Assembly: GCF_010915705.1 (NCBI RefSeq)
Contig: NZ_JAAIKE010000002.1
Location: 496,001 to 560,000, forward strand
DNA: 64,000 nt
Direction of reading: 5' to 3'
Origin: Pseudotabrizicola algicola
GTDB taxonomy: Bacteria > Pseudomonadota > Alphaproteobacteria > Rhodobacterales > Rhodobacteraceae
Position numbers and translations under genes: made by a program. A model generated the notes under the pieces. It did no database searches and was not told the DNA's origin. It worked only from the letters and a program-made list of their open reading frames with translations. Below are positions 1 to 64,000 of the stretch, in pieces. Within the stretch, counting starts at the first letter, position 1. Each line of letters starts with the position of its first letter.

Positions 1-331
1 ACATCCGGACCGAGGCCGCAGGGTCCGAAGCGCCGCTCAGATTCACCAGCAAGGGCCGCAGCCCGCGATCCTGCAAGCCGCGCGTGAACAGGTCGAACAC
101 TTCCAGAATCAGCGGGTTGTGAAAGTTGTTGGCGATCAGCCCGATCAACTTGGTGCGCCCTGTCGTCAGGCTCGACGCCAGCGCATTGGGCGCATAGCCC
201 AACTCTGCCGCCGCCTTCTCGACCTTGGCGCGGGTCTTGGCAGAAACCGACGCCCCTTCGGTAAAGGTCCGCGATACCGCCGAGCGCGATACGCCAGCGC
301 GCATCGCCACCTCTTTCAGCGTCACCGCCAT
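1..331 (-). CDS. LacI-family transcriptional regulator (N-terminal part, runs off window)
   Basis: The reverse strand from an ATG at 331 reads MAVTLKEVAMRAGVSRSAVS and continues in frame to base 1, so only about 110 residues are visible. Residues 1-25 form the LacI-type helix-turn-helix. They are followed by the hinge segment around 'LGYAPNALASSL' and the start of the periplasmic-binding-like domain ('LIGLIANNFHNP'). LacI-family proteins are DNA-binding repressors whose effectors are usually sugars or sugar derivatives. The gene is divergent from a solute-binding-protein gene at 767 and so probably controls that importer. That link is inferred from position. The effector-binding domain is mostly outside the window. 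Confidence 0.9.
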   Translation of the reverse strand, partial: MAVTLKEVAMRAGVSRSAVSRTFTEGASVSAKTRAKVEKAAAELGYAPNALASSLTTGRTKLIGLIANNFHNPLILEVFDLFTRGLQDRGLRPLLVNLSGASDPAASVRM

Positions 332-381
332 CGCGCCCTGTCCCTCCGCTCGCTCTTGCCCCGACTATACCGGCGACGGGC

Positions 382-398
382 GCAATGGAAACCATTGC
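382..398. promoter_or_regulatory. Perfect inverted repeat, candidate LacI-family operator
   Basis: GCAATGG AAA CCATTGC is a perfect 7-bp inverted repeat with a 3-nt centre. It sits 50 bp upstream of the LacI-type start codon at 331. The size and symmetry suit a dimeric LacI-family repressor, so autoregulation is a reasonable inference. No binding evidence exists here. Confidence 0.45.
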
Positions 399-729
399 TT
401 GCCCGCCCGGCCTTGGCGCCGCCGCCGGCAACGGTCCCGTCATGAAAGGGTGACCTGCCCGACATGCCCCCGTCATCCCCGGTTGTTAGCCAACCCCCCG
501 GCCCCCGCCACGGGCCGCACCCGAGGAATCACATCTTTATTTCGAAGAATCAACATGTTCCATACCGCAACCCCGCACTGGCCCCGCGCAGGCACTTGAT
601 GTCGCATCCACAGCCCGATCGCGCGAAATCTGCGCAAGGTTGAAGGCTGCGATGATTTTTCTTGCGTTTTTTACATTTGTGCTAGTGTCGGATTGGGTTT
701 GCACACCTGCGCAATGACAACCGAAACGC

Positions 730-744
730 CATGCACCGTGCATG
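730..744. promoter_or_regulatory. Perfect inverted repeat just upstream of the ABC operon start
   Basis: CATGCAC C GTGCATG is a perfect 15-bp palindrome with a 1-nt centre. It ends 22 bp before the start codon at 767 and just before the ribosome-binding site. It could be an operator inside the 5' leader or a small RNA hairpin. Its half-sites differ from those of the repeat at 382-398, so a different protein or no protein may bind it. Confidence 0.4.
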
Positions 745-766
745 ACGCCACAAGGAGACGGACCAT

Positions 767-1783
767 ATGACACACCGCCTTGCCCTACTGGGGGCCACCG
801 CCCTTTCCCTGCTGCCATTCGGCGCTTTTGCGCAGCCCAAGGAATTGGTGCTTTACTGTTCGGTCAACGAAGAATGGTGCCGCGCGCAATCCGAAGCCTT
901 CATGCGCGAAACCGGCATCAATGTGCTGATGACCCGCAAATCCTCGGGCGAGACCTACGCCCAGATCAAGGCCGAGGAAGGCCAGCCGCGCGGCGATGTC
1001 TGGTGGGGCGGCACGGGCGATCCGCACCTTCAGGCCGCGCAGGAAGACCTGACCGAAGCCTACGAATCGCCCGTCCTTGCCGAATTGCAGCCTTGGGCGC
1101 GCGCACAGGCCGAAACCTCGGGCTTCAAGACGGTGGGTGTCTACGCCGGCGCGCTGGGTTTTGGCTATAACTCCACGATGGTCACCGAGAACCCGCCCGC
1201 CTGCTGGGCCGATCTGCTCGACGAACGCTATGCCGATGATATTCAGGTCGCGAACCCGAACTCGTCGGGCACCGCCTATACCATGCTGGCCACGATGGTG
1301 CAGCTGATGGGCGAGGATGAGGCCTTTGCCTATCTGGCCAAGCTCCATGCCAACATCAACCAGTATACCAAATCCGGCTCGGCCCCGATCCGCGCCGCCG
1401 CCACCGGCGAAAGCGCCATCGGCATCGTGTTCATGCATGACGCCGTGGCCGAAACCGTCTCCGGCGCGCCCATCGTCACCGTCGCGCCCTGCGAGGGCAC
1501 CGGCTATGAGGTGGGGTCGATGTCGCTCATCAAGGGCGGCCCCAACCCCGAGGCCGCAAAAATCTGGTATGATTGGGCCTTGTCTCCCGCCGCGCAGGAA
1601 ATCGGCGCCACCGCGAAAAGCTATCAGGTGCCGTCCAACTCTTCGGCAGCAACCCCGCCCGAGGCTCCGAAACTGGCCGACATCAAGCTGATCGACTACG
1701 ACTTCGCCAAATACGGCTCGTCCGAAACCCGCGCGGCGCTTCTGGCGCGCTGGGATGCCGAAATCGGCGCGCTGCCCAAGTGA
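767..1783 (+). CDS. afuA: Periplasmic solute-binding protein of AfuA/FbpA-type ABC importer
   Basis: The 338-residue protein starts with a typical Sec signal peptide (residues 1-22, cleavage after FGAFA) and is a type-II periplasmic binding protein of the family often labelled ferric-iron-binding. It has no tandem Tyr-Tyr pair as used by iron-binding FbpA proteins. It does have an adjacent His224-Asp225 and Glu248. From memory, the hexose-phosphate-binding protein AfuA of Actinobacillus uses His205, Asp206 and Glu229, which matches this spacing with a constant offset of 19. The protein should deliver a phosphorylated sugar or similar organophosphate to the permease encoded next. Its stop codon overlaps the permease start (TGATG). 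The family is certain; the substrate is inferred. Confidence 0.85.
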   Translation: MTHRLALLGATALSLLPFGAFAQPKELVLYCSVNEEWCRAQSEAFMRETGINVLMTRKSSGETYAQIKAEEGQPRGDVWWGGTGDPHLQAAQEDLTEAYESPVLAELQPWARAQAETSGFKTVGVYAGALGFGYNSTMVTENPPACWADLLDERYADDIQVANPNSSGTAYTMLATMVQLMGEDEAFAYLAKLHANINQYTKSGSAPIRAAATGESAIGIVFMHDAVAETVSGAPIVTVAPCEGTGYEVGSMSLIKGGPNPEAAKIWYDWALSPAAQEIGATAKSYQVPSNSSAATPPEAPKLADIKLIDYDFAKYGSSETRAALLARWDAEIGALPK

Positions 1784-3945
1784 TGCAGGCGCTGCAAGGC
1801 CGGATCGGCCTGTTTTGGTCCGGCCTCCTGATGGCCGCAGTTCTGGCCCTGCCCTGGTATAAGGGCGGGGCCACCCTTGCCTCGGCCCTGTCCGAAGGCG
1901 TGGCGGGGCGCGTCTGGCTCCTGCCTCTGGTGGGGGCGGCGCTGGCGCTGGCCCTGCTGTCCGTCGCCACGCGCGACTGGCGGGTGCATCCCGCAGGGGC
2001 CGCGCTGGTGGGGGCGGGCCTTGGCTGGCTCCTGCTTCAGGGCTTCGGCATCGGCCTGCGCGGCCCCGTGCTGCCCGGCCTTGGCCTTCTGTTCCCTACG
2101 GCGCAAAGCGGCCAACCCGGTTTTGGCTGGGGCGCATGGGTCGCAGGCATCGCGCTCATCGGTGCGCTGGCCGAGGTGCTGGCCGCGCGCGGCTTTTGCC
2201 GGGGCGAGCGTTTTGCCGCCTTTTCCATCATCGGCATCGTGGCGGCGCTGTCGCTCTTCGTGTTCTTCCCGATCCTGAAACTGATGTCCGCCGCCTTTGT
2301 CGGCCCCGATGGCACGCTGGCGCTGGCCCCTTTCCTGAACCGGATCACCGCGTCCGACCTGTGGTCGGTCGGCTGCCTTACCGGCGCGGGCCGCTGCGGC
2401 GTGGTCATCAACAGCCTTGTGCTGGGCATCCTGTCGGCGGCACTGGCCACCGCGCTGGGCCTTGCGCTTGCGCTTCTGGTCGCGCGCACCGATTTCCGCA
2501 TGAAGCGCCTGCTGCGCGCCATTTCCATCCTGCCGATCATCACCCCGCCCTTCGTGGTCGGCGTCGCCATCATCGTCCTGTTCGGCCGCACCGGCATCGT
2601 CACGGTGGAAGTCGCCGAGTGGTTCGGCATCCGCCCCACCCGCTGGATCTACGGCCTGCCCGGCATCCTGCTGGCACAGGTGCTGGCCTTCGCGCCCGTC
2701 ACCTTTCTCGTGCTGCTTTCCGCGCTCGAGGCGATCAACCCCACGCTGGAAGAGGCATCGACAACGCTGGGCGCAAAGCCCGTCACCACCTTCCGCACCG
2801 TCACATGGCCGCTGCTCCGGCCCGCACTGGCGGCGGCCTTCCTGCTCGCCTTCATCGAAAGCCTTGCCGATTTCGGCAATCCCATCGTGCTGGGCGGCAG
2901 CTATGACGTGCTGTCGACCAAGATCTTCTTCGCGGTCGTCGGCGCGCAATATGATCTGGGGCAGGCCGCCACGCTGTCGGTGCTGCTGCTCACGCTGACC
3001 GTCGCCGCCTTCTGGGTGCAGACGCGCTGGCTGGGCCGCGCCAGCTATGTCACCGTCACCGGCAAATCCGATGCCGGTCTGGTCGCCCCCGTCCCCCCGC
3101 TGATCAAATGGGCGGCGGTGGCGGCGGTGGTGCCTTTCGTGGTCTTTACCGTCGGCATCTACGCGATCGTCCTGATCGGCGGCTTCGTCAAGGACATCGG
3201 CCGCATGGAAATGGCCCCCACCTTCGGCCATCTGTGGACAGCGTTTTCCTTCGAGATCAACGCCAACGGCCTGCAACTCTTCGGCTCGGCCTGGAACAGC
3301 ATGATCACCACGCTCTGGGTCTCGGCCCTCTCGGCCCCGCTGACGATGGCGGTCGGCATCCTGACCGCATGGCTGATCGCGCGGCAGGATTTCACCGGCA
3401 AGCGCGCCTTCGAATTCGGCACGCTCCTGTCCTTCGCCATCCCCGGCACCGTGGTCGGCGTCAGCTACATCGCCGCCTTCAACGTGCCGCCCATCGACAT
3501 CACCGGAACGATGGCGATTCTCGTCATCTGCTTCGTGTTCCGCAACCTGCCCGTCGGCATGCGCGCGGGCATCGCGGCCCTCGCGCAGATCGACCGCAGC
3601 ATGGAAGAAGCCAGCCAGACGATGGGCGCGGGCGGCGGGCGCGTGCTGCGCGATGTGGTGCTGCCGCTGATCCGCCCCGCGATCTTCACCGCGCTGGTCT
3701 ATTCCTTCGTCACCGCCATGACAGCGGTTTCGGCGGTGATCTTTCTGGTCTCGGCGCGGCACAACATGGCCACCGCCTATATCATGGGCCGGGTCGAGAA
3801 TGGCGAATACGCGCTCGCCATCGCCTATTCGACGGTGCTGATGCTGGTGATGGTGGCCTGTGTGGCGGCGATGAACTGGGCGGTCGGCAAACGGCGGCTC
3901 GGGCGGCGCACCGGCGTCACAGGCACGGCACAACCGGCGGAATGA
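1783..3945 (+). CDS. afuB: Fused ABC importer permease (two transmembrane domains in one chain)
   Basis: The start at 1783 overlaps the binding-protein stop (TGATG); longer upstream starts would run inside that gene. The 720-residue product carries two binding-protein-dependent permease domains in tandem. Each has an EAA loop for ATPase contact: around residue 322 (EEASTTLGA) and around residue 606 (MEEASQTMGAGGG). An extra hydrophobic N-terminal part of roughly 130 residues precedes the first domain. Fused permeases of this size are usual in the FbpB/AfuB family. With the flanking binding protein and ATPase it should form one inner-membrane importer. Confidence 0.9.
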   Translation: MQALQGRIGLFWSGLLMAAVLALPWYKGGATLASALSEGVAGRVWLLPLVGAALALALLSVATRDWRVHPAGAALVGAGLGWLLLQGFGIGLRGPVLPGLGLLFPTAQSGQPGFGWGAWVAGIALIGALAEVLAARGFCRGERFAAFSIIGIVAALSLFVFFPILKLMSAAFVGPDGTLALAPFLNRITASDLWSVGCLTGAGRCGVVINSLVLGILSAALATALGLALALLVARTDFRMKRLLRAISILPIITPPFVVGVAIIVLFGRTGIVTVEVAEWFGIRPTRWIYGLPGILLAQVLAFAPVTFLVLLSALEAINPTLEEASTTLGAKPVTTFRTVTWPLLRPALAAAFLLAFIESLADFGNPIVLGGSYDVLSTKIFFAVVGAQYDLGQAATLSVLLLTLTVAAFWVQTRWLGRASYVTVTGKSDAGLVAPVPPLIKWAAVAAVVPFVVFTVGIYAIVLIGGFVKDIGRMEMAPTFGHLWTAFSFEINANGLQLFGSAWNSMITTLWVSALSAPLTMAVGILTAWLIARQDFTGKRAFEFGTLLSFAIPGTVVGVSYIAAFNVPPIDITGTMAILVICFVFRNLPVGMRAGIAALAQIDRSMEEASQTMGAGGGRVLRDVVLPLIRPAIFTALVYSFVTAMTAVSAVIFLVSARHNMATAYIMGRVENGEYALAIAYSTVLMLVMVACVAAMNWAVGKRRLGRRTGVTGTAQPAE

Positions 3946-3952
3946 GGAACGC

Positions 3953-4966
3953 ATGACACAGACAGCCATCGAATTCCGCAGCGTGGTCAAACGCTATGGC
4001 GACGCCACCGCCGTGGCGGGCATCGACCTTGCCATCGGCAAGGGGGAACTCGTGACCTTCCTCGGCCCCTCGGGCTGCGGCAAGACCACCTCGCTCCGCC
4101 TGATCGCGGGGCTGGAACTGCCGACCGAAGGGCAGGTGTTCATCGCCGGGCGCGACGTCAGCCGCGATCCGGCCTCGGCCCGCAACGTCGGCATGGTGTT
4201 CCAGTCCTACGCGCTGTTCCCGCATATCTCGGTCTTGGAAAACGTGGCCTACGGCCCCGTCATCCGTGGCACCCCCAAGGCCGAGGCGCAGGCCCGCGCC
4301 CGCGAGATCCTCGAACAGGTCGGGCTGGCCGGGCTGGAATCGCGCCTGCCCGCCGAACTCTCGGGCGGCCAGCAACAGCGCGTCGCGGTGGCCCGCGCCA
4401 TCGTGCAGCAACCCGATGTGATCCTGTTCGACGAACCCCTGTCCAACGTCGATGCCAAACTGCGCCGCAAGGTGCGCGAGGAAATCCGCAGCCTGCAACG
4501 CCGCTTCGGCCTCACCGCCGTCTATGTGACGCACGATCAGGAAGAAGCCCTCGCCGTATCCGACCGCATCGTGGTGATGGACAAGGGCCGCATCGCACAG
4601 GTCGGCACCCCGACCGACCTTTACGAACACCCCGCCAACCCCTTCATCGCCGACTTCATCGGGGATGCAAACCTGATCCGCGGCACCGTGGCCCAAGGCC
4701 GCTTCACCGCCCCCGGCATGGCCCTGCCCGTTTCCGGCCCCGATGGTCCCGCCACCCTGTCGATCCGCCCCGAGCGCATCACGCTCACACCCGGCGGCCC
4801 CGACCGCGTGGTCAGCGCGACCTATCTGGGCAGCCGCATGGAATACACGGTGGCCGCACAGGTCGGCGAGATGCTCGTCTCGCGCCCGATCTTCGAGCCG
4901 CGCCTGAAAGCGGGGCAGGACGTCTCGCTGCACATCACCGATACCGACGTCTCGCGCGTCGCCTGA
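3953..4966 (+). CDS. afuC: ABC importer ATP-binding protein (PotA/FbpC/AfuC type)
   Basis: A 337-residue ATPase that powers the importer encoded just upstream. Walker A GPSGCGKTT lies near residues 37-45, the signature LSGGQQQR near 136, Walker B ILFDEP near 157 and the switch histidine in VTHDQEE near 190. The C-terminal third resembles a TOBE regulatory domain. The start is 7 bp after the permease stop, with a GAGGAACGC ribosome-binding region. Nothing indicates a broken or inactive ATPase. Confidence 0.93.
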   Translation: MTQTAIEFRSVVKRYGDATAVAGIDLAIGKGELVTFLGPSGCGKTTSLRLIAGLELPTEGQVFIAGRDVSRDPASARNVGMVFQSYALFPHISVLENVAYGPVIRGTPKAEAQARAREILEQVGLAGLESRLPAELSGGQQQRVAVARAIVQQPDVILFDEPLSNVDAKLRRKVREEIRSLQRRFGLTAVYVTHDQEEALAVSDRIVVMDKGRIAQVGTPTDLYEHPANPFIADFIGDANLIRGTVAQGRFTAPGMALPVSGPDGPATLSIRPERITLTPGGPDRVVSATYLGSRMEYTVAAQVGEMLVSRPIFEPRLKAGQDVSLHITDTDVSRVA

Positions 4967-4975
4967 AGGACCATC

Positions 4976-5782
4976 ATGACAGACCCGATCCAACTCCGCT
5001 TCGACCTCGCCCGCCAGCTTGCCACCTCGGGCGGGGCGCTGGCCCTGTCGCATTTCCAGAACCGTGACCGGCTGGTGATCGAGGCCAAGGCCAACCCGCA
5101 TGATATCGTCAGCCGCGCCGACCGCGAGGTGGAAGACCTCATCCGCGCAGGCATCGCCGCCTCCTTCCCGCAAGACGCCATCCTTGGCGAAGAGGGCGGC
5201 GCGCAGACGGGCGATAGCGGCTTTCTCTGGGTGATCGACCCGATCGACGGCACCTCGCCCTTCCTTGCAGGCCTGCCGCATTGGTGCGTCATCATCGCGC
5301 TGGTGCAGGGCAGCGAAACCGTCGCCGCCGTCACCGCGCACCCGCTGTCGGGCGAGGTGTTCACCGCGATCAAGGGGCGGGGCGCATGGCTCAACGACGC
5401 GCCCATGCGCTGCGATCCGGCGCACCGGATCACCAACAGCCTCGTCGCCATCGGGGCCAGCCACCGCACCGATGCCGCCCATGTCGGCGGCGTCATCACG
5501 GGGCTGATGCAGGCGGGCGGCATCTTCTACCGCAACGGCTCGGGCGGGCTGATGCTCGCCTCGGTCGCGGCGGGGCGTTTGGGCGGCTATTACGAACCGC
5601 ACATGAACCCGTGGGATTGCCTCGCAGGCGGGTTGATGATTGTCGAGGCGGGCGGGCGCATCCTGCCCATGCCCACTGATCCCGCAGGCGGCGTCGCGCT
5701 CGGCACCGCGCCGGGGGTCTGGGATGACCTGTCGGCCGTGGTGGCCAAGGCCCCGCCCGACCCGCAGGCCCGACGCGCCTAG
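4976..5782 (+). CDS. Inositol-monophosphatase-family phosphatase
   Basis: The 268-residue protein has the metal-dependent phosphatase signatures EEGG (near residue 70), DPIDGT (near 87) and WDCLAGGLMIVEAGG (near 212), which supply the acidic Mg2+ ligands. Family members hydrolyse inositol phosphate, histidinol phosphate, fructose bisphosphate or PAP, so the exact substrate is open. It lies 9 bp after the ABC ATPase gene, which suggests that it dephosphorylates the imported compound in the cytoplasm. HisN (histidinol-phosphatase) is an alternative, since many Rhodobacteraceae use this fold for that step. Its TAG stop is interlocked with the stop of the convergent gene (CTAG at 5779-5782). Confidence 0.88.
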   Translation: MTDPIQLRFDLARQLATSGGALALSHFQNRDRLVIEAKANPHDIVSRADREVEDLIRAGIAASFPQDAILGEEGGAQTGDSGFLWVIDPIDGTSPFLAGLPHWCVIIALVQGSETVAAVTAHPLSGEVFTAIKGRGAWLNDAPMRCDPAHRITNSLVAIGASHRTDAAHVGGVITGLMQAGGIFYRNGSGGLMLASVAAGRLGGYYEPHMNPWDCLAGGLMIVEAGGRILPMPTDPAGGVALGTAPGVWDDLSAVVAKAPPDPQARRA

Positions 5783-8211
5783 GCGCGGATGCGCGCGCCC
5801 TCGGGGTCATAGGGCGGGCGCAGCATCAGCGTGGCAGGCACCATTTCCCCCGCGATCACCAGCGCATAGCGCCCCGCGCCCAGCCAGTCCGCAGTCACAC
5901 CCCCCGCATGGCGCACATAGCCGTAACCAAGGCTTTGCCCGACCGTATATCCATAGCCGCCCGAGGTCAGATAACCCACGGCCTCCCCGTCGCGCAGAAT
6001 GGTTTCCCGCCCGACCAGCACCGCCTCCGGGTCATCCACCGCAAAGCCCACCAACTGCTTGGCCGGCACCTGCCCCGCCACCGCCTCCAGCGCGGCGCGG
6101 CCCAGAAACGGCGCATTGCCCTTCATCTTCACCGCCCAGCCCAGTCCGGCCTCGAACGGCGTGTCATTGGGGGTGATGTCCGACGCCCAGGCCCGATAGC
6201 CCTTTTCCAGCCGCAGCGATTCCAGCGCCCGATACCCTACCGGGCGCAAATCGGGGTCTGCCGCCATCAGCGCGTCAAACACCGCGCCCAGTTGCGGCAG
6301 CGGCACATGCAACTCCCACCCGAGTTCGCCCACATAGGTCACCCGCAGCGCCCTCACCTGCGCGCCCGCAATGTCGATCACGCGCACATGGCCAAAGGGA
6401 AAAGCCGCGTTGCCCACATCCGCCGCCGTCACCCGCGCCAGAATGTCCCGCGCGCGCGGCCCCATCAGCGACAGCGTGCCCCATGCCTCCGTCACATCGC
6501 GGAACTCGACGCCCTCCCCCGGCAAATGGTCCGCGATCCAGCCGAAATCATGCGTGCGGAATCCGGTGCCGGTGACGATGTAGAACAGATCCCCGGACAG
6601 CCGCGCCACCGTCAGATCGGCCTCGATCCCCCCGCGCGTGTTCAGCAGTTGCGTATAGGTCAGCCTCCCCACATCGCGCGCGACACGGTTGGCGCAGATC
6701 CACTCCAGCGCCTCTGCCGCCCTGGGGCCGGACAGTTCGAACTTGGCAAAGCTCGACTGGTCGAACACCCCGGCATGGGCGCGCACATGCGCGTGCTCTG
6801 CACCCACCGCGCCGAACCAGTTCTGCCGCCCCATCGCGTAAACGTCGCGCGGCGGCACTCCTTCCGGCGCAAACCAGTTCGGCCGCTCCCACCCCAGTTT
6901 CGACCCGAACACCGCCCCCCGCGCCTTCAGCCGGTCATAGAGCGGCGACACCAGCAACGGCCGCCCGCTTTCATATTCCTCGTGCGGAAAGGCGATGGTG
7001 TAATGCTTGCCATAGGCTTCCAGCGTCCGCGTCGCCACCCAGTCGCGGTCGCGGTGCATTGCCGAAAACCGCCGTATGTCCACCGCCCAGAGGTCCAGCG
7101 GAGCCTCGCCGCGCATCACCCATTCGGCCAGAACCCAGCCCGCCCCGCCGCCCGAGGCGATGCCAAAGGCATTGAACCCCGCCCCCACGAACATGTTGGA
7201 ACACTCCGGCGCGGGGCCAAGGATGAAGTTGCCGTCGGGGGTGAAACTCTCGGCCCCGTTGATCATCTGCTTGACGCCGGTCTGCTCCAGCGCCGGAACC
7301 CGTGCGATGGCCTGCTCCAGATGCTGGCCGAAATGGTCATAATCATCGTCGAACAGCCGGAATTCCCAGTTCGGCGGAATATTCCCCGTAACCCAGCCTT
7401 GCGGGTTCGGCTCATATCCCCCCATCACCAGCCCGCCGACCTCTTCCTTGAAATAGGTGCGCCGGTCCGGGTCGCGCAGGGTGGGCGCGTCGGGTGACAG
7501 GCCCGCAATCGCCTCGGTGATGATATACTGGTGCTTCACCGGATGCAGCGGCACCGTCACGCCCGCCATCGCCCCCACCTGCCGCGCCCACATGCCGCCG
7601 CAGTTCACCACCGTGTCGCAGGCGATCACCCCCTGATCGGTCTGCACATGGGTGATGCGCCGCCCGTCCATCACGAACCCCGTCACCGTCACGCCCTCGA
7701 CAATCCGCGCGCCATGCATCCGCGCGCCCTTGGCAAGGCTCTGGGTGATGTCCGACGGGCTGGCCTGCCCGTCCGTCGGCAGCCAGCTTGCGCCGATCAG
7801 GTCCGATGTCTCCATCAGCGGCCACATGCGCCGGACTTCCTCGGGCGAGACCAGATGCATCTCCATCCCGAAACTGCCCGCCGTGGTCGCCAGCCGCTTG
7901 TATTCGGTCCAGCGGTCCGGCGTGGTGGCCAGCCGCAGGCAACCCGTCATCTTCCAGCCGGTATCCAGCCCCGTCTCTGCCGCCAGCCCTTTGTAAAGCT
8001 CCACCGAATACTTCAGCACCTTGGTGATGCTGGCCGAAGACCGCAACTGCCCCACCAGCCCCGCCGCATGCCATGTGCTGCCGCTGGTGATCTTGCCCTG
8101 CTCCAGCAGCAGCACATCGGCCTTGTGGTCGCGCGCCAGATGATAGGCGGTCGAACAGCCGATGATGCCGCCCCCGATGACGATGATCTGGGCATGGGTG
8201 GGAAGGGTCAT
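5779..8211 (-). CDS. Dimethylglycine/sarcosine dehydrogenase-like FAD oxidoreductase with GcvT domain
   Basis: The start at 8211 (MTLPTHAQIIVIGGG) is chosen because the FAD-binding GxGxxG begins at residue 13 and the preceding stop lies 1 bp upstream. The 810-residue protein has an N-terminal DAO-type FAD domain (about 1-400) and C-terminal GcvT and GcvT-C domains. This architecture removes N-methyl groups and passes the one-carbon unit to tetrahydrofolate. His48 in GSTWHAAGL matches the position that carries covalent FAD in dimethylglycine and sarcosine dehydrogenases. It is the last gene of a leftward operon with a betaine-type importer, so the substrate is probably an imported N-methylated amine. 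The exact amine is unknown. Confidence 0.9.
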   Translation of the reverse strand: MTLPTHAQIIVIGGGIIGCSTAYHLARDHKADVLLLEQGKITSGSTWHAAGLVGQLRSSASITKVLKYSVELYKGLAAETGLDTGWKMTGCLRLATTPDRWTEYKRLATTAGSFGMEMHLVSPEEVRRMWPLMETSDLIGASWLPTDGQASPSDITQSLAKGARMHGARIVEGVTVTGFVMDGRRITHVQTDQGVIACDTVVNCGGMWARQVGAMAGVTVPLHPVKHQYIITEAIAGLSPDAPTLRDPDRRTYFKEEVGGLVMGGYEPNPQGWVTGNIPPNWEFRLFDDDYDHFGQHLEQAIARVPALEQTGVKQMINGAESFTPDGNFILGPAPECSNMFVGAGFNAFGIASGGGAGWVLAEWVMRGEAPLDLWAVDIRRFSAMHRDRDWVATRTLEAYGKHYTIAFPHEEYESGRPLLVSPLYDRLKARGAVFGSKLGWERPNWFAPEGVPPRDVYAMGRQNWFGAVGAEHAHVRAHAGVFDQSSFAKFELSGPRAAEALEWICANRVARDVGRLTYTQLLNTRGGIEADLTVARLSGDLFYIVTGTGFRTHDFGWIADHLPGEGVEFRDVTEAWGTLSLMGPRARDILARVTAADVGNAAFPFGHVRVIDIAGAQVRALRVTYVGELGWELHVPLPQLGAVFDALMAADPDLRPVGYRALESLRLEKGYRAWASDITPNDTPFEAGLGWAVKMKGNAPFLGRAALEAVAGQVPAKQLVGFAVDDPEAVLVGRETILRDGEAVGYLTSGGYGYTVGQSLGYGYVRHAGGVTADWLGAGRYALVIAGEMVPATLMLRPPYDPEGARIRA

Positions 8212-8212
8212 G

Positions 8213-9094
8213 TCAAAGCGTTCCGTGTGTTTGGGAATAGCGGGAAAGGCTTTCCGCCAGTTTGTCGAAGTTTTCTGCCGCATAGGCGCGGTAATCGGCC
8301 CCCGGCGCGGCGAGGTGAAGGTCAGACACCGCCGCCCACAACGCCTCGCGCAGCAGGCTCGCGCATTGCATCGCATCAAAGGCGCGCAGGAACGCGGCAT
8401 CGGGCGCATGGCCCAGATAGGCCCGCAACAGCGCCTGCCGTTCCCCTGCGGTCATTCCGGCATTAGACGCCACGCCCGCCAGATCGAACATCGCCGTGCC
8501 GAAACCCGCATATTCGTAATCGATCAGCCACAGCCGCTGCCCGTCGTCCAGAATATTGGCGGGCAGCAGGTCATGATGGCCAAAGACGATCGGCATCGGC
8601 ACCTGCACCGCCTCCAGCCGCGCCGAAAGCGCCAGCCAGCGCGGCAGATCGGGCGCAAAAGGGCTGCCCCCCGCCGCGATGGTCCGCGCATAATCGCGGA
8701 TCACATGAAAGGGCCAGAAGATATGGGCCGTGCCGGAAACATGCTCGGCCATCCCGTCATGGAACCGCCGCAGCAGCGCGCCGGTCCGCTCGGGGGCCGC
8801 GCGCACATCGGCTGCCGTCCATGTGCGCGACGGAACATAGGCCACCACGCTGACCCCCTCGGCCGCATATTCCACCGCAGGGCCAAACCCCGCCGCATGG
8901 GCCGCCCGCGCGGTTGCCACCTCGCGCGCGCGGTCCACATGGTGAAAGGGGAAATCGCGGCCAAAGCGCGCCACATGCCGCCCCGCCGCATCGGTCACCA
9001 GCCAGCTTTCGTTGGAAAGCCCGCCCTCCAGCGGCACCGCCTCCGGCACGCCGCGCCAGCAGGGCAGCGCCATGATCTGCGCCGGCGCGCTCAT
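8213..9094 (-). CDS. Aminoglycoside/choline kinase-family phosphotransferase
   Basis: The start at 9094 overlaps the permease stop (ATGA, 9091-9094), giving a 293-residue protein. It has the catalytic loop HHDLLPANILDD (HxDxxxxN) and the metal-binding aspartate in LIDYEYAGFG, typical of the APH/choline-ethanolamine kinase fold. The position between a betaine-type importer and a demethylating dehydrogenase suggests phosphorylation of an imported amino alcohol such as choline. Other hydroxylated amines cannot be excluded. A second, clearly different member of the family is at 14720. No truncation is seen. Confidence 0.85.
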   Translation of the reverse strand: MSAPAQIMALPCWRGVPEAVPLEGGLSNESWLVTDAAGRHVARFGRDFPFHHVDRAREVATARAAHAAGFGPAVEYAAEGVSVVAYVPSRTWTAADVRAAPERTGALLRRFHDGMAEHVSGTAHIFWPFHVIRDYARTIAAGGSPFAPDLPRWLALSARLEAVQVPMPIVFGHHDLLPANILDDGQRLWLIDYEYAGFGTAMFDLAGVASNAGMTAGERQALLRAYLGHAPDAAFLRAFDAMQCASLLREALWAAVSDLHLAAPGADYRAYAAENFDKLAESLSRYSQTHGTL

Positions 9095-11076
9095 GCCGTC
9101 GCCTCCAGCCCCAGCCGCGCCCGCGCGCGGCGGGCATAGGCATGCAGCAACCGGTCCGCGATGATGGCAATGAAGGCGATGCCCAGCCCCGCCACCAAGC
9201 CATTGCCCGGATTGGCCTTTGTCAGCGCGATATAGACATCCTGCCCCAGATCGCGGGTGCCGACCAGCGCGGTGATCACCAGCATCGACAGCGCGAACAT
9301 GATCGTCTGGTTCAGGCCCAGCAATATCTCGGGCAGCGCCAGCCGCAGGCGGATGCGGGTCAGTATCTGCCACGGCGTGCAGCCCATCGCCCGCCCCGCC
9401 TCGATCAGACGCGGGTCCACCGATTGCAGGCCCAGAACCGTGTAACGGATCGCGGGCACCACCGCATAGGCGACCACCGCAATCATCGCGGTGAAATCCC
9501 CCACACGGAACAGCATCACGATGGGCATCAGGTAGACAAAGCTCGGCAGCGTCTGCGCCGTGTCGATCACCACCCGCGTCACCGCCCACACCCGCTCCCG
9601 TGTCGCCACAACGATGCCGACAGGCACCCCGATGGCCATGGCGATCAGGGTCGAGATGCCGCACAGGTACACCGTGACCATCGCCTTTTCCCATTGCCCC
9701 GTCGCGGCGATCAGGAAAGACAGCCCCGCCGTCAGCAGCGCCAGCCGCCAGCCGCCCAGACGCCAGCCCGCCACCCCCAGCAGCGCCACCACCGCCAGCC
9801 ACGGCAGGCCCAGAAGGAACCGCTTCACCGGCACCAGAAGCCAGACCAGAAAAAAGGTCTTCACCGCCTCCAGCGTGTCAAAGAAGGTCAGGTTGATCCA
9901 TTGCACCGCCGCCGCCCAGAACGCGCTCGTGGAAAGCCGCGCCGCCTCGGGATAGGTCTGCACCGCCGGAAAGATCAGCCCCAGCGCAAAGCCCGCCCCG
10001 ATCATCGCCAGACCCGCCACCAGATACGGATGCTGCCAGCCGATGTCGTTTGCCGTGCCGCGCTGCGCCACCGCCTGACTGAGCCGGTCAAGCGCGATGG
10101 CCAGCGCCACGATCGCCAGCCCCGCCTCCAGCCCTGCGCCGAAATCCAGCCGGCGCAGCGCGCTCAGCACGTCAAAGCCAAGGCCCCCCGCCCCGATCAT
10201 CGACGCGATGATGACCATGTTCAGCGACAGCATGATCACCTGATTGACCCCGACCATCAGCGGCGCGCGGGCCGAGGGGACCAGCACCCGCCACAACCGC
10301 TGCCGCCCCGTGCAGCCCACCATCCGCGCCAGATCATGCGCCTCCTCCGGCACCCGCGACAGCGCCAGCGTGGTGATCCGCGTCATCGGCGGGGTGGCAT
10401 AGATCAGCGTCGCAATCACCGCCGCCGTGGGGCCGAAACCGAACAGGATCAGCACCGGCACCAGATAGGCAAAGACCGGCATCGTCTGCATCAGGTCCAG
10501 CAGCGGTCGCAAGCCACGCTCGAACCACGCGAACCGCCATGCCAGAATCCCCAAGGCCAGCCCGAAGACCACCCCCAGCGGCACCGCCACCAGCACCGAG
10601 GCCAGCGTGACCATCGCGCTCTGCCATTGGCCGAACACGGCAATGAACCCAAAGCACACCACCATCAGCGCCGCCAAGCGCAGTCCGCCCGCCCAATGGC
10701 CCAGCAGCGCCATCACCCCGATCACCGCCATCCATGACAGCGGCGGCACATGCTGCACCGTCACCCCGCCCGACTGTTGCTGCACCCCCGTCGCCAGCAG
10801 CGCCAGCACCATCCGGTAGGGCGCATCCACCACCGCCGCCACCCCGCGGGTGATGTCGGAAAAGGCCACGGGCCCAAGGCTCGCCTCCTTGACCAGCCAG
10901 TTGATCGCGCCGCCGATCCAGGCCGCCGCCGGAATCTGCCATGCCTTGGGGTAATCGAAGGCCAGCGGCAGCGCCGCCCGCCCCCACAGCCACAGTGCCA
11001 GCGACAGGGCCAGCGACAGCCACCACAGCCACCGCCCGTCAAACGGGCGCGGGGCAGACAGCAGCAGCGCGCTCAT
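9091..11076 (-). CDS. Fused glycine betaine/proline-type ABC permease
   Basis: The 661-residue integral membrane protein holds two ProW-like permease domains in one chain. Two EAA loops are visible: EEAHDLARMVGCTG in the first half and IEAGRAMGCTPWQILTRI in the second. Classical ProW is a single domain that acts as a homodimer, so this fusion gives both halves of the channel in one polypeptide. The gene overlaps its neighbours by 4 bp at both ends (ATGA at 11073-11076 and 9091-9094), so translation is probably coupled. It should import a quaternary ammonium compound together with the ATPase and binding protein upstream. Confidence 0.9.
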   Translation of the reverse strand: MSALLLSAPRPFDGRWLWWLSLALSLALWLWGRAALPLAFDYPKAWQIPAAAWIGGAINWLVKEASLGPVAFSDITRGVAAVVDAPYRMVLALLATGVQQQSGGVTVQHVPPLSWMAVIGVMALLGHWAGGLRLAALMVVCFGFIAVFGQWQSAMVTLASVLVAVPLGVVFGLALGILAWRFAWFERGLRPLLDLMQTMPVFAYLVPVLILFGFGPTAAVIATLIYATPPMTRITTLALSRVPEEAHDLARMVGCTGRQRLWRVLVPSARAPLMVGVNQVIMLSLNMVIIASMIGAGGLGFDVLSALRRLDFGAGLEAGLAIVALAIALDRLSQAVAQRGTANDIGWQHPYLVAGLAMIGAGFALGLIFPAVQTYPEAARLSTSAFWAAAVQWINLTFFDTLEAVKTFFLVWLLVPVKRFLLGLPWLAVVALLGVAGWRLGGWRLALLTAGLSFLIAATGQWEKAMVTVYLCGISTLIAMAIGVPVGIVVATRERVWAVTRVVIDTAQTLPSFVYLMPIVMLFRVGDFTAMIAVVAYAVVPAIRYTVLGLQSVDPRLIEAGRAMGCTPWQILTRIRLRLALPEILLGLNQTIMFALSMLVITALVGTRDLGQDVYIALTKANPGNGLVAGLGIAFIAIIADRLLHAYARRARARLGLEATA

Positions 11077-12089
11077 GCCTCGCCCCCCAGCAGCAGGCGG
11101 ATCACATCCTCGCGCCGCACGGTGCCGATGGCCTGACCATCCCGCGAAACCCCCACCCGCTCGGCCCCCGACAGGAAAGACCGCCCCGCCTCGGCCACCG
11201 TGGCGCGGGCGGGCAGGCAGGGCATGTCCGCAGGCACCGGCCCCGGCGTCATCAAGGACGCCAGCCGCACCACCTTGGCGCGCGGCACCGCCCGCGTGAA
11301 CTCGCGCACGTAGTCGGTGGCCGGGCTCAGCACCAGATCTTCCGGCGTGCCGATCTGCACCACCGCGCCATCCTTCATGATGGCAATACGGTCGGCCAGC
11401 CGGATCGCCTCGTCAAAGTCATGCGTGATGAACACGATCGTCTTGTGCAGCCGCGATTGCAGTCGCATGAACTCGTCCTGCAACTCGCGCCGGATCAGCG
11501 GGTCCAGCGCAGAAAACGGCTCGTCCAGAAACCAAAGCTCCGGCTCGGCCGCCAAAGACCGCGCGATGCCCACCCGCTGCTGCTGCCCGCCCGACAACTG
11601 CCGTGGGTAAGATGCCTCCCGCCCCGTCAGCCCGACAAGGGTGATCATCTCCAGCGCCCGCGCCTCGCGCGCGGCCTGCGCCATGCCCTGCACCTCCAGC
11701 GGAAAGGCGACATTGTCCAGCACCGTCATATGCGGCAGCAAGGCAAAATGCTGAAACACCATGCCCATCCTGTGCCGCCGGATCTGCGTCATCTCGGCCT
11801 CGGATGCCGCCAGCAGATTCTGCCCGTTGAACAGGATTTCCCCCGCCGTCGGCTCGATCAGCCGCGACAGGCAGCGCACCAGCGTCGACTTGCCCGACCC
11901 CGACAGCCCCATGATGACGAAAATCTCGCCGCGCCGCACGCTCAGGTTCACCGCCCGCACCGCAGGCACCAGCCCCATCGCCACCAGCCGCGCGGCATCC
12001 TCGCCCGCCGCCTGCATCTGCTCGGCGGCGCGCGCGCCGAACACCTTCCAGACATTGCGGCACACAAGCGTATCGGGCGCGGCGTCCAT
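11073..12089 (-). CDS. proV: Glycine betaine/proline-type ABC ATPase
   Basis: A 338-residue ProV/OpuAA-like ATPase. It begins with a CRNVWKVFG stretch, then Walker A GLSGSGKST at 61-69, the signature LSGGQQQR, and Walker B with LWFLDEPFSALD. The last 70 or so residues resemble a single short CBS-like module instead of the CBS pair found in osmosensing ProV/OpuA. This argues for a catabolic rather than an ionic-strength-gated importer, though that is inference. It overlaps the permease gene by 4 bp. Confidence 0.92.
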   Translation of the reverse strand: MDAAPDTLVCRNVWKVFGARAAEQMQAAGEDAARLVAMGLVPAVRAVNLSVRRGEIFVIMGLSGSGKSTLVRCLSRLIEPTAGEILFNGQNLLAASEAEMTQIRRHRMGMVFQHFALLPHMTVLDNVAFPLEVQGMAQAAREARALEMITLVGLTGREASYPRQLSGGQQQRVGIARSLAAEPELWFLDEPFSALDPLIRRELQDEFMRLQSRLHKTIVFITHDFDEAIRLADRIAIMKDGAVVQIGTPEDLVLSPATDYVREFTRAVPRAKVVRLASLMTPGPVPADMPCLPARATVAEAGRSFLSGAERVGVSRDGQAIGTVRREDVIRLLLGGEA

Positions 12090-12095
12090 CGCGGC

Positions 12096-13031
12096 TTACT
12101 TTGCGATCCACGCGCTCCACGTCGGCTCATTGGCGGCGATCCACTCGGCCACCACGGCCTCCACCGTCTTGCCGTTCAGGTCCACCTCGGTAATCATCGC
12201 GCCCATCGCGTCATTGTCGATGCTGAAGGCCGAAATCGCCTTGTGCGCGCCGGGCCATTTGTCCTTCAGCCCCGTCCAGCCGACCTTCCAGATATCGCCA
12301 AAGGGCTTGCCGCAATCATAGGCGGCATCGGGGTTCCCGCCCCATGCCGGATCGGTATAGCACTCCGCCGTATAGGTCGGGAACTCCACCCATTCCCCCT
12401 CATACTTGGCGGGCGCCCAATGCGGCGCATAGATCCACAGCAGAACGGGGGCCTGCCGCTGATAGGCCGATTCCAGCTCGGCAAACAGTGCGGCATCGGT
12501 TCCGGCGTGGATCACCTCGAACGGCAGGTCCAGCGCCTCGATCCGTTCCTCGTCAAAGCCGCCCCATGTCACCGGCCCGCCCAGATAGCGCCCCTTCGGC
12601 GCGGTTTCCGGCGTGGAAAACGCCTCGGCGCAGGCAGGCTCCTTCAGCGCCTCCCAGTTCGGCAGGCCGGGGCATTTTTCCTTCATATAGGCAGGATACC
12701 ACCATTCCTCTTTCGCCTGCATCCCCGTGGGGCCAAGCACCTCCACCCCGCCGGTCGCCACGGCGGCATCCATCGCCTCGCGCCCGGTGGTTTCCCAGAT
12801 TTCCATTGCGACATGCAGATCGCCCGTCTCCAGCCCTGCAAACTGCGCCAGATAATCGGCCTGCACATATTCCACATTATAGTCGCCCTTGCGCAGCACC
12901 TCTCCCATCAGCTGCGTGGTAATCAGCTGCCCCGTCCAGTCATGCAGCGTCAGCTTGATCGGGTCGGTCGAATCCTGTGCCATCGCGGTGCTGGCGCAAA
13001 GAACGGCGGCGAGGGTAACTGTCAGGCGCAT
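12096..13031 (-). CDS. Glycine betaine/choline-type periplasmic binding protein (OpuAC family)
   Basis: The start at 13031 is set by a signal peptide (residues 1-19, MRLTVTLAAVLCASTAMAQ) and a GGGAG ribosome-binding site 6 bp upstream. The 311-residue protein belongs to the OpuAC/ProX family. Members bind quaternary ammonium groups in cages of aromatic residues. Suitable tryptophans and tyrosines occur in LHDWTGQ, MEIWETT, EEWWYPAYM and LLWIYAPHWAPAKYEGEW. It is the first gene of the leftward operon. The ligand could be glycine betaine, choline, carnitine, proline betaine or another betaine; the sequence does not decide. Confidence 0.88.
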   Translation of the reverse strand: MRLTVTLAAVLCASTAMAQDSTDPIKLTLHDWTGQLITTQLMGEVLRKGDYNVEYVQADYLAQFAGLETGDLHVAMEIWETTGREAMDAAVATGGVEVLGPTGMQAKEEWWYPAYMKEKCPGLPNWEALKEPACAEAFSTPETAPKGRYLGGPVTWGGFDEERIEALDLPFEVIHAGTDAALFAELESAYQRQAPVLLWIYAPHWAPAKYEGEWVEFPTYTAECYTDPAWGGNPDAAYDCGKPFGDIWKVGWTGLKDKWPGAHKAISAFSIDNDAMGAMITEVDLNGKTVEAVVAEWIAANEPTWSAWIAK

Positions 13032-13271
13032 CGGTTTCTCCCTGGTCTGGAACGGGGCCGCACATGGCGCAGCCTGTGTGTCGGGGTCCGGGCGCTTGGG
13101 GCGTGACAGCGGCCTGCGCCTTCTGGTCATCGCCTATTTAGCGGGCCTCTCCCCGTCCCCTGTCAACGAAAAATTGGGAGATATGTGGTTTTGCTGACCG
13201 TTTGTTTGTCTTTCACTGAATAAACGGGCAAACTATGCGCAAAACCCAAACGCCCTACAGGACGCCGCCCC
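13032..13271. promoter_or_regulatory. Divergent control region with DeoR operator candidate
   Basis: This 240-bp region lies between the betaine-importer operon and a DeoR-type regulator gene. Near the regulator start, CCGTTT at 13198-13203 and AAACGG at 13222-13227 form an inverted repeat, with GTTTG (13200-13204) and CAAAC (13229-13233) shifted inside it. DeoR-family operators often contain such TTTG-rich repeats. The DeoR protein probably controls both directions from here; that is inferred from layout. Confidence 0.4.
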
Positions 13272-14045
13272 ATGCTCACCCCCCGCCACGGCGCGATTCT
13301 CAAACTGCTGGAAGACAAGGGCGCGCTGTCGGTGACGGCGCTGGCCGAAACGCTGGACGTCTCTACCGAAACCCTGCGGCGCGATGTGCGTGCGCTGGCC
13401 GATGCCGGGGCGGTGGTGCGCGTGCATGGCGCGGTGGGACTGGCGGGCCAGATGGGCGAGGCCCCGTTCCACCGCCGGATGCGCGAAAACGCGGGGCCAA
13501 AGCAGGCCATCGCCCGCGCCCTCGCCGCCCAGATTGCCGATGGCGACTCGCTCATGCTCGACACCGGCACCACCACCAGCTTTGTCGCGCGCGAACTCCT
13601 GAACCATCGCCGGCTGACCGTGGTCACCAATTCGTCAGACATCGCCCGCACGCTGGCCACGGTGAACGGTAACCGCGTCTTCATGGCGGGGGGCGAATTG
13701 CGCGGCGATTCCGGCGCATCGCTCGGGGCCTCGGCGCTCGGCTTCATCCGCAGCTTTGCCGTGCAGCACGCCATCATCTCTGCCGGAGCGGTCGATGCCA
13801 GCGGCGTGATGGATTACGATCTGCAAGAGGCGGAATTCGCCCGCGCCGTGCTGGCCTGCGGCGCGCGGCGCGTGGTGGTGACCGATGCCACCAAGTTCGG
13901 GCGGCGCGGCTTCATCCGTGTGTCGGGCTTCGAGGCGCTGGACATGATCCTGACCGATGCCGCCCCGCCCGCCGATGTGGCGGCGGCGCTGTCACAGGCG
14001 GGAACGCACGTGCAGCTAGCGGCGGCGCAGCACAACGGCCAGTGA
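13272..14045 (+). CDS. DeoR-family transcriptional regulator
   Basis: The 257-residue protein starts with a DeoR winged helix-turn-helix (LTPRHGAILKLLEDKGALSV, then STETLRRDVRALADAGAVVR at about 36-55). A DeoRC sensor domain follows, with the DTGTTT and NSSDIA motifs that bind phosphorylated ligands in this family. The gene is divergent from the betaine-type importer operon and likely regulates it. A phosphorylated effector would fit the kinase encoded in that operon, which is inference. Its last 30 bp overlap the convergent methyltransferase gene. Confidence 0.9.
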   Translation: MLTPRHGAILKLLEDKGALSVTALAETLDVSTETLRRDVRALADAGAVVRVHGAVGLAGQMGEAPFHRRMRENAGPKQAIARALAAQIADGDSLMLDTGTTTSFVARELLNHRRLTVVTNSSDIARTLATVNGNRVFMAGGELRGDSGASLGASALGFIRSFAVQHAIISAGAVDASGVMDYDLQEAEFARAVLACGARRVVVTDATKFGRRGFIRVSGFEALDMILTDAAPPADVAAALSQAGTHVQLAAAQHNGQ

Positions 14046-14651
14046 CGGTATCGTGCCGGGCTCTCCGGGCATCGAGACATAGGGCGCGGTCGTCTCCATC
14101 ACCTCGACCCCGGCCATCCCGTGCAGCGCCTCGGCGAACCCGCCGTCCCACAGCGTCATCTTCACCGTCAGCACCAGCGGCCCGCCGCCTTGCGTGATCC
14201 GCACCAGCTCGGGCAGCGCCTCGGCCCCCACATGGCCCGTGGTGAACACGCCCGTGGAAATCACGGCGGCAAAGGCCCCGTCTGCAAAGGGCAGCGGCCC
14301 GCCCAGCGCCAGTTGATGCAGCCGCGCATAGCGCCCCTTGGCCCGCGCCACCGCCAGCATCCCCGCCGAAAGGTCCAACCCCTCGACCGGCGCAAAACCC
14401 AGGATCCCCAGCCAGTCGCCCAAGAGCCCCGTGCCGCAGCCCGCATCCAGCACCGGTCCGGTGCCGCGCGGCGCATGGCGGGCCAGCAGCGCGCAACCGA
14501 TCGACGGGTGCCGATACCCCGCCGCCGCCATCTCGGCATCATAGCTCGCGGCCCATGCGTCATAGGCCGCCGCCACCTGCTCGGGGGCCTGCGCCTCGTA
14601 AACCTTGCCCAAATGACCGTCATGCTGGCCGTGCTGCGGATCGGTGCTCAT
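14016..14651 (-). CDS. SAM-dependent class I methyltransferase
   Basis: The start at 14651 (MSTDPQHGQHDGH) is preferred because GGGGAG lies 6 bp upstream. The 211-residue protein has motif I VLDAGCGTGLLGDW and further class I methyltransferase features (VEGLDLSAGML, FAAVISTGVFTTGH). A conserved YDAWAASYDAEM segment before motif I places it with the Methyltransf_11/25-type group of small-molecule methyltransferases. The substrate is unknown. It is convergent with the DeoR gene and overlaps its 3' end by 30 bp. It is divergent from the choline-kinase-like gene at 14720. Confidence 0.8.
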   Translation of the reverse strand: MSTDPQHGQHDGHLGKVYEAQAPEQVAAAYDAWAASYDAEMAAAGYRHPSIGCALLARHAPRGTGPVLDAGCGTGLLGDWLGILGFAPVEGLDLSAGMLAVARAKGRYARLHQLALGGPLPFADGAFAAVISTGVFTTGHVGAEALPELVRITQGGGPLVLTVKMTLWDGGFAEALHGMAGVEVMETTAPYVSMPGEPGTIPSLAVVLRRR

Positions 14652-14719
14652 GCTGGACTCCCCTGCGACTTGGCGGCTAGCTTGGGCCACAGCGCAGGCC
14701 AAGGCAACGGGGCAGCACC

Positions 14720-15619
14720 ATGCAAGACGATATCGCGGCCATCATCGCAGATATTCCGGCGCTTGCCGGATGGCAGGGCAAGGCCGAGCGCCTCGGCGGG
14801 CTGACGAACCGCGTCTACCGGCTGGGCGATGCCATCCTGCGCGTGCCGGGCGAAGGCACCGCCGATTACATCGACCGCGCTGCCGAGGCCGTGGCCGCCG
14901 AGGCCGCAGCCAAGGCCGGCGTCAGCCCTACCGTGCTCTACAACAGCCCCGCCAAAGGTATCATGGTCACCCGTTACATCGACGGCACCACCACCATGAC
15001 GCCGCAGGCCTTCCGCAGCCGCCCCGGCGCGCCCGCCCGCGCCGCCCACGCCTTGCGCCAACTGCACCACTCGGGCCAGACCTTCCCCACCCGCTTCGAG
15101 CTTTTCGCCATGATCGACGACTACCTGCGCCTGCTGTCGGGCAAGGATGTCACCCTGCCACAAGGCTATCACGCCGTGGTGGCAGAGGCGGGGGCGGTGC
15201 GCAGCGCCCTCGCCCGCAACCCCGCGCCCCTCGTCCCCTGCCATTGCGATCCCCTGTGCGAGAACTTCCTCGATACCGGCACCCGCATGTGGATCGTCGA
15301 TTGGGAATATGCCGGCATGAATGATCCGATGTGGGATCTGGGCGATCTTTCGGTCGAGGCAGAGTTTGACGCGGCGCAAGATACCGAACTCCTCGCCGCC
15401 TATTTCAACGGCCCCGCCCCGCCGCAAGATGCCGCGCGCATGGTGATCTACAAGGCGATGTGTGATCTGTTGTGGACGCTCTGGGGCCTGATCCAGCTTG
15501 CCAACGGCAACCCTGCCGATGACTTTCAGGCCTATGCCGACACCCGCTTTGCCCGCTGCCGCGCGCTGATGGCGACGCCCGATTTCGCCCGCCATCTGGC
15601 CACCCTGCAAGCATCATGA
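14720..15619 (+). CDS. Choline/ethanolamine kinase-like phosphotransferase
   Basis: The 299-residue protein has the LicA/choline-kinase signatures. These are an N-terminal GGLTNRVYRL nucleotide-binding stretch (about 26-35), a catalytic loop CHCDPLCENFLD (HxDxxxxN) and IVDWEYAGMNDPMWDLGDL with the second acidic ligand. It resembles bacterial choline kinases more closely than the homologue at 8213. Its stop overlaps the next start (ATGA), so it is translationally coupled to an M20 deacylase. Whether the substrate is choline, ethanolamine or another amino alcohol is not resolved. Confidence 0.85.
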   Translation: MQDDIAAIIADIPALAGWQGKAERLGGLTNRVYRLGDAILRVPGEGTADYIDRAAEAVAAEAAAKAGVSPTVLYNSPAKGIMVTRYIDGTTTMTPQAFRSRPGAPARAAHALRQLHHSGQTFPTRFELFAMIDDYLRLLSGKDVTLPQGYHAVVAEAGAVRSALARNPAPLVPCHCDPLCENFLDTGTRMWIVDWEYAGMNDPMWDLGDLSVEAEFDAAQDTELLAAYFNGPAPPQDAARMVIYKAMCDLLWTLWGLIQLANGNPADDFQAYADTRFARCRALMATPDFARHLATLQAS

Positions 15620-16776
15620 CCCCCACCGAACTCTGGCTCTCCCGCCTCGTCGCCCACCCCACCGTCAGCGCCGACAGCAACCTGCCCCTGATCGCCGAAG
15701 TCGAACAGGCGCTGACCGCCCTCGGCGCCGATTGCACCCGCTTTCCCGACCCCACCGGCCAGAAAGCCGCCCTGCTCGCCCGCCTCGGCCCCGATGCCCC
15801 CGGCGGCTTGATGCTGTCGGGCCATGTCGATGTGGTCCCCGCCGCAGGGCAGGACTGGACGGTGCCGCCCTTCCAGATGACCCGCCAAGGCACCCGCCTC
15901 TACGGGCGCGGCACCACCGACATGAAGGGCTTTGTCGCCGCCATGCTGGCGCTGGCCCAGCGCGCGCCCAAGCTCACCCGCCCGCTCTGGCTTGCCATTT
16001 CCTACGACGAGGAAGTCGGCTGCGTCGGCGTCCGCCCCATGCTCGCCGCGATTGCCGCGCGCAACATCCGCCCCGATCTGGTGGTCGTGGGCGAACCCAC
16101 CGCCATGCAGCTTGGCCTTGGCCACAAGGGCAAGCTGGCCTTCACCGTCACTGCCACCGGCACCGCCCGCCATTCCTCCGAGGCCCCTCTGGCGCTCAAC
16201 GCCCTGCATCTGGCCGCCGATTTCATGGCCGGCGTGCGCGCCCTTCAGGATGACATCGCGCGCAGCGGCCCCGCCGAGGACGGCTACTCCATCCCCCACG
16301 CCACCCTGCATGTCGGGCGGCTGACCGGCGGCACCGTCGTCAACCTCGTGCCGGACAAGGCCGAACTGCTGATGGAAGCGCGCCTGCTGGCCAGCGACGA
16401 CGCCGCCGCCCTCACCCTGCGCCTGCACGATCTGGCCGCCGAGATCGTGGCCCCGCACCGCGCCGCCCATCCCTCGGCCAGCCTCACCCTCACCGAAACC
16501 GGCAGCTACCCCGGCCTCTCCACGCCCGCTTCCCCCGCCGTCAGCGCCTTCGCCGCCTGCCTGCCCGCCGGCACCAGCGCTTTCAAACTCAGCTACGGCA
16601 CCGAAGGCGGCCTTTTCGCGCAAAGCCTTGGCGTCCCCGTCGTCATCTGCGGCCCCGGCGACATGGCGCAAGGCCACCGCCCCGACGAATACATCGAAAC
16701 CAGCCAGCTCGCCGCCTGCGACGCGGCCCTTGATGCCGCGCTCCGGCGGTTTTGCTTGACCAGCGGCAGTGATTAG
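15616..16776 (+). CDS. M20-family deacylase, acetylornithine deacetylase (ArgE)-like
   Basis: The 386-residue zinc hydrolase has SGHVDVVPAAGQDW (first metal ligand), RGTTDMKGF (bridging aspartate) and SYDEEVGCVGVRP (catalytic and metal glutamates), the standard M20A set. It also has the dimerisation domain and a late DMAQGHRPDEYIE ligand motif. The closest named type is ArgE, which removes the acetyl group from N-acetylornithine. The location with a choline-kinase-like gene and RidA suggests a catabolic deacylase instead of arginine synthesis. The start overlaps the upstream stop by 4 bp. Confidence 0.85.
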   Translation: MTPTELWLSRLVAHPTVSADSNLPLIAEVEQALTALGADCTRFPDPTGQKAALLARLGPDAPGGLMLSGHVDVVPAAGQDWTVPPFQMTRQGTRLYGRGTTDMKGFVAAMLALAQRAPKLTRPLWLAISYDEEVGCVGVRPMLAAIAARNIRPDLVVVGEPTAMQLGLGHKGKLAFTVTATGTARHSSEAPLALNALHLAADFMAGVRALQDDIARSGPAEDGYSIPHATLHVGRLTGGTVVNLVPDKAELLMEARLLASDDAAALTLRLHDLAAEIVAPHRAAHPSASLTLTETGSYPGLSTPASPAVSAFAACLPAGTSAFKLSYGTEGGLFAQSLGVPVVICGPGDMAQGHRPDEYIETSQLAACDAALDAALRRFCLTSGSD

Positions 16777-16778
16777 CC

Positions 16779-16831
16779 CCAGCCTAAGCAAAGCCAAGGC
16801 AAGCCATGCTTTTGCTTTAGCCAAAGCCGCC
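16779..16831 (+). promoter_or_regulatory. Shared 53-bp element, copy A, upstream of ridA
   Basis: The element starts with CCAGCCTAA (16779-16787). After 17 nt comes a 27-bp block, 16805-16831, that begins CATG and contains TTTTGC (16810-16815) and CCGCC. A second copy at 18915-18967 has the identical 9-mer, the same spacing and 20 of 27 matches in the block. The ridA start is 36 bp after it. TTTTGC could serve as a -35-like box with CATCCT 17 bp downstream. It is a candidate LysR-controlled promoter. Confidence 0.6.
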
Positions 16832-16867
16832 CCATCCTGCCGCCACAGCCGCACACAGGAAACCGTC

Positions 16868-17287
16868 ATGGCCCACACCCGCCACCGCAAGTTCAACACC
16901 AAGGACACCTACCCCGAGCAGAAGCTTGACAATGATCTGGCGCAGGCCGTCGTCGCGCGCGGGCGCATGGTGTTCCTGCGTGGCCAATGCCCGCAAGACC
17001 TTGATACCGCGCAGAATATCAACAGCCATGATCCGGTGGAACAGACCCACAAGGTCATGCAGAACATCCGCCAGTTGCTCGAAGAGGTCGGCGGCAGCAT
17101 GGAGCATCTGTGCAAGGTCGTGGTCTACCTCACCGATGTGCGCCACCGCGAGGCGGTCTATCGCACGATGGGCGAATACATCAAAGGCGTGCATCCCGTC
17201 TCGACCGGCGTCGTCGTCACCGCGCTGGCCCGTCCCGAATGGCTGGTGGAAATCGACGGCACCGCCGTGATTCCGGACGAGCCATGA
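16868..17287 (+). CDS. RidA/YjgF/UK114-family protein
   Basis: The start at 16868 (MAHTRHRKFNTKD) is set by an AGGAAAC ribosome-binding site and the usual family length; the product is 139 residues. RidA-type proteins hydrolyse reactive imines/enamines from amine metabolism or act as dedicated deaminases. The C-terminal VEIDGTAVI motif and the central GGSMEHLCKVVVYLTD stretch are typical. This copy is about 10 residues longer than archetypal RidA and lies in a catabolic context, so it may be a pathway-specific paralogue. It overlaps the next gene by 4 bp (ATGA). Confidence 0.88.
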   Translation: MAHTRHRKFNTKDTYPEQKLDNDLAQAVVARGRMVFLRGQCPQDLDTAQNINSHDPVEQTHKVMQNIRQLLEEVGGSMEHLCKVVVYLTDVRHREAVYRTMGEYIKGVHPVSTGVVVTALARPEWLVEIDGTAVIPDEP

Positions 17288-17955
17288 CCTTCTCGCTGAT
17301 CGCCCGCTGCGCGCGCACAGGCCAGTTCGGCATGGTCATCGCCTCCTCCTCGCCCGCCGTGGCGGCGCGCTGCGCCCATGTGCGGGCAGGCGTGGGCGCG
17401 GTCGCCAGCCAGAACGTCACCGACCCCGCCCTCGGCCCCCTGCTGCTCGACCATATGCAAGCCGGCCTCTCCGCACCCGAGGCGATGGCGCAGGTCACCG
17501 CAGACCGCCCGCATATCGCCTACCGCCAACTCCTCGCCATCGACGCGCAGGGCCGCACCGCCATCCACTCCGGCGCGCAGGTGCTTGGCCTCTGGGGCGA
17601 AGCCACCGGCACCGATTGCGCCGCGGGCGGCAACCTGCTCGCCCATACCGGCGTCCCCGCCGCCATGATCGCCGCCTTCGAATCCGCTCAGGGCCCCTTG
17701 GGCGAGCGGCTGATGGCTGCCCTTGAATCCGGCCTTGCGGCGGGCGGCGAGGCTGGCCCCGTCCATTCCGCAGGGCTGAAACTGGCGGACCGCCTGCCAT
17801 GGCCGCTGGCCGATCTGCGCATCGACTGGGCCGACACGCCCATCGCCATGCTGCGCGCCGCATGGGATGTGTATTGCCCCCAGATGCAGGCCTATGTCCA
17901 ACGCGCCACCGACCCGACGCAAGCGCCCAGCTACGGCGTCCCCGGCGACGAATAG
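17284..17955 (+). CDS. DUF1028 family protein
   Basis: The 223-residue protein begins MTFSLIARCARTGQFGMVIA, the conserved start of DUF1028, which is considered related to Ntn-hydrolases with activity from the N-terminal region. The start overlaps the RidA stop (ATGA at 17284-17287). Further conserved segments are SQNVTDP and AAGGNLLA. No reaction has been firmly assigned that I know of. Co-translation with RidA, and with an M20 deacylase upstream, points to an amidase/hydrolase step in breakdown of a nitrogen compound. That role is inference. Confidence 0.82.
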   Translation: MTFSLIARCARTGQFGMVIASSSPAVAARCAHVRAGVGAVASQNVTDPALGPLLLDHMQAGLSAPEAMAQVTADRPHIAYRQLLAIDAQGRTAIHSGAQVLGLWGEATGTDCAAGGNLLAHTGVPAAMIAAFESAQGPLGERLMAALESGLAAGGEAGPVHSAGLKLADRLPWPLADLRIDWADTPIAMLRAAWDVYCPQMQAYVQRATDPTQAPSYGVPGDE

Positions 17956-17967
17956 CCATAGCCCGCC

Positions 17968-18912
17968 ATGCCCCTGCGCTTCACCCTTCGCCAACTCGAA
18001 TACCTCGTCGCGGTGGGCGAGGCGGGGTCTATCGCGGTGGCCGCCGAACGCATCAACGTCTCCTCCCCCTCCATTTCCGCCGCCATCGCCCATCTGGAAC
18101 AAGAGTTCGGCCTGCAACTCTTTGTCCGCCGCCACGCGCAGGGCCTGTCGCTCACCAGCGCGGGCCGCCAGATGTTTGACCACGCGCGGCAGGTCCTTGC
18201 ACAGGCGGGCCAGTTGAACGATCTGGCCGCCAGCATCACGCAAACCGTGCAGGGCCCGCTGCACGTCGGCGGGCTCATCACCTTTGCGCAGGTCATCCTG
18301 CCGCAACTGCGCCGCAGCTTCACCGACCTGCACCCGCAGGTCGATTTCCACCAGTCCGAAGGCGACCAGCCCGAGCTTTACGACCGCCTGCGCAACGCCC
18401 GTCTCGACGCAGCCTTGGGCTATGATCTCGACATCCCCGCCGATCTCGCATTCGTGCCGCTGGCCAGCCTCACGCCCTATGCCGTGCTGCCCGCCAGCCA
18501 CCCCCTCGCCGCGCAAGCCAGCCTGACCCCGCAGGATCTGGCCCCGCACCCGATGGTGCTGCTCGACCTGCCGCTTTCGGCCGATTACTTCCTGTCCTGC
18601 TTTCACGCCGCCGGACTGAAACCCCGCATCGTCGAACGCACCCGTGACATGGGGGTGATGCAAAGCCTTGTGGGCCAAGGCTTCGGCTATTCCATCGCCA
18701 ACATCCGCCCTTGGTCGGGCCGCTCGCCCGATGGCCAGCCGCTGCGCTTCGTCCCGCTCACGGGCGAGGTGCGTCCGATGCAACTGGGCCTGATCCTGCC
18801 CGCAGGCGCGCAATCCTCGCTCACCCTGCGCAGCTTCGTCGCCCATTGCCGCGCACAACTGACACCCGAAAAGGTGCGCAGCCTGCGCCCGGGCATCGAC
18901 CCCGAAGCTTAG
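17968..18912 (+). CDS. LysR-family transcriptional regulator
   Basis: The 314-residue protein has the LysR helix-turn-helix at about residues 4-62 (RFTLRQLEYLVAVGEAGSIA, then SPSISAAIAHLEQEFGLQLF), followed by a periplasmic-binding-like sensor domain (HVGGLITFAQVILPQL onward). It starts 12 bp after the DUF1028 gene and probably shares its transcript. The same 53-bp element precedes both the ridA unit and the flavoprotein-Rieske unit, so this regulator likely controls both, including itself. The inducer is unknown. Confidence 0.9.
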   Translation: MPLRFTLRQLEYLVAVGEAGSIAVAAERINVSSPSISAAIAHLEQEFGLQLFVRRHAQGLSLTSAGRQMFDHARQVLAQAGQLNDLAASITQTVQGPLHVGGLITFAQVILPQLRRSFTDLHPQVDFHQSEGDQPELYDRLRNARLDAALGYDLDIPADLAFVPLASLTPYAVLPASHPLAAQASLTPQDLAPHPMVLLDLPLSADYFLSCFHAAGLKPRIVERTRDMGVMQSLVGQGFGYSIANIRPWSGRSPDGQPLRFVPLTGEVRPMQLGLILPAGAQSSLTLRSFVAHCRAQLTPEKVRSLRPGIDPEA

Positions 18913-18914
18913 GT

Positions 18915-18967
18915 CCAGCCTAACCCCGGCTGAAGCAGATCATGGTTTTGCCAAAGCAAGACCCGCC
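18915..18967 (+). promoter_or_regulatory. Shared 53-bp element, copy B, upstream of flavoprotein gene
   Basis: It starts with CCAGCCTAA at 18915-18923, directly after the lysR stop, followed after 17 nt by a 27-bp block at 18941-18967. The block has TTTTGC at 18946-18951 and a possible -10 box TACACT at 18969-18974, 17 bp downstream. The flavoprotein start is 38 bp after the element, against 36 bp for copy A. The matched position argues for a common promoter/operator. Confidence 0.6.
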
Positions 18968-19005
18968 CTACACTCGGCCCATCCCCAGCCGAAAGGTCGC
19001 GCCCG

Positions 19006-20265
19006 ATGCCCAGCGAAACCATCCACACCCTTGTCATCGGCGGCGGTCAGGCGGGCATCGCCACCAGCGCCCACCTGTCACAGCACGGCATCCCGCATCT
19101 GGTCTTGGAACGCGCCCGCATCGCCGAACGCTGGCGCAGCGCGCGGTGGGATTCGCTCGTCGCCAACGGCCCCGCATGGCATGACCGCTTTCCGGTGATG
19201 GAGTTTTCCGGCATCTCCCCCGATGCCTTTCCCGGCAAGGACAGCGTCGCCGATTACTTCGAAACCTTCGCCGCCAAGATCAACGCCCCCATCCGCTGCG
19301 GGGTGGAAGTCACCGCCCTGCACCGCACCCCCGCCGGCAAGTTCCGCGCCGAAACCCCGCAGGGCGAGATCACCGCCGATCACGTCGTCGTCGCCACCGG
19401 CCCCTTCCAGAAGCCGCTGATCCCGCCGCTGGTCCCGCCGCAGCCCGGCCTGATGCAACTGCACTCCAGCGCCTACAAGAATCCGGACCAACTGCCGCAA
19501 GGCGCGGTGCTGGTGGTCGGCGCAGGCTCCTCCGGCGCGCAGATCGCCGAGGAACTCCAGCGCGCGGGCCGTCAGGTCTATCTGTCGATCGGCCCGCATG
19601 ACCGCCCGCCGCGCCGCTATCGGGGGCAGGATTTCGTCTGGTGGCTGGGCAAGCTTGGCAAATGGGACGCCAAACAGCGCCCCCCCGGCACCGAGCATAT
19701 CACCATCGCTGTCAGCGGCGCCTATGGCGGCCAGACGATGGATTTCCGCCGTCTCGCCGCGCAAGGCGTGGTCCTGCTCGGCCGCGCCAACGGCTTTGCG
19801 GACGGCGAAATCACCTTGAACAACGACCTCGCCCACAACATCGCGCAGGGCGATGCCAACTACCTCTCGGTGCTGGACGAGGCCGATGCCTATGCCGCCG
19901 CCCACGGCCTTGACCTGCCGCCCGAACCGCAGGCCCGCGTCTTTGCCCCGCTTCCCGCCTGCGTCACGCAGCCGATCCTCTCGCTCGATCTCGCCGCGCA
20001 CGGCATCACCACCATCCTCTGGGCCACCGGCTATGCGCCCGATTTCGGCTGGATCAAGATGGAGGCCTGCGACACCACGGGCCGTCCGATCCATGCCGAG
20101 GGCATCTCGCCCATCCCCGGCCTCTATTTCGTCGGCCTGCCCTGGCTCTCCTGTCGCGGCTCGGCCTTCATCTGGGGCGCGTGGCGCGACGCCGAACGGC
20201 TGGCTGCCCATATCGCCGCCAAAGCCTCCGCCCCTGTCGCCGCCCGATTGCCCGCCCCCGCCTGA
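19006..20265 (+). CDS. Flavin-containing monooxygenase-like NAD(P)/FAD oxidoreductase
   Basis: The 419-residue flavoprotein has an FAD-binding LVIGGGQAGIATSAHL at about residues 7-22 and an NAD(P)-binding VLVVGAGSSGAQIAEEL at about 166-182. The late ATG motif, here LWATGYAPDF, is shared with flavin monooxygenases and CzcO-type proteins. The classical FMO motif FxGxxxHxxxY/F is not clearly present, so monooxygenase activity is likely but not proven. It is followed after 95 bp by a Rieske oxygenase gene. The pair, under a shared LysR-type element, may carry out successive oxidations of one substrate. Confidence 0.78.
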   Translation: MPSETIHTLVIGGGQAGIATSAHLSQHGIPHLVLERARIAERWRSARWDSLVANGPAWHDRFPVMEFSGISPDAFPGKDSVADYFETFAAKINAPIRCGVEVTALHRTPAGKFRAETPQGEITADHVVVATGPFQKPLIPPLVPPQPGLMQLHSSAYKNPDQLPQGAVLVVGAGSSGAQIAEELQRAGRQVYLSIGPHDRPPRRYRGQDFVWWLGKLGKWDAKQRPPGTEHITIAVSGAYGGQTMDFRRLAAQGVVLLGRANGFADGEITLNNDLAHNIAQGDANYLSVLDEADAYAAAHGLDLPPEPQARVFAPLPACVTQPILSLDLAAHGITTILWATGYAPDFGWIKMEACDTTGRPIHAEGISPIPGLYFVGLPWLSCRGSAFIWGAWRDAERLAAHIAAKASAPVAARLPAPA

Positions 20266-20360
20266 TCGGCAGGCAGCGCGGCCCAAACCGCCAGCCGCCG
20301 CTTGCCCCGCCCCCGAACCTGCCGCATGCTTCCCGCAACCCCAGCCGCCACAGGTGCAAG

Positions 20361-21494
20361 ATGACAACGCACGACACAAGCCTGACCCCGCTGGCCGAAC
20401 TGCGTGCCAATGTCGCGCAACCCTTTGCCCGCGCCAGCGCCATGCCGAAATCGGTCTACACCTCGCCCGACTTCGCCGCGCTCGAACAGCAGCACATCTT
20501 CGCGCGTGAATGGCTTTGTGCAGGCCGCGCCGATGCCCTGCCCAATCCCGGCGATTACCTCACGATGGATATCTCGGGCGAACCCGTCATCATCCTGCGC
20601 GACCGTGAAGGCACCCTGCGCGGCCTCTCCAACGTCTGCCGCCACCGGATGAGCACGCTGCTCGAAGGGCGCGGCAACACCCGCGCCATCACCTGCCCCT
20701 ATCACGCCTGGACCTATAACCTCGACGGCACCTTGCGCGGCGCGCCCGCGATGACGCTCAATGAATCCTTCTGCAAGGATCAGATCGCCCTGCCGCCCAT
20801 CCGCGTCGAGAACTGGCTCGGCTGGATCATGGTCACGCTCAACCCCGATGCGCCGCCCCCGTCCGACGCCCTGCGCGATGTGCAGAACCTCGTCGGCTAT
20901 CTCGACATGGAGCATTACGTCGAAGCCTTCCGCGAGGAATTCCACTGGAACACCAACTGGAAGGTGCTGGCCGAGAATTTCATGGAAAGCTACCACCTGC
21001 CGGTCTGCCACGCCGACACCATCGGCGGCACGGTGGACCTGCTGAAGATGACCTGCCCCGAAGGCTCGCCCGCCTTCAACTACCATTACATCGTCAAGAA
21101 TGACTCGCTGCCGCTCACGCTGGCGCATCCGTCCAACACCACGCTGACCGGCGATCAGCGCCGCATCACATGGCTTCTCTCCATCTATCCGGCCCTGCTC
21201 ATCACCCTCACGCCGGGTTACTTCTGGTATCTCTGCCTGACTCCGGACGGCCCCGGAAAGGTGCGGGTGCTGTTCGGCGGCGGGCTTGCCCCCGACTGGG
21301 CCGCCGACCCCGAAGCCCCCGCGCATTTCGCCGCGCTCAAGGCGCTGCTCGATGATGTGAATGTCGAAGACAAGGGCTGTGTGGAACGGGTCTATCGCGG
21401 CCTCTGCGCCAGCATGTCGGCCCCCGGCGCACTCAGCCATCTGGAGCGGCCGAACTTCGAATTTGCGACCTATATCGCAAGCAAGATGCCCTGA
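20361..21494 (+). CDS. Rieske non-heme iron oxygenase, large subunit
   Basis: The start at 20361 (MTTHDTSLTPLAELRANVAQ) lies 12 bp after CCACAGGTG. Upstream in-frame starts would run back into the flavoprotein gene. The 377-residue protein has a Rieske [2Fe-2S] centre (CRH at about 93-95 and CPYH at about 112-115) and a catalytic iron site NFMESYHLPVCH (about 211-222). The residue two before the first His-Tyr pair is Glu where ring-hydroxylating dioxygenases have a bridging Asp. As I recall, the carnitine oxygenase CntA also has Glu here. The sequence therefore fits an N-demethylase or monooxygenase of quaternary ammonium compounds. No reductase or ferredoxin partner is encoded nearby. Confidence 0.85.
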   Translation: MTTHDTSLTPLAELRANVAQPFARASAMPKSVYTSPDFAALEQQHIFAREWLCAGRADALPNPGDYLTMDISGEPVIILRDREGTLRGLSNVCRHRMSTLLEGRGNTRAITCPYHAWTYNLDGTLRGAPAMTLNESFCKDQIALPPIRVENWLGWIMVTLNPDAPPPSDALRDVQNLVGYLDMEHYVEAFREEFHWNTNWKVLAENFMESYHLPVCHADTIGGTVDLLKMTCPEGSPAFNYHYIVKNDSLPLTLAHPSNTTLTGDQRRITWLLSIYPALLITLTPGYFWYLCLTPDGPGKVRVLFGGGLAPDWAADPEAPAHFAALKALLDDVNVEDKGCVERVYRGLCASMSAPGALSHLERPNFEFATYIASKMP

Positions 21495-21525
21495 CCGTCT
21501 GCCTTGTCCCCAAGGCCCCGCTTCC

Positions 21526-21550
21526 CTATTCTGGCCGCTGACCAGAACAG
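21526..21550. promoter_or_regulatory. Inverted repeat overlapping hutC leader
   Basis: CTATTCTGG (21526-21534) and CCAGAACAG (21542-21550) form a 9-bp inverted repeat with one mismatch and a 7-nt spacer. It ends 8 bp before the GTG start of hutC and touches its ribosome-binding site. It could be an autoregulatory operator or an RNA hairpin that limits translation. It does not resemble the TATATAC palindrome at 28033. Confidence 0.4.
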
Positions 21551-21558
21551 GGGCCTTT

Positions 21559-22275
21559 GTGGACAGCCGCACCACCCATCACGACCGTATCCTCGCCGCC
21601 CTGCGCGACAGGATCACCGGCGGCGACTGGCCCCCCGGCTTCCGGTTGCCGTTCGAAACCGACCTTGCCGAGCAACACGGCGTGTCGCGCATGACGATGA
21701 ACAAGGTGCTGGGCCAACTGACGCGCGAAGGCTACCTTGTCCGCCGCAAGCGGCTCGGCACCTTCGTGGCGCAGCCCGTTGCACAGGCGGCGGTCATGGC
21801 CATCCCCGACATTCAGGCCGAGGTCGAGGCGCTCGGCCTGCCGTGGCACTTTGCCCTGACCGCGCGCGATCTGCGCCCGCCCCGCCCCGATGAACTCAAG
21901 GCCGCCCGCATCGACAGCGCCGCGCCGGTGCTGGCGCTGACGGGGCTGCATTACGCGGGCGACCAGCCCTTCTGTCTGGAACAGCGGCTCATCAACCCCG
22001 CCGCCGCCCCCGACGCGCTGACCGAGGATTTTGCGCAGATCGCCCCCGGCCAATGGCTCTTGCGCGAAATCCCGTGGACATCGGCCGACCACCGCATCCG
22101 CGCCATCGCGGCCAGCCCCGCCACCGCCCGCGCGCTGGCACTGGCGACGGGCGAGGCCTGTCTCGAAGTCACCCGCCGCACCGAAAGCGCGGGCCAATGG
22201 GTCACGCTGGTGGTGCAAACCTATCCCGGCGCGCGGCACGAACTGGTCAGCCGCTTCACCGCCGACTCGCGCTAA
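21559..22275 (+). CDS. hutC: GntR/HutC-family histidine-utilisation repressor
   Basis: A GTG start at 21559, 5 bp after AGGGG, gives a 238-residue protein beginning VDSRTTHHDRI. Residues 10-70 form a GntR winged helix-turn-helix (FETDLAEQHGVSRMTMNKVL), and the rest is a UTRA ligand-binding domain. HutC represses hut genes and is released by urocanate in characterised systems. It lies at the edge of a complete hut cluster and its end overlaps convergent hutD by 4 bp. Confidence 0.9.
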   Translation: MDSRTTHHDRILAALRDRITGGDWPPGFRLPFETDLAEQHGVSRMTMNKVLGQLTREGYLVRRKRLGTFVAQPVAQAAVMAIPDIQAEVEALGLPWHFALTARDLRPPRPDELKAARIDSAAPVLALTGLHYAGDQPFCLEQRLINPAAAPDALTEDFAQIAPGQWLLREIPWTSADHRIRAIAASPATARALALATGEACLEVTRRTESAGQWVTLVVQTYPGARHELVSRFTADSR

Positions 22276-22774
22276 AGCCAGACCGACAGCGCGGGCGCCC
22301 CCGTCACGGCGGCGCGCAGCCCCGCATCCACCTGCGCCATCTCCAGCAGATCCAGCCGATCGAGCCCCGCCACCGGCGCCAGCAACAGCGCAAAGCGCGC
22401 GGCGGGGTCAAGCGGCCCTGCCCCCACCCGCGCCCGCAGCGGCCGCCGCACCATCACGTTGAAATCCAGCAGCGGCGCATCCACTTCCGCCGCGCAGGCC
22501 ACATCCCCCGCAAAGGCAAAGGGCTCCAGAGGCGCAAGCGCATGCGCCTGCCCGCCAAGGCGCAGCACCATCCGCCCGCCCTCGATCACCGTCAGCACCC
22601 GATCCACCCCCGGAAATTCCGAGAATGGCCCCGATGCCTCCACCCGCGCGGTGCTCAGCCGCAGCGTGAAGTCGTCAAACCCCGCGCCCTCGGGCCAGCA
22701 GAGAATCTCTGCCGTGGTGCCGCCGCCGTTCTTCCAAGGGCGAAAGACGCGGGCGCTGGCGGGGTAAACCCCGC

Positions 22775-22778
<4 letters not shown>
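22272..22778 (-). CDS. hutD: HutD-family protein
   Basis: The 168-residue cupin-like protein has the HutD start signature [15 protein letters not shown] (about residues 12-26). HutD is thought to bind formylglutamate and act as a governor of hut pathway flux; it is not one of the five catalytic steps. It is the last gene of the leftward hut operon. The start overlaps the hutU stop (ATGA at 22775-22778). Confidence 0.9.
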
Positions 22779-24460
<1,682 letters not shown>

Positions 24461-24470
24461 GGCTCTCTCC

Positions 24471-25262
24471 TCAGGCACGGGCCAGACGCGGGGCCAGATC
24501 GGCCAGCGTGGCAAGAATTTCGGTCAACGTCCGGCGCAGGTCCGCCGCACGCGCGGTATCCAGCGCAAAGGGCGGCGCTTCGGTTTCCAGATGGCTCTCC
24601 TGCGCCAGTTCCATCTGGATCGCATGAACCCCCTCTTGCGGCCGCCCGTAGTGGCGGGTGGTCCAGCCGCCCTTGAACCGCCCGTTCAGCACCCATGTGC
24701 GCCCCGACGCCGCCGCCACGCGGCACACCGCCGCCTCCAGCGCGGGCGCACAAGTGACGCCGCCATTGGTGCCGATGTTCAGATCGGGCAGCACACCATC
24801 AAACAGCCACGGACAGCGCGACCGGATCGAATGGCAATCATAGACCACCGCCACCCCGTGCCGCGCCCGCACCCGTGCCACCTGCGCAGCCAGCGCCGCG
24901 TGATAGGGCCGATGCACCGCCTCCAGCCACCGCGCCACGTCCGCAGGCCCCGGCGGCACCTCCCAGATCGGCACATTGTCGAATGTGGTTTCGGGAATCA
25001 GCCCCGTCGTCGCCTGCCCCGGATACAGGCTCGCGCCCGAAGGGTCGCGGTTCAGGTCGATCACATAGCGCGATTGCGTCGCGGTTACCGTGGTCAGGCC
25101 GGGAATCAGCCCCGCGTAAAGCTCGTGAATATGCCAGTCCGTATCGCGCAGCACGCGGCCCTCGGCGTTCAGCCGCACCGCCACCTCGGGCGGAACCCCC
25201 GTTCCCACATGCGGAAAGGCCAGAATGACCGGCCCGTCGCCCTGCTCCACCAGGGGCTCCAT
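24471..25262 (-). CDS. hutG: N-formylglutamate amidohydrolase
   Basis: The start at 25262 ([11 protein letters not shown]) is chosen because it overlaps the hutH stop (TGATG); a longer start at 25274 is possible. The 263-residue enzyme has [28 protein letters not shown] and VVYDCHSI, the conserved blocks of N-formylglutamate deformylases. It cleaves N-formyl-L-glutamate to glutamate and formate, the final step of the five-step pathway. Together with hutF it shows that the deiminase branch is used, not direct formiminoglutamase. Confidence 0.93.
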
Positions 25263-26794
25263 CACGCCACCCAAGGCAGCAGGTCTGCCCCCGCCGCCTC
25301 CAGCGCGCCCGATGCCACCAGATCGCCCGCCGCCTCCATGTCACCCCCCATGAAGCGGTCGGCCTCCAGCGCCGGAATCCGCGCCCGCACCGCCGCAATC
25401 GCGGCCTGCAACGCGGGCGAGGTTGCCAGCGGCCCGCGCAAGCCCACGCCCTGCGCCGCCACCATCGCCTCCACCCCGATGATCCAGAACAGGTTCTGCG
25501 TCATGTCCAGAAGCCGCCGCGCGCCGTGGCAGGCCATCGACACATGGTCCTCCTGATTGGCCGAAGTGGGGGTGCTGTCCACACTGGCCGGATGCGCAAG
25601 CATCTTGTTCTCGCTCATCAGGGCGGCAGAGGTGACTTCGGCGATCATCAAACCGGAATTGAGGCCCGGTTTCGGCGTCAGGAACCCCGGCAGGCCAAAG
25701 TTCAGCGCGGGGTCCACCAGCAGAGCAATCCGCCGCTGCGCAATCGCGCCGACCTCCGCCACCGCCAGCGCCACGATATCGGCGGCAAAGGCCACAGGCT
25801 CGGCATGGAAGTTCCCGCCCGACACCACCGACCCATCCGACAGCACCAGCGGGTTGTCGGTCGCGGCATTGGCCTCCACCTCCAGCGTGCGGGCCACATT
25901 GCGCATGATGTCAAGCGCCGCCCCCGCCACCTGCGGATGGCAGCGGATGCAATAGGGGTCCTGCACCCGCTCGTCCCCCTCCACATGGCTGTCGCGGATC
26001 TGGCTGCCCGCCAGCAGCGCGCGCAAGGACGCCGCCACGTCGATCTGCCCCTGATGCCCGCGCAGGGTGTGAATCTCCGCCGCAAAGGGCGCGGTCGATC
26101 CCATCGCCGCATCGGTCGACATGGCACCCGTCACGATCGCCGCCCGCAAGGCGCGCTCGGCACGGAACAGCCCCGCCAGCGCCAGCGCGGTAGAAACCTG
26201 CGTTCCGTTGATCAGCGCAAGACCCTCCTTGGCGGCCAGCACCACAGGCTCCAGCCCCGCCCGCCGCAGCGCCTCTGCTCCCGTCAGGCGCTCGCCCGCA
26301 TAAAACGCCTCGCCCTCGCCGATCATCACCGCCGCCATATGCGCCAAGGGGGCCAGATCGCCCGAGGCCCCGACCGACCCCTTTTCGGGGATCACCGGCA
26401 TCACGCCCTTGGCCAGCATCGCCTCCAGCAGGGTGCTCACCTCTGCCCGCGTGCCGGATGCCCCCCGCCCCAGTGACATCAGTTTCAGCGTCAGGATCAG
26501 CCGCACCACCGCGCCATCCAGCGGCGCACCCACGCCGCAACAATGCGACAGGATCAGGTTGCGCTGCAACTGCGCCACATCCCCCGCCGCAATGCGGATG
26601 GACGCCAGCTTGCCGAACCCCGTGTTCACCCCGTAGACCGCCGCATCCCCTGCCGCGACCTCGGCAATCCGCGCCGCCGCCCGCGCAATCGCGGGCGCGC
26701 ATTCCGGCGACAGACGCGGCGCGCCGCCCTGCCAATACAGGGTGCGCAGGGTCGCCAGCGGCACCGCGCCGGGGGTCAGGATCATCTCGGTCAT
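25262..26794 (-). CDS. hutH: Histidine ammonia-lyase
   Basis: The start at 26794 ([13 protein letters not shown]) overlaps the hutI stop (ATGA), giving 510 residues, the normal size. The Ala143-Ser144-Gly145 triad in [11 protein letters not shown] is the precursor of the MIO cofactor. Tyr54 in VYGVNTGFG is the usual catalytic tyrosine. The enzyme releases ammonia from L-histidine to give urocanate. It lies between hutI and hutG in the operon. Confidence 0.97.
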
Positions 26795-27990
26795 GCGACC
26801 TCTCCCTTGAAAATGCGGGCATGGATCGGGTTGAACCCGATCCGCGCCACCAGTTGCGCCGGGGTCTCCACGTCCCACAGCACCATGTCCGCCGACAATC
26901 CGGGCGCGATCCGCCCCGTCTCGTTGCCAAGACCCAAGGCCCGCGCGGCATGCGCCGTCACCGCCAGCAGGCACTCCGCCACCGTCATCCGGAACAAGGT
27001 CGCGCCCATGTTCATCGTCAGCAAGATCGAGGTCAGCGGCGAGGTGCCGGGGTTGCAATCCGTGGCCAGGGCCATCGGCACCCCCGCCGCGCGGAAGGCC
27101 TCCACGGGCGGCAAAACCGTCTCTCGCAAGGCATAAAACGCCCCCGGCAACAGCACCGCGACCGTGCCAGAGGCCGCCATCGCCCGCGCATCCGCCTCGG
27201 TCGCATGTTCCAGATGATCCGCCGAGAGCGCCCCATAGCCGCAGGCAAACGCCGTGCCACCCAGATGCGAGAGCTGTTCCGAATGGATCTTCACCGGCAG
27301 GCCCAGCGCCCGCGCCCGGTCATACAGCGGGGCCAGTTCTGCGGGCGTAAAGGCGATCCCCTCGCAGAAGGCGTCGACCGCGTCGACCAGCCCTTCGGCC
27401 ACCGCCGCCTCCAGCCCCGCAATCGCCACCTCGGCGATATAGGCCTCGGCCCGCCCCTCATATTCCGGCGGCAGCGCATGGGCGGCCAGCCACGTCGTCA
27501 CCACCCGCACCGCCCGCGCGCGGCCCAGCGCCCGCGCCGCGCGCAGCATGTTCAGTTCCGCCTCGATCGACAGCCCGTAGCCCGACTTCACCTCGACGGT
27601 GGAGACCCCCTCGCGCAGCAGATGGTCCAGCCGTGGCAGGCTCGCCGCCACCAGATCCTCCACCCCCATCGCCCGCGTCGCGCGCATGCTGGCCCTGATC
27701 CCGCCGCCCTCGCGCGCGATCTGCGCATAGGGCACCCCCTCCAGCCGCCGCTCGAACTCGCCCGCGCGGTCGCCGCCGAACACCAGATGCGTGTGGCAAT
27801 CCACCGGCGCCGGCGTCAGCAACCGCCCGCCGCAATCCACCACCTCAACCCCGGCGCGGGCCAACCCCCGCCCCACCGCCACGATGCGCCCGCCTTCGGT
27901 CAGCACTTCAAGCGCGCCGGCCACGGGCGCGCGGTCAATGCCGCCATCGGCTGTCACCACCCGTGCATTGGTCCAAAGCGTGGCTCCCAT
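26791..27990 (-). CDS. hutI: Imidazolonepropionase
   Basis: The 399-residue amidohydrolase starts at 27990 ([13 protein letters not shown]); a start 21 bp upstream is also possible. Metal-binding motifs are [22 protein letters not shown] and [11 protein letters not shown], all typical of HutI. It opens the ring of imidazolone propionate to formiminoglutamate. It is the first gene of the leftward hut operon and is divergent from hutF, with a HutC-like palindrome between them. Confidence 0.95.
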
Positions 27991-28032
27991 CGCCCCCCCG
28001 ATCCGGCACATAAGGCTTCCCCTGCGCGCTCA

Positions 28033-28048
28033 TTAAGTATATACATAA
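28033..28048. promoter_or_regulatory. HutC operator candidate between hutI and hutF
   Basis: TTAAGTATATACATAA is a near-perfect 16-bp palindrome around GTATATAC (28037-28044), with one unpaired position in each arm. GntR/HutC proteins of other bacteria bind similar TGTATATACA-type sites. It lies 43 bp upstream of each divergent start codon (27990 and 28090), so one bound repressor could block both hut promoters. Confidence 0.6.
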
Positions 28049-28089
28049 TCAAAGCCGCCTGCCTAGCCCCTTTCGGACCGGAGCCTGCA

Positions 28090-29421
28090 ATGACCGTCTT
28101 CGCACAAACCGCCCTCCTCCCCGATGGCTGGGCGCGCAATGTCCGCCTCACCCTCCGCGCAGGCCAGATCGCCAGCATCACCGCCGATACCACCCCCCAG
28201 CCCGGCGACCACCGCGCCGACATCCTCCTCCCCGGCCTGCCCAACCTGCACAGCCACGCCTTCCAGCGCGGCTTTTCCGGCCTCACCGAACAACGCGGCC
28301 CCACGCCCGACAACTTCTGGACATGGCGCGAGATGATGTATCGCTTCGCCCTCGCGCTCTCACCCGACGCCATGCAGGCCATCGCCGCCTTCGCCTATGC
28401 CGAAATGCTGGAAGCAGGCTTCACCCGCGTCGGAGAATTCCACTACCTGCACCACGCCCCCGATGGCCGCCCCTATGCCGACCCCGCCGAGATGTCGGCC
28501 CGCATCTTCGCCGCCGCCTCCGACACCGGCATCAGCCTCACCCACCTGCCGGTGTTCTACGCCCATGGCGGCTTCGGCCCCAGACCGGCGGGCGAGGGTC
28601 AGCGCCGCTTCCTGCACGACGCAGACTCCTTCGCCCGCCTGATCCAGTCCTGCGATGCCCTCGCCCGTCCGCAAGACCGCATCGGCCTTGCGCCCCATTC
28701 GCTGCGCGCCGCCACGATGGCGCAGATCACCACACTCGCGCAGGCCTTCCCCAACCGGCCCTTCCACCTGCATATCGCCGAACAGCAGCAAGAGGTGGCC
28801 GATTGCCTGTCCTTCACCGGACAGCGCCCGGTGGAACACCTGCTCGCCCACGCCCCCGTGGGGCCAGACTGGTGCCTGATCCACGCCACCCACCTGACCG
28901 AGGCCGAAATCCTCGGCATCGCCGCCACCGGCGCCGTCGCGGGCCTCTGCCCGATCACCGAGGCGAACCTGGGTGACGGCATCTTCCCCGCTGCCCAATT
29001 CCTTGCCGCAGGCGGGCGCATCGGCCTTGGCACCGACAGCAATGTGCAGATCACCGCGGCGGGCGAGGCGCGGATGCTCGAATATTCCCAGCGCCTCGGC
29101 ACACGCGGGCGCAATATCTGCGCCGATCATGGGTCGACTGGCGCGCGGCTGTTCCACGCCGCCACCGCGGGCGGCGCGCAGGCGCTTGGCGCAGCCACGC
29201 CGCAACTTGCGCCCGGCGCCCCCGCCGATCTGGTGGCCCTGCACGACAGCATGGGGTTCGACATGGCCGATGACCGCCTGATCGACCGCTGGATCTTCGG
29301 CACCGACATCACCGTTGCCGATGTCTGGGCAAACGGCGCGCATCTGGTGCAGGCAGGCCGCCACATCCACCGCGACCGCCTGCGCAGCGCCGCCGCCGCC
29401 GCCTGCCGCGCGCTGGTCTGA
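28090..29421 (+). CDS. hutF: Formimidoylglutamate deiminase
   Basis: The start at 28090 (MTVFAQTALLPDGWARNVRL) gives 443 residues, normal for HutF; longer upstream reading is antisense to hutI and is rejected. The amidohydrolase motifs are LPNLHSHAFQRGF, HLHIAEQQQEV, LIHATHL and GLGTDSNVQI. It hydrolyses formiminoglutamate to N-formylglutamate and ammonia, feeding HutG. It is transcribed away from the rest of the hut genes. Confidence 0.94.
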   Translation: MTVFAQTALLPDGWARNVRLTLRAGQIASITADTTPQPGDHRADILLPGLPNLHSHAFQRGFSGLTEQRGPTPDNFWTWREMMYRFALALSPDAMQAIAAFAYAEMLEAGFTRVGEFHYLHHAPDGRPYADPAEMSARIFAAASDTGISLTHLPVFYAHGGFGPRPAGEGQRRFLHDADSFARLIQSCDALARPQDRIGLAPHSLRAATMAQITTLAQAFPNRPFHLHIAEQQQEVADCLSFTGQRPVEHLLAHAPVGPDWCLIHATHLTEAEILGIAATGAVAGLCPITEANLGDGIFPAAQFLAAGGRIGLGTDSNVQITAAGEARMLEYSQRLGTRGRNICADHGSTGARLFHAATAGGAQALGAATPQLAPGAPADLVALHDSMGFDMADDRLIDRWIFGTDITVADVWANGAHLVQAGRHIHRDRLRSAAAAACRALV

Positions 29422-29432
29422 CCGCAAGCAAA

Positions 29433-29460
29433 ACGCCCGCAGCACAGCGGCTGCGGGCGT
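29433..29460 (-). terminator. Intrinsic terminator, leftward
   Basis: An 11-bp perfect stem (29433-29443 with 29450-29460) and a 6-nt loop are followed on the minus strand by TTTTGCTT. It is oriented to end transcripts coming from the small gene at 29498 and from gyrB. It may also act on the hutF transcript, although the plus strand has no T tract. Confidence 0.7.
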
Positions 29461-29497
29461 CATCTTCGGGCAAAGCCGCAGGCAAGCTGCGGCGGCG

Positions 29498-29668
29498 TTA
29501 CGCCTTGGCGGGCGGCTCCACAGCCACCGTGTCACCTGCCGTGGCTTCGGGCACGGCAGCAGGCCGCTGCCCCGACCCGAGCCGATTCCACTTGCGCGGT
29601 CTGGGGGTTGCCGGCTTGCTCAGAAAATCGGCAAGGTCAAAGGGCGTCTTTTGCGGGGAATATCCCAT
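29498..29668 (-). CDS. Small hypothetical protein downstream of gyrB
   Basis: A 56-residue frame starts at 29668 (MGYSPQKTPFDLADFLSKPA). It has an excellent AGGAG ribosome-binding site 7 bp before the ATG. It is followed 37 bp later by a strong terminator on the same strand. The protein is proline- and basic-rich in the middle (RPRKWNRL) with an acidic/alanine tail. I do not recognise a family. It is probably expressed, perhaps from the gyrB transcript, which ends 189 bp upstream. Confidence 0.55.
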   Translation of the reverse strand: MGYSPQKTPFDLADFLSKPATPRPRKWNRLGSGQRPAAVPEATAGDTVAVEPPAKA

Positions 29669-29857
29669 GTGCTGGCTCCTGTCGGTCAAATGCGGTTGAA
29701 AACCGGCCGGGACAGAGCCTGCCATGATGCGGCGCGCCATCAGCGCGCCCCGTAGTCCGATATGGGGGCTCGGCACCGGCTCCACCAGTGCCGCCGCCCG
29801 ACAATCACAGAACCCGAGGGGATCGCCCGAAACTTTCCCCCCGCCCGCCGCGCGCGA

Positions 29858-32338
<2,481 letters not shown>

Positions 32339-32389
32339 TTATACCCGCAGGGGCCGGGAATGTCACCCCTCACCCCCAAGATTTAGCGG

Positions 32390-33010
32390 TCAGGTAAAGG
32401 GAATCACGCAACCCACCGCCATCAGCAGAACCCCCGACACCACATTCAGCCGCCTGAGCGCCGCCGGGCTCTGCAACAGCCGCCGCGCGCGGTCCAGAAA
32501 CAGCGCCAGCCCCAGATTGCCCAGCATCGGCACCAAGGCCGAAATCGCCAGAATCGCCGCCACATCCCACCCCGACACCCGCCCCAGATCGAAGAACCCC
32601 GGCAAAAACCCCATGTAGAACAGAATGGCCTTGGGGTTGCCGATCACCGCCGCCACCCCCACCGAAAACCCGGCCCAGACACCGGGCCGCGTCATCCGGC
32701 TGTCCGCCCCCGGCACAGCCGCGGGCTTGCGCAGCAGCAGCGCCCCCATCACGATGAACACCGCCGCCGCCACCCAGCGCATCACCCCCAGCAGATCGCC
32801 ATAAAGCGACAAGACCCAGGCCAGCCCCAGAATGGCGCAGAGCGGCCAGATCAGATCGCCCAAGGCCACCCCCACCGCCAGGGGCCAGGCCCCCGCCATG
32901 CCGCCCGACAGCGCCCGCGCGGTCAGGGCCACCCAGACCGGACCGGGGATCACCCAAAGCCCCGCCATCGCCAGCGCATAAAGCCCCAGCTGGTGCAGCG
33001 TCACCGTCAT
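32390..33010 (-). CDS. LysE/RhtB-family amino-acid exporter
   Basis: The 206-residue membrane protein has about six hydrophobic segments and the LysE-family motif LWVIPGPVWVALTARALSGG near the N-terminus, plus AVIGNPKAILFYMGFLPG in the middle. Members export amino acids or related metabolites. The start overlaps the recF stop (ATGA at 33007-33010), so the genes are probably co-transcribed. Its presence between recF and gyrB is unrelated to replication as far as can be seen. Confidence 0.88.
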   Translation of the reverse strand: MTVTLHQLGLYALAMAGLWVIPGPVWVALTARALSGGMAGAWPLAVGVALGDLIWPLCAILGLAWVLSLYGDLLGVMRWVAAAVFIVMGALLLRKPAAVPGADSRMTRPGVWAGFSVGVAAVIGNPKAILFYMGFLPGFFDLGRVSGWDVAAILAISALVPMLGNLGLALFLDRARRLLQSPAALRRLNVVSGVLLMAVGCVIPFT

Positions 33011-34095
33011 CCCCGCACCTCCGACACGCCGCCATCCTCGGCCACAATCACGCTCTGCCCGCGCCCCGCCAAACCGTCGAACAACCCCGCCTCCGTGCCG
33101 GTCATCAGCGCCTGCGCCCCCAGCGCACAGATCTCGTCATACAGCGCCGCCCGCCGCGCCGCGTCCAGATGCGCCGCCACCTCGTCCAGAAGCACCACCG
33201 GCGCGCGGCCCAGATCGGCGGCCAGCGCCCGCGCATTCGCAAGGATCAGCGAAATCAGCAGCGCCTTCTGCTCGCCGGTCGAACATTGCGCCGCCGCCAC
33301 CCCCTTGGCCGCATAGACCGCCGCAAGGTCCACCCGGTGCGGCCCCTGCAAACTGCGCCCCGCCGCCATGTCCCGCGCCCGCCCCGCCGCCAGTTCGGCG
33401 GCCAGATCGCCATATTCCCCCTCGGGATGCACCAGCAGCAGATCGGCGCGCGGAAAGGCCGTCTCCGCCCCCTCCTGCGCGCGGGTCAATCGCACCAGCG
33501 CCGCCGCGCGGTTGGCGTCGATCACGGCGGCGGCCTCCGCCATCCGCGCCTCCACCGCGCCATACCAGTGGGCATCGCGAACCTGATCCTTCAGCATCCG
33601 GTTGCGCTCGCGCATCGCCTTTTCATAGGCCAGCACCGCCTCGCCGTGATCGGGCAGGAAACTCAGGGTGATCCGGTCCAGAAACCGCCGCCGCCCCTCG
33701 GCGGCCTCGATCCAAAGCCGGTCCATCGCCGGCACCAGCCACAGCACCCGCAGCACGCGGCCAAGGCTGGCCTGCGTCGCCGCCTTGCCGTCGATCCGCA
33801 CCACGCGCGGCTCCAGCCCCTCGGCGAAACTCACCACCTCATGCGGCGCGTCCAACCCGTCCACCTCGGCCGAAATCTTCCAGCCGATCGCCCCGGGCCG
33901 CCGCGCCAGCTCCTCCGCCGCCGCCCGCCGCAACCCGCGCCCGGGCGACAGCAGCGACACCGCTTCCAGAATATTGGTCTTTCCCGCGCCGTTCGGGCCA
34001 TGGATGGCCACAGGCCGCCCGTCAAAGGCCAGCCGCGTCAGGCCGTGGCTGCGAAACTGCGACAGCACCAGGGATGTGATCGCAAGGCCAGCCAA
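33007..34095 (-). CDS. recF: DNA replication and repair protein RecF
   Basis: The 362-residue SMC-like ATPase has Walker A GPNGAGKTN at residues 33-41 and the late Walker B region APVVLLDEVAAHLDAARR. The start MAGLAITSLVLSQFRSHGL is typical of RecF. It binds gapped DNA and helps load RecA with RecO and RecR. It follows dnaN after 73 bp, which contain a hairpin, and overlaps the LysE gene by 4 bp. Confidence 0.95.
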   Translation of the reverse strand: MAGLAITSLVLSQFRSHGLTRLAFDGRPVAIHGPNGAGKTNILEAVSLLSPGRGLRRAAAEELARRPGAIGWKISAEVDGLDAPHEVVSFAEGLEPRVVRIDGKAATQASLGRVLRVLWLVPAMDRLWIEAAEGRRRFLDRITLSFLPDHGEAVLAYEKAMRERNRMLKDQVRDAHWYGAVEARMAEAAAVIDANRAAALVRLTRAQEGAETAFPRADLLLVHPEGEYGDLAAELAAGRARDMAAGRSLQGPHRVDLAAVYAAKGVAAAQCSTGEQKALLISLILANARALAADLGRAPVVLLDEVAAHLDAARRAALYDEICALGAQALMTGTEAGLFDGLAGRGQSVIVAEDGGVSEVRG

Positions 34096-34136
34096 ACGCT
34101 GCCCCTTTCATCTGTTCATAAATATCCCACGGGGGT

Positions 34137-34157
34137 CCGGGGGTGTGAAACCCCCGG
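34137..34157 (-). terminator. Hairpin after dnaN
   Basis: CCGGGGG (34137-34143) and CCCCCGG (34151-34157) form a perfect 7-bp stem with a 7-nt loop. It lies 11 bp after the dnaN stop on the minus strand. The T-poor downstream sequence (ACCCCCGTGGGATATTT) is not a classical T tract. The motif is familiar from gene ends in Rhodobacteraceae. It may attenuate read-through into recF. Confidence 0.5.
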
Positions 34158-34168
34158 TCCGACGCCGG

Positions 34169-35287
34169 TCACACGCGCATCGGCATCACGACATAGATCG
34201 CGCTGGTGTCATTCCCCTCGCGCATCAGGGTCGGATCGCCCGAGGAATTGAACAGGAACACCGCATTCTCGCGGTCCACCTGGCTCGCGATTTCCAGCAG
34301 GTATTTGGCGTTGAACCCGATATCCAGCCGCTCGTCGCTATAGGCCACCGCCAGTTCTTCCTCGGCAGCCCCCGAATCCGGCGCGTTGACCGACAGGATC
34401 AGCCGGTCCTCGTCCAAAGACAGCTTCACCGCACGGCTGCGCTCGCTCGACACGGTGGCCACGCGGTCCACCGCCTTGGCAAATTCGCTCGCATCCACTT
34501 CCAGCCGGCGGGTGTTCCCGGTCGGAATCACGCGGGTGTAATCGGGGAAGGTGCCGTCGATCACCTTCGATGTCAGGGTGATGGCCGGGGTGGCAAAGCG
34601 GATCTTCGTCTCGCTCACCGACACCGCGATCGTTGCCTCGTCATCATCCAGCAGCTTGCGCAATTCGTTCACCGTCTTGCGCGGCACGATCACGCCCGCC
34701 ATGCCCGTCGCCCCGTCGGGCAGCGCCGCGTCAATCCGCGCCAGCCGGTGGCCATCGGTCGCCACCGCGCGCAGCACGGGGCCCCCCTCACCGGTGGCGA
34801 CATGCAGGTAGACGCCGTTCAGGTAATAGCGGGTCTCCTCGGTCGAGATGGCGAATTTCGCCTTGTCGAACAACCGGCGCAGCGCGGGCGCGGGGGCCGA
34901 GAAGTTCGACGAATATTCCGATGTCGCCATCACCGGAAAATCTTCCTTGGGCAGCGTCGCAAGGCTGAACGAAGAGCGCCCCGCCATGATCGACAGCCGC
35001 CCCGAAGACGGGTCCTCGGTCAGGTTGACCAGCGCGCCATCGGGCAGCTTGCGCACGATCTCGTGCAGCATCACCGCCGAAACCGTCGTGGCGCCAGCGC
35101 GCTCCACCATGGCGGGGGCGCGGTCCACCACCTCGATATCCAGATCGGTGGCCCGGAAAGACACCTGCGTGCCATCGGCCTCGATCAGCACATTAGCAAG
35201 GATCGGAATGGTGTTGCGCCGTTCCACCACGGACTGAGCCTGCGCAAGAGCCTTGAGCAGCGTGCCACGTTCAATCGAAAGCTTCAT
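34169..35287 (-). CDS. dnaN: DNA polymerase III sliding clamp (beta subunit)
   Basis: The start at 35287 (MKLSIERGTLLKALAQAQSV) gives 372 residues, the expected length. Three clamp subdomains can be followed, and the C-terminal VMPMRV end is typical. Two such subunits form the ring that tethers DNA polymerase III. It lies downstream of dnaA after 225 bp that include a terminator-like hairpin. Confidence 0.97.
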   Translation of the reverse strand: MKLSIERGTLLKALAQAQSVVERRNTIPILANVLIEADGTQVSFRATDLDIEVVDRAPAMVERAGATTVSAVMLHEIVRKLPDGALVNLTEDPSSGRLSIMAGRSSFSLATLPKEDFPVMATSEYSSNFSAPAPALRRLFDKAKFAISTEETRYYLNGVYLHVATGEGGPVLRAVATDGHRLARIDAALPDGATGMAGVIVPRKTVNELRKLLDDDEATIAVSVSETKIRFATPAITLTSKVIDGTFPDYTRVIPTGNTRRLEVDASEFAKAVDRVATVSSERSRAVKLSLDEDRLILSVNAPDSGAAEEELAVAYSDERLDIGFNAKYLLEIASQVDRENAVFLFNSSGDPTLMREGNDTSAIYVVMPMRV

Positions 35288-35475
35288 CATCCATCCCCCT
35301 GTCGGGCGTCTAAGGGACGCCGACAATACCCGTTTTGCGCGGGTTCACAAGTGTTTGACCCGACATTGTGGGGCTTTGTGGCCAAGGTCAAGGCCCCGCA
35401 CCGCCCGCGCGGCGGCCCTTGCGGTCAAGGCGTGAATTTTCTGTTAACCCGAAAATTCAACCCCTTGAAAACAAA

Positions 35476-35509
35476 GGCGCCGCCCAAGTGTAACACAGGG
35501 GGCAGCGCC
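35476..35509 (-). terminator. Hairpin after dnaA
   Basis: GGCGC C GCCC (35476-35485) pairs with GGGC A GCGCC (35500-35509), leaving a single internal mismatch and a 14-nt loop. On the minus strand it starts 4 bp after the dnaA stop and is followed by TTTGTTTTC. This makes it a plausible intrinsic terminator between dnaA and dnaN, so dnaN probably has its own promoter in 35288-35470. Confidence 0.55.
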
Positions 35510-35512
35510 GCC

Positions 35513-36877
35513 TCAGCTCTGCAAGAGCCGCTTCAGAAGCTGCACATCATCGGCCAGCTGCCCGTCCGCCGCCATCAGCTCCTCGATCTTGCGGACCCCG
35601 TGCATGATGGTGGTGTGGTCCCGCCCGCCAAAACGGCGGCCAATCTCCGGCAGGCTCCGGCTGGTCATCTGCTTGGACAGATACATCGCCACCTGCCGGG
35701 GCCGCGCGATCGTTCGCAGCCGCTTGGGCCCGATCATGTCCGACAGGCGGACGTTGTAATGCTCGGCCACCTTCCGCTGGATTTCCTCGATCGTCAGCCG
35801 CTTTTCCGACGAGCGCAGGATATCGGACAGACACTCCATCACCAGATCCAGATTGATCTCCCGCCCGACGAGGCTGGCAAAGGCAAAGAGCCGCATCAAC
35901 GCCCCCTCCAGCACCCGCACATTGGTGGTGATCCGGTGGGCCAGAAACTCCAGCACCCCCGGCGCCATCGTCAGGCCGCGATACTGGTTGGAATAATGCT
36001 CCAGCTTGGCCTGCAAGATGCCCAGCCGCAGCTCGTAATCCGTAGGGTGCAGGTCCACCACCAGCCCGCATTGCAGACGCGAGCGGATGCGGTCTTCCAG
36101 ATCCTTGATCTCCCCCGGCGCGCGGTCCGCAGAGATCACGATCTGCTTGTTCTGATCGACCAGCGCGTTGAAGGTGTGGAAGAACTCCTCCTGCGTGCTG
36201 TCCTTGCCGGCGATGAACTGCACGTCATCGACCATCAGCACGTCGACCGAGCGGAACAGCTCCTTGAAGTCCATGATCTGCCGGTCCCGCAGCGCCTGAA
36301 CAAAGCGATACATGAACTGCTCGGCCGAGAGGTAGAGAACATGCAGGTCAGGGCGGTTGATCTTCAACTCATGCGCGATGGCATGCATAAGGTGCGTCTT
36401 GCCGAGCCCGACGCCCCCATAGAGGAACAGCGGGTTGAAGGTCACCGGCCCACCTTCCGCGACACGGCGGGCAGCGGCATGTGCCAATTCGTTCGGCTTG
36501 CCCACCACGAAATTGTCGAAGGTGAAGCGCTGCTCCAGTTGCGCGCCCGTCACCTCCTCGGCACCGACCGCACGCGCCCGTGCAGGCTTGGCGGCAGAGC
36601 GGGACCCGGATTTCGCAGCAGGCGCACGCGCGGGTGCCGCACCGACCGTGAATTCAACGCGCTCCACCGGCGAGCCGGCCACTGCCAGTTGACCCCGGAT
36701 ATGGTCGGCAAAATTGCGCGAGACCCAATCCCCGAAAAAGGTCGTCGGCACCTCGAAGCTGGCGACCCCGTTCTTCAGGTGCGAGAGGCGCAGCGGTTCG
36801 ATCCAAGTCGTATAGTTGTTCTGGCCAACCCTCTTGATCAGTTCTTCCCGAACCTGTCCCCACGTGTCGTTCGTCAT
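35513..36877 (-). CDS. dnaA: Chromosomal replication initiator DnaA
   Basis: The start at 36877 (MTNDTWGQVREELIKRVGQ) gives 454 residues. Domain I is N-terminal, followed by a short basic linker (SGSRSAAKPARARA) and AAA+ domain III with Walker A GGVGLGKTHL. C-terminal domain IV has the DnaA-box-binding signature GGRDHTTIMHGVRKIE. It is the replication initiator. No classical DnaA boxes are seen around the gene, so the origin is probably elsewhere, as in other Rhodobacterales where gene order near dnaA is not oriC. Confidence 0.98.
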   Translation of the reverse strand: MTNDTWGQVREELIKRVGQNNYTTWIEPLRLSHLKNGVASFEVPTTFFGDWVSRNFADHIRGQLAVAGSPVERVEFTVGAAPARAPAAKSGSRSAAKPARARAVGAEEVTGAQLEQRFTFDNFVVGKPNELAHAAARRVAEGGPVTFNPLFLYGGVGLGKTHLMHAIAHELKINRPDLHVLYLSAEQFMYRFVQALRDRQIMDFKELFRSVDVLMVDDVQFIAGKDSTQEEFFHTFNALVDQNKQIVISADRAPGEIKDLEDRIRSRLQCGLVVDLHPTDYELRLGILQAKLEHYSNQYRGLTMAPGVLEFLAHRITTNVRVLEGALMRLFAFASLVGREINLDLVMECLSDILRSSEKRLTIEEIQRKVAEHYNVRLSDMIGPKRLRTIARPRQVAMYLSKQMTSRSLPEIGRRFGGRDHTTIMHGVRKIEELMAADGQLADDVQLLKRLLQS

Positions 36878-37348
36878 TCGCTTTGACCTGTTTTTTATTT
36901 GCCCGCCACATCCAGTTTCCCGGTCGAGCTTGTTTCGCACACACAACCTGACCCACCCGAAACCCTGACCAGCCCCGCCTACAAAGCATGCGGACGGGCT
37001 GATCCAAGACCGGACCAGTCAAGGACACACCAAAGAACAACGACGCCGGCCCATAGAAGCCAGCCCCGCTGATCAACCCTGAGTGCGGAAGTTCCCGCAG
37101 ACAGCATAACACTTTGATCTAGAACAAAAATTGGCGAATAAGCTGGCAGCAAGATTCGTCATGTTCTGTTCAAGACCGCGTCATGTCCCCCAAGACGACG
37201 TGAATCGCATCCGGAAGCTAGCAAGCCGCCAAGGGCCTTCGCAACCGATCTATTCGGTTGACAGAAGAATGATCGGAGCGAATCCGGGGGCTTTGGCAAA
37301 TCGGCAACGAGTAAGCGGGAAAGCGCCTGAAAACACGCAACTGCCAAG
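36878..37348. promoter_or_regulatory. dnaA upstream region, no gene seen
   Basis: About 470 bp between dnaA and the rpsT terminator contain no convincing coding frame. The region must hold the dnaA promoter on the minus strand. An AT-richer stretch at 37110-37145 is the likeliest place, but no clear -35/-10 pair could be assigned. No TTATCCACA-type DnaA box was found on either strand, so an oriC is not supported. Confidence 0.4.
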
Positions 37349-37380
37349 AAAAAAGGGCGCCCTCGGAGGAGGACGCCCTT
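37349..37380 (-). terminator. Intrinsic terminator of rpsT
   Basis: A 12-bp stem with one mismatch (37353-37364 with 37369-37380) and a GGAG loop is followed on the minus strand by six Ts (37354-37349). It begins 24 bp after the rpsT stop and is a textbook terminator. Confidence 0.85.
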
Positions 37381-37403
37381 GACACAAAACTCGGCAGATC
37401 GAC

Positions 37404-37679
37404 TCAGACGGCGGGGGCCGACAGAGCCTTTACGCGCGAGGACAGGCGCGAGATCTTGCGCGAAACGGTGTTCTTGTGCAGCACACCCTTGGTCACGCCA
37501 CGAGCCAGTTCCGGCTGGGCGTTCTTGAGAGCTTCGACAGCGGCTTCGGCGTTACCCGATGCAATGGCCTCTTCGACCTTGCGGACGAAGGTGCGGATGC
37601 GCGAGCGACGGGCCTTGTTCACGGCATAGCGCGCCTCGGACTGGCGGGCGCGTTTTTTGGACTGTTCACTGTTTGCCAT
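37404..37679 (-). CDS. rpsT: 30S ribosomal protein S20
   Basis: The 91-residue basic helical protein starts [20 protein letters not shown] and has the conserved [16 protein letters not shown] segment near the C-terminus, which binds 16S rRNA. S20 is typically found near dnaA in alphaproteobacteria. A strong terminator follows. The 153 bp upstream should contain its promoter; the best box seen is CTATAC on the minus strand near 37795. Confidence 0.97.
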
Positions 37680-37832
37680 TGTGGTGGCCTTTCCTGGGTC
37701 TGATCAATGCGGTCGCACGAAAGCCCCAAGACCCCACCTTTGAGGAGGGGATGATTCTTGCCTAAGCGGGCCCACGCGCATGTGGGGCGGCGTATAGGAT
37801 GGTTTGACCCAAAAGAAAACAGGAAAAACCGC

Positions 37833-38609
37833 TTATTTGTCGCGGAACTGCGGCTGGCGCTTTTCCATGAAGGCCGCCATGCCCTCTTTCTGGTCCTCGG
37901 TAGCGAACATTGCATGAAACACGCGACGTTCAAACAGGAGGCCTTCGGCCAGCGAGGTTTCCTGTGCGCGATTCACGCATTCCTTGACGGCCATCGATGA
38001 GATCAGCGATTTCTCGACGATCTTCTGCGCGATCTTCATGACTTCGGTCATCAGGTCCTTTGCCGGAAAGACCCGGCTGACCAGCCCGCAACGCTCGGCC
38101 TCGGCGGATTCCATGAAGCGTCCGGTCAGGTGCATATCCATCGATTTTGACTTGCCGACAAAACGGGTGAGCCGCTGGGTGCCGCCCATGCCCGCGACGA
38201 TGCCGAGGTTGATTTCGGGCTGACCGAACTTCGCGGTATCAGACGCGATGATGAAATCCGCCAGCATCGCCAATTCGCACCCGCCCCCCAGGCAATAGCC
38301 AGACACGGCGGCGATGATGGGCTTGCGCACCCTAGCGATGATTTCGGCCTCAACCCCGAAGAGGTTGTCGAAATATACGTCCGTGAAGGATTTTTCGGCC
38401 ATTTCCTTGACATCGGCACCGGCGGCGAAGGCCTTTTCCGACCCCGTCAACACGATGACACGCACGTTGTCATCACGGTCGGCGGCCTGCAGGGCACTTG
38501 CCAGTTCCTTCATCAGCTTCGAATTGAGCGCATTCAGCGCGTCTGGACGGTTCAGCCGGATGAGGGAGACATAATCCTCGACCTCGACGATCAGCGTATC
38601 ATAGGCCAT
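37833..38609 (-). CDS. Enoyl-CoA hydratase
   Basis: The start at 38609 (MAYDTLIVEVEDYVSLIRLN) gives 258 residues, the family norm. The oxyanion-hole motifs AFAAGADVKEMAEKS and GYCLGGGCELAM and the catalytic glutamates in FGQPEINLGIVAGMGGTQRL are all present. It hydrates trans-2-enoyl-CoA in fatty-acid beta-oxidation. It lies between rpsT and mutM on the same strand, 61 bp after mutM. Confidence 0.95.
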   Translation of the reverse strand: MAYDTLIVEVEDYVSLIRLNRPDALNALNSKLMKELASALQAADRDDNVRVIVLTGSEKAFAAGADVKEMAEKSFTDVYFDNLFGVEAEIIARVRKPIIAAVSGYCLGGGCELAMLADFIIASDTAKFGQPEINLGIVAGMGGTQRLTRFVGKSKSMDMHLTGRFMESAEAERCGLVSRVFPAKDLMTEVMKIAQKIVEKSLISSMAVKECVNRAQETSLAEGLLFERRVFHAMFATEDQKEGMAAFMEKRQPQFRDK

Positions 38610-38670
38610 GCGCATGGGCTCCAAGGTTGGCTTTGACGTGACTCCTAACAGCATCTTGCCCGATGGCAAG

Positions 38671-39522
38671 TCAGCGCTGACAGGAAGGGCAGTAGAAGGA
38701 TGACCGCCCGGACTGCACGATCCGGCCGATTGTCGCGTCGCATCCGGGGGCGACGCAGGGCTGTCCCTCGCGGCCATAAACCTGAAAACTGTGCTGGAAA
38801 TAGCCCAATTCTCCATCGGCTTGCCGATAATCGCGCAGGCTGCTGCCCCCCGCCTCTATCGCCTCGGCCAGCACATCGCGGATGATGGGAATAAGACCGG
38901 CCACCTGACCATCGGAAAGCGCACCTGCCTTGGTTTGTGGCGCAATGCCCGCGCGGAACAGGGTTTCGCAGACATAGATATTGCCAAGACCGGCAATGAT
39001 CTGCTGATCGAGCAGTGCCGATTTTATCGGCGTGTTACGCCCCCGCAGTCGCGCTTGCAGATAAGCCTCATCAAACCCGTTGCCCAAAGGCTCTGGGCCG
39101 AGCACCGCGAGCAGAAGGTGCGAATCTGCACCCGCAGTCGGCATCAGGTCCATAGCACCAAAGCGGCGGGCATCGTTGAAGATCACCCGCGCGCCGCCCT
39201 CCATGTCGAACACGACGTGATCGTGCTTTTGCGGGGCTGGATGGTCATGATGGAAGCTGCCAAAGGTTTGACCTGAAATCAACATTCGGCCCGACATGCC
39301 CAAATGGATGAGCAAGGTTTCATCGCTCGAGAGATCGGCGAGAATATACTTGGACCGCCGCCGCAGGGCGTTGACCCGCACGCCGGAAAGGCGCGCCGCC
39401 ATATTGGCGGGGAAGGGCCAGCGCAAACCGTCCCGGTTCACCGTGGCCTGGGTGATCCGCTGACCCTCCATCACGGGCAAAAGGCCACGACGAACGGTTT
39501 CAACCTCGGGCAGTTCGGGCAT
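38671..39522 (-). CDS. mutM: Formamidopyrimidine-DNA glycosylase (MutM/Fpg)
   Basis: The start at 39522 ([14 protein letters not shown]) gives 283 residues. After removal of Met, Pro is the catalytic N-terminal nucleophile and Glu the acid. The helix-two-turn-helix is followed by a C-terminal zinc finger with Cys pairs in [12 protein letters not shown] and FYCPSCQR. It removes 8-oxoguanine from DNA. It is divergent from ubiE with 110 bp between. Confidence 0.96.
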
Positions 39523-39632
39523 GGGGGACACTCCTGCACAATCGCGCGTGGCGCCGCCCGGACAGGGTGGCGCATTGCAGCCGCGCGCATGCGCCCTATA
39601 AGAAGACTGGCAGGCAATAAAGGGCAAGGCCC

Positions 39633-40382
39633 ATGACCGACGACAAAAACACAACGCATTTCGGTTACCAGACCGTTCCCGAAGGCGAGAAGGCCGGGAT
39701 GGTGCATGGCGTCTTCACGCGCGTGGCCAGCAAATATGACATCATGAACGATCTGATGTCCGGCGGGGTCCACCGTTTGTGGAAAGATGCCATGATGGAT
39801 TGGCTTGCCCCGCGGCCCGGCCAGAGGTTGCTGGATGTAGCCGGCGGCACGGGTGACGTTGCGTTCCGTTTTCTCAAGCGGGCCCCCGGTGCCAGTGCCG
39901 TGGTCTGCGACATGACCGAATCGATGCTGGTCGCTGGCCGGCAGAGGGCCGAGGCGGACAGCATGGCTGACCGGCTGGATTGGGTTGTCGGCGATGCCAT
40001 GGCCCTGCCTTTCGCGTCGAACAGCTTTGACGTTTACACGATCAGCTTTGGCATTCGGAACGTCACACGCATTTCCGAGGCATTGTCAGAGGCTTACCGT
40101 GTCTTGCGCCCCGGCGGGCGTCTGATGGTGCTGGAATTCAGCCAGATTCCGAACGACCTGATGCAAAAAGCCTATGATCTCTATTCTTTCAACGTGATCC
40201 CTGTGATGGGGCAGATCGTTGCAGGGGATCGTGACAGCTATCAGTATCTGGTGGAAAGCATCCGCAAGTTCCCGGATCAGGAAAGCTTTGCGACAATGAT
40301 CCGGCAGGCCGGGTTCGATCAGGTGCGATACCGCAATCAGACGATGGGAATCGCGGCCCTTCATTCGGGATGGAAGCTCTAA
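39633..40382 (+). CDS. ubiE: Ubiquinone/menaquinone biosynthesis C-methyltransferase UbiE
   Basis: The 249-residue SAM-dependent methyltransferase has [13 protein letters not shown] (motif I) and the UbiE signatures [18 protein letters not shown] and ISFGIRNVT. It methylates the C-2 position of the demethoxy quinone ring in ubiquinone synthesis. The stop is directly adjacent to the GTG start of ubiB, so the two genes form an operon. Confidence 0.96.
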
Positions 40383-41912
40383 GTGCGTGGCCCCCATAAC
40401 TTCTGGCGACTTGTCCGCACGCTTGCCACTTTGGAGCGCACGGGTGCGATCGGGGTGGTGCTGGAGGCGTTTCGCGCCCCTCCCCGGTTAAGGTTTGTCG
40501 CACGCATTCTGGGATGGCCGTTCAAGCCCTTGGGCTTGCGCGGCGATCCTGCCTTGCCGCCCCTGACTCGGGCGCTGACAGCGCTTGGCCCGGCCTATAT
40601 CAAGTTCGGCCAGATCCTTTCGACCCGACCCGATGTCGTGGGTGACGAACTGGCGCTGCAGCTGAAGTATCTGCAGGACAAATTGCCACCCTTCTCGATC
40701 GATGTCGCAAAGACGATGATCGAGGCAGAATTGCAGATGCCGGTCGATCAGGTGTTCAGCAGCTTTTCCGAGCCGGTGGCTGCGGCATCGATCGCACAGG
40801 TGCATAAGGCAACACTGGCAGAAGATGGGCGCGAGGTGGCGGTAAAGGTTCTGCGTCCGGGAATTGAACGCGCCTTCCGCAAGGACATTGATGCCTTTTA
40901 CTTTGCCGCTCAGGCGATTGAAGTCATCTCTCCTTCTTCGCGCCGCCTGCGCCCCCTCGATGTGATCCGCCACTTTGAGGGCGTGGTGATGGGGGAACTC
41001 GATTTTCGGCTCGAATCGAGCGCGGCGGCCGAATTTGCCGCGAATACTGCGGGCGATGCGGGGTTTCAGGTGCCAAAGCCAATCTGGTTCCTGTCCGGCC
41101 GCAGCGTGATGACGCTGGATTGGGCGGAAGGAATCAGCCTGAACGATAACGCGTCGATTGATGCGGCAGGGCATGACCGCAAAGTTCTTGGCGCGCGGGT
41201 TTTGCAACTGTTCCTGAACCACGCGCTGCGCGATGGCTACTTCCATGCCGACATGCATCAGGGCAACCTGAAGGTTGCGGCAAATGGTGACATCATCGCC
41301 TATGATTTCGGGATCATGGGACGGATTGATGAATATACCCGCCGTGTTTATGCCGAAATCCTGTTTGGTTTCATCCGCAAGGATTACCGCCGCGTCGCCG
41401 AGGTGCATTTCGAGGCGGGCTATGTGCCGCCCGACCGCGACATAGACGAGTTTGCACGCGCCTTGCGCGCCGTTGGGGAGCCGATTTTCGGCATGGATGC
41501 CAGCCGCATCTCGATGGCGCGGCTCTTGGCCTATCTCTTCGAGGTCACAGAGCGTTTCGGGATGGAAACCCGGACCGAGCTTATCCTTCTGCAGCGAACG
41601 ATGGTGGTTGTGGAAGGCGTGGCGCGCGGTCTGGACCCGCACATTAACATCTGGGAGGTCGCCAAGCCGATTGTCGAAGGTTACATTGCCAAGAACATCG
41701 GTCCGCGGGCTGTGTTGCGCGATCTGGCCAAGACGGCGCGCGTTCTGGCGCGGTTTGGCCCCCGCATGCCCCAACTTGTCGAACGGGCGCTGATCGCGCA
41801 GGCGGAAGCACCCAAGCAGGTGCAGGCCAGCGAGACGCGCTGGCCGATGTGGACTGCCCTGACAGGGGCGGCGATGCTTGCGCTCGGGCTTTGGGTGGGC
41901 ACATTGATTTAG
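40383..41912 (+). CDS. ubiB: Ubiquinone biosynthesis protein kinase-like UbiB
   Basis: A GTG start at 40383 follows the ubiE TAA without a gap. The 509-residue protein has the UbiB-family KxGQ motif (YIKFGQILSTRPD), the alanine-rich nucleotide loop (EPVAAASIAQVHKA) and the catalytic MHQGNL and DFGIMG stretches. Two C-terminal hydrophobic stretches, ending in ALTGAAMLALGLWVGTLI, anchor it in the inner membrane. It assists ubiquinone synthesis as an atypical ATPase. It is convergent with flgD. Confidence 0.95.
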   Translation: MRGPHNFWRLVRTLATLERTGAIGVVLEAFRAPPRLRFVARILGWPFKPLGLRGDPALPPLTRALTALGPAYIKFGQILSTRPDVVGDELALQLKYLQDKLPPFSIDVAKTMIEAELQMPVDQVFSSFSEPVAAASIAQVHKATLAEDGREVAVKVLRPGIERAFRKDIDAFYFAAQAIEVISPSSRRLRPLDVIRHFEGVVMGELDFRLESSAAAEFAANTAGDAGFQVPKPIWFLSGRSVMTLDWAEGISLNDNASIDAAGHDRKVLGARVLQLFLNHALRDGYFHADMHQGNLKVAANGDIIAYDFGIMGRIDEYTRRVYAEILFGFIRKDYRRVAEVHFEAGYVPPDRDIDEFARALRAVGEPIFGMDASRISMARLLAYLFEVTERFGMETRTELILLQRTMVVVEGVARGLDPHINIWEVAKPIVEGYIAKNIGPRAVLRDLAKTARVLARFGPRMPQLVERALIAQAEAPKQVQASETRWPMWTALTGAAMLALGLWVGTLI

Positions 41913-41952
41913 CAGGCGACTGATCTTCAAGAGGGCGGCGGTAAAGGCTCTG

Positions 41953-42615
41953 TCATGGTGCCCGAAGCGCTGTCACCTCTGTTGCTGCCACCTCTATCCC
42001 GCCCCGAAGGACAATCTTGACACCCTCTGGCCCGCCGCGCACCTCCTGGATCGGGGCGTAATGCTCGGCCCGTGCGCTGGCCAGCAAGTCTGCGCCGCGG
42101 TAGCTTTCGAGGGCGAGGGAATAGTTCCCCACCGGCAGTGGCGCACCCGCCGGATCGCGCCCCGGCCAAAGGTAAAGATCGTTTGACGGAGCCAAATCTT
42201 CACGCGCCACCAACCGGCCCTGCGCATCCTTGACGACCAGAACAACCCTGTCGGCAACAGGGTGCGAATTGGTGGAAATCGCAATCGCCTCACCATCCAG
42301 ATAGACAGGCGCGCCAGACCGGGCCTGCTGCCCCACCCAGCCCGCAAGTTGGGCCATTCCCATAACCCCGAACTGCGTTTGCAAGGATTCCAGAAGCTGA
42401 TTGGTGCGGACTGCCTGTTCGACGCCGGAAAAAGTTGCAAGCTGAACCGCATAATCCGCCGAATCAATCGGATTCATCGGATCCTGGTTCTGCATCTGAA
42501 CCGTCAGCATCTTGAGGAAGGTTTCAAAATCGGCACTGGCAAGCGCCGATTTCGGTTGCGTGGCGGATGCAGCCCAGCCAGCGGCCGGGCTTTGTTGGGA
42601 TTGCAGGATATCCAT
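41953..42615 (-). CDS. flgD: Flagellar hook assembly scaffold FlgD
   Basis: The 220-residue protein starts MDILQSQQSPAAGW and has the FlgD N-terminal motif DFETFLKMLTVQMQNQDPMNP (in part) and ATFSGVEQAVRTNQLLESL. A C-terminal FlgD Ig-like region follows (LPVGNYSLALESYRG). FlgD caps the growing hook and is exported through the flagellar type III system. It lies 12 bp after fliK on the same strand. It marks the left edge of the flagellar cluster. Confidence 0.93.
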   Translation of the reverse strand: MDILQSQQSPAAGWAASATQPKSALASADFETFLKMLTVQMQNQDPMNPIDSADYAVQLATFSGVEQAVRTNQLLESLQTQFGVMGMAQLAGWVGQQARSGAPVYLDGEAIAISTNSHPVADRVVLVVKDAQGRLVAREDLAPSNDLYLWPGRDPAGAPLPVGNYSLALESYRGADLLASARAEHYAPIQEVRGGPEGVKIVLRGGIEVAATEVTALRAP

Positions 42616-42627
42616 TCTGAAGTCCTT

Positions 42628-44091
42628 TCAAAGTCGCAAGTCGAGCCGCCCCGTGGCGACGGAGGCTTGCGAAGGAGGCGAGGGTGGTAATATTTGGGAC
42701 ACGGCGGTTTCGGAAAGCTGATCTGCGCGTGAAAGTGGTGCAGCCGCCCGACCGCCGCGCTGTGACCATTCCCCGAAGCTGAGAGAGGCCTGCGCAAAGC
42801 CTGCAAGGCGCAGTTCGGTCAGCAAGTGATCGGCATGGCGACGGAACAAATCCATCGCCTCGGCCCTCTCTGTATAAACAACGACGGTCAACCGCTCGCC
42901 ATTGGTGGCGAAGTCAAAACGCAACTGGCCGAGTTCTTCGGGACGTAGCATCAGTTCCACGGTGCCATCTGGCCGGGTTGCGACGGATTGCGCGATGACA
43001 TGCGAGATTTGCGGTGTAAGCGCTTGGCTGGAAACGACCGTTGGCGTTGGCGGAGCAGGGCTGGCTGGCATCGGAACGTCGCGCACCAGAACTGGCGCTT
43101 GCGCTTGAGTGTCCATAGGCACTTCACCATTCGGGAACCCATTCCCTTGCCGCTCCGAGGGTGGGGCCGAGGCGCGTTCTGCGCCAGTCAGCAGGGGGCG
43201 TGATGCGGCTTGCGCAGGATCTGCGGGCAGCGGACCCACTTTGCTGAAGGGAGCGGGATTGACCTCGGTAAGCAAAGACCGCTCCCCGTCCACCGGGGTC
43301 CGTTCCACCTTTTGGGCGACAGGCGAAAACGCGAGAGGCGCCAGGGCCAAAGCAACCGATCTTGGCGGCGGAGTGATCGCTGGTTTGGCCGCATCATCCA
43401 ATGGGCGCGCAGAGTCCGGAACGAGGGGCGGAGGCGCAGGACGATCATTACCGGACGCATTGGCTGACGGGAGCGACGGTGTGCCTGTCGGCTGAGCTTT
43501 CGGCTCCATAACCAGTCCGTTGGGCGCCGGCCTGACAGTGCGAGACGGCGGCAGCAAGATGGCATCGACGGGTGTGTCAGCCAGTTCGGAAGGTATATAA
43601 AGTTTTACGAACGGTCGTTCATTTTCATCACGAGACGCAGGACCTGTGAGGTTGGTCACCCTTGCCACACCTTCTGACTGTGGCAAAATCCCGAATATCG
43701 CGGCGGATTGTTCCATCGTCTGCTCTACCGATAGCTGCTCGGCGCCGGACATTTGTGGGATGGATGCGAGCGTAGGTCGGGCGGGAGGCGCGGGCAACGG
43801 CTGCGCCCCACCGAGTGGAGTTTCCAGTAAGCCAACGCCCTCTATATCCACCTCCGGCGGCGTAAAAGTCTGCGCAATGGTGCTTTGATCATCCACCGCA
43901 CCTTCCGGCAATGCAGGGCCGGGCGCTTTACCTTCTACCGCGGATGTCACGATGAGGGCTGTGCCGATCTCTGGCGCAGTCGGGACCGTCAGCGCGGCCA
44001 AGGATGCTGCAAAAGACCCGGACATATCCTGAACGTCCGTGACCACCGTCGGCTGTGCCACAATAGTGATTGGCAGTAGATTTACCTGCAT
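42628..44091 (-). CDS. fliK: Flagellar hook-length control protein FliK
   Basis: The start at 44091 (MQVNLLPITIVAQP) gives 487 residues; a start at 44160 is also possible. The body is long, proline- and alanine-rich and of low complexity, as usual for the ruler region. The C-terminal domain has the conserved VELMLRPEELGQLRFDF segment that switches export specificity through FlhB. The order fliK-flgD is common. The region upstream is shared with the divergent FlgJ-type gene. Confidence 0.9.
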   Translation of the reverse strand: MQVNLLPITIVAQPTVVTDVQDMSGSFAASLAALTVPTAPEIGTALIVTSAVEGKAPGPALPEGAVDDQSTIAQTFTPPEVDIEGVGLLETPLGGAQPLPAPPARPTLASIPQMSGAEQLSVEQTMEQSAAIFGILPQSEGVARVTNLTGPASRDENERPFVKLYIPSELADTPVDAILLPPSRTVRPAPNGLVMEPKAQPTGTPSLPSANASGNDRPAPPPLVPDSARPLDDAAKPAITPPPRSVALALAPLAFSPVAQKVERTPVDGERSLLTEVNPAPFSKVGPLPADPAQAASRPLLTGAERASAPPSERQGNGFPNGEVPMDTQAQAPVLVRDVPMPASPAPPTPTVVSSQALTPQISHVIAQSVATRPDGTVELMLRPEELGQLRFDFATNGERLTVVVYTERAEAMDLFRRHADHLLTELRLAGFAQASLSFGEWSQRGGRAAAPLSRADQLSETAVSQILPPSPPSQASVATGRLDLRL

Positions 44092-44141
44092 TCTGCATTC
44101 CCGGTTCTGATGACGGCAAGATGCAGATTGCAGTGAATTGC

Positions 44142-44157
44142 TTACCGACTGTTTACC
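44142..44157. promoter_or_regulatory. Imperfect CtrA-like direct repeat between fliK and flgJ
   Basis: TTAC, 7 nt, TTACC at 44142-44157 resembles the CtrA box TTAA-N7-TTAAC but has C instead of A in both half-sites. It lies 51 bp from the fliK start and 46 bp from the rod-binding gene start. CtrA controls many alphaproteobacterial flagellar genes, so the site is a weak candidate. Confidence 0.25.
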
Positions 44158-44202
44158 CACATCGCAGATATTCGGGACAATTCAACTCAAACGGAGTGTC
44201 AA

Positions 44203-44490
44203 ATGTTGGTAGACCCGGGGCGGAGCGGAACAGGCTTGTTGATGCCTGATCGCGCGCAACTTCATGAAAAGGCAAAGGAACTGGAAACGGCATTCCTTTC
44301 CGAAATGCTCGCCCATACCAGCTTGGGCAAAGCGCCCGAAAGCTTTGGTGGCGGGGTGGGCGAGGATCAGTTTGCCTCATACCTGCGCGCGGCACAGGCC
44401 AAACTGATTGTGGACAAGGGCGGTCTGGGACTTGCGCAGACCATATTCGAATCGCTGCTGAAAGCTCAGGAAAAACAGAATGACCGCTAA
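44203..44490 (+). CDS. flgJ: FlgJ-type flagellar rod-binding protein (no muramidase domain)
   Basis: The 95-residue protein corresponds to the N-terminal rod-binding domain of FlgJ (LHEKAKELETAFLSEMLAHT, then SYLRAAQAKLIVDKGGLGLA). The C-terminal peptidoglycan hydrolase of enteric FlgJ is absent. A separate transglycosylase at 58240 probably supplies that activity, as SltF does in Rhodobacter. The gene overlaps the next frame by 11 bp. Confidence 0.88.
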   Translation: MLVDPGRSGTGLLMPDRAQLHEKAKELETAFLSEMLAHTSLGKAPESFGGGVGEDQFASYLRAAQAKLIVDKGGLGLAQTIFESLLKAQEKQNDR

Positions 44491-44800
44491 TGCACAAGAA
44501 ACGCTGCGCCTTGTCCGGCAAGCCGTGATCGCAGGCAATTATCGGGACCTCGTCGATCTGCTGCCAGAGTTGATCAGCCGTGAATACATGCTTTCCGGTG
44601 CAGACGCCGAGAGCCTTGCGCGCCTCAGGGATGAGGCCACGCGCACGGCGAACTGCCTGGAAGCAGCCCTGGCTGGCGTGCGTGCCGCACGTCGTCGCAC
44701 CAGTGAAATCATCGAAGCAAACAAAGGTCTTACCACTTACGACCGTGCCGGCGCGAAGGCTACCGTCCCCTTCGGGGCGCCAAACTCGAGACGCGTCTGA
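44480..44800 (+). CDS. FlgN-like flagellar protein
   Basis: The 106-residue helical protein (MTANAQETLRLVRQAVIAGN) ends with GLTTYDRAGAKATVPF, resembling the C-terminal TYD end of FlgN-type chaperones. FlgN binds the hook-associated proteins FlgK and FlgL before export. The position between flgJ and flagellin fits such a role. The match is by pattern only, and an unrelated flagellar helper is possible. It overlaps flgJ by 11 bp. Confidence 0.6.
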   Translation: MTANAQETLRLVRQAVIAGNYRDLVDLLPELISREYMLSGADAESLARLRDEATRTANCLEAALAGVRAARRRTSEIIEANKGLTTYDRAGAKATVPFGAPNSRRV

Positions 44801-44996
44801 ATTGTCTCAAATCATCCGTGTTTGACCCTTCGCAATTCACCGATGATTAGGAGTTGGAGGTTTGTATCGGTCTTGCGCCCCGAGGTCGGGGTGGCGCCGG
44901 GGGAAAACCCCTCGGCATCGGCAAGAATGCCCTTCCAGCCGTCGCAAGATGGCAGCTTTGGCCGCGAAAAGCGCGGCATTTGTGAAGGAAACGAAC
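44801..44996 (+). promoter_or_regulatory. Flagellin promoter and structured 5' leader
   Basis: A sigma70-like pair, TTGACC (44822-44827), 17 bp, GATTAG (44845-44850), could start transcription near 44857. The leader would then be about 140 nt. It contains three hairpins in series: CCCCG/CGGGG at 44878-44891, GCCGGGGG AAAA CCCC(T)CGGC at 44896-44916, and GCCGCG AAAAG CGCGGC at 44961-44977. The last ends 7 bp before the AAGGA ribosome-binding site. In Caulobacter, FlbT acts on the flagellin mRNA leader, and flaF and flbT lie directly downstream here. Confidence 0.5.
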
Positions 44997-46307
44997 ATGT
45001 CTTCCATTCTGACCAACAATGGCGCGATGGTTGCCCTCCAGACCATGAAGGCGATCAACAAGAACATGGGCCAGGTCCAGTCCGAGATTTCGACCGGCAA
45101 ATCCGTTGGCAACGCCAAGGACAACGCGGCGGTCTGGGCCATTTCCAAGATCATGGAGTCGGATGTCAAAGGCTTCAAGGGCATTTCCGATAGCCTCGCC
45201 TTGGGCTCTTCGACCGTCGCGGTCGCTCAGAACGCTGCCGAAACGGTGACAAACCTTCTGACATCCATCAAGGGCAAGATCGTCGCCGCGCAAGAGGCCA
45301 ACGTTGACCGTGCCAAGATCCAGACCGATATTTCGGCGCTGCGTGACCAGATTAACTCGGTGGTGGGCGCAGCCCAGTTCAACGGCCTGAACCTGCTCTC
45401 CAACGCCTCGACCACCGCCGGCTCCGGCACGGTCTCGGTGTTGAGCTCGCTCGACCGCAACAGCAGCGGAAGCGTAGCAGCCAGCACGATTGGCGTAACC
45501 AAACAAGACCTTGGCACGGGTGCCTCGGCTATCGCGGCCACGGGCGGCACCTTCAACAACGCGGTCGCCACCACCACGCTGAACAACACCACCCGGTCTG
45601 CCACGCTTGCGCTTGGTGGCTCGGCGGCGGGCTTTGCTGCGGGCACGGCCTATGCGCTGAACATCTTCGGTACGGATGCTGACAACAGCACCTTCAACCA
45701 GGCCACCTTCCGGACGTCGACAGCGGCGGCCGCAACCCAGACCGAAGCTGCCGCCAGCCAGATCCGCTATGTCACCCGTGAGGGGGACACGGCAGCCGAT
45801 GTGGCAAAGGCCCTGTCCAACGCCTATGCGCGCTTCGCCGCCGAAAACAACCTCTCGCCGGATGCGCTTTCGATCAGCGCGTCTGGCAACGGCCTCTCGA
45901 TCACCTCGAACTCCACCACGGCGACCGACACCATTCAAGTCAACGTGATGAGCGTGACCGCAAACGCCGGCAACACCATCGGCGGCGGTCTGGAAGCGCT
46001 GCGCACCCTGAATGTCAGCACGGAAAGTGGGGCCAAGGGCGCCTTGGCCGCGGTGGAAGGTCTGATCCAAAAAGCGGTCGACTCGGCGGCAACCTTCGGC
46101 TCGGTCAGGGGGCGGATCGACACCCAGACGGAGTATGTGAGCAAACTGGTCGACTCGCTCAAATCCGGCATCGGCTCGATGGTCGACGCCAACATGGAAG
46201 AGGCATCGGCCCGTCTGCAGGCGCTGCAGGTTCAGCAGCAGTTGGCAACACAATCGCTGTCGATCGCGAACCAAGCACCACAGAGCATTCTGGCACTCTT
46301 CCGTTGA
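44997..46307 (+). CDS. fliC: Flagellin
   Basis: The start at 44997 (MSSILTNNGAMVALQTMKAI) follows AAGGA by 7 bp and matches flagellin N-termini. The 436-residue protein has conserved D0/D1 helices at the N-terminus (NMGQVQSEISTGKSV) and at the C-terminus (LQALQVQQQLATQSLSIANQ, then APQSILALFR). The central domain is variable and alanine/threonine-rich. It forms the filament and is exported through the flagellar pore. No cysteines are seen. A strong hairpin follows the gene. Confidence 0.95.
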   Translation: MSSILTNNGAMVALQTMKAINKNMGQVQSEISTGKSVGNAKDNAAVWAISKIMESDVKGFKGISDSLALGSSTVAVAQNAAETVTNLLTSIKGKIVAAQEANVDRAKIQTDISALRDQINSVVGAAQFNGLNLLSNASTTAGSGTVSVLSSLDRNSSGSVAASTIGVTKQDLGTGASAIAATGGTFNNAVATTTLNNTTRSATLALGGSAAGFAAGTAYALNIFGTDADNSTFNQATFRTSTAAAATQTEAAASQIRYVTREGDTAADVAKALSNAYARFAAENNLSPDALSISASGNGLSITSNSTTATDTIQVNVMSVTANAGNTIGGGLEALRTLNVSTESGAKGALAAVEGLIQKAVDSAATFGSVRGRIDTQTEYVSKLVDSLKSGIGSMVDANMEEASARLQALQVQQQLATQSLSIANQAPQSILALFR

Positions 46308-46314
46308 TGGCCAG

Positions 46315-46336
46315 GGCCGGGGGGACACCCCGGCCC
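46315..46336 (+). terminator. Strong hairpin between flagellin and flaF
   Basis: GGGCCGGGG (46315-46323) and CCCCGGCCC (46328-46336) form a perfect 9-bp GC stem with a 4-nt loop, 8 bp after the flagellin stop. There is no T tract after it. It may stabilise the flagellin mRNA end or partly terminate transcription so that flaF and flbT are made at lower levels. Confidence 0.6.
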
Positions 46337-46374
46337 ACCCCTGACCCATGATGATGCAAAGCGAAGGATTCGCC

Positions 46375-46752
46375 GTGAACGCGCTCATTCACACCAAAAC
46401 GGGGTATACGCGCCCGGATGCCAGCCTGCGCCCCTTGCGCAGCATCGAATACGAGGCATTGGCCCGCGCCACACAAAAAATGTCGGCCACATGGCAAGGC
46501 CGCAGCTCTGATTTTCCGGCCTTGGTTCAGGCCTTGGCCGACAATCTGGCCCTTTGGTCCACCTTGGCGAGCGATGTGGCCTCGCCGGGCAACGCGCTGC
46601 CGGCTTCCTTGCGGGCGCAACTGTTCTATCTTTATGAGTTTTCAGAAGTGCATACCCGCCGCATACTGGATGGCGCCGGTTCGGTCGAGGTGCTGATTGA
46701 TGTGAACACCGCAGTTATGCGCGGTTTGCGCGGACAGGGGGTCACAAAATGA
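46375..46752 (+). CDS. flaF: Flagellar biosynthesis regulator FlaF
   Basis: A GTG start at 46375 (VNALIHTKTGYTRPDASLRP) lies after GAAGGA and gives 125 residues. A longer ATG start at 46348 is possible. The family pattern includes the central RSSDFPALVQALADNLALW and YLYEFSEVHTRRIL stretches. In Caulobacter FlaF works with FlbT to adjust flagellin translation and is needed for flagellin secretion. It overlaps flbT by 4 bp. Confidence 0.9.
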   Translation: MNALIHTKTGYTRPDASLRPLRSIEYEALARATQKMSATWQGRSSDFPALVQALADNLALWSTLASDVASPGNALPASLRAQLFYLYEFSEVHTRRILDGAGSVEVLIDVNTAVMRGLRGQGVTK

Positions 46753-47153
46753 CCGGTCTTGTCTTGAAACTCAGCCCTCATGAGAGGGTTCTGATCAACG
46801 GCGCAGTTGTTGAGAACGGAGACCGACGGTCACGACTGGCAATCATGACCCCAAATGCCAATATTCTGAGGCTGCGGGATGCGATCCACCCGGAAGAGGT
46901 GAACACGCCGGTCAGGCGGGTCTGCTACATCGCGCAGCTTGTGTTGTCCGGCGATGTGTCGGCCAAAGAGGCGCACTTGCAGCTGTTGCGCGGCATCGAG
47001 CAGCTGAGCCAGGTTTTGACCGACCCGGACAGCAGGTTACAGCTTTCACTGGCAAGCAAAGCCGTTCTGGAAGAGCAGCATTACCAAACTCTGAAATGTC
47101 TTCGCAGCCTTTTGCCACGGGAGGAGCGGCTTTTGGCGGTGAGGCAAGAATGA
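46749..47153 (+). CDS. flbT: Flagellar biosynthesis repressor FlbT
   Basis: The 134-residue protein starts MTGLVLKLSPHERVLINGAV, typical of FlbT. FlbT binds flagellin mRNA leaders in Caulobacter and promotes decay until the hook is complete. The start overlaps flaF (ATGA) and the stop overlaps the next gene (ATGA). The structured leader upstream of the flagellin gene in this window is the expected target. Confidence 0.93.
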   Translation: MTGLVLKLSPHERVLINGAVVENGDRRSRLAIMTPNANILRLRDAIHPEEVNTPVRRVCYIAQLVLSGDVSAKEAHLQLLRGIEQLSQVLTDPDSRLQLSLASKAVLEEQHYQTLKCLRSLLPREERLLAVRQE

Positions 47154-47965
47154 GTTTCACACCGGTTCTGCCGATTGGAGGATATGCAGGTTGGGCATTC
47201 CTCAAACGCACAATGGCGCAGCAAACCGCCACGTTCAATGCGCAACCGTCCGTTCGGAGGGATGAGGCGTATTTTCGCGAGAAGATCGGCAGCATCACCA
47301 CCGCTGAGCAACTGGTGAATGACCCAAGGTTGCTGCGCGTTGCTCTCGGGGCGTTTGGGCTGGAAGCGGACATCGGGAACAAGTTCTTCATCCGCAAAAT
47401 TCTTGAAGGCGGCACGCTCAAGACAGACTCGCTCGCCAACAAACTGGCCAATAAGCAATATCAAAAATTCTCCAATGCTTTCGGCTTCGGGAACTTCGCA
47501 ACCCCGAGCACCAAGCTCTCCGACTTTGCTGACAAGATTCTGGGATCTTACAAGAAGCAGCAATTCGCCGTCGCTGTGGGAACCCAGAACGAAGACATGC
47601 GGCTTGCCCTCAATCTGGAGCGGGAACTCCCCGAGCTTGCAAAAACAAGCGCCTCCTCGCTTTCAAAATGGTATACCATCATGGGTAATCCGCCGCTCAG
47701 GACCGTGTTTGAGCGCGCCTTTGGGCTTCCTGCGTCATTCGGCGCGATCAATATCGACAAGCAGGCAGAAACTCTTCAGGCGCGAAGCAAAGCATTGCTT
47801 GGCTCGGGGGATGTGAATCAATTCATTGACCCCGCGAAAGTCGACAAACTGATAAGACAGTTTCTGGTGCGGTCCGAGATCAGCGAGAGCGCATCCTCGC
47901 TCCAAACAGGGCAGATCGCCCTGACCCTCTTGCAGCAAGCCCCGCGGGCGTTTCGGAGGCCCTGA
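47150..47965 (+). CDS. DUF1217 flagellar-associated protein
   Basis: The start at 47150 (MSFTPVLPIGGYAGWAFLKR) overlaps flbT and gives 271 residues. The family (DUF1217) is found in alphaproteobacterial flagellar clusters and shows repeated helical units (SLANKLANKQYQKFSNAFGF, SASSLSKWYTIMGNPPLRTV). The FNAFGFGNF-type segments suggest an exported, filament- or hook-associated protein, but no function is assigned. It is convergent with fliI and the two genes abut without a gap. Confidence 0.85.
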   Translation: MSFTPVLPIGGYAGWAFLKRTMAQQTATFNAQPSVRRDEAYFREKIGSITTAEQLVNDPRLLRVALGAFGLEADIGNKFFIRKILEGGTLKTDSLANKLANKQYQKFSNAFGFGNFATPSTKLSDFADKILGSYKKQQFAVAVGTQNEDMRLALNLERELPELAKTSASSLSKWYTIMGNPPLRTVFERAFGLPASFGAINIDKQAETLQARSKALLGSGDVNQFIDPAKVDKLIRQFLVRSEISESASSLQTGQIALTLLQQAPRAFRRP

Positions 47966-49276
47966 TCATCCTTGCAGACAGTCTGCAAGCCGCGCAAAAC
48001 TCCCTTCAACGCCATTGTCCGGTGCGTCCTCGGCAAGAAAAGCATCTAACGCGGGCCAAAGGCGAATAGCCTGATCCACCAGCGGATCACTTCCCCTCTG
48101 GTAGAGACCTGCCTGCACCATCATTTCTGCGCGGTCCCAGGCTGCAAGCAGACTTCTGGTGCGCGCAATAAGGGCATTTTCCACATCACTTGCCGCAGCA
48201 GGCAAACTGCGCGAGACGGATCGCAAAAGATCAATGGCAGGAAAGCGGCCCCTTTCAGCAATCTGGCGGTCAAGAATCACATGCCCGTCAAGAACGCCGC
48301 GCAATACATCGGCAACAGGCTCTTCCATATCAGAGCCAGCAACCAGAACCGTGAAAACGGCCGTAATATCCCCTTGGGCCAAAGCACCCGGGCCAGCCCG
48401 TTCTGCGAGCGCCATGATCGCGTGCTGCAATGACGGGGGATAGCCCCGCAAGCTTGGCGCCTCACCCGCGGCCAAGGCAATTTCGCGATGTGCCTCGGCA
48501 AAGCGGGTGATGCTGTCGACGAGCAAGAGCACGTGCAAGCCTTTGTCACGAAAGTGTTCAGCAACAGCCATCGCGGTAAGCGCGCAGCGCCTGCGCAAGA
48601 GCGGCGATTTATCCGACGTCGCCGCGACCACGACGGAGCGCTGCATTCCCCGGGGCCCAAGGACTGCTTCAGTAAACTCGCGCAGCTCTCGCCCCCGCTC
48701 TCCCACCAGCGCGACCACGACCACGTCTGCGCAAAGTGCGCGCGCGAAGCTGCCAAGCAAGCTCGACTTCCCGACGCCAGAGCCGGAAAACAGCCCGATG
48801 CGTTGACCGCGAACGATCGGCAATAGGGTATCAAACGCGGCTTTTCCCGTGCTCAACCGTTCGCCCAGGCGCCGTCTTTGGGCGGGTGGCGGTGGTGGTG
48901 CGATCAGGCTGCGAAATGTGCCGCCCGAGAACAACGGCCTGCCGTCAAGCGGTCGCCCGAGCGGGTCAATCACCCGCCCGATCCAGCTGTCATCTGGCGC
49001 GATGCGGGCCGGACCAAGCAGCGCGACTTCACCCTCTATGCAAAGGCCGTCCATGTTCTCATCGGGGAGAACCGTCAGACTGTCTGCGCTGATACCAATC
49101 ACCTCTCCACCCGCTGATGCTTCGCGACCGATCGAGATCCGGTCCCCCAAGGCAGCCGCGTGTTGCAGACCACGGACAGAGATCGTGCCGCCAGAGACGC
49201 GCTGTATTCGACCGATCGGCACCGACAAACCAATCTGCGTGATGTGATGGTTCAGTGGGGCAAAAATTGTGGCCAC
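47966..49276 (-). CDS. fliI: Flagellum-specific ATPase FliI
   Basis: A GTG start at 49276 (VATIFAPLNHHITQIGLSVP) follows GGGAGA by 6 bp and gives 436 residues, the normal size; the longer ATG frame to 49411 runs past the start of divergent flgB. Walker A SGSGVGKS lies at about 164-171, and Walker B VLLLVDSITRFAEA is present. FliI powers the unloading of export substrates at the flagellar type III gate. It is divergent from flgB. Confidence 0.94.
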   Translation of the reverse strand: MATIFAPLNHHITQIGLSVPIGRIQRVSGGTISVRGLQHAAALGDRISIGREASAGGEVIGISADSLTVLPDENMDGLCIEGEVALLGPARIAPDDSWIGRVIDPLGRPLDGRPLFSGGTFRSLIAPPPPPAQRRRLGERLSTGKAAFDTLLPIVRGQRIGLFSGSGVGKSSLLGSFARALCADVVVVALVGERGRELREFTEAVLGPRGMQRSVVVAATSDKSPLLRRRCALTAMAVAEHFRDKGLHVLLLVDSITRFAEAHREIALAAGEAPSLRGYPPSLQHAIMALAERAGPGALAQGDITAVFTVLVAGSDMEEPVADVLRGVLDGHVILDRQIAERGRFPAIDLLRSVSRSLPAAASDVENALIARTRSLLAAWDRAEMMVQAGLYQRGSDPLVDQAIRLWPALDAFLAEDAPDNGVEGSFARLADCLQG

Positions 49277-49360
49277 GGGATTCTCCCTTTGTTCGCTGAT
49301 TACAGTTTCTAAAGGAATCACCCCTAAGAACTGGTGAAGCGGATCGAGGGAGAAGCCCCG

Positions 49361-49741
49361 ATGTTTGAGAAACTTGGACTGACCAGAATGGCACAGGCAC
49401 TTGCAGCCCACTCCGGCGCGCGGGTTGAAGTGGTGGCACGCAATATTGCCAACGCTGACACGCCGGGGTTTCGCGCAATGGATCTACCCGCCTTTGGCGC
49501 GCTTTATGACCAGACCCCGTTTGCTGTAAATTCAACGCGCCCGGGCCACTTTTCGAATGATCGTTCATATATGGCGCGTGCCGTGCCCTCTGGCACCGGC
49601 ATGGCCCCGAATGGCAACGATGTTTCACTGGACCTGCAAATGATGAAGGCGATCGAGGCCCGCCAGAGCCACGAAATGGCTCTGGCTGTCTATCGCAGCA
49701 CCTCCGCCATCATTCGTACATCGCTTGGCCGCAACACTTGA
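49361..49741 (+). CDS. flgB: Flagellar basal-body rod protein FlgB
   Basis: The start at 49361 (MFEKLGLTRMAQALAAHSGA) follows GGGAG. The 126-residue protein has the rod-protein motif VVARNIANADTPGFRA. It forms part of the proximal rod and is the first gene of a long rightward operon (flgB-flgC-fliE-fliQ-flgF-flgG-flgA-flgH-fliL). Confidence 0.93.
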   Translation: MFEKLGLTRMAQALAAHSGARVEVVARNIANADTPGFRAMDLPAFGALYDQTPFAVNSTRPGHFSNDRSYMARAVPSGTGMAPNGNDVSLDLQMMKAIEARQSHEMALAVYRSTSAIIRTSLGRNT

Positions 49742-49751
49742 AGGTGGCAAC

Positions 49752-50132
49752 ATGACAGATCTGATGCAGGCCCTTTCGCTCTCCGCCTCCGGGATGGAGG
49801 CGCAGGCCAGACGACTTCGGCATGTCTCTGAAAACATAGCCAATGCCGACACGCCTGGCTATCATCGTAAACTGGTTTCCTTTCAGTCCGAAGTGGAGAC
49901 GGGGGCAGTTTCGGTTGGCAAGGTCCGGCTGGATCAAACCGCCCTGCCAAAGGTTTATGACCCAAGCCACCCCCTGGCTGACTTGACCGGTCACTATGAT
50001 GGATCGAACGTCGATCTGGTGATCGAGATTGCTGACGCGCGCGAAGCGCAGCGCAGCTACGAGGCGAACCTCAGGCTCTTCGATCAGGCGCGGCAGATGA
50101 CGCAAAGCCTGTTCGATCTTATCCGTCGATAG
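49752..50132 (+). CDS. flgC: Flagellar basal-body rod protein FlgC
   Basis: The 126-residue protein starts MTDLMQALSLSASGMEAQAR and has the rod motif VSENIANADTPGYHRK and the C-terminal EAQRSYEANLRLFDQARQM. It forms a proximal rod segment. It lies 10 bp after flgB with an AAGGTGG ribosome-binding site. Confidence 0.94.
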   Translation: MTDLMQALSLSASGMEAQARRLRHVSENIANADTPGYHRKLVSFQSEVETGAVSVGKVRLDQTALPKVYDPSHPLADLTGHYDGSNVDLVIEIADAREAQRSYEANLRLFDQARQMTQSLFDLIRR

Positions 50133-50142
50133 GAGATCCAGA

Positions 50143-50433
50143 ATGGATATCAAAAAGTCCATGGCCGCTCAGGCCTATGCGCAGACCCGTTCGGCAGCGG
50201 CCCCCGATCCGCTGCCGAACTCGGCCGAAGAAGGTGTCGCACGCTTCCTCGGGACGTTTTCCGAAACACTTGCACGGGGCGAGGATGTGGCCCGCGCTGC
50301 GATGACAGGCGGGGCCGATCCACATGCCTTGGTCGAAGCGCTGGCTTCTTCTCAAACCGCTGTCGACACGGTGATCACGGTGCGCGACCGGGTGGTGGAG
50401 GCCTATCAGGAAATCCTGAGGATGCCGGTATGA
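50143..50433 (+). CDS. fliE: Flagellar hook-basal body complex protein FliE
   Basis: The 96-residue protein has the FliE C-terminal pattern ASSQTAVDTVITVRDRVVEAYQEILRMPV (in part). FliE links the MS ring to the rod. It lies 10 bp after flgC, and its stop overlaps the fliQ start (ATGA). Confidence 0.92.
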   Translation: MDIKKSMAAQAYAQTRSAAAPDPLPNSAEEGVARFLGTFSETLARGEDVARAAMTGGADPHALVEALASSQTAVDTVITVRDRVVEAYQEILRMPV

Positions 50434-50708
50434 CCAGCGTCATGACAGAAGGAGCCATTTTTGACATCCTTCGTCAGGGCCTTTGGATTGCCGTCATCAT
50501 TTCTGCCCCTCTGCTCATAGTTGCGCTGGTGGCTGGCGTTGCCGTGGGCCTGTTTCAGGCATTGACCTCTATCCAAGAGATGACCCTGACCTTCGTGCCA
50601 AAAGTCGGGGCCATGCTGATCGTGTTTTGGGTGTCGATGAGCTTCATGACCGCCACCCTCGTTACCTTTTTTACCGATGCCATCATCCCGCTGATCGAAG
50701 GAGGCTGA
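50430..50708 (+). CDS. fliQ: Flagellar export apparatus protein FliQ
   Basis: The 92-residue protein has two transmembrane helices (LWIAVIISAPLLIVALVAGV and the AMLIVFWVSMSFM region) with the conserved QALTSIQEMTLTFVPK cytoplasmic loop. FliQ is part of the export gate with FliP and FliR. Its start overlaps fliE by 4 bp. FliR is encoded at 55390; FliP is not in the window. Confidence 0.95.
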   Translation: MTSVMTEGAIFDILRQGLWIAVIISAPLLIVALVAGVAVGLFQALTSIQEMTLTFVPKVGAMLIVFWVSMSFMTATLVTFFTDAIIPLIEGG

Positions 50709-50709
50709 A

Positions 50710-51420
50710 TTGGAAACGCCCGGCTATACGACCCTCACCCGGCAATCCGGCCTCACCCGGGAAATGCAGGTGATTGCCAACAACATTGCAAATGCATCAA
50801 CCACCGGCTTTCGTCGGGAAGGTGTGGTGTTTTCCGAGTATATCGCGCGGCTTGAGGACGAGCCGTCGCTGTCGATGGCCTATGCAAATGCCCGGCAGGT
50901 CGATCTTTCCCAAGCGGGGTTGTCGCACACCGGAGGAACGTTTGATCTTGGGCTACAGGGCGAGGGCTTCTTCCTGATCGCCACCCCCGAAGGCGAGCGG
51001 TTGACGCGCGCCGGAGCCTTCACCGCCTCTGGCGAAGGGGTGCTGGTGACACAGGACGGCCATGCCGTCTTGGATGCCGGAGGCGCACCGGTGCCGGTTC
51101 CATTCGGGGCAAGAACGGTTTCTGTCGCGCCCGATGGCACAATCTCGGCCGACGGTCAGCCGGTGGCCCAGATTGGCGTTTGGCGACCGGTCGATCCGCT
51201 GACGCTGCAACACCAGACCGGCACGATGTTCGCAGCGGATGACGTAGAGCCGGTCGAGACTCCCGTCATCCGCCAAGGGTTCCTTGAGGACAGCAACGTG
51301 CAACCTGTCTCCGAGATTGCCCGGATGATTGCGGTGCAGCGTGCCTATGAACTGGGCCAGAAATTCCTCGATAACGAAGATCAGCGGCAACGCACCGTTA
51401 TTCAAACACTTGGTCGATAG
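50710..51420 (+). CDS. flgF: Flagellar basal-body rod protein FlgF
   Basis: A TTG start at 50710 is needed to include the conserved N-terminus TLTRQSGLTREMQVIANNIA; the first ATG lies inside this motif. GGAGG stands 4 bp before the TTG, and the fliQ stop is 1 bp upstream. The 236-residue protein has the rod motif NNIANASTTGFRRE and C-terminal VSEIARMIAVQRAYE. It builds the proximal rod between FlgC and FlgG. Confidence 0.92.
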   Translation: METPGYTTLTRQSGLTREMQVIANNIANASTTGFRREGVVFSEYIARLEDEPSLSMAYANARQVDLSQAGLSHTGGTFDLGLQGEGFFLIATPEGERLTRAGAFTASGEGVLVTQDGHAVLDAGGAPVPVPFGARTVSVAPDGTISADGQPVAQIGVWRPVDPLTLQHQTGTMFAADDVEPVETPVIRQGFLEDSNVQPVSEIARMIAVQRAYELGQKFLDNEDQRQRTVIQTLGR

Positions 51421-51429
51421 GAGGCGCCG

Positions 51430-52215
51430 ATGAAAGCCCTGCAAATTGCCGCAACGGGCATGGCTGCCCAACAGATGCGGGTGGATGTGGTCGCCAATAA
51501 CCTCGCTAACATGTCGACGACAGGCTATAACGCCCGCCGGGCCGACTTCGCCGACCTGCATTACCAGCAATTGGCGCGTCCCGGCTCCATTGCCGCAAGC
51601 GACGGCACAATGCTTCCCACCGGCGTTCAGCTGGGTCTTGGCGTGCGGCCCGCGGCGGTTTCCGTGATCCTGTCCCAGGGCTCACTGACACAGACAGGGG
51701 GCGATCTTGATGTTGCGATCGAAGGACAGGGCTATCTCGAGGTGACTTTACCGGGCGGTATTGCCGCCTACACCCGGGACGGCGCTCTGAAACGAACGGG
51801 CGAGGGTCTGATCGTCGACTCGCAGGGCAATCAGGTTGCGCCGGGGATCACGATTCCGTCCGACGCGCGTTCACTTGCGATCAATTCCGGAGGCGAGGTT
51901 TACGCCTACTTCGCGGATCGGGTCGAACCGGAGCTGCTGGGCGAGCTGGTTCTTGTCGGCTTCACCAATGAAAAGGGTCTGGAGGCGATGGGCTCCAACC
52001 TTTTTGCGGAAACCGAAGCGTCCGGCCCTCCGCTGCAGGCAGCCCCCGGCCAGAACGGGCTGGGAACGCTGCGGCAGGGATATCTGGAGGAAAGCTCGGT
52101 TGATGCCGTGCGAGAGGTCACGGAATTGATCAAGGCGCAGCGTGGTTATGAATTGAATGCCAAGGTGATCACCGCCGCCGATCAGATGCTGTCGGCAACC
52201 ACACAGGTGCGGTGA
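51430..52215 (+). CDS. flgG: Flagellar distal rod protein FlgG
   Basis: The 261-residue protein starts MKALQIAATGMAAQQMRVDV and has the rod motif VVANNLANMSTTGYNARRAD. Its C-terminus SSVDAVREVTELIKAQRGYE is typical of FlgG. It forms the distal rod. The stop overlaps the flgA start (TGATG). Confidence 0.96.
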   Translation: MKALQIAATGMAAQQMRVDVVANNLANMSTTGYNARRADFADLHYQQLARPGSIAASDGTMLPTGVQLGLGVRPAAVSVILSQGSLTQTGGDLDVAIEGQGYLEVTLPGGIAAYTRDGALKRTGEGLIVDSQGNQVAPGITIPSDARSLAINSGGEVYAYFADRVEPELLGELVLVGFTNEKGLEAMGSNLFAETEASGPPLQAAPGQNGLGTLRQGYLEESSVDAVREVTELIKAQRGYELNAKVITAADQMLSATTQVR

Positions 52216-52634
52216 TGCGCTGGTTGCTGCTTTGCCTCGTTCCGTTTCCGGCGCTTGCGGATGCAGTGGTTGCCAACCGGGTGATCCGGGCGGGTCAGGT
52301 GATCGCAACAGAGGATCTCTCCGTGGTCGAGGCTGTCATCCCGCAAAGCGTAACGGACATCGCTGCGATCATTGGAAAGGAGGCACGGGTTGCCCTTTAC
52401 CCCGGCCGCCCCATTCGCGCCGAGCAGGTCGGACCGCCCGCGATCGTGCAGCGCAATCAAGTCGTCTCATTGTCATTCGTCTCGGGAACGCTGGCCATCT
52501 TCACGGAAGGGCGTGCGCTCGACCGTGGCGGTATTGGCGATGTCATCCCGGTCGTCAATCTCGGGTCACGCAACACGGTTCAGGGGCGGATCATGCCCGA
52601 TGGCAGTGTCAGCGTGAGCCCATCAGAAGGATAA
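52215..52634 (+). CDS. flgA: Flagella basal body P-ring assembly chaperone FlgA
   Basis: The start at 52215 overlaps the flgG stop (TGATG); a GTG one codon earlier is possible. The 139-residue protein has a signal peptide (MRWLLLCLVPFPALADA) and a SAF-type domain (GKEARVALYPGRPIRAEQV). It is a short FlgA form. FlgA acts in the periplasm to assemble the FlgI P ring, but flgI is not in the window. Confidence 0.9.
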   Translation: MRWLLLCLVPFPALADAVVANRVIRAGQVIATEDLSVVEAVIPQSVTDIAAIIGKEARVALYPGRPIRAEQVGPPAIVQRNQVVSLSFVSGTLAIFTEGRALDRGGIGDVIPVVNLGSRNTVQGRIMPDGSVSVSPSEG

Positions 52635-52643
52635 GGTCAAACC

Positions 52644-53363
52644 ATGCGGGTCGCACTGTGTTCTCTCACATTTTTGGCGGGATGCGCCTCTCTCGATCAG
52701 GTGGGCAAAGCCCCTGATTTTACGGCGCTGGAAGGGAGTTACCAGCATCATGCGATGTATTCCAATCCCTTGCCGGAACAGGCCGATCCGTCAGGTGTAT
52801 CAGATGCCTCCTCGCTCTGGACCGCCGGACAGGCGTCGCTCCTGGGTGACAGGCGCGCAGGGAACAGGGGGGATATTCTGACGGTCGTGATCGAGATCGA
52901 TGACAGCGCGGAAATCTCGAATTCAAGCGGACGATCCCGCACTGGTAGCCAGTCGATGGGCATGCCGCAACTTTTTGGCATTCCGCAGAGGCTCGATAAA
53001 AAGCTCCCGCAAGGGGCGACGATGGCAGAGGCTGTCAAAACCAACTCCGCTTCCACGTTTTCCGGTGAGGGGTCGGTTTCGCGCAACGAAAAGCTGACTT
53101 TGCGGGTGGCCGCGACGGTGGTTGAAAAGTTGCCGAACGGGGTTCTGCGTATCGAAGGCCAACAAGAGGTCAGGGTGAACTTTGAACTGCGGGAACTGAT
53201 CGTGACAGGCTATGTGCGTCCGGCTGACATTTCCCGAACCAATGAGGTCACCTATGACAAGATTGCCGGCGCGCGCATAGCCTATGGCGGCCGCGGGCAG
53301 ATCTCGGAGGTGCAGCAACCGCGCTACGGCCAGCAGATCACCGATATTCTCTTGCCGTTCTGA
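52644..53363 (+). CDS. flgH: Flagellar L-ring lipoprotein FlgH
   Basis: The 239-residue protein starts with a lipoprotein signal (MRVALCSLTFLAGCASL, lipobox LAGC, Cys14). Conserved FlgH stretches are RAGNRGDILTVVIEIDDSAE and NEVTYDKIAGARIAYGGRGQ. It forms the outer-membrane L ring around the rod. It lies 9 bp after flgA and 10 bp before fliL. Confidence 0.95.
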   Translation: MRVALCSLTFLAGCASLDQVGKAPDFTALEGSYQHHAMYSNPLPEQADPSGVSDASSLWTAGQASLLGDRRAGNRGDILTVVIEIDDSAEISNSSGRSRTGSQSMGMPQLFGIPQRLDKKLPQGATMAEAVKTNSASTFSGEGSVSRNEKLTLRVAATVVEKLPNGVLRIEGQQEVRVNFELRELIVTGYVRPADISRTNEVTYDKIAGARIAYGGRGQISEVQQPRYGQQITDILLPF

Positions 53364-53373
53364 GGCGATACAG

Positions 53374-53847
53374 ATGCAAAAGCTCCTCCCGATCATTCTT
53401 GTGGTGCTTGGCACAGGCGCCGGGCTTGGTGCCGGCGTGTTCCTGCGCCCGCCTGTAGAGGCTGCCGAGGGTGACACCGAGACAACGACAACCGAGGGTG
53501 AGGCCGCAAAACCCGGCGAGCCCATATCAGAGTTTGTCAAGCTGACCAACCAGTTCATCGTTCCGGTGGTCGAGAAGAACCGGATCAGCTCTCTCGTCAT
53601 TCTGTCCCTGAGCCTCGAGGTCTCGCTCGGCGCCACAGAGCAGGTCTACGCGCAAGAACCAAAGCTGCGTGATGGCTTCCTGCAACTGCTCTTCGATCAT
53701 GCCAATACTGGTGGCTTCCGCGGATCATTCACGGATGCAGACAATCTTGTCACGCTGCGCGTCGGGCTGAAGGAAGTTGCAAGCAAGGTCATGGGCGACA
53801 AGATAAAGAGCGTTCTGATTACGGATATGATCCGCCAGGACAGCTAA
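53374..53847 (+). CDS. fliL: Flagellar basal-body-associated protein FliL
   Basis: The start at 53374 (MQKLLPIILVVLGTGAGLGA) gives 157 residues with one N-terminal transmembrane helix, an acidic threonine-rich linker and a periplasmic FliL domain (LVILSLSLEVSLGATEQVYA, then LTDADNLVTLRV-like region). FliL sits next to the stator and helps flagellar function. It is the last gene of the rightward operon and is convergent with the FliJ-like gene. Confidence 0.88.
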   Translation: MQKLLPIILVVLGTGAGLGAGVFLRPPVEAAEGDTETTTTEGEAAKPGEPISEFVKLTNQFIVPVVEKNRISSLVILSLSLEVSLGATEQVYAQEPKLRDGFLQLLFDHANTGGFRGSFTDADNLVTLRVGLKEVASKVMGDKIKSVLITDMIRQDS

Positions 53848-53882
53848 GCGTCGCAGGGTGTCGAGAAAGGCCTGGCAACGGC

Positions 53883-53902
53883 GGCCGCGTTTGGGCGCGG
53901 CC
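53883..53902. terminator. Hairpin between fliL and convergent gene
   Basis: GGCCGCG (53883-53889) and CGCGGCC (53896-53902) form a perfect 7-bp stem with a 6-nt loop. It lies in the 121-bp gap between two convergent operons. No T tract is seen on either strand, so termination is plausible but not assured. Confidence 0.35.
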
Positions 53903-53968
53903 ACGGAACAGGAAAAGTTGCCGCAGGTCACCCGTGACGGGACTCGTGAGCAGTCAACTGCCGGCGGT

Positions 53969-54298
53969 TCAAGGTTTCAGGCAAAGCTTGCGTAGGACTT
54001 CCGCGCGCCCGAAGGCCCGCTGCGCCTCGGTTTTTGCTTCCATCCAGGCGACCGTCTCCCGCGCCAGCTTCTGGTTGAGCAAGATGCGCCGATTGGTCGT
54101 CCAAAGGCCAAACCGATCTGTAACCTGGGCGGCGACCACCGGATCGAGGCCATGTGGTGCGCCGGTTTTGTCAAGCGCCATCAACTGAGCCTCGGTGCGG
54201 GTCTTCTGCGCAGACGCCTGCGCCAAGCGCGACAACTCGCGTTCCCGCAAAAGGAGCGTGATCTTTTCCAACCGTCTCAACCGATCTTTGGGAGTCAT
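53969..54298 (-). CDS. Small flagellar-cluster protein, FliJ-like candidate
   Basis: The 109-residue protein (MTPKDRLRRLEKITLLLRER) is highly charged and helical, and looks able to form a coiled coil across its first half and again at LNQKLARETVAWMEAKTEAQ. Size, charge and coiled-coil character resemble FliJ, the export chaperone that works with FliI. No FliJ signature can be claimed. Its start overlaps the flhB stop (ATGA at 54295-54298), so it is co-translated with an export-gate gene, which supports a role in flagellar export. Confidence 0.55.
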   Translation of the reverse strand: MTPKDRLRRLEKITLLLRERELSRLAQASAQKTRTEAQLMALDKTGAPHGLDPVVAAQVTDRFGLWTTNRRILLNQKLARETVAWMEAKTEAQRAFGRAEVLRKLCLKP

Positions 54299-55383
54299 TG
54301 GACGCGCTCCTTGCTGCGTTTTCGCATCTTCTCGGCAAAGCGGATCGCGGCCGCCACAGCGCGATAATGATCCCGTGCAACGGGCTGACCGATATCGACC
54401 GTCGCAAAAATCGAGCGAGCCGTTGGTGGATCGGAATGGACAGGAACGCCATGCTCGGCGGCTGTTTCCCGTATCCGGCGCGCGATCTCATCGACGCCCT
54501 TGGCGACAACCACGGGTGCCGTCCGCGCCCCGCGCTTCCAGTGCAAGGCAACAGCATAATGGGTCGGGTTCACGATAACCACATTGGCGGTCGCCACATC
54601 CACAAGCATCTGGTTCATGGCGATTTCTTGCCCGCGCTGACGCCTTTTTTGCTTGTTGAGGGGATCACCTTCACTGTCCTTCATTTCGTCCATCAGCTCC
54701 TTGCGTGACATGCGGTTGCGCTGCATGTGCAAATGACGCTGCCAGAGAAGATCTGCCCCGCCGATCACGGCGGTTATGAGGATGATGCAGAGCAAAAATT
54801 GACCGAGCAAGGCGATCAGATGCACCAGACCTTGACGCGGATCGAGTGTGGCGGTCGCAAGAATGCTGTCGGACTGGCCGTATAACAGCACGGCGAGCGC
54901 GATGCTGACGATGGAGAGCTTTGCGAAGTTCTTGGCAAACTCGACCAGACCCTCTGGGCCGAATTTCTTCTTTGCCGTCGCCGAAGGCGAAATCCGCGAC
55001 AGCATCGGCATAAGGTTGTCAGGGGTAAAGACAAACGCGCGCTGCACCACAACGGCAAGAACAACAGCCACTGCCGGAGCCACAAGGAACAGCGCAAGCG
55101 GCATCAGCACAGAGTAGAGCAGGCCGCCCACAAAGCTGCGCGCAGAGGCTGCAGCCAGTCTTGAAATCTCGGGCGCCTGATCGATCAGCACCTTGCCGGC
55201 AAAAGCTGCGCCCTGAATGGCCTGCCCCCCGATGGCAACTGCAAGCAGCAGGCCGGCGTAGGCCGCAGCCGCCATCAGTTCGACCGATTTCGGAACGTCG
55301 CCGTGCTTTCGCGCATCCGCCAGCTTTTTCTCTGTCGGTTCATGCTCTTTGTCGGCCGCGGCTTGATCTTCGGCTTTCGACAT
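54295..55383 (-). CDS. flhB: Flagellar export specificity switch FlhB
   Basis: The 362-residue protein has four transmembrane segments and the autocleavage motif NPTH (in VIVNPTHYAVALHWK, near residue 268), followed by the C-terminal switch domain. After cleavage it changes export from hook to filament substrates through FliK. It lies 6 bp after fliR and overlaps the FliJ-like gene by 4 bp. Confidence 0.95.
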   Translation of the reverse strand: MSKAEDQAAADKEHEPTEKKLADARKHGDVPKSVELMAAAAYAGLLLAVAIGGQAIQGAAFAGKVLIDQAPEISRLAAASARSFVGGLLYSVLMPLALFLVAPAVAVVLAVVVQRAFVFTPDNLMPMLSRISPSATAKKKFGPEGLVEFAKNFAKLSIVSIALAVLLYGQSDSILATATLDPRQGLVHLIALLGQFLLCIILITAVIGGADLLWQRHLHMQRNRMSRKELMDEMKDSEGDPLNKQKRRQRGQEIAMNQMLVDVATANVVIVNPTHYAVALHWKRGARTAPVVVAKGVDEIARRIRETAAEHGVPVHSDPPTARSIFATVDIGQPVARDHYRAVAAAIRFAEKMRKRSKERVQ

Positions 55384-55389
55384 CTTGGC

Positions 55390-56160
55390 CTACTGGAGCG
55401 GTGCAGCGGGTGCTGCGAGGAATGTTTTCAGCATTTGCAACCAGACCGACAGGGCAAGCGGTGCGACCAAGGCGATCAGCATCAGCCCGCCAAGACCGAG
55501 CGCCGGGGCGCCAACGAACATGACCATCAGTTGCGGCATGGCGCGGTTGATGACGCCCAAGCCTACGTTGTAAACCAGCGAGGCAATCACAAAGGGCATC
55601 GCGATCATGAAGGCGACCGCGAAGGCGCGCGCGATCTGGGCAACGCCCCAGTCTGCCAGAAGCGCGGCCGATGGCCATATCCCCGCAGGCAAAAGATCAT
55701 AACCGAGCAGAAGATAGTCAATCACGCGCAGGGGAAGGCCCGCGGTAAGCGCAAGCGCAAGGCCCGCCATGACGAGCAGCTTGGCAATCGCCGGCTGCGC
55801 CTCCGCTCCGGCGGGAAAAAGCTGTGAGAGCGAGGTGGCATTGGCGGCAATGGCCCCGGCCGTCATCAGCGAGAGGATAAAGAGACGCACCATCAGACCC
55901 AGGACGAGCCCTATGGCCACTTCCGGCGCAAAAGCCTCACCCAGAGCGATGCCCGCAAGGTCGGGCTGCACCGCGGGGAAAACAGCGGCAGAAAACATAA
56001 GGGTGAGAACCAGCCTGATCCGCGCCGGGACAACCGTTTCACCAAAGGCGGGCAAGGTGGCCATCACCGCGCCGATCCGAAGGAAGAGGAGCGCAGCAGC
56101 CTCGGCCTGTTCAGCCGCCTGACTGTGATATGACAGAAGCAGCGACAAAATCTCGTTCAT
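55390..56160 (-). CDS. fliR: Flagellar export apparatus protein FliR
   Basis: The 256-residue membrane protein has about six hydrophobic helices and typical FliR stretches (LFLRIGAVMATLPAFGE, MPFVIASLVYNVGLGVINRA). It forms the export gate with FliP and FliQ. The start overlaps the flhA stop (ATGA at 56157-56160). Confidence 0.93.
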   Translation of the reverse strand: MNEILSLLLSYHSQAAEQAEAAALLFLRIGAVMATLPAFGETVVPARIRLVLTLMFSAAVFPAVQPDLAGIALGEAFAPEVAIGLVLGLMVRLFILSLMTAGAIAANATSLSQLFPAGAEAQPAIAKLLVMAGLALALTAGLPLRVIDYLLLGYDLLPAGIWPSAALLADWGVAQIARAFAVAFMIAMPFVIASLVYNVGLGVINRAMPQLMVMFVGAPALGLGGLMLIALVAPLALSVWLQMLKTFLAAPAAPLQ

Positions 56161-58235
56161 AGCGGAACGAGGCCGACGATGGCAGGGCGCGCTTCAAGCC
56201 CGATTTCATCATAGGAGAGAACGGGCGCGGTCAGACCCTTTGCGGCCAAGACAGTCCGCACAAAGCGCCGCCGTAGGGTAGTCGTCACCACTGCGGCGGT
56301 TATGCCGCCTTCGGCAGCGCGGTTCACCTTTTCGGCAAGCAAGCCGGACAAGCGCGCGAATTGGTCGGGGGGCAGTGCAATGTCACTCTGGCCCCTCTCG
56401 CCCTCAACCTGATAGGATAAAAATGTTTTTTCCCATTCGGGTGCGATCTGGATCAGGGGAATGGTGCCATCTTGGCGCTTGAGCTCGGCCACCAGTTGAA
56501 AGCCGATCTTGTGGCGGACGTGTTCGCAAACCGCTTCGGGCGATGACAGGCCCCTGCCTTCGGCAATTGCCTCAAGAATAAGCGGCAGGTTGCGGATAGA
56601 CACCCTTTCGTCAAGGAGCAGCCGCAAGACGGACAGAAGCAGATCAACCGGCACCTTTTCGGGAATCATCTCATCAAGGAGTTTGCGATTGGCATCGGCC
56701 CGCGCGGAGTCGGAGACGGTGACGAATTCGTCCAACAGGCGGCGCAGGCCCCGCAGAGACAAAAGCCTGGCGAGATTTGCGCGGATGACTTCCAGAAGAT
56801 GGGTTGCCAACACCTCGGGCGGGGAAACCACCGTCAACCCAGCGATCACGGCATCCTCCTGCCGTTCGGGCAATATCCAGCGGGCGGGAGTGCCGTAGAC
56901 CGGTTCGCTGACATCGATCCCGTCCGGGGCCGGAATGCCTTCATTGAGGAGCATCAGCGAGCGGTCGGGCATAAGCCGATTGGTCACCCGCTCTACCCCT
57001 TGAATCTTGATGCGATAGGTGCCGGGAGGCAGCGCCGGTTCATCGGTCAAGCGTATTTCGGGCAAAATCAGCCCGTAACTGGCCGCGATATGGTTGCGCA
57101 TGTTTCCGATGCGGCCATCCAGTCCGGTGGCCGGGTCCAGCACCATCGCCACAAGGTCAGGCGAAAACTCCAGATGCAGTTCGTCAAAATCGAGGACATC
57201 GCCAAGGATACGTTTGCGGACGGGTTCAGCCACAGGAAGGGGGCCAGCGCTGCGGTGCGTATCGCGGCGATGGACCCATACCGCCGTGGCCGCCAGACCA
57301 GCCGCGCCCAGGATGAAAGGAATAAAAGGCATACCGGGGACGAGCGCAAAAAGAGCCATCAGCACGGCCACAGTGCCCAACGCGCCCGGATAACGGCCGA
57401 GCTGGGCAAAGAACGAAACATCTGCCGCGCCTTTCGCGCCCCCCCGTGCAAGCAAAAGGGCAGCCGCCACCGATATGATGACAGCCGGAATCTGGCTGAC
57501 CAGCCCATCGCCCACCGTCAGGATCGCATAGGTCTTGAATGCCTGCGCAACCGGCATGTCATGGATGAATATTCCCATGACCAAACCCATGACGATGTTG
57601 AGAAGCGTGATGAGAAGCCCGGCAACAGCGTCGCCCTTGACGAATTTCGACGCACCATCAAGTGAGCCGAAAAAGTTTGTCTCGGCCAGTTCACGCTCTC
57701 GCCGCTCTTTTGCTTCGGTGTGATCGATCGCTCCGGCAGCCATGTCGGCATCAATTGCCAACTGTCGCCCCGGCATGCCGTCAAGGGCAAAGCGCGCGCC
57801 CACTTCGGCCATCCGGCCAGCGCCCTTGGTGATGACCATGAAGTTCACGATCAGCAGCACACAGAAGATGACCAGACCCAACAGCACATTGCCGCCCATG
57901 ATGAAACTGGCAAACCCCGCGATCACCGCGCCTGCGGCGTCGGTGCCGGTGTGTCCCTCTCCGATGATCAGCTTGGTCGAGGAGACGTTGAGCGAGAGGC
58001 GCAACATCAGGGAGGATAGCAGGATGGTCGGAAAGGCGGAGAAATCGAGCGGACGTTCGATGAAAAGGGTTACCGTCAGCATCAGGATGGCGAGCGCGAA
58101 AGACAGGGCAAGCCCGATATCGAGCAGCCACGCCGGAACAGGCAGCACCATCATCACGATGACAGCCATGAGCGCCAAGGCAAGGAGGATTGTGGGGCGG
58201 AACAACAGGGCGAGCGTGGGCGTGACGGTCATCAT
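56157..58235 (-). CDS. flhA: Flagellar export apparatus protein FlhA
   Basis: The 692-residue protein has an N-terminal membrane domain of about eight helices and the FHIPEP-type cytoplasmic loop with GRMAEVGARFALDGMPGRQL. A large C-terminal export-substrate platform follows. It is the central channel-associated component of the type III gate. The order flhA-fliR-flhB is a leftward operon. The start could be three bases later (MTVTPT). Confidence 0.97.
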   Translation of the reverse strand: MMTVTPTLALLFRPTILLALALMAVIVMMVLPVPAWLLDIGLALSFALAILMLTVTLFIERPLDFSAFPTILLSSLMLRLSLNVSSTKLIIGEGHTGTDAAGAVIAGFASFIMGGNVLLGLVIFCVLLIVNFMVITKGAGRMAEVGARFALDGMPGRQLAIDADMAAGAIDHTEAKERRERELAETNFFGSLDGASKFVKGDAVAGLLITLLNIVMGLVMGIFIHDMPVAQAFKTYAILTVGDGLVSQIPAVIISVAAALLLARGGAKGAADVSFFAQLGRYPGALGTVAVLMALFALVPGMPFIPFILGAAGLAATAVWVHRRDTHRSAGPLPVAEPVRKRILGDVLDFDELHLEFSPDLVAMVLDPATGLDGRIGNMRNHIAASYGLILPEIRLTDEPALPPGTYRIKIQGVERVTNRLMPDRSLMLLNEGIPAPDGIDVSEPVYGTPARWILPERQEDAVIAGLTVVSPPEVLATHLLEVIRANLARLLSLRGLRRLLDEFVTVSDSARADANRKLLDEMIPEKVPVDLLLSVLRLLLDERVSIRNLPLILEAIAEGRGLSSPEAVCEHVRHKIGFQLVAELKRQDGTIPLIQIAPEWEKTFLSYQVEGERGQSDIALPPDQFARLSGLLAEKVNRAAEGGITAAVVTTTLRRRFVRTVLAAKGLTAPVLSYDEIGLEARPAIVGLVPL

Positions 58236-58239
58236 GAGC

Positions 58240-58953
58240 CTACCGGAACAAGGGCACGGCGGGCCGGTCTTGGGCGCTGGCTACCAATGAGCCAAGCCCG
58301 CCCGCCCCGACCGGTCGAAGAAGTGGGTAGCGATTGCTGCGCAGGGCCGATCTGGCCGGTTGATCGTCGCTGAATGACGCGGCACGTGGGGTCTGGGGGA
58401 CCGTTGCGAGCAGGGCCGACACCTTGGCCTGATAGGAAGTGGCGGCCCCGCTTTGCCGGGAGTGGTAGGCGCCGATCGCGGCGTCCCATGATCCGAATTC
58501 ATCGAACAGCTTCAGCAGAAAGCGCGCTGCGTAGTGGGCATTCTGGTCAGGATCAAACATCGCCTCAAGCGAGGTAAACTCTGCCGCATGCCAACGGATG
58601 TTGATCTGAAAGCAGCCGATGTCGATGTTTCGTTGCCCATCCGCCAAGGCGCGCAGAACATGATCTGTTGCATCGCCCAACGAGTCGAAAAATGCACCAT
58701 CACCCGCTTGATTGACGGTCCAAGGCCACGGTGACAGAACGCCACCCACGTTGCGGCCCGATTCAACCCGTGAAATCGCCAGAAGAATGTCGAGCGGCAC
58801 GCCGGTTTTTGCGGCCGCATCTGCTGCAGCAACATCGCAAAGCTGCGCTGCGCCTGCCGGCATGCGCGCCCATGCGAGGGGTGGTGACCACGCCTGAAGC
58901 AACAGCCAAGAACACAGCCCCCAGCCAAGCAGCAAGACGGGCCTTTGTTGCAT
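58240..58953 (-). CDS. Lytic transglycosylase, flagellar SltF-like
   Basis: The ATG at 58953 (MQQRPVLLLGWGLC) follows an AGGTG site by 7 bp; a GTG at 58962 is less likely. The 237-residue protein has a hydrophobic signal segment and an SLT domain with the catalytic glutamate in LLAISRVESGR and the motif DIGCFQINIRWHAAEF. It lies 4 bp before flhA on the same strand. In Rhodobacter the rod-opening transglycosylase SltF is separate from FlgJ, and FlgJ here has no hydrolase domain. This protein should therefore open peptidoglycan for the rod. Confidence 0.82.
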   Translation of the reverse strand: MQQRPVLLLGWGLCSWLLLQAWSPPLAWARMPAGAAQLCDVAAADAAAKTGVPLDILLAISRVESGRNVGGVLSPWPWTVNQAGDGAFFDSLGDATDHVLRALADGQRNIDIGCFQINIRWHAAEFTSLEAMFDPDQNAHYAARFLLKLFDEFGSWDAAIGAYHSRQSGAATSYQAKVSALLATVPQTPRAASFSDDQPARSALRSNRYPLLRPVGAGGLGSLVASAQDRPAVPLFR

Positions 58954-59127
58954 GGGATTCACCTATGTGGTTGCAAGCGCCGTTCTGGCGATCTTTCGGA
59001 CCATACGAAGCGAATCTTTCCAAAACGGAAACGTTTACGGGCCGGAAGCGGGGTTGACCCTGCCTCTGGCCTCGTTACCCTTGCGCGCGATGGTGGATGC
59101 AACCCCCAAAAGTGACGGAGCGGACAG

Positions 59128-59373
59128 ATGACCCAACGGCTGCATTTGGTTTTCGGCGGCGAATTGATAGATCCGTCGAAATCGACTTTTGCCAATGTGA
59201 ACGACATTCATATTGTGGGAATGTTTCCCGATTATGCCTCGGCGCACAAGGCGTGGAAGGCAGAGGCGCAGCGCACGGTGGACAATGCCCATATGCGCTA
59301 TTTCATCGCACATATTCATCGCCTGCGGGATGAAGAGCAGCCAGCATCGCCCACGGAAGAACTGGGCCGGTAA
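59128..59373 (+). CDS. DUF4170 family protein
   Basis: The 81-residue protein (MTQRLHLVFGGELIDPSKST) matches the small DUF4170 family, with HIVGMFPDYASAHKAWKAEA and AHMRYFIAHIHRL as conserved parts. No function is known to me. It starts after GGAGCGG and lies 12 bp before waaA. In related bacteria it often precedes the Kdo transferase gene, so a role with the envelope pathway is possible but unproven. Confidence 0.85.
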   Translation: MTQRLHLVFGGELIDPSKSTFANVNDIHIVGMFPDYASAHKAWKAEAQRTVDNAHMRYFIAHIHRLRDEEQPASPTEELGR

Positions 59374-59385
59374 TCGTCCAGACAG

Positions 59386-60582
59386 ATGGTGCATTCGCTT
59401 GGCCTGACGCTTTACAATTTGCGTCCCCGGCGCGCGCCGTCCATCGCAACCGTGTGGGCGGAGCGGCCGACTGGCCGGCTGGTCTGGATGCACGCCCCAA
59501 GCGTCGAAACGGCGCGTGGCCTTCTGGAACTTGCAAGTCGTCTGATCGATGAAGAAAATGTCTCGGTTTTGATGACCTGTGCGGATGCCTTGCCTGCACG
59601 CCAAGGCATTCTCAGGGCGCAGCCGCCCGAGGATCGTCCCGCCGAGGCGCGGGCGTTTCTTGACCATTGGCAACCGGATTTAGCCCTGTTTTCGGATGGC
59701 GAATTGCGCCCTGCCGTTTTGCATGCCGCAGAGGAACGCGGGCTGCGTCCGATCATCGTCGACGGACGGGCGCCCTATGTGTTGAAGGATCGCAACGGGT
59801 GGTACCCGGGGCTGATGCGGTCTGCTCTGCAGGGGTTCAGCCATGTGCTGACGATGGATGAAGTCGCAGCCCGGGCATTTCGCAAGAACGGGGCGGCGCT
59901 GTCGGCGGTCAGTGTGGTCGGTCGCATGGAAGAAGACAGCGCTGCACTGCCATGCCTCGAGGCAGAGCGCGCGGCATTGGCCAAGCTGTTGGCGACAAGG
60001 CCGGTCTGGCTTGCCGCCGGTCTGCCCGAGGCAGAGGAAAGCGCCGTGATCGCCGCGCACCGGGCTGCGCAAAGCCTGGCGCATCGCCTATTGCTGATCA
60101 TTGCCCCGGAAGATCCAGGGCGCGCACCTGCCTTGGCCAAGCGGCTTGCCGACGAGGAGGGGTGGATCGTGGCAGAGCGGGCAGAGGACCAGGAGCCCGA
60201 CCCCGAGGTCGAGGTGTTCGTGGCCGATGGCATGGCGGAGCTTGGGCTGTGGTATCGGCTTGCCCCGATCACCTTCATGGGCGGAAGTCTGGCGGGGCAA
60301 GGGTGCCTGCGCAATCCGATGGAACCGGCGGCGCTTGGTTCGGCGATTCTCTACGGACCGCGTCCGGGTGTGTTTGGCAGCACATTCGGGCGGCTTGGCG
60401 CAGCGCGTGCGGCACGCGCGGTGGGGAGTGCCGGAGATCTTGGCGAGGCCCTGTCAGACCTGTTGTCGCCAGACCGTGCGGCCCGACTTGCGCAATCGGC
60501 TTGGATCGTGGCTTCGGACGGGGCAGAGGTGACCGAGCGGGTGATGGCAGTGGTCCGCCGTGCCTTGGCAGGAGAGACCTGA
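59386..60582 (+). CDS. waaA: 3-deoxy-D-manno-octulosonic acid (Kdo) transferase
   Basis: The 398-residue glycosyltransferase has the N-terminal WaaA pattern ([27 protein letters not shown]) and a C-terminal GT-B donor-binding part including [20 protein letters not shown]. It attaches Kdo to lipid A precursor at the inner membrane. Its stop overlaps the lpxK start (TGATG at 60580-60584), so the two lipid A genes are co-translated. Confidence 0.92.
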
Positions 60583-61556
60583 TGCGCCCGCCCGCGTTCT
60601 GGATGAACCCTCGAACGGCACCGGGCCTTGCCGCGCGATTGCTACAGCCCTTGGGGTTCGCCTACGGTGCTGCGACGGCACGCAGGGTCGCACGCACCGG
60701 GTATCGCGCGTCGGTTCCGGTCATCTGCATTGGCAATCTGAATGTAGGCGGCACAGGCAAAACACCCGCGACGCTTGCGCTTTTGATGCGGGTTTCCGGC
60801 GCTCAGGTTGTATCGCGTGGTTATGGCGGAGCGTTGGCCGGTCCGGTAAGGGTCGACCCGCTGCGGCACAGCGCAGCCGAAGTCGGCGATGAGCCCCTTT
60901 TGCTGGCCGCCTTCGCGCCCACCTGGGTGGCAAAGGACCGTGCGGCAGGCGCGCGGGCCGCCGAAGCAGCTGGCGCTAAGCTGATCCTGTTGGACGATGG
61001 CTTTCAGAACCCCTCGGTCCATAAGGATCTGTCCTTGATAGTGGTCGATGCGGAGCGCGGCTTTGGCAATGGCCTGTGCCTTCCCGCAGGTCCGTTGCGG
61101 GAACCCGTGGCGGCAGGACTGGCACGGGCGCATGCGCTTTTGTCTATCGGTGACCCAGCGGCGCAAGAGCGGTTTCAGCGCGATTGGGGCCACCTGATTG
61201 CCCTGCCTCACCTGCGCGGTGTGCTGCGTCCGTTGAAGATGGGCATGGACTGGCAGGGGCAGCGCGTGCTTGCCTTTGCTGGGATAGGGCATCCTGAAAA
61301 GTTCTTTGCCACTCTGCGGAGCCAAGGGGCCGAGATTGTGCGGGCCGTGTCCCTCGACGACCATCAGCCCTTGTCAGATACTTTGCTGCGACGACTCGAA
61401 GCCGAAGCAGATGGCTTGGGCGCGCAACTGGTGACCACCGAGAAAGATCAGGTCCGCCTGCCTGCGAGTTTCCGGCCCAAGGTCCTGACGCTTGTGGTCC
61501 GGTTGGAGGTAGAGGATTGGTCAGCCTTGGATCATGCGATCGCCGGGCTGGCTTGA
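60582..61556 (+). CDS. lpxK: Tetraacyldisaccharide 4'-kinase
   Basis: The start at 60582 ([20 protein letters not shown]) overlaps the waaA stop and gives 324 residues. The P-loop [12 protein letters not shown] lies at about 49-60, and the family motif [17 protein letters not shown] follows. LpxK phosphorylates the lipid A disaccharide at the 4' position. It is convergent with the CoA-transferase gene, 13 bp away. Confidence 0.94.
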
Positions 61557-61569
61557 CCCCGGCCTGCCC

Positions 61570-62697
61570 TCAGCTTTCTGTCTCTGCCTGATGTTCGCCA
61601 AGTTTCGGCGCGGGTCGGTACAAGGCAAGCTCTGCACCCGAGAAGCGGAACGGAGAGCGCACCCCCGGCACACCATCCGGCGCAATTTGCATGCCGCGCG
61701 CCACGATCTGCGGATCGGCAAACACCTCTTTCAGATCATTGATCGGACCAGCGGGCACGCCTTCTCCTTCGCAGGCAGCCAGAAGATCGGATTTTGACCA
61801 AGTGCGTGTTGCCGCTGTCAGGCGGGCTGTCAGGGCATCCCGATTGCGCACGCGGTCCGCGTTGGTCAGGAAGTCAGGGGCGGTCGCCATGTCAGCCAAC
61901 CCAAGGATCTTGCACAGCCGCTGATATTGGCTGTCATTTCCCGTCGCAAGGATCAGCCAGCCATCCGCGCAATCAAAGACTGCATAGGGGGCCAGATTGG
62001 GATGTGCATTGCCCATTTTGGTGGGCGCGGAGCCTGTCGCGAGATAGTTCATCGCCTGATTGGCCATCGTCGCGGCTGCGACATCCATCAACGCCATGTC
62101 GATATGCTGGCCAAGGCCTGTGCTGTGCCGTTGATGCAAAGCCGCAAGAATAGCCGTAGCAGCATAGATGCCGGTGAAGATATCGGTCACCGCGACGCCC
62201 ACCTTCTGGGGCTGGCCTTCAGGAGAGCCGGTCACGCTCATCAGTCCAGCCATGCCCTGAATGATGAAGTCATATCCCGCGCGATGCGCATAGGGCCCGT
62301 CCTGGCCAAAGCCAGTGATGGAACAGTAGATCAAGCGGGGGTTCAATCTGTGCAGGCTATCATAATCCAGCCCGTATTTCGCCAGACCGCCCACCTTGAA
62401 ATTCTCGATCACCACATCGGCATCCGCCACCAGACGGCGCACGGTTTGCTGGCCTTCGGGGGTGCGGAAATCGCATGTGACAGAGCGCTTACCCCGATTT
62501 GTCGCGTGGAAATAGGCCGCCGACCTGTCGCCTTCGCGCTCGATGAAGGGCGGCCCCCAGCGACGGGTATCGTCGCCTTCGGGGGCCTCCACCTTGATGA
62601 CATCCGCTCCGAGATCGGCCAAGGTTTGTCCGGCCCACGGGCCCGCAAGGATGCGCGCCAGTTCAATGACCTTAACCCCGGCCAGCGGAGACGTCAT
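61570..62697 (-). CDS. CaiB/BaiF-family CoA-transferase
   Basis: The 375-residue class III CoA-transferase has an N-terminal LAGVKVIELARILAGPWAGQ and the catalytic aspartate in VAVTDIFTGIYAATAI (about residue 168). Members move CoA between carboxylic acids such as formate/oxalate, carnitine or succinate/mesaconate. The substrate here cannot be told. The start overlaps the DsbA-like stop (ATGA), an arrangement with no obvious metabolic logic. Confidence 0.92.
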   Translation of the reverse strand: MTSPLAGVKVIELARILAGPWAGQTLADLGADVIKVEAPEGDDTRRWGPPFIEREGDRSAAYFHATNRGKRSVTCDFRTPEGQQTVRRLVADADVVIENFKVGGLAKYGLDYDSLHRLNPRLIYCSITGFGQDGPYAHRAGYDFIIQGMAGLMSVTGSPEGQPQKVGVAVTDIFTGIYAATAILAALHQRHSTGLGQHIDMALMDVAAATMANQAMNYLATGSAPTKMGNAHPNLAPYAVFDCADGWLILATGNDSQYQRLCKILGLADMATAPDFLTNADRVRNRDALTARLTAATRTWSKSDLLAACEGEGVPAGPINDLKEVFADPQIVARGMQIAPDGVPGVRSPFRFSGAELALYRPAPKLGEHQAETES

Positions 62698-63380
62698 TCC
62701 TTTGCAAGCTCTGCGTCGAGAATGACCTTCAGATCGGCATAGGACATGTTCGAATGTTTGGTGCCGTTGATGATAAGTGTCGGGGTGCCCTGCACCTCAT
62801 ACTCCTTCATCACCGTCTCGTAGTGATCCACCATCGCTTGCGCCTTCGCGCCGTCCTGCATGCAGGCATCGAGCTGGGCATCGTCCATGCCCGCGGTGCG
62901 CCCGATCTTTTTCAGATTGGCGACGACGACATTCGGATCATCCGAACCGGCCCAGTTCTGGACATCGCGATAAAGCATGTCTTGCACACCGAAGTATTTC
63001 ATCTCGCCGCCACAGCGGGCCACCATTGCCGCCCACAGGCCATAGCGGTCAAAGTAAACCTCGCGGTAAATGAAGTGGATCTTGCCGGTGTCGATGTAGT
63101 CACGCTTCAGGTCCTTGAACACATTGGCGTGGAAATTCGCGCAATGCGGGCAGGTATACGACGCGTATTCGATCAGAGTTACCTTGGCATCGACCGGGCC
63201 AAGGGTCATGTCCTTGATCTCGATCGCCTGCGTGTCGGCAGCGGGTGCAGTGTCCTGCGCCATGGCGCTGGAAACGGGGAGCAGCGACTGTCCGGCTTGA
63301 TCAGACGACATCGACCAGAGGCCGAACCCGCCAGCCATGACAAGGGCCGCAGCGGCCAAGGTTGCTTTCTTTGACATCAT
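62694..63380 (-). CDS. DsbA-family thioredoxin-fold protein
   Basis: The 228-residue protein has an N-terminal signal or anchor (residues 4-24) and a thioredoxin fold with the active site CPHC in SYTCPHCANF (about 76-79). A cis-proline loop in VQGTPTLIINGTKHSNM is also present. It likely oxidises or isomerises disulfides in the periplasm. The start overlaps the DciA-like stop and the stop overlaps the CoA-transferase start, so the three genes form one operon. Confidence 0.9.
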   Translation of the reverse strand: MMSKKATLAAAALVMAGGFGLWSMSSDQAGQSLLPVSSAMAQDTAPAADTQAIEIKDMTLGPVDAKVTLIEYASYTCPHCANFHANVFKDLKRDYIDTGKIHFIYREVYFDRYGLWAAMVARCGGEMKYFGVQDMLYRDVQNWAGSDDPNVVVANLKKIGRTAGMDDAQLDACMQDGAKAQAMVDHYETVMKEYEVQGTPTLIINGTKHSNMSYADLKVILDAELAKE

Positions 63381-63916
63381 TTCTCGCCTTCTGTCGTCTT
63401 GCGACGGTTTAAGATGTTTTCGGCCAGGGCTTCAAGGGCCGCACGCAGGCCGGGGTCTTGGATCGGGGCCGCCGTTTCGGTTGCCCGGGCCTTTATCGCA
63501 GGGTCGACCGCTGCTGCCGCTTTGGGGGCGGGCGAAAATTCGGCCTGACCTTCGGCAAAACCGATGGGCGCGGTCTGGGTCAGCAAGACCCGCGAAATTG
63601 CGTTGTAGCCATAGACCGCGTTGACCTTGGTGCGGATCATCTCTTTTTGCATCTCGATCATCGGGGCCATTGGCCCCGTGGTCAAAAGCGTCAGGGTGCC
63701 GCCAAAGCCATCACGCCCATAGCCCACCTTGACAGGCCGCGTGCATTTGGCCAGTTCCTCGCCCACCACATCTGCCCAGTGGGTCAACAGGCGCGCCACG
63801 GCAAAACCGCGCGACTCTCCCGCCGCGCGGACAGGGTCTTTCATCAGCCCGAAGGCAGGTTCAAACCCCCGCATCCGGCGTGATGGCTGTTGTGAATGGG
63901 TCGCGTTGCGGGCCAT
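63377..63916 (-). CDS. DUF721/DciA-like protein
   Basis: The 179-residue protein has the DUF721 core (LTHWADVVGEELAKCTRPVK, then TLTLLTTGPMAPMIEMQKEM), related to DciA, the replicative helicase loader. An alanine-rich C-terminal extension follows. Alphaproteobacterial members are often adjacent to a DsbA-like gene, as here. Whether it loads DnaB is not shown. The first 20 residues are basic and may be dispensable. Confidence 0.85.
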   Translation of the reverse strand: MARNATHSQQPSRRMRGFEPAFGLMKDPVRAAGESRGFAVARLLTHWADVVGEELAKCTRPVKVGYGRDGFGGTLTLLTTGPMAPMIEMQKEMIRTKVNAVYGYNAISRVLLTQTAPIGFAEGQAEFSPAPKAAAAVDPAIKARATETAAPIQDPGLRAALEALAENILNRRKTTEGEK

Positions 63917-64000
63917 CTGGTATCCTGTGACACTCCCGCTATCTTATCGCCTCAGGGCAGCGCCGCCAGAGGCAAGACCGAACAAAGGGCATAAAGATTG
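63917..64000. other. Window end, no gene resolved
   Basis: The last 84 bp lie upstream of the DciA-like gene and show no start codon with a ribosome-binding site before the window ends. The region likely holds the promoter of the leftward operon, possibly divergent to a gene beyond the window. Confidence 0.3.

Follow-up and report, generated by a model that had tools for sequence, protein, structure and literature searches.

Genes and features of the locus

The window, the whole 64-kb stretch of Pseudotabrizicola algicola DNA that was analysed, holds a cluster of genes around a LysR-type regulator gene (lysR). The genes were assigned as follows:

14720-15619, APH-like kinase (Pfam/NCBIfam).
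15616..16776, + strand, M20 peptidase / acetylornithine deacetylase-like (ArgE-like) protein (Pfam/NCBIfam), with its stop inside box A.
16868..17284, + strand, RidA family protein (PF01042), the first gene behind box A.
17284..17955, + strand, DUF1028 protein (PF06267).
17968..18912, + strand, LysR-type regulator (PF00126, 8.6e-19; PF03466, 3.3e-33), predicted binder of both boxes, with its TAG stop inside box B.
19006..20265, + strand, NAD(P)/FAD-dependent oxidoreductase, here called FMO (nearest NCBIfam model the MSMEG_0569 family, under the cut-off).
20361..21494, + strand, Rieske oxygenase alpha-subunit type protein (nearest NCBIfam model GbcA, far under the cut-off).

The LysR protein has the N-terminal HTH_1 and the C-terminal LysR_substrate domains that define its family. 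Its closest matches, 85-89% identical, are found in Pseudotabrizicola, and the next LysR paralogue in its own genome is 28% identical. The family search placed HutC (GntR family) directly downstream of the cluster. A ProV/ProW/ProX-like transporter and genes read as hutC, D, U, G and H flank the cluster (9091-13130 and 21562-27058), HutC being the only one of them confirmed by family search, and homologues of hutC, D, U and G also lie behind the cluster in the five other Pseudotabrizicola loci. Given these flanking hut genes, the substrate is possibly histidine-derived.

The repeat and the proposed LysR box

The initial annotation had described a 53-bp element in two copies, A (16779-16831) behind the M20 stop and B (18915-18967) behind the lysR stop. 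Both copies lie at these places, the identity of 36/53 was reproduced, and CCAGCCTAA is common to the two; by inspection, the gap from the end of the copy to the next ATG is 36 bp for A (ATG 16868) and 38 bp for B (ATG 19006), as had been described. Aligned without gaps over 53 bp, the two intergenic stretches match at 36 positions at best, and since 300 dinucleotide-shuffled pairs gave a mean of 25.3 and a maximum of 30, the resemblance is real. Still, chance at this locus contributes to the value of 36/53. In four other Pseudotabrizicola loci the ridA and FMO promoters match each other at 26, 23, 31 and 28 of 53 positions, and differently headed promoters paired across loci (1188 pairs) match at 22.1 positions on average, with at least 36 in 2 pairs.

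The element was present as described, but its boundary was not the right one, since comparison with relatives showed that the conserved element begins 8 bp earlier. Each 53-bp copy consists of the right arm of a LysR box and the promoter behind it, with the left arm 8 bp upstream; CCAGCCTAA covers the right arm and some of the box centre. The two boxes are:

16771..16789, + strand, LysR box A, predicted recognition site, GATTAGCCCCAGCCTAAGC (inverted repeat, comparison with relatives).
18907..18925, + strand, LysR box B, predicted recognition site, GCTTAGGTCCAGCCTAACC (inverted repeat, comparison with relatives).

The box was defined on 16 loci (L001-L016) with a LysR identity of at least 61%, three hits at 27-32% not being taken as orthologues. 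The upstreams of these loci share, with few exceptions, the inverted repeat GMTTAG-N7-CTAAKC, in which TAG-N7-CTA corresponds to T-N11-A. Its core is TTAG-N7-CTAA (8 letters), and in the locus counts below a box means at least 7/8 core letters. The left arm reads GATTAG from 16771 in box A and GCTTAG from 18907 in box B, which departs once from the consensus, and the TAG of the left arm doubles as a stop codon, that of M20 in box A and that of lysR in box B. The overlap between the lysR stop and the box also occurs in the five other Pseudotabrizicola loci, the box at that place in L003 having fewer than 7/8 core letters. Both A and B thus show the T-N11-A box with dyad symmetry that characterizes promoters of LysR-type transcriptional regulators (LTTRs). 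A palindrome within the 27-bp block of the repeat, GCTTTTGC-N4-GCCAAAGC in A and GGTTTTGC-N4-GCAAGACC in B, was also considered as the operator; it is present in the window but was not reported at that place in the upstreams of relatives, and it was rejected.

The predicted promoter behind each box

When 76 upstreams were aligned on the box without gaps, further conserved positions appeared at a constant distance. In a set of 52 promoters from 39 loci, which omits the window, L002-L005, L011-L013, the lysR and ProV rows and boxes less than 78 bp from the start, 12 positions (20, 22, 25, 28-30, 34, 37-39, 61 and 65, from the first T of the box) exceeded the 95% level that the maximum reaches when the anchors are shifted at random, and positions 20, 22, 25, 28, 29 and 30 of these fall within a second half-site region. 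The corresponding features of the window are:

16793..16803, + strand, second half-site region of A (positions 20-30), family consensus GCTnAG..AAA.
16810..16815, + strand, -35-like hexamer TTTTGC of promoter A (TTT conserved, spacing constant).
16833..16838, + strand, -10-like hexamer CATCCT of promoter A (A and T conserved, positions 61 and 65).
18929..18939, + strand, second half-site region of B (positions 20-30, as in A).
18946..18951, + strand, -35-like hexamer TTTTGC of promoter B (TTT conserved, spacing constant).
18969..18974, + strand, -10-like hexamer TACACT of promoter B (A and T conserved, positions 61 and 65).

The spacer between the -35-like and the -10-like hexamers is 17 bp in the window promoters, and the -10-like hexamer begins 1 bp past the end of each 53-bp copy. 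Transcription is predicted to start around 16845 (A) and 18981 (B), 7 bp behind the -10, which would place the box centre at -65. With these predicted starts, the constant spacing of box, -35 and -10 would fit the LTTR layout of a box near -65 and an activation site over the -35. Excerpts of PMC8407307 give this layout with a box around -65 and a size of 50-60 bp. A scan of 16600-20450 with the strict sigma-70 consensus found no promoter, which may be expectable for an activator-dependent promoter.

The arrangement resembles known LTTR promoters in the family of the regulator, its dyad-symmetric T-N11-A box, the predicted place near -65, the size of the element and a regulator gene that is in its own regulon. 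It differs from them in the sequence of the box, which is of the TTAGG-N5-CCTAA type, in the position of lysR between two targets in the same direction, and in left arms that hold the stops of the preceding genes.

The box in its own genome

The exact core TTAG-N7-CTAA has 4 sites in the 4,491,281 bases (4.49 Mb) of the genome, two of which are A and B. A scan with the 19-bp consensus counted 54 places, where A has 0 mismatches and B has 1, the others among the matches listed having 2. Allowing up to 2 mismatches, the 64-kb window contains no match besides A and B, although at least 2 matches were also obtained in 43/100 shuffles; as the number of matches is unremarkable, it is their quality and context that carry the case. 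No cluster gene was recognised, in ORF lists read by eye without family search, at the other exact core sites (L020 and L023) or at two sites with 2 mismatches (L095 and L100). The genome-wide search that the initial annotation had proposed as a check thus revealed no spread over many unrelated loci, the box being nearly unique to the cluster.

The box goes with operon heads in relatives

Cluster genes and boxes were mapped in 56 relative loci plus the window, with an upstream limit of 260 bp. The head of the operon has a box in 33/37 cases for FMO, 14/16 for Rieske and 9/12 for RidA, 56/65 in total, whereas shuffles gave 2.4 heads with a box (sd 1.5, max 8) and background tiles, taken from the same loci at a distance from the cluster starts, gave 35/2734. 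None of the 103 internal Rieske, RidA and DUF1028 genes has a box. This comparison leaves aside alignments that start after query residue 12, LysR hits under 45% identity, the window and the internal genes behind M20, and its internal set is made up of Rieske, RidA and DUF1028 only; the rule on residue 12 removes the Rieske of L016, which has a 7/8 box upstream.

Of the 56 positives, 18 come from the 18/18 heads of the definition set (L001-L016). In the loci L102-L141, which were fetched after the box had been defined, excluding near-duplicates of the first set, 38/47 heads have a box and 0/74 internal genes do. The 9 heads with no box within 260 bp belong to L112, L114, L115, L118, L123 (two), L127, L140 and L141, and in L127 a full box lies around 290 bp upstream of the head, beyond the limit.

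The gene order varies widely, from Rieske-ridA-DUF1028-lysR in L006, L009 and L107 to an FMO divergent from Rieske in L008 and L010-L013, and through these rearrangements the box goes with whichever cluster gene comes first. The per-gene counts, to which the same residue-12 and LysR-identity rules were applied, include a few other places. The FMO genes classed as internal, because another cluster gene ends just upstream, have a box in 5/7 cases, the window arrangement included. Internal Rieske genes have it in 1/20 and internal RidA genes in 3/39 cases, namely in the window, L001 and L002, each behind M20. Before lysR we found it in 2/12 cases as head and in 6/45 as internal gene, lying 25-30 bp ahead of the gene in these 8 relative loci (L007, L008, L010-L013, L102 and L103). 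M20 has a box in 1/11 (head) and 2/13 (internal) cases, L134 being among these loci, and the ProV-like gene in 1/3.

The box and the LysR across the family

A sample of 149 genomes of the family, which includes our own genome and one member of the same genus, contained 40 genomes with the LysR (E up to 1e-80), 53 with FMO and 55 with DUF1028, so that the cluster recurs in around one third of them. Taking the 320 bp ahead of each FMO, Rieske and RidA gene, we found a box in 37/40 genomes with the LysR (own included) versus 0/16 with cluster genes but without the LysR, where the stretches fetched were examined (the FMO stretch alone in G054, the DUF1028 stretch alone in G036 and G059); related genomes are not independent, and P values therefore overstate the certainty. 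For FMO alone the box is present in 35/39 LysR-positive versus 0/14 LysR-negative genomes. When our own genome and G135 (the training locus L005) are set aside, the figures are 35/38 overall and 33/37 for FMO, and when all 8 core letters are demanded the contrast is 27/40 versus 0/16. The LysR-positive genomes G014, G068 and G105 have no box of 7/8 within 320 bp before their cluster genes.

In G034 and G104 the FMO gene lies 1.26 Mb and 0.6 Mb away from lysR on the same contig, and an exact palindrome is found around 85-105 bp upstream of each FMO. The exact TTAGG-N5-CCTAA has 52 sites in the 149 genomes, of which 18 are within 10 kb of lysR and 22 are in genomes without the LysR, therefore the core sequence alone is not diagnostic. 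Two genomes, G052 (L170) and G133 (L181), have the cluster but no close LysR and carry another LysR-type gene (33-37% over part) adjoining RidA, which suggests a replacement of the regulator.

Proposed regulation of the cluster and alternative explanations

The initial annotation had read the repeat as a LysR-controlled promoter used twice. This reading gains support from the way in which the box tracks operon heads, from its presence according to that of the LysR and from its near-uniqueness, and we consider it very probable that the LysR encoded between boxes A and B recognises both of them and would thereby control both promoters. The boxes, their near-uniqueness, their association with operon heads, their co-occurrence with the LysR and their spacing come from the computations, and from them we infer how the system might work. 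The LysR would bind the DNA directly, as a tetramer placed on the box (around -65) and on the promoter-proximal second half-site region. On binding an inducer, a small molecule from the pathway, it would activate transcription rather than repress it. Box A would drive ridA-DUF1028-lysR, and in this way the LysR would control its own supply, whereas box B would drive the FMO gene and, by read-through, Rieske. This would be an ordinary kind of bacterial gene control, and the prediction from the sequences, an LTTR paired with an operator at two sites, is well supported. No published description of this pair was found in the literature searched (including that on DUF1028), to which this statement is limited.

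Among the alternatives, that the LysR binds both boxes but mainly represses is unlikely: the boxes close to the lysR start in the 8 relative loci mentioned above would be at a place more typical of repression, while in A, B and the other aligned heads the box is upstream of the -35 at a constant spacing, which is the layout of activated LTTR promoters. It is much less probable that the box belongs to a nearby regulator, HutC (GntR family) or a DeoR-like protein, the LysR being a bystander. In the window HutC is the neighbour of the cluster on its downstream side, and the five Pseudotabrizicola loci also have hut genes behind the cluster, but a HutC operator should accompany hut genes across relatives, and 40/44 relative loci with a boxed operon head have no hut gene in the stretch examined; moreover the box tracks the LysR (37/40 versus 0/16 genomes). 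HutC and DeoR were thus rejected as cognate regulators.

Two further explanations concern the resemblance itself. A recent duplication of one promoter stretch, with no shared regulator, would explain why 36/53 exceeds the 23 to 31 of the same promoter pair in the four other Pseudotabrizicola loci. However, A matches the ridA orthologues at 34-45/53 and B the FMO orthologues at 34-40/53, above the crosswise values of 22-34, which points to two separate lineages and led us to reject this explanation; the persistence of the box across rearrangements is also contrary to it, and we regard it as extremely improbable. The probability that chance or composition produced the resemblance is practically negligible: on inspection the region is GC-rich with recurring GCC/AAGC-like words, and the 19-bp pattern is not in itself rare when up to 2 mismatches are allowed, but 0/300 shuffled pairs reached 36 and the box is conserved across species.

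Extent of the proposed regulon

The flavoprotein and Rieske genes had also been proposed to form one regulon with ridA-DUF1028-lysR. This very probably holds for FMO, which has box B, but the Rieske gene of the window has no box and its membership would come by read-through. No LysR box was found before Rieske in the six aligned loci (window and L001-L005), where the following feature was observed instead:

20300..20330, + strand, conserved box-free promoter-like sequence before Rieske (CTTGCCC, GCATGCT), from the alignment of the window and 5 Pseudotabrizicola loci; putative function.

The two motifs show one change in L003 and L005. Since Rieske has its own promoter-like sequence, control by the LysR, the regulator that we favour for both boxes, would reach it by read-through from the FMO promoter.

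Possible pathway and use of the operator

The homarine (hom) operon reportedly comprises five enzymes plus a regulator, and the gene content of the cluster presumably resembles it. Unlike that operon, the cluster adjoins hut genes, and none of the 8 proteins scanned in the window is an aldehyde dehydrogenase. In L116 the order FMO-Rieske-RidA-DUF1028 is followed by an ORF of 498 aa with no assigned family and then by the LysR; in L119 an ORF of the same length is an aldehyde dehydrogenase, and this locus adds aldehyde dehydrogenase, OYE-like oxidoreductase and ABC transporter genes. A paper on the homarine operon is cited in PMC13390433.

Tentatively, and with more doubt than confidence, we suggest that the LysR may be the dedicated activator of an alphaproteobacterial pathway for an N-methylated heterocycle (a homarine-like compound or, in this genus, a histidine betaine that would feed into the neighbouring hut genes). 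Its TTAGG-N5-CCTAA operator would mark out the regulon from genome to genome, and unlinked FMO, oxidoreductase and ABC transporter genes would be among the members. If so, the operator could be used to find the remaining genes of the pathway. In any case a repeat spotted by eye has led to a testable regulator-operator pair for a catabolic cluster (Rieske, FMO, RidA and DUF1028), and because the operator moves with the genes, unlinked pathway genes may be traced through it and candidate inducers tested with a simple reporter.

Distant and plasmid loci

We also examined 8 plasmid loci. In L186, L187, L190 and L192 a box precedes a cluster or transporter gene, specifically a gene annotated as FAD-dependent oxidoreductase in L187 and an ABC transporter ATP-binding gene in L190. 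The sole box of the Aminobacter locus (L189) is a 7/8 match before an aspartate ammonia-lyase gene. No box was found before the listed starts of cluster genes in Pantoea (L188), Acetobacter (L191) and an E. coli plasmid (L193), the last having one 7/8 match inside the FMO gene. The distant LysR relatives are around 47% identical on the Pantoea and E. coli plasmids and 38.5% in Acetobacter.

The box-bearing loci that carry a name are alphaproteobacterial save L187, which is labelled Roseateles (unverified). This locus (NZ_CP084753.1, UNVERIFIED_ORG) has the FMO-lysR arrangement of Shinella (L015) with two full boxes, and its label may be wrong. In the Leisingera locus L186, genes annotated as flavin reductase, LLM oxidoreductase, alpha/beta hydrolase and aldehyde dehydrogenase (1324-6133) lie ahead of the cluster, a set that we take to be reminiscent of trigonelline breakdown genes. 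On the Pantoea and E. coli plasmids (L188 and L193) the related LysR occurs together with FMO, RidA, DUF1028, ArgE-like and ABC transporter genes, and 103 Klebsiella plasmid records hold a LysR match.
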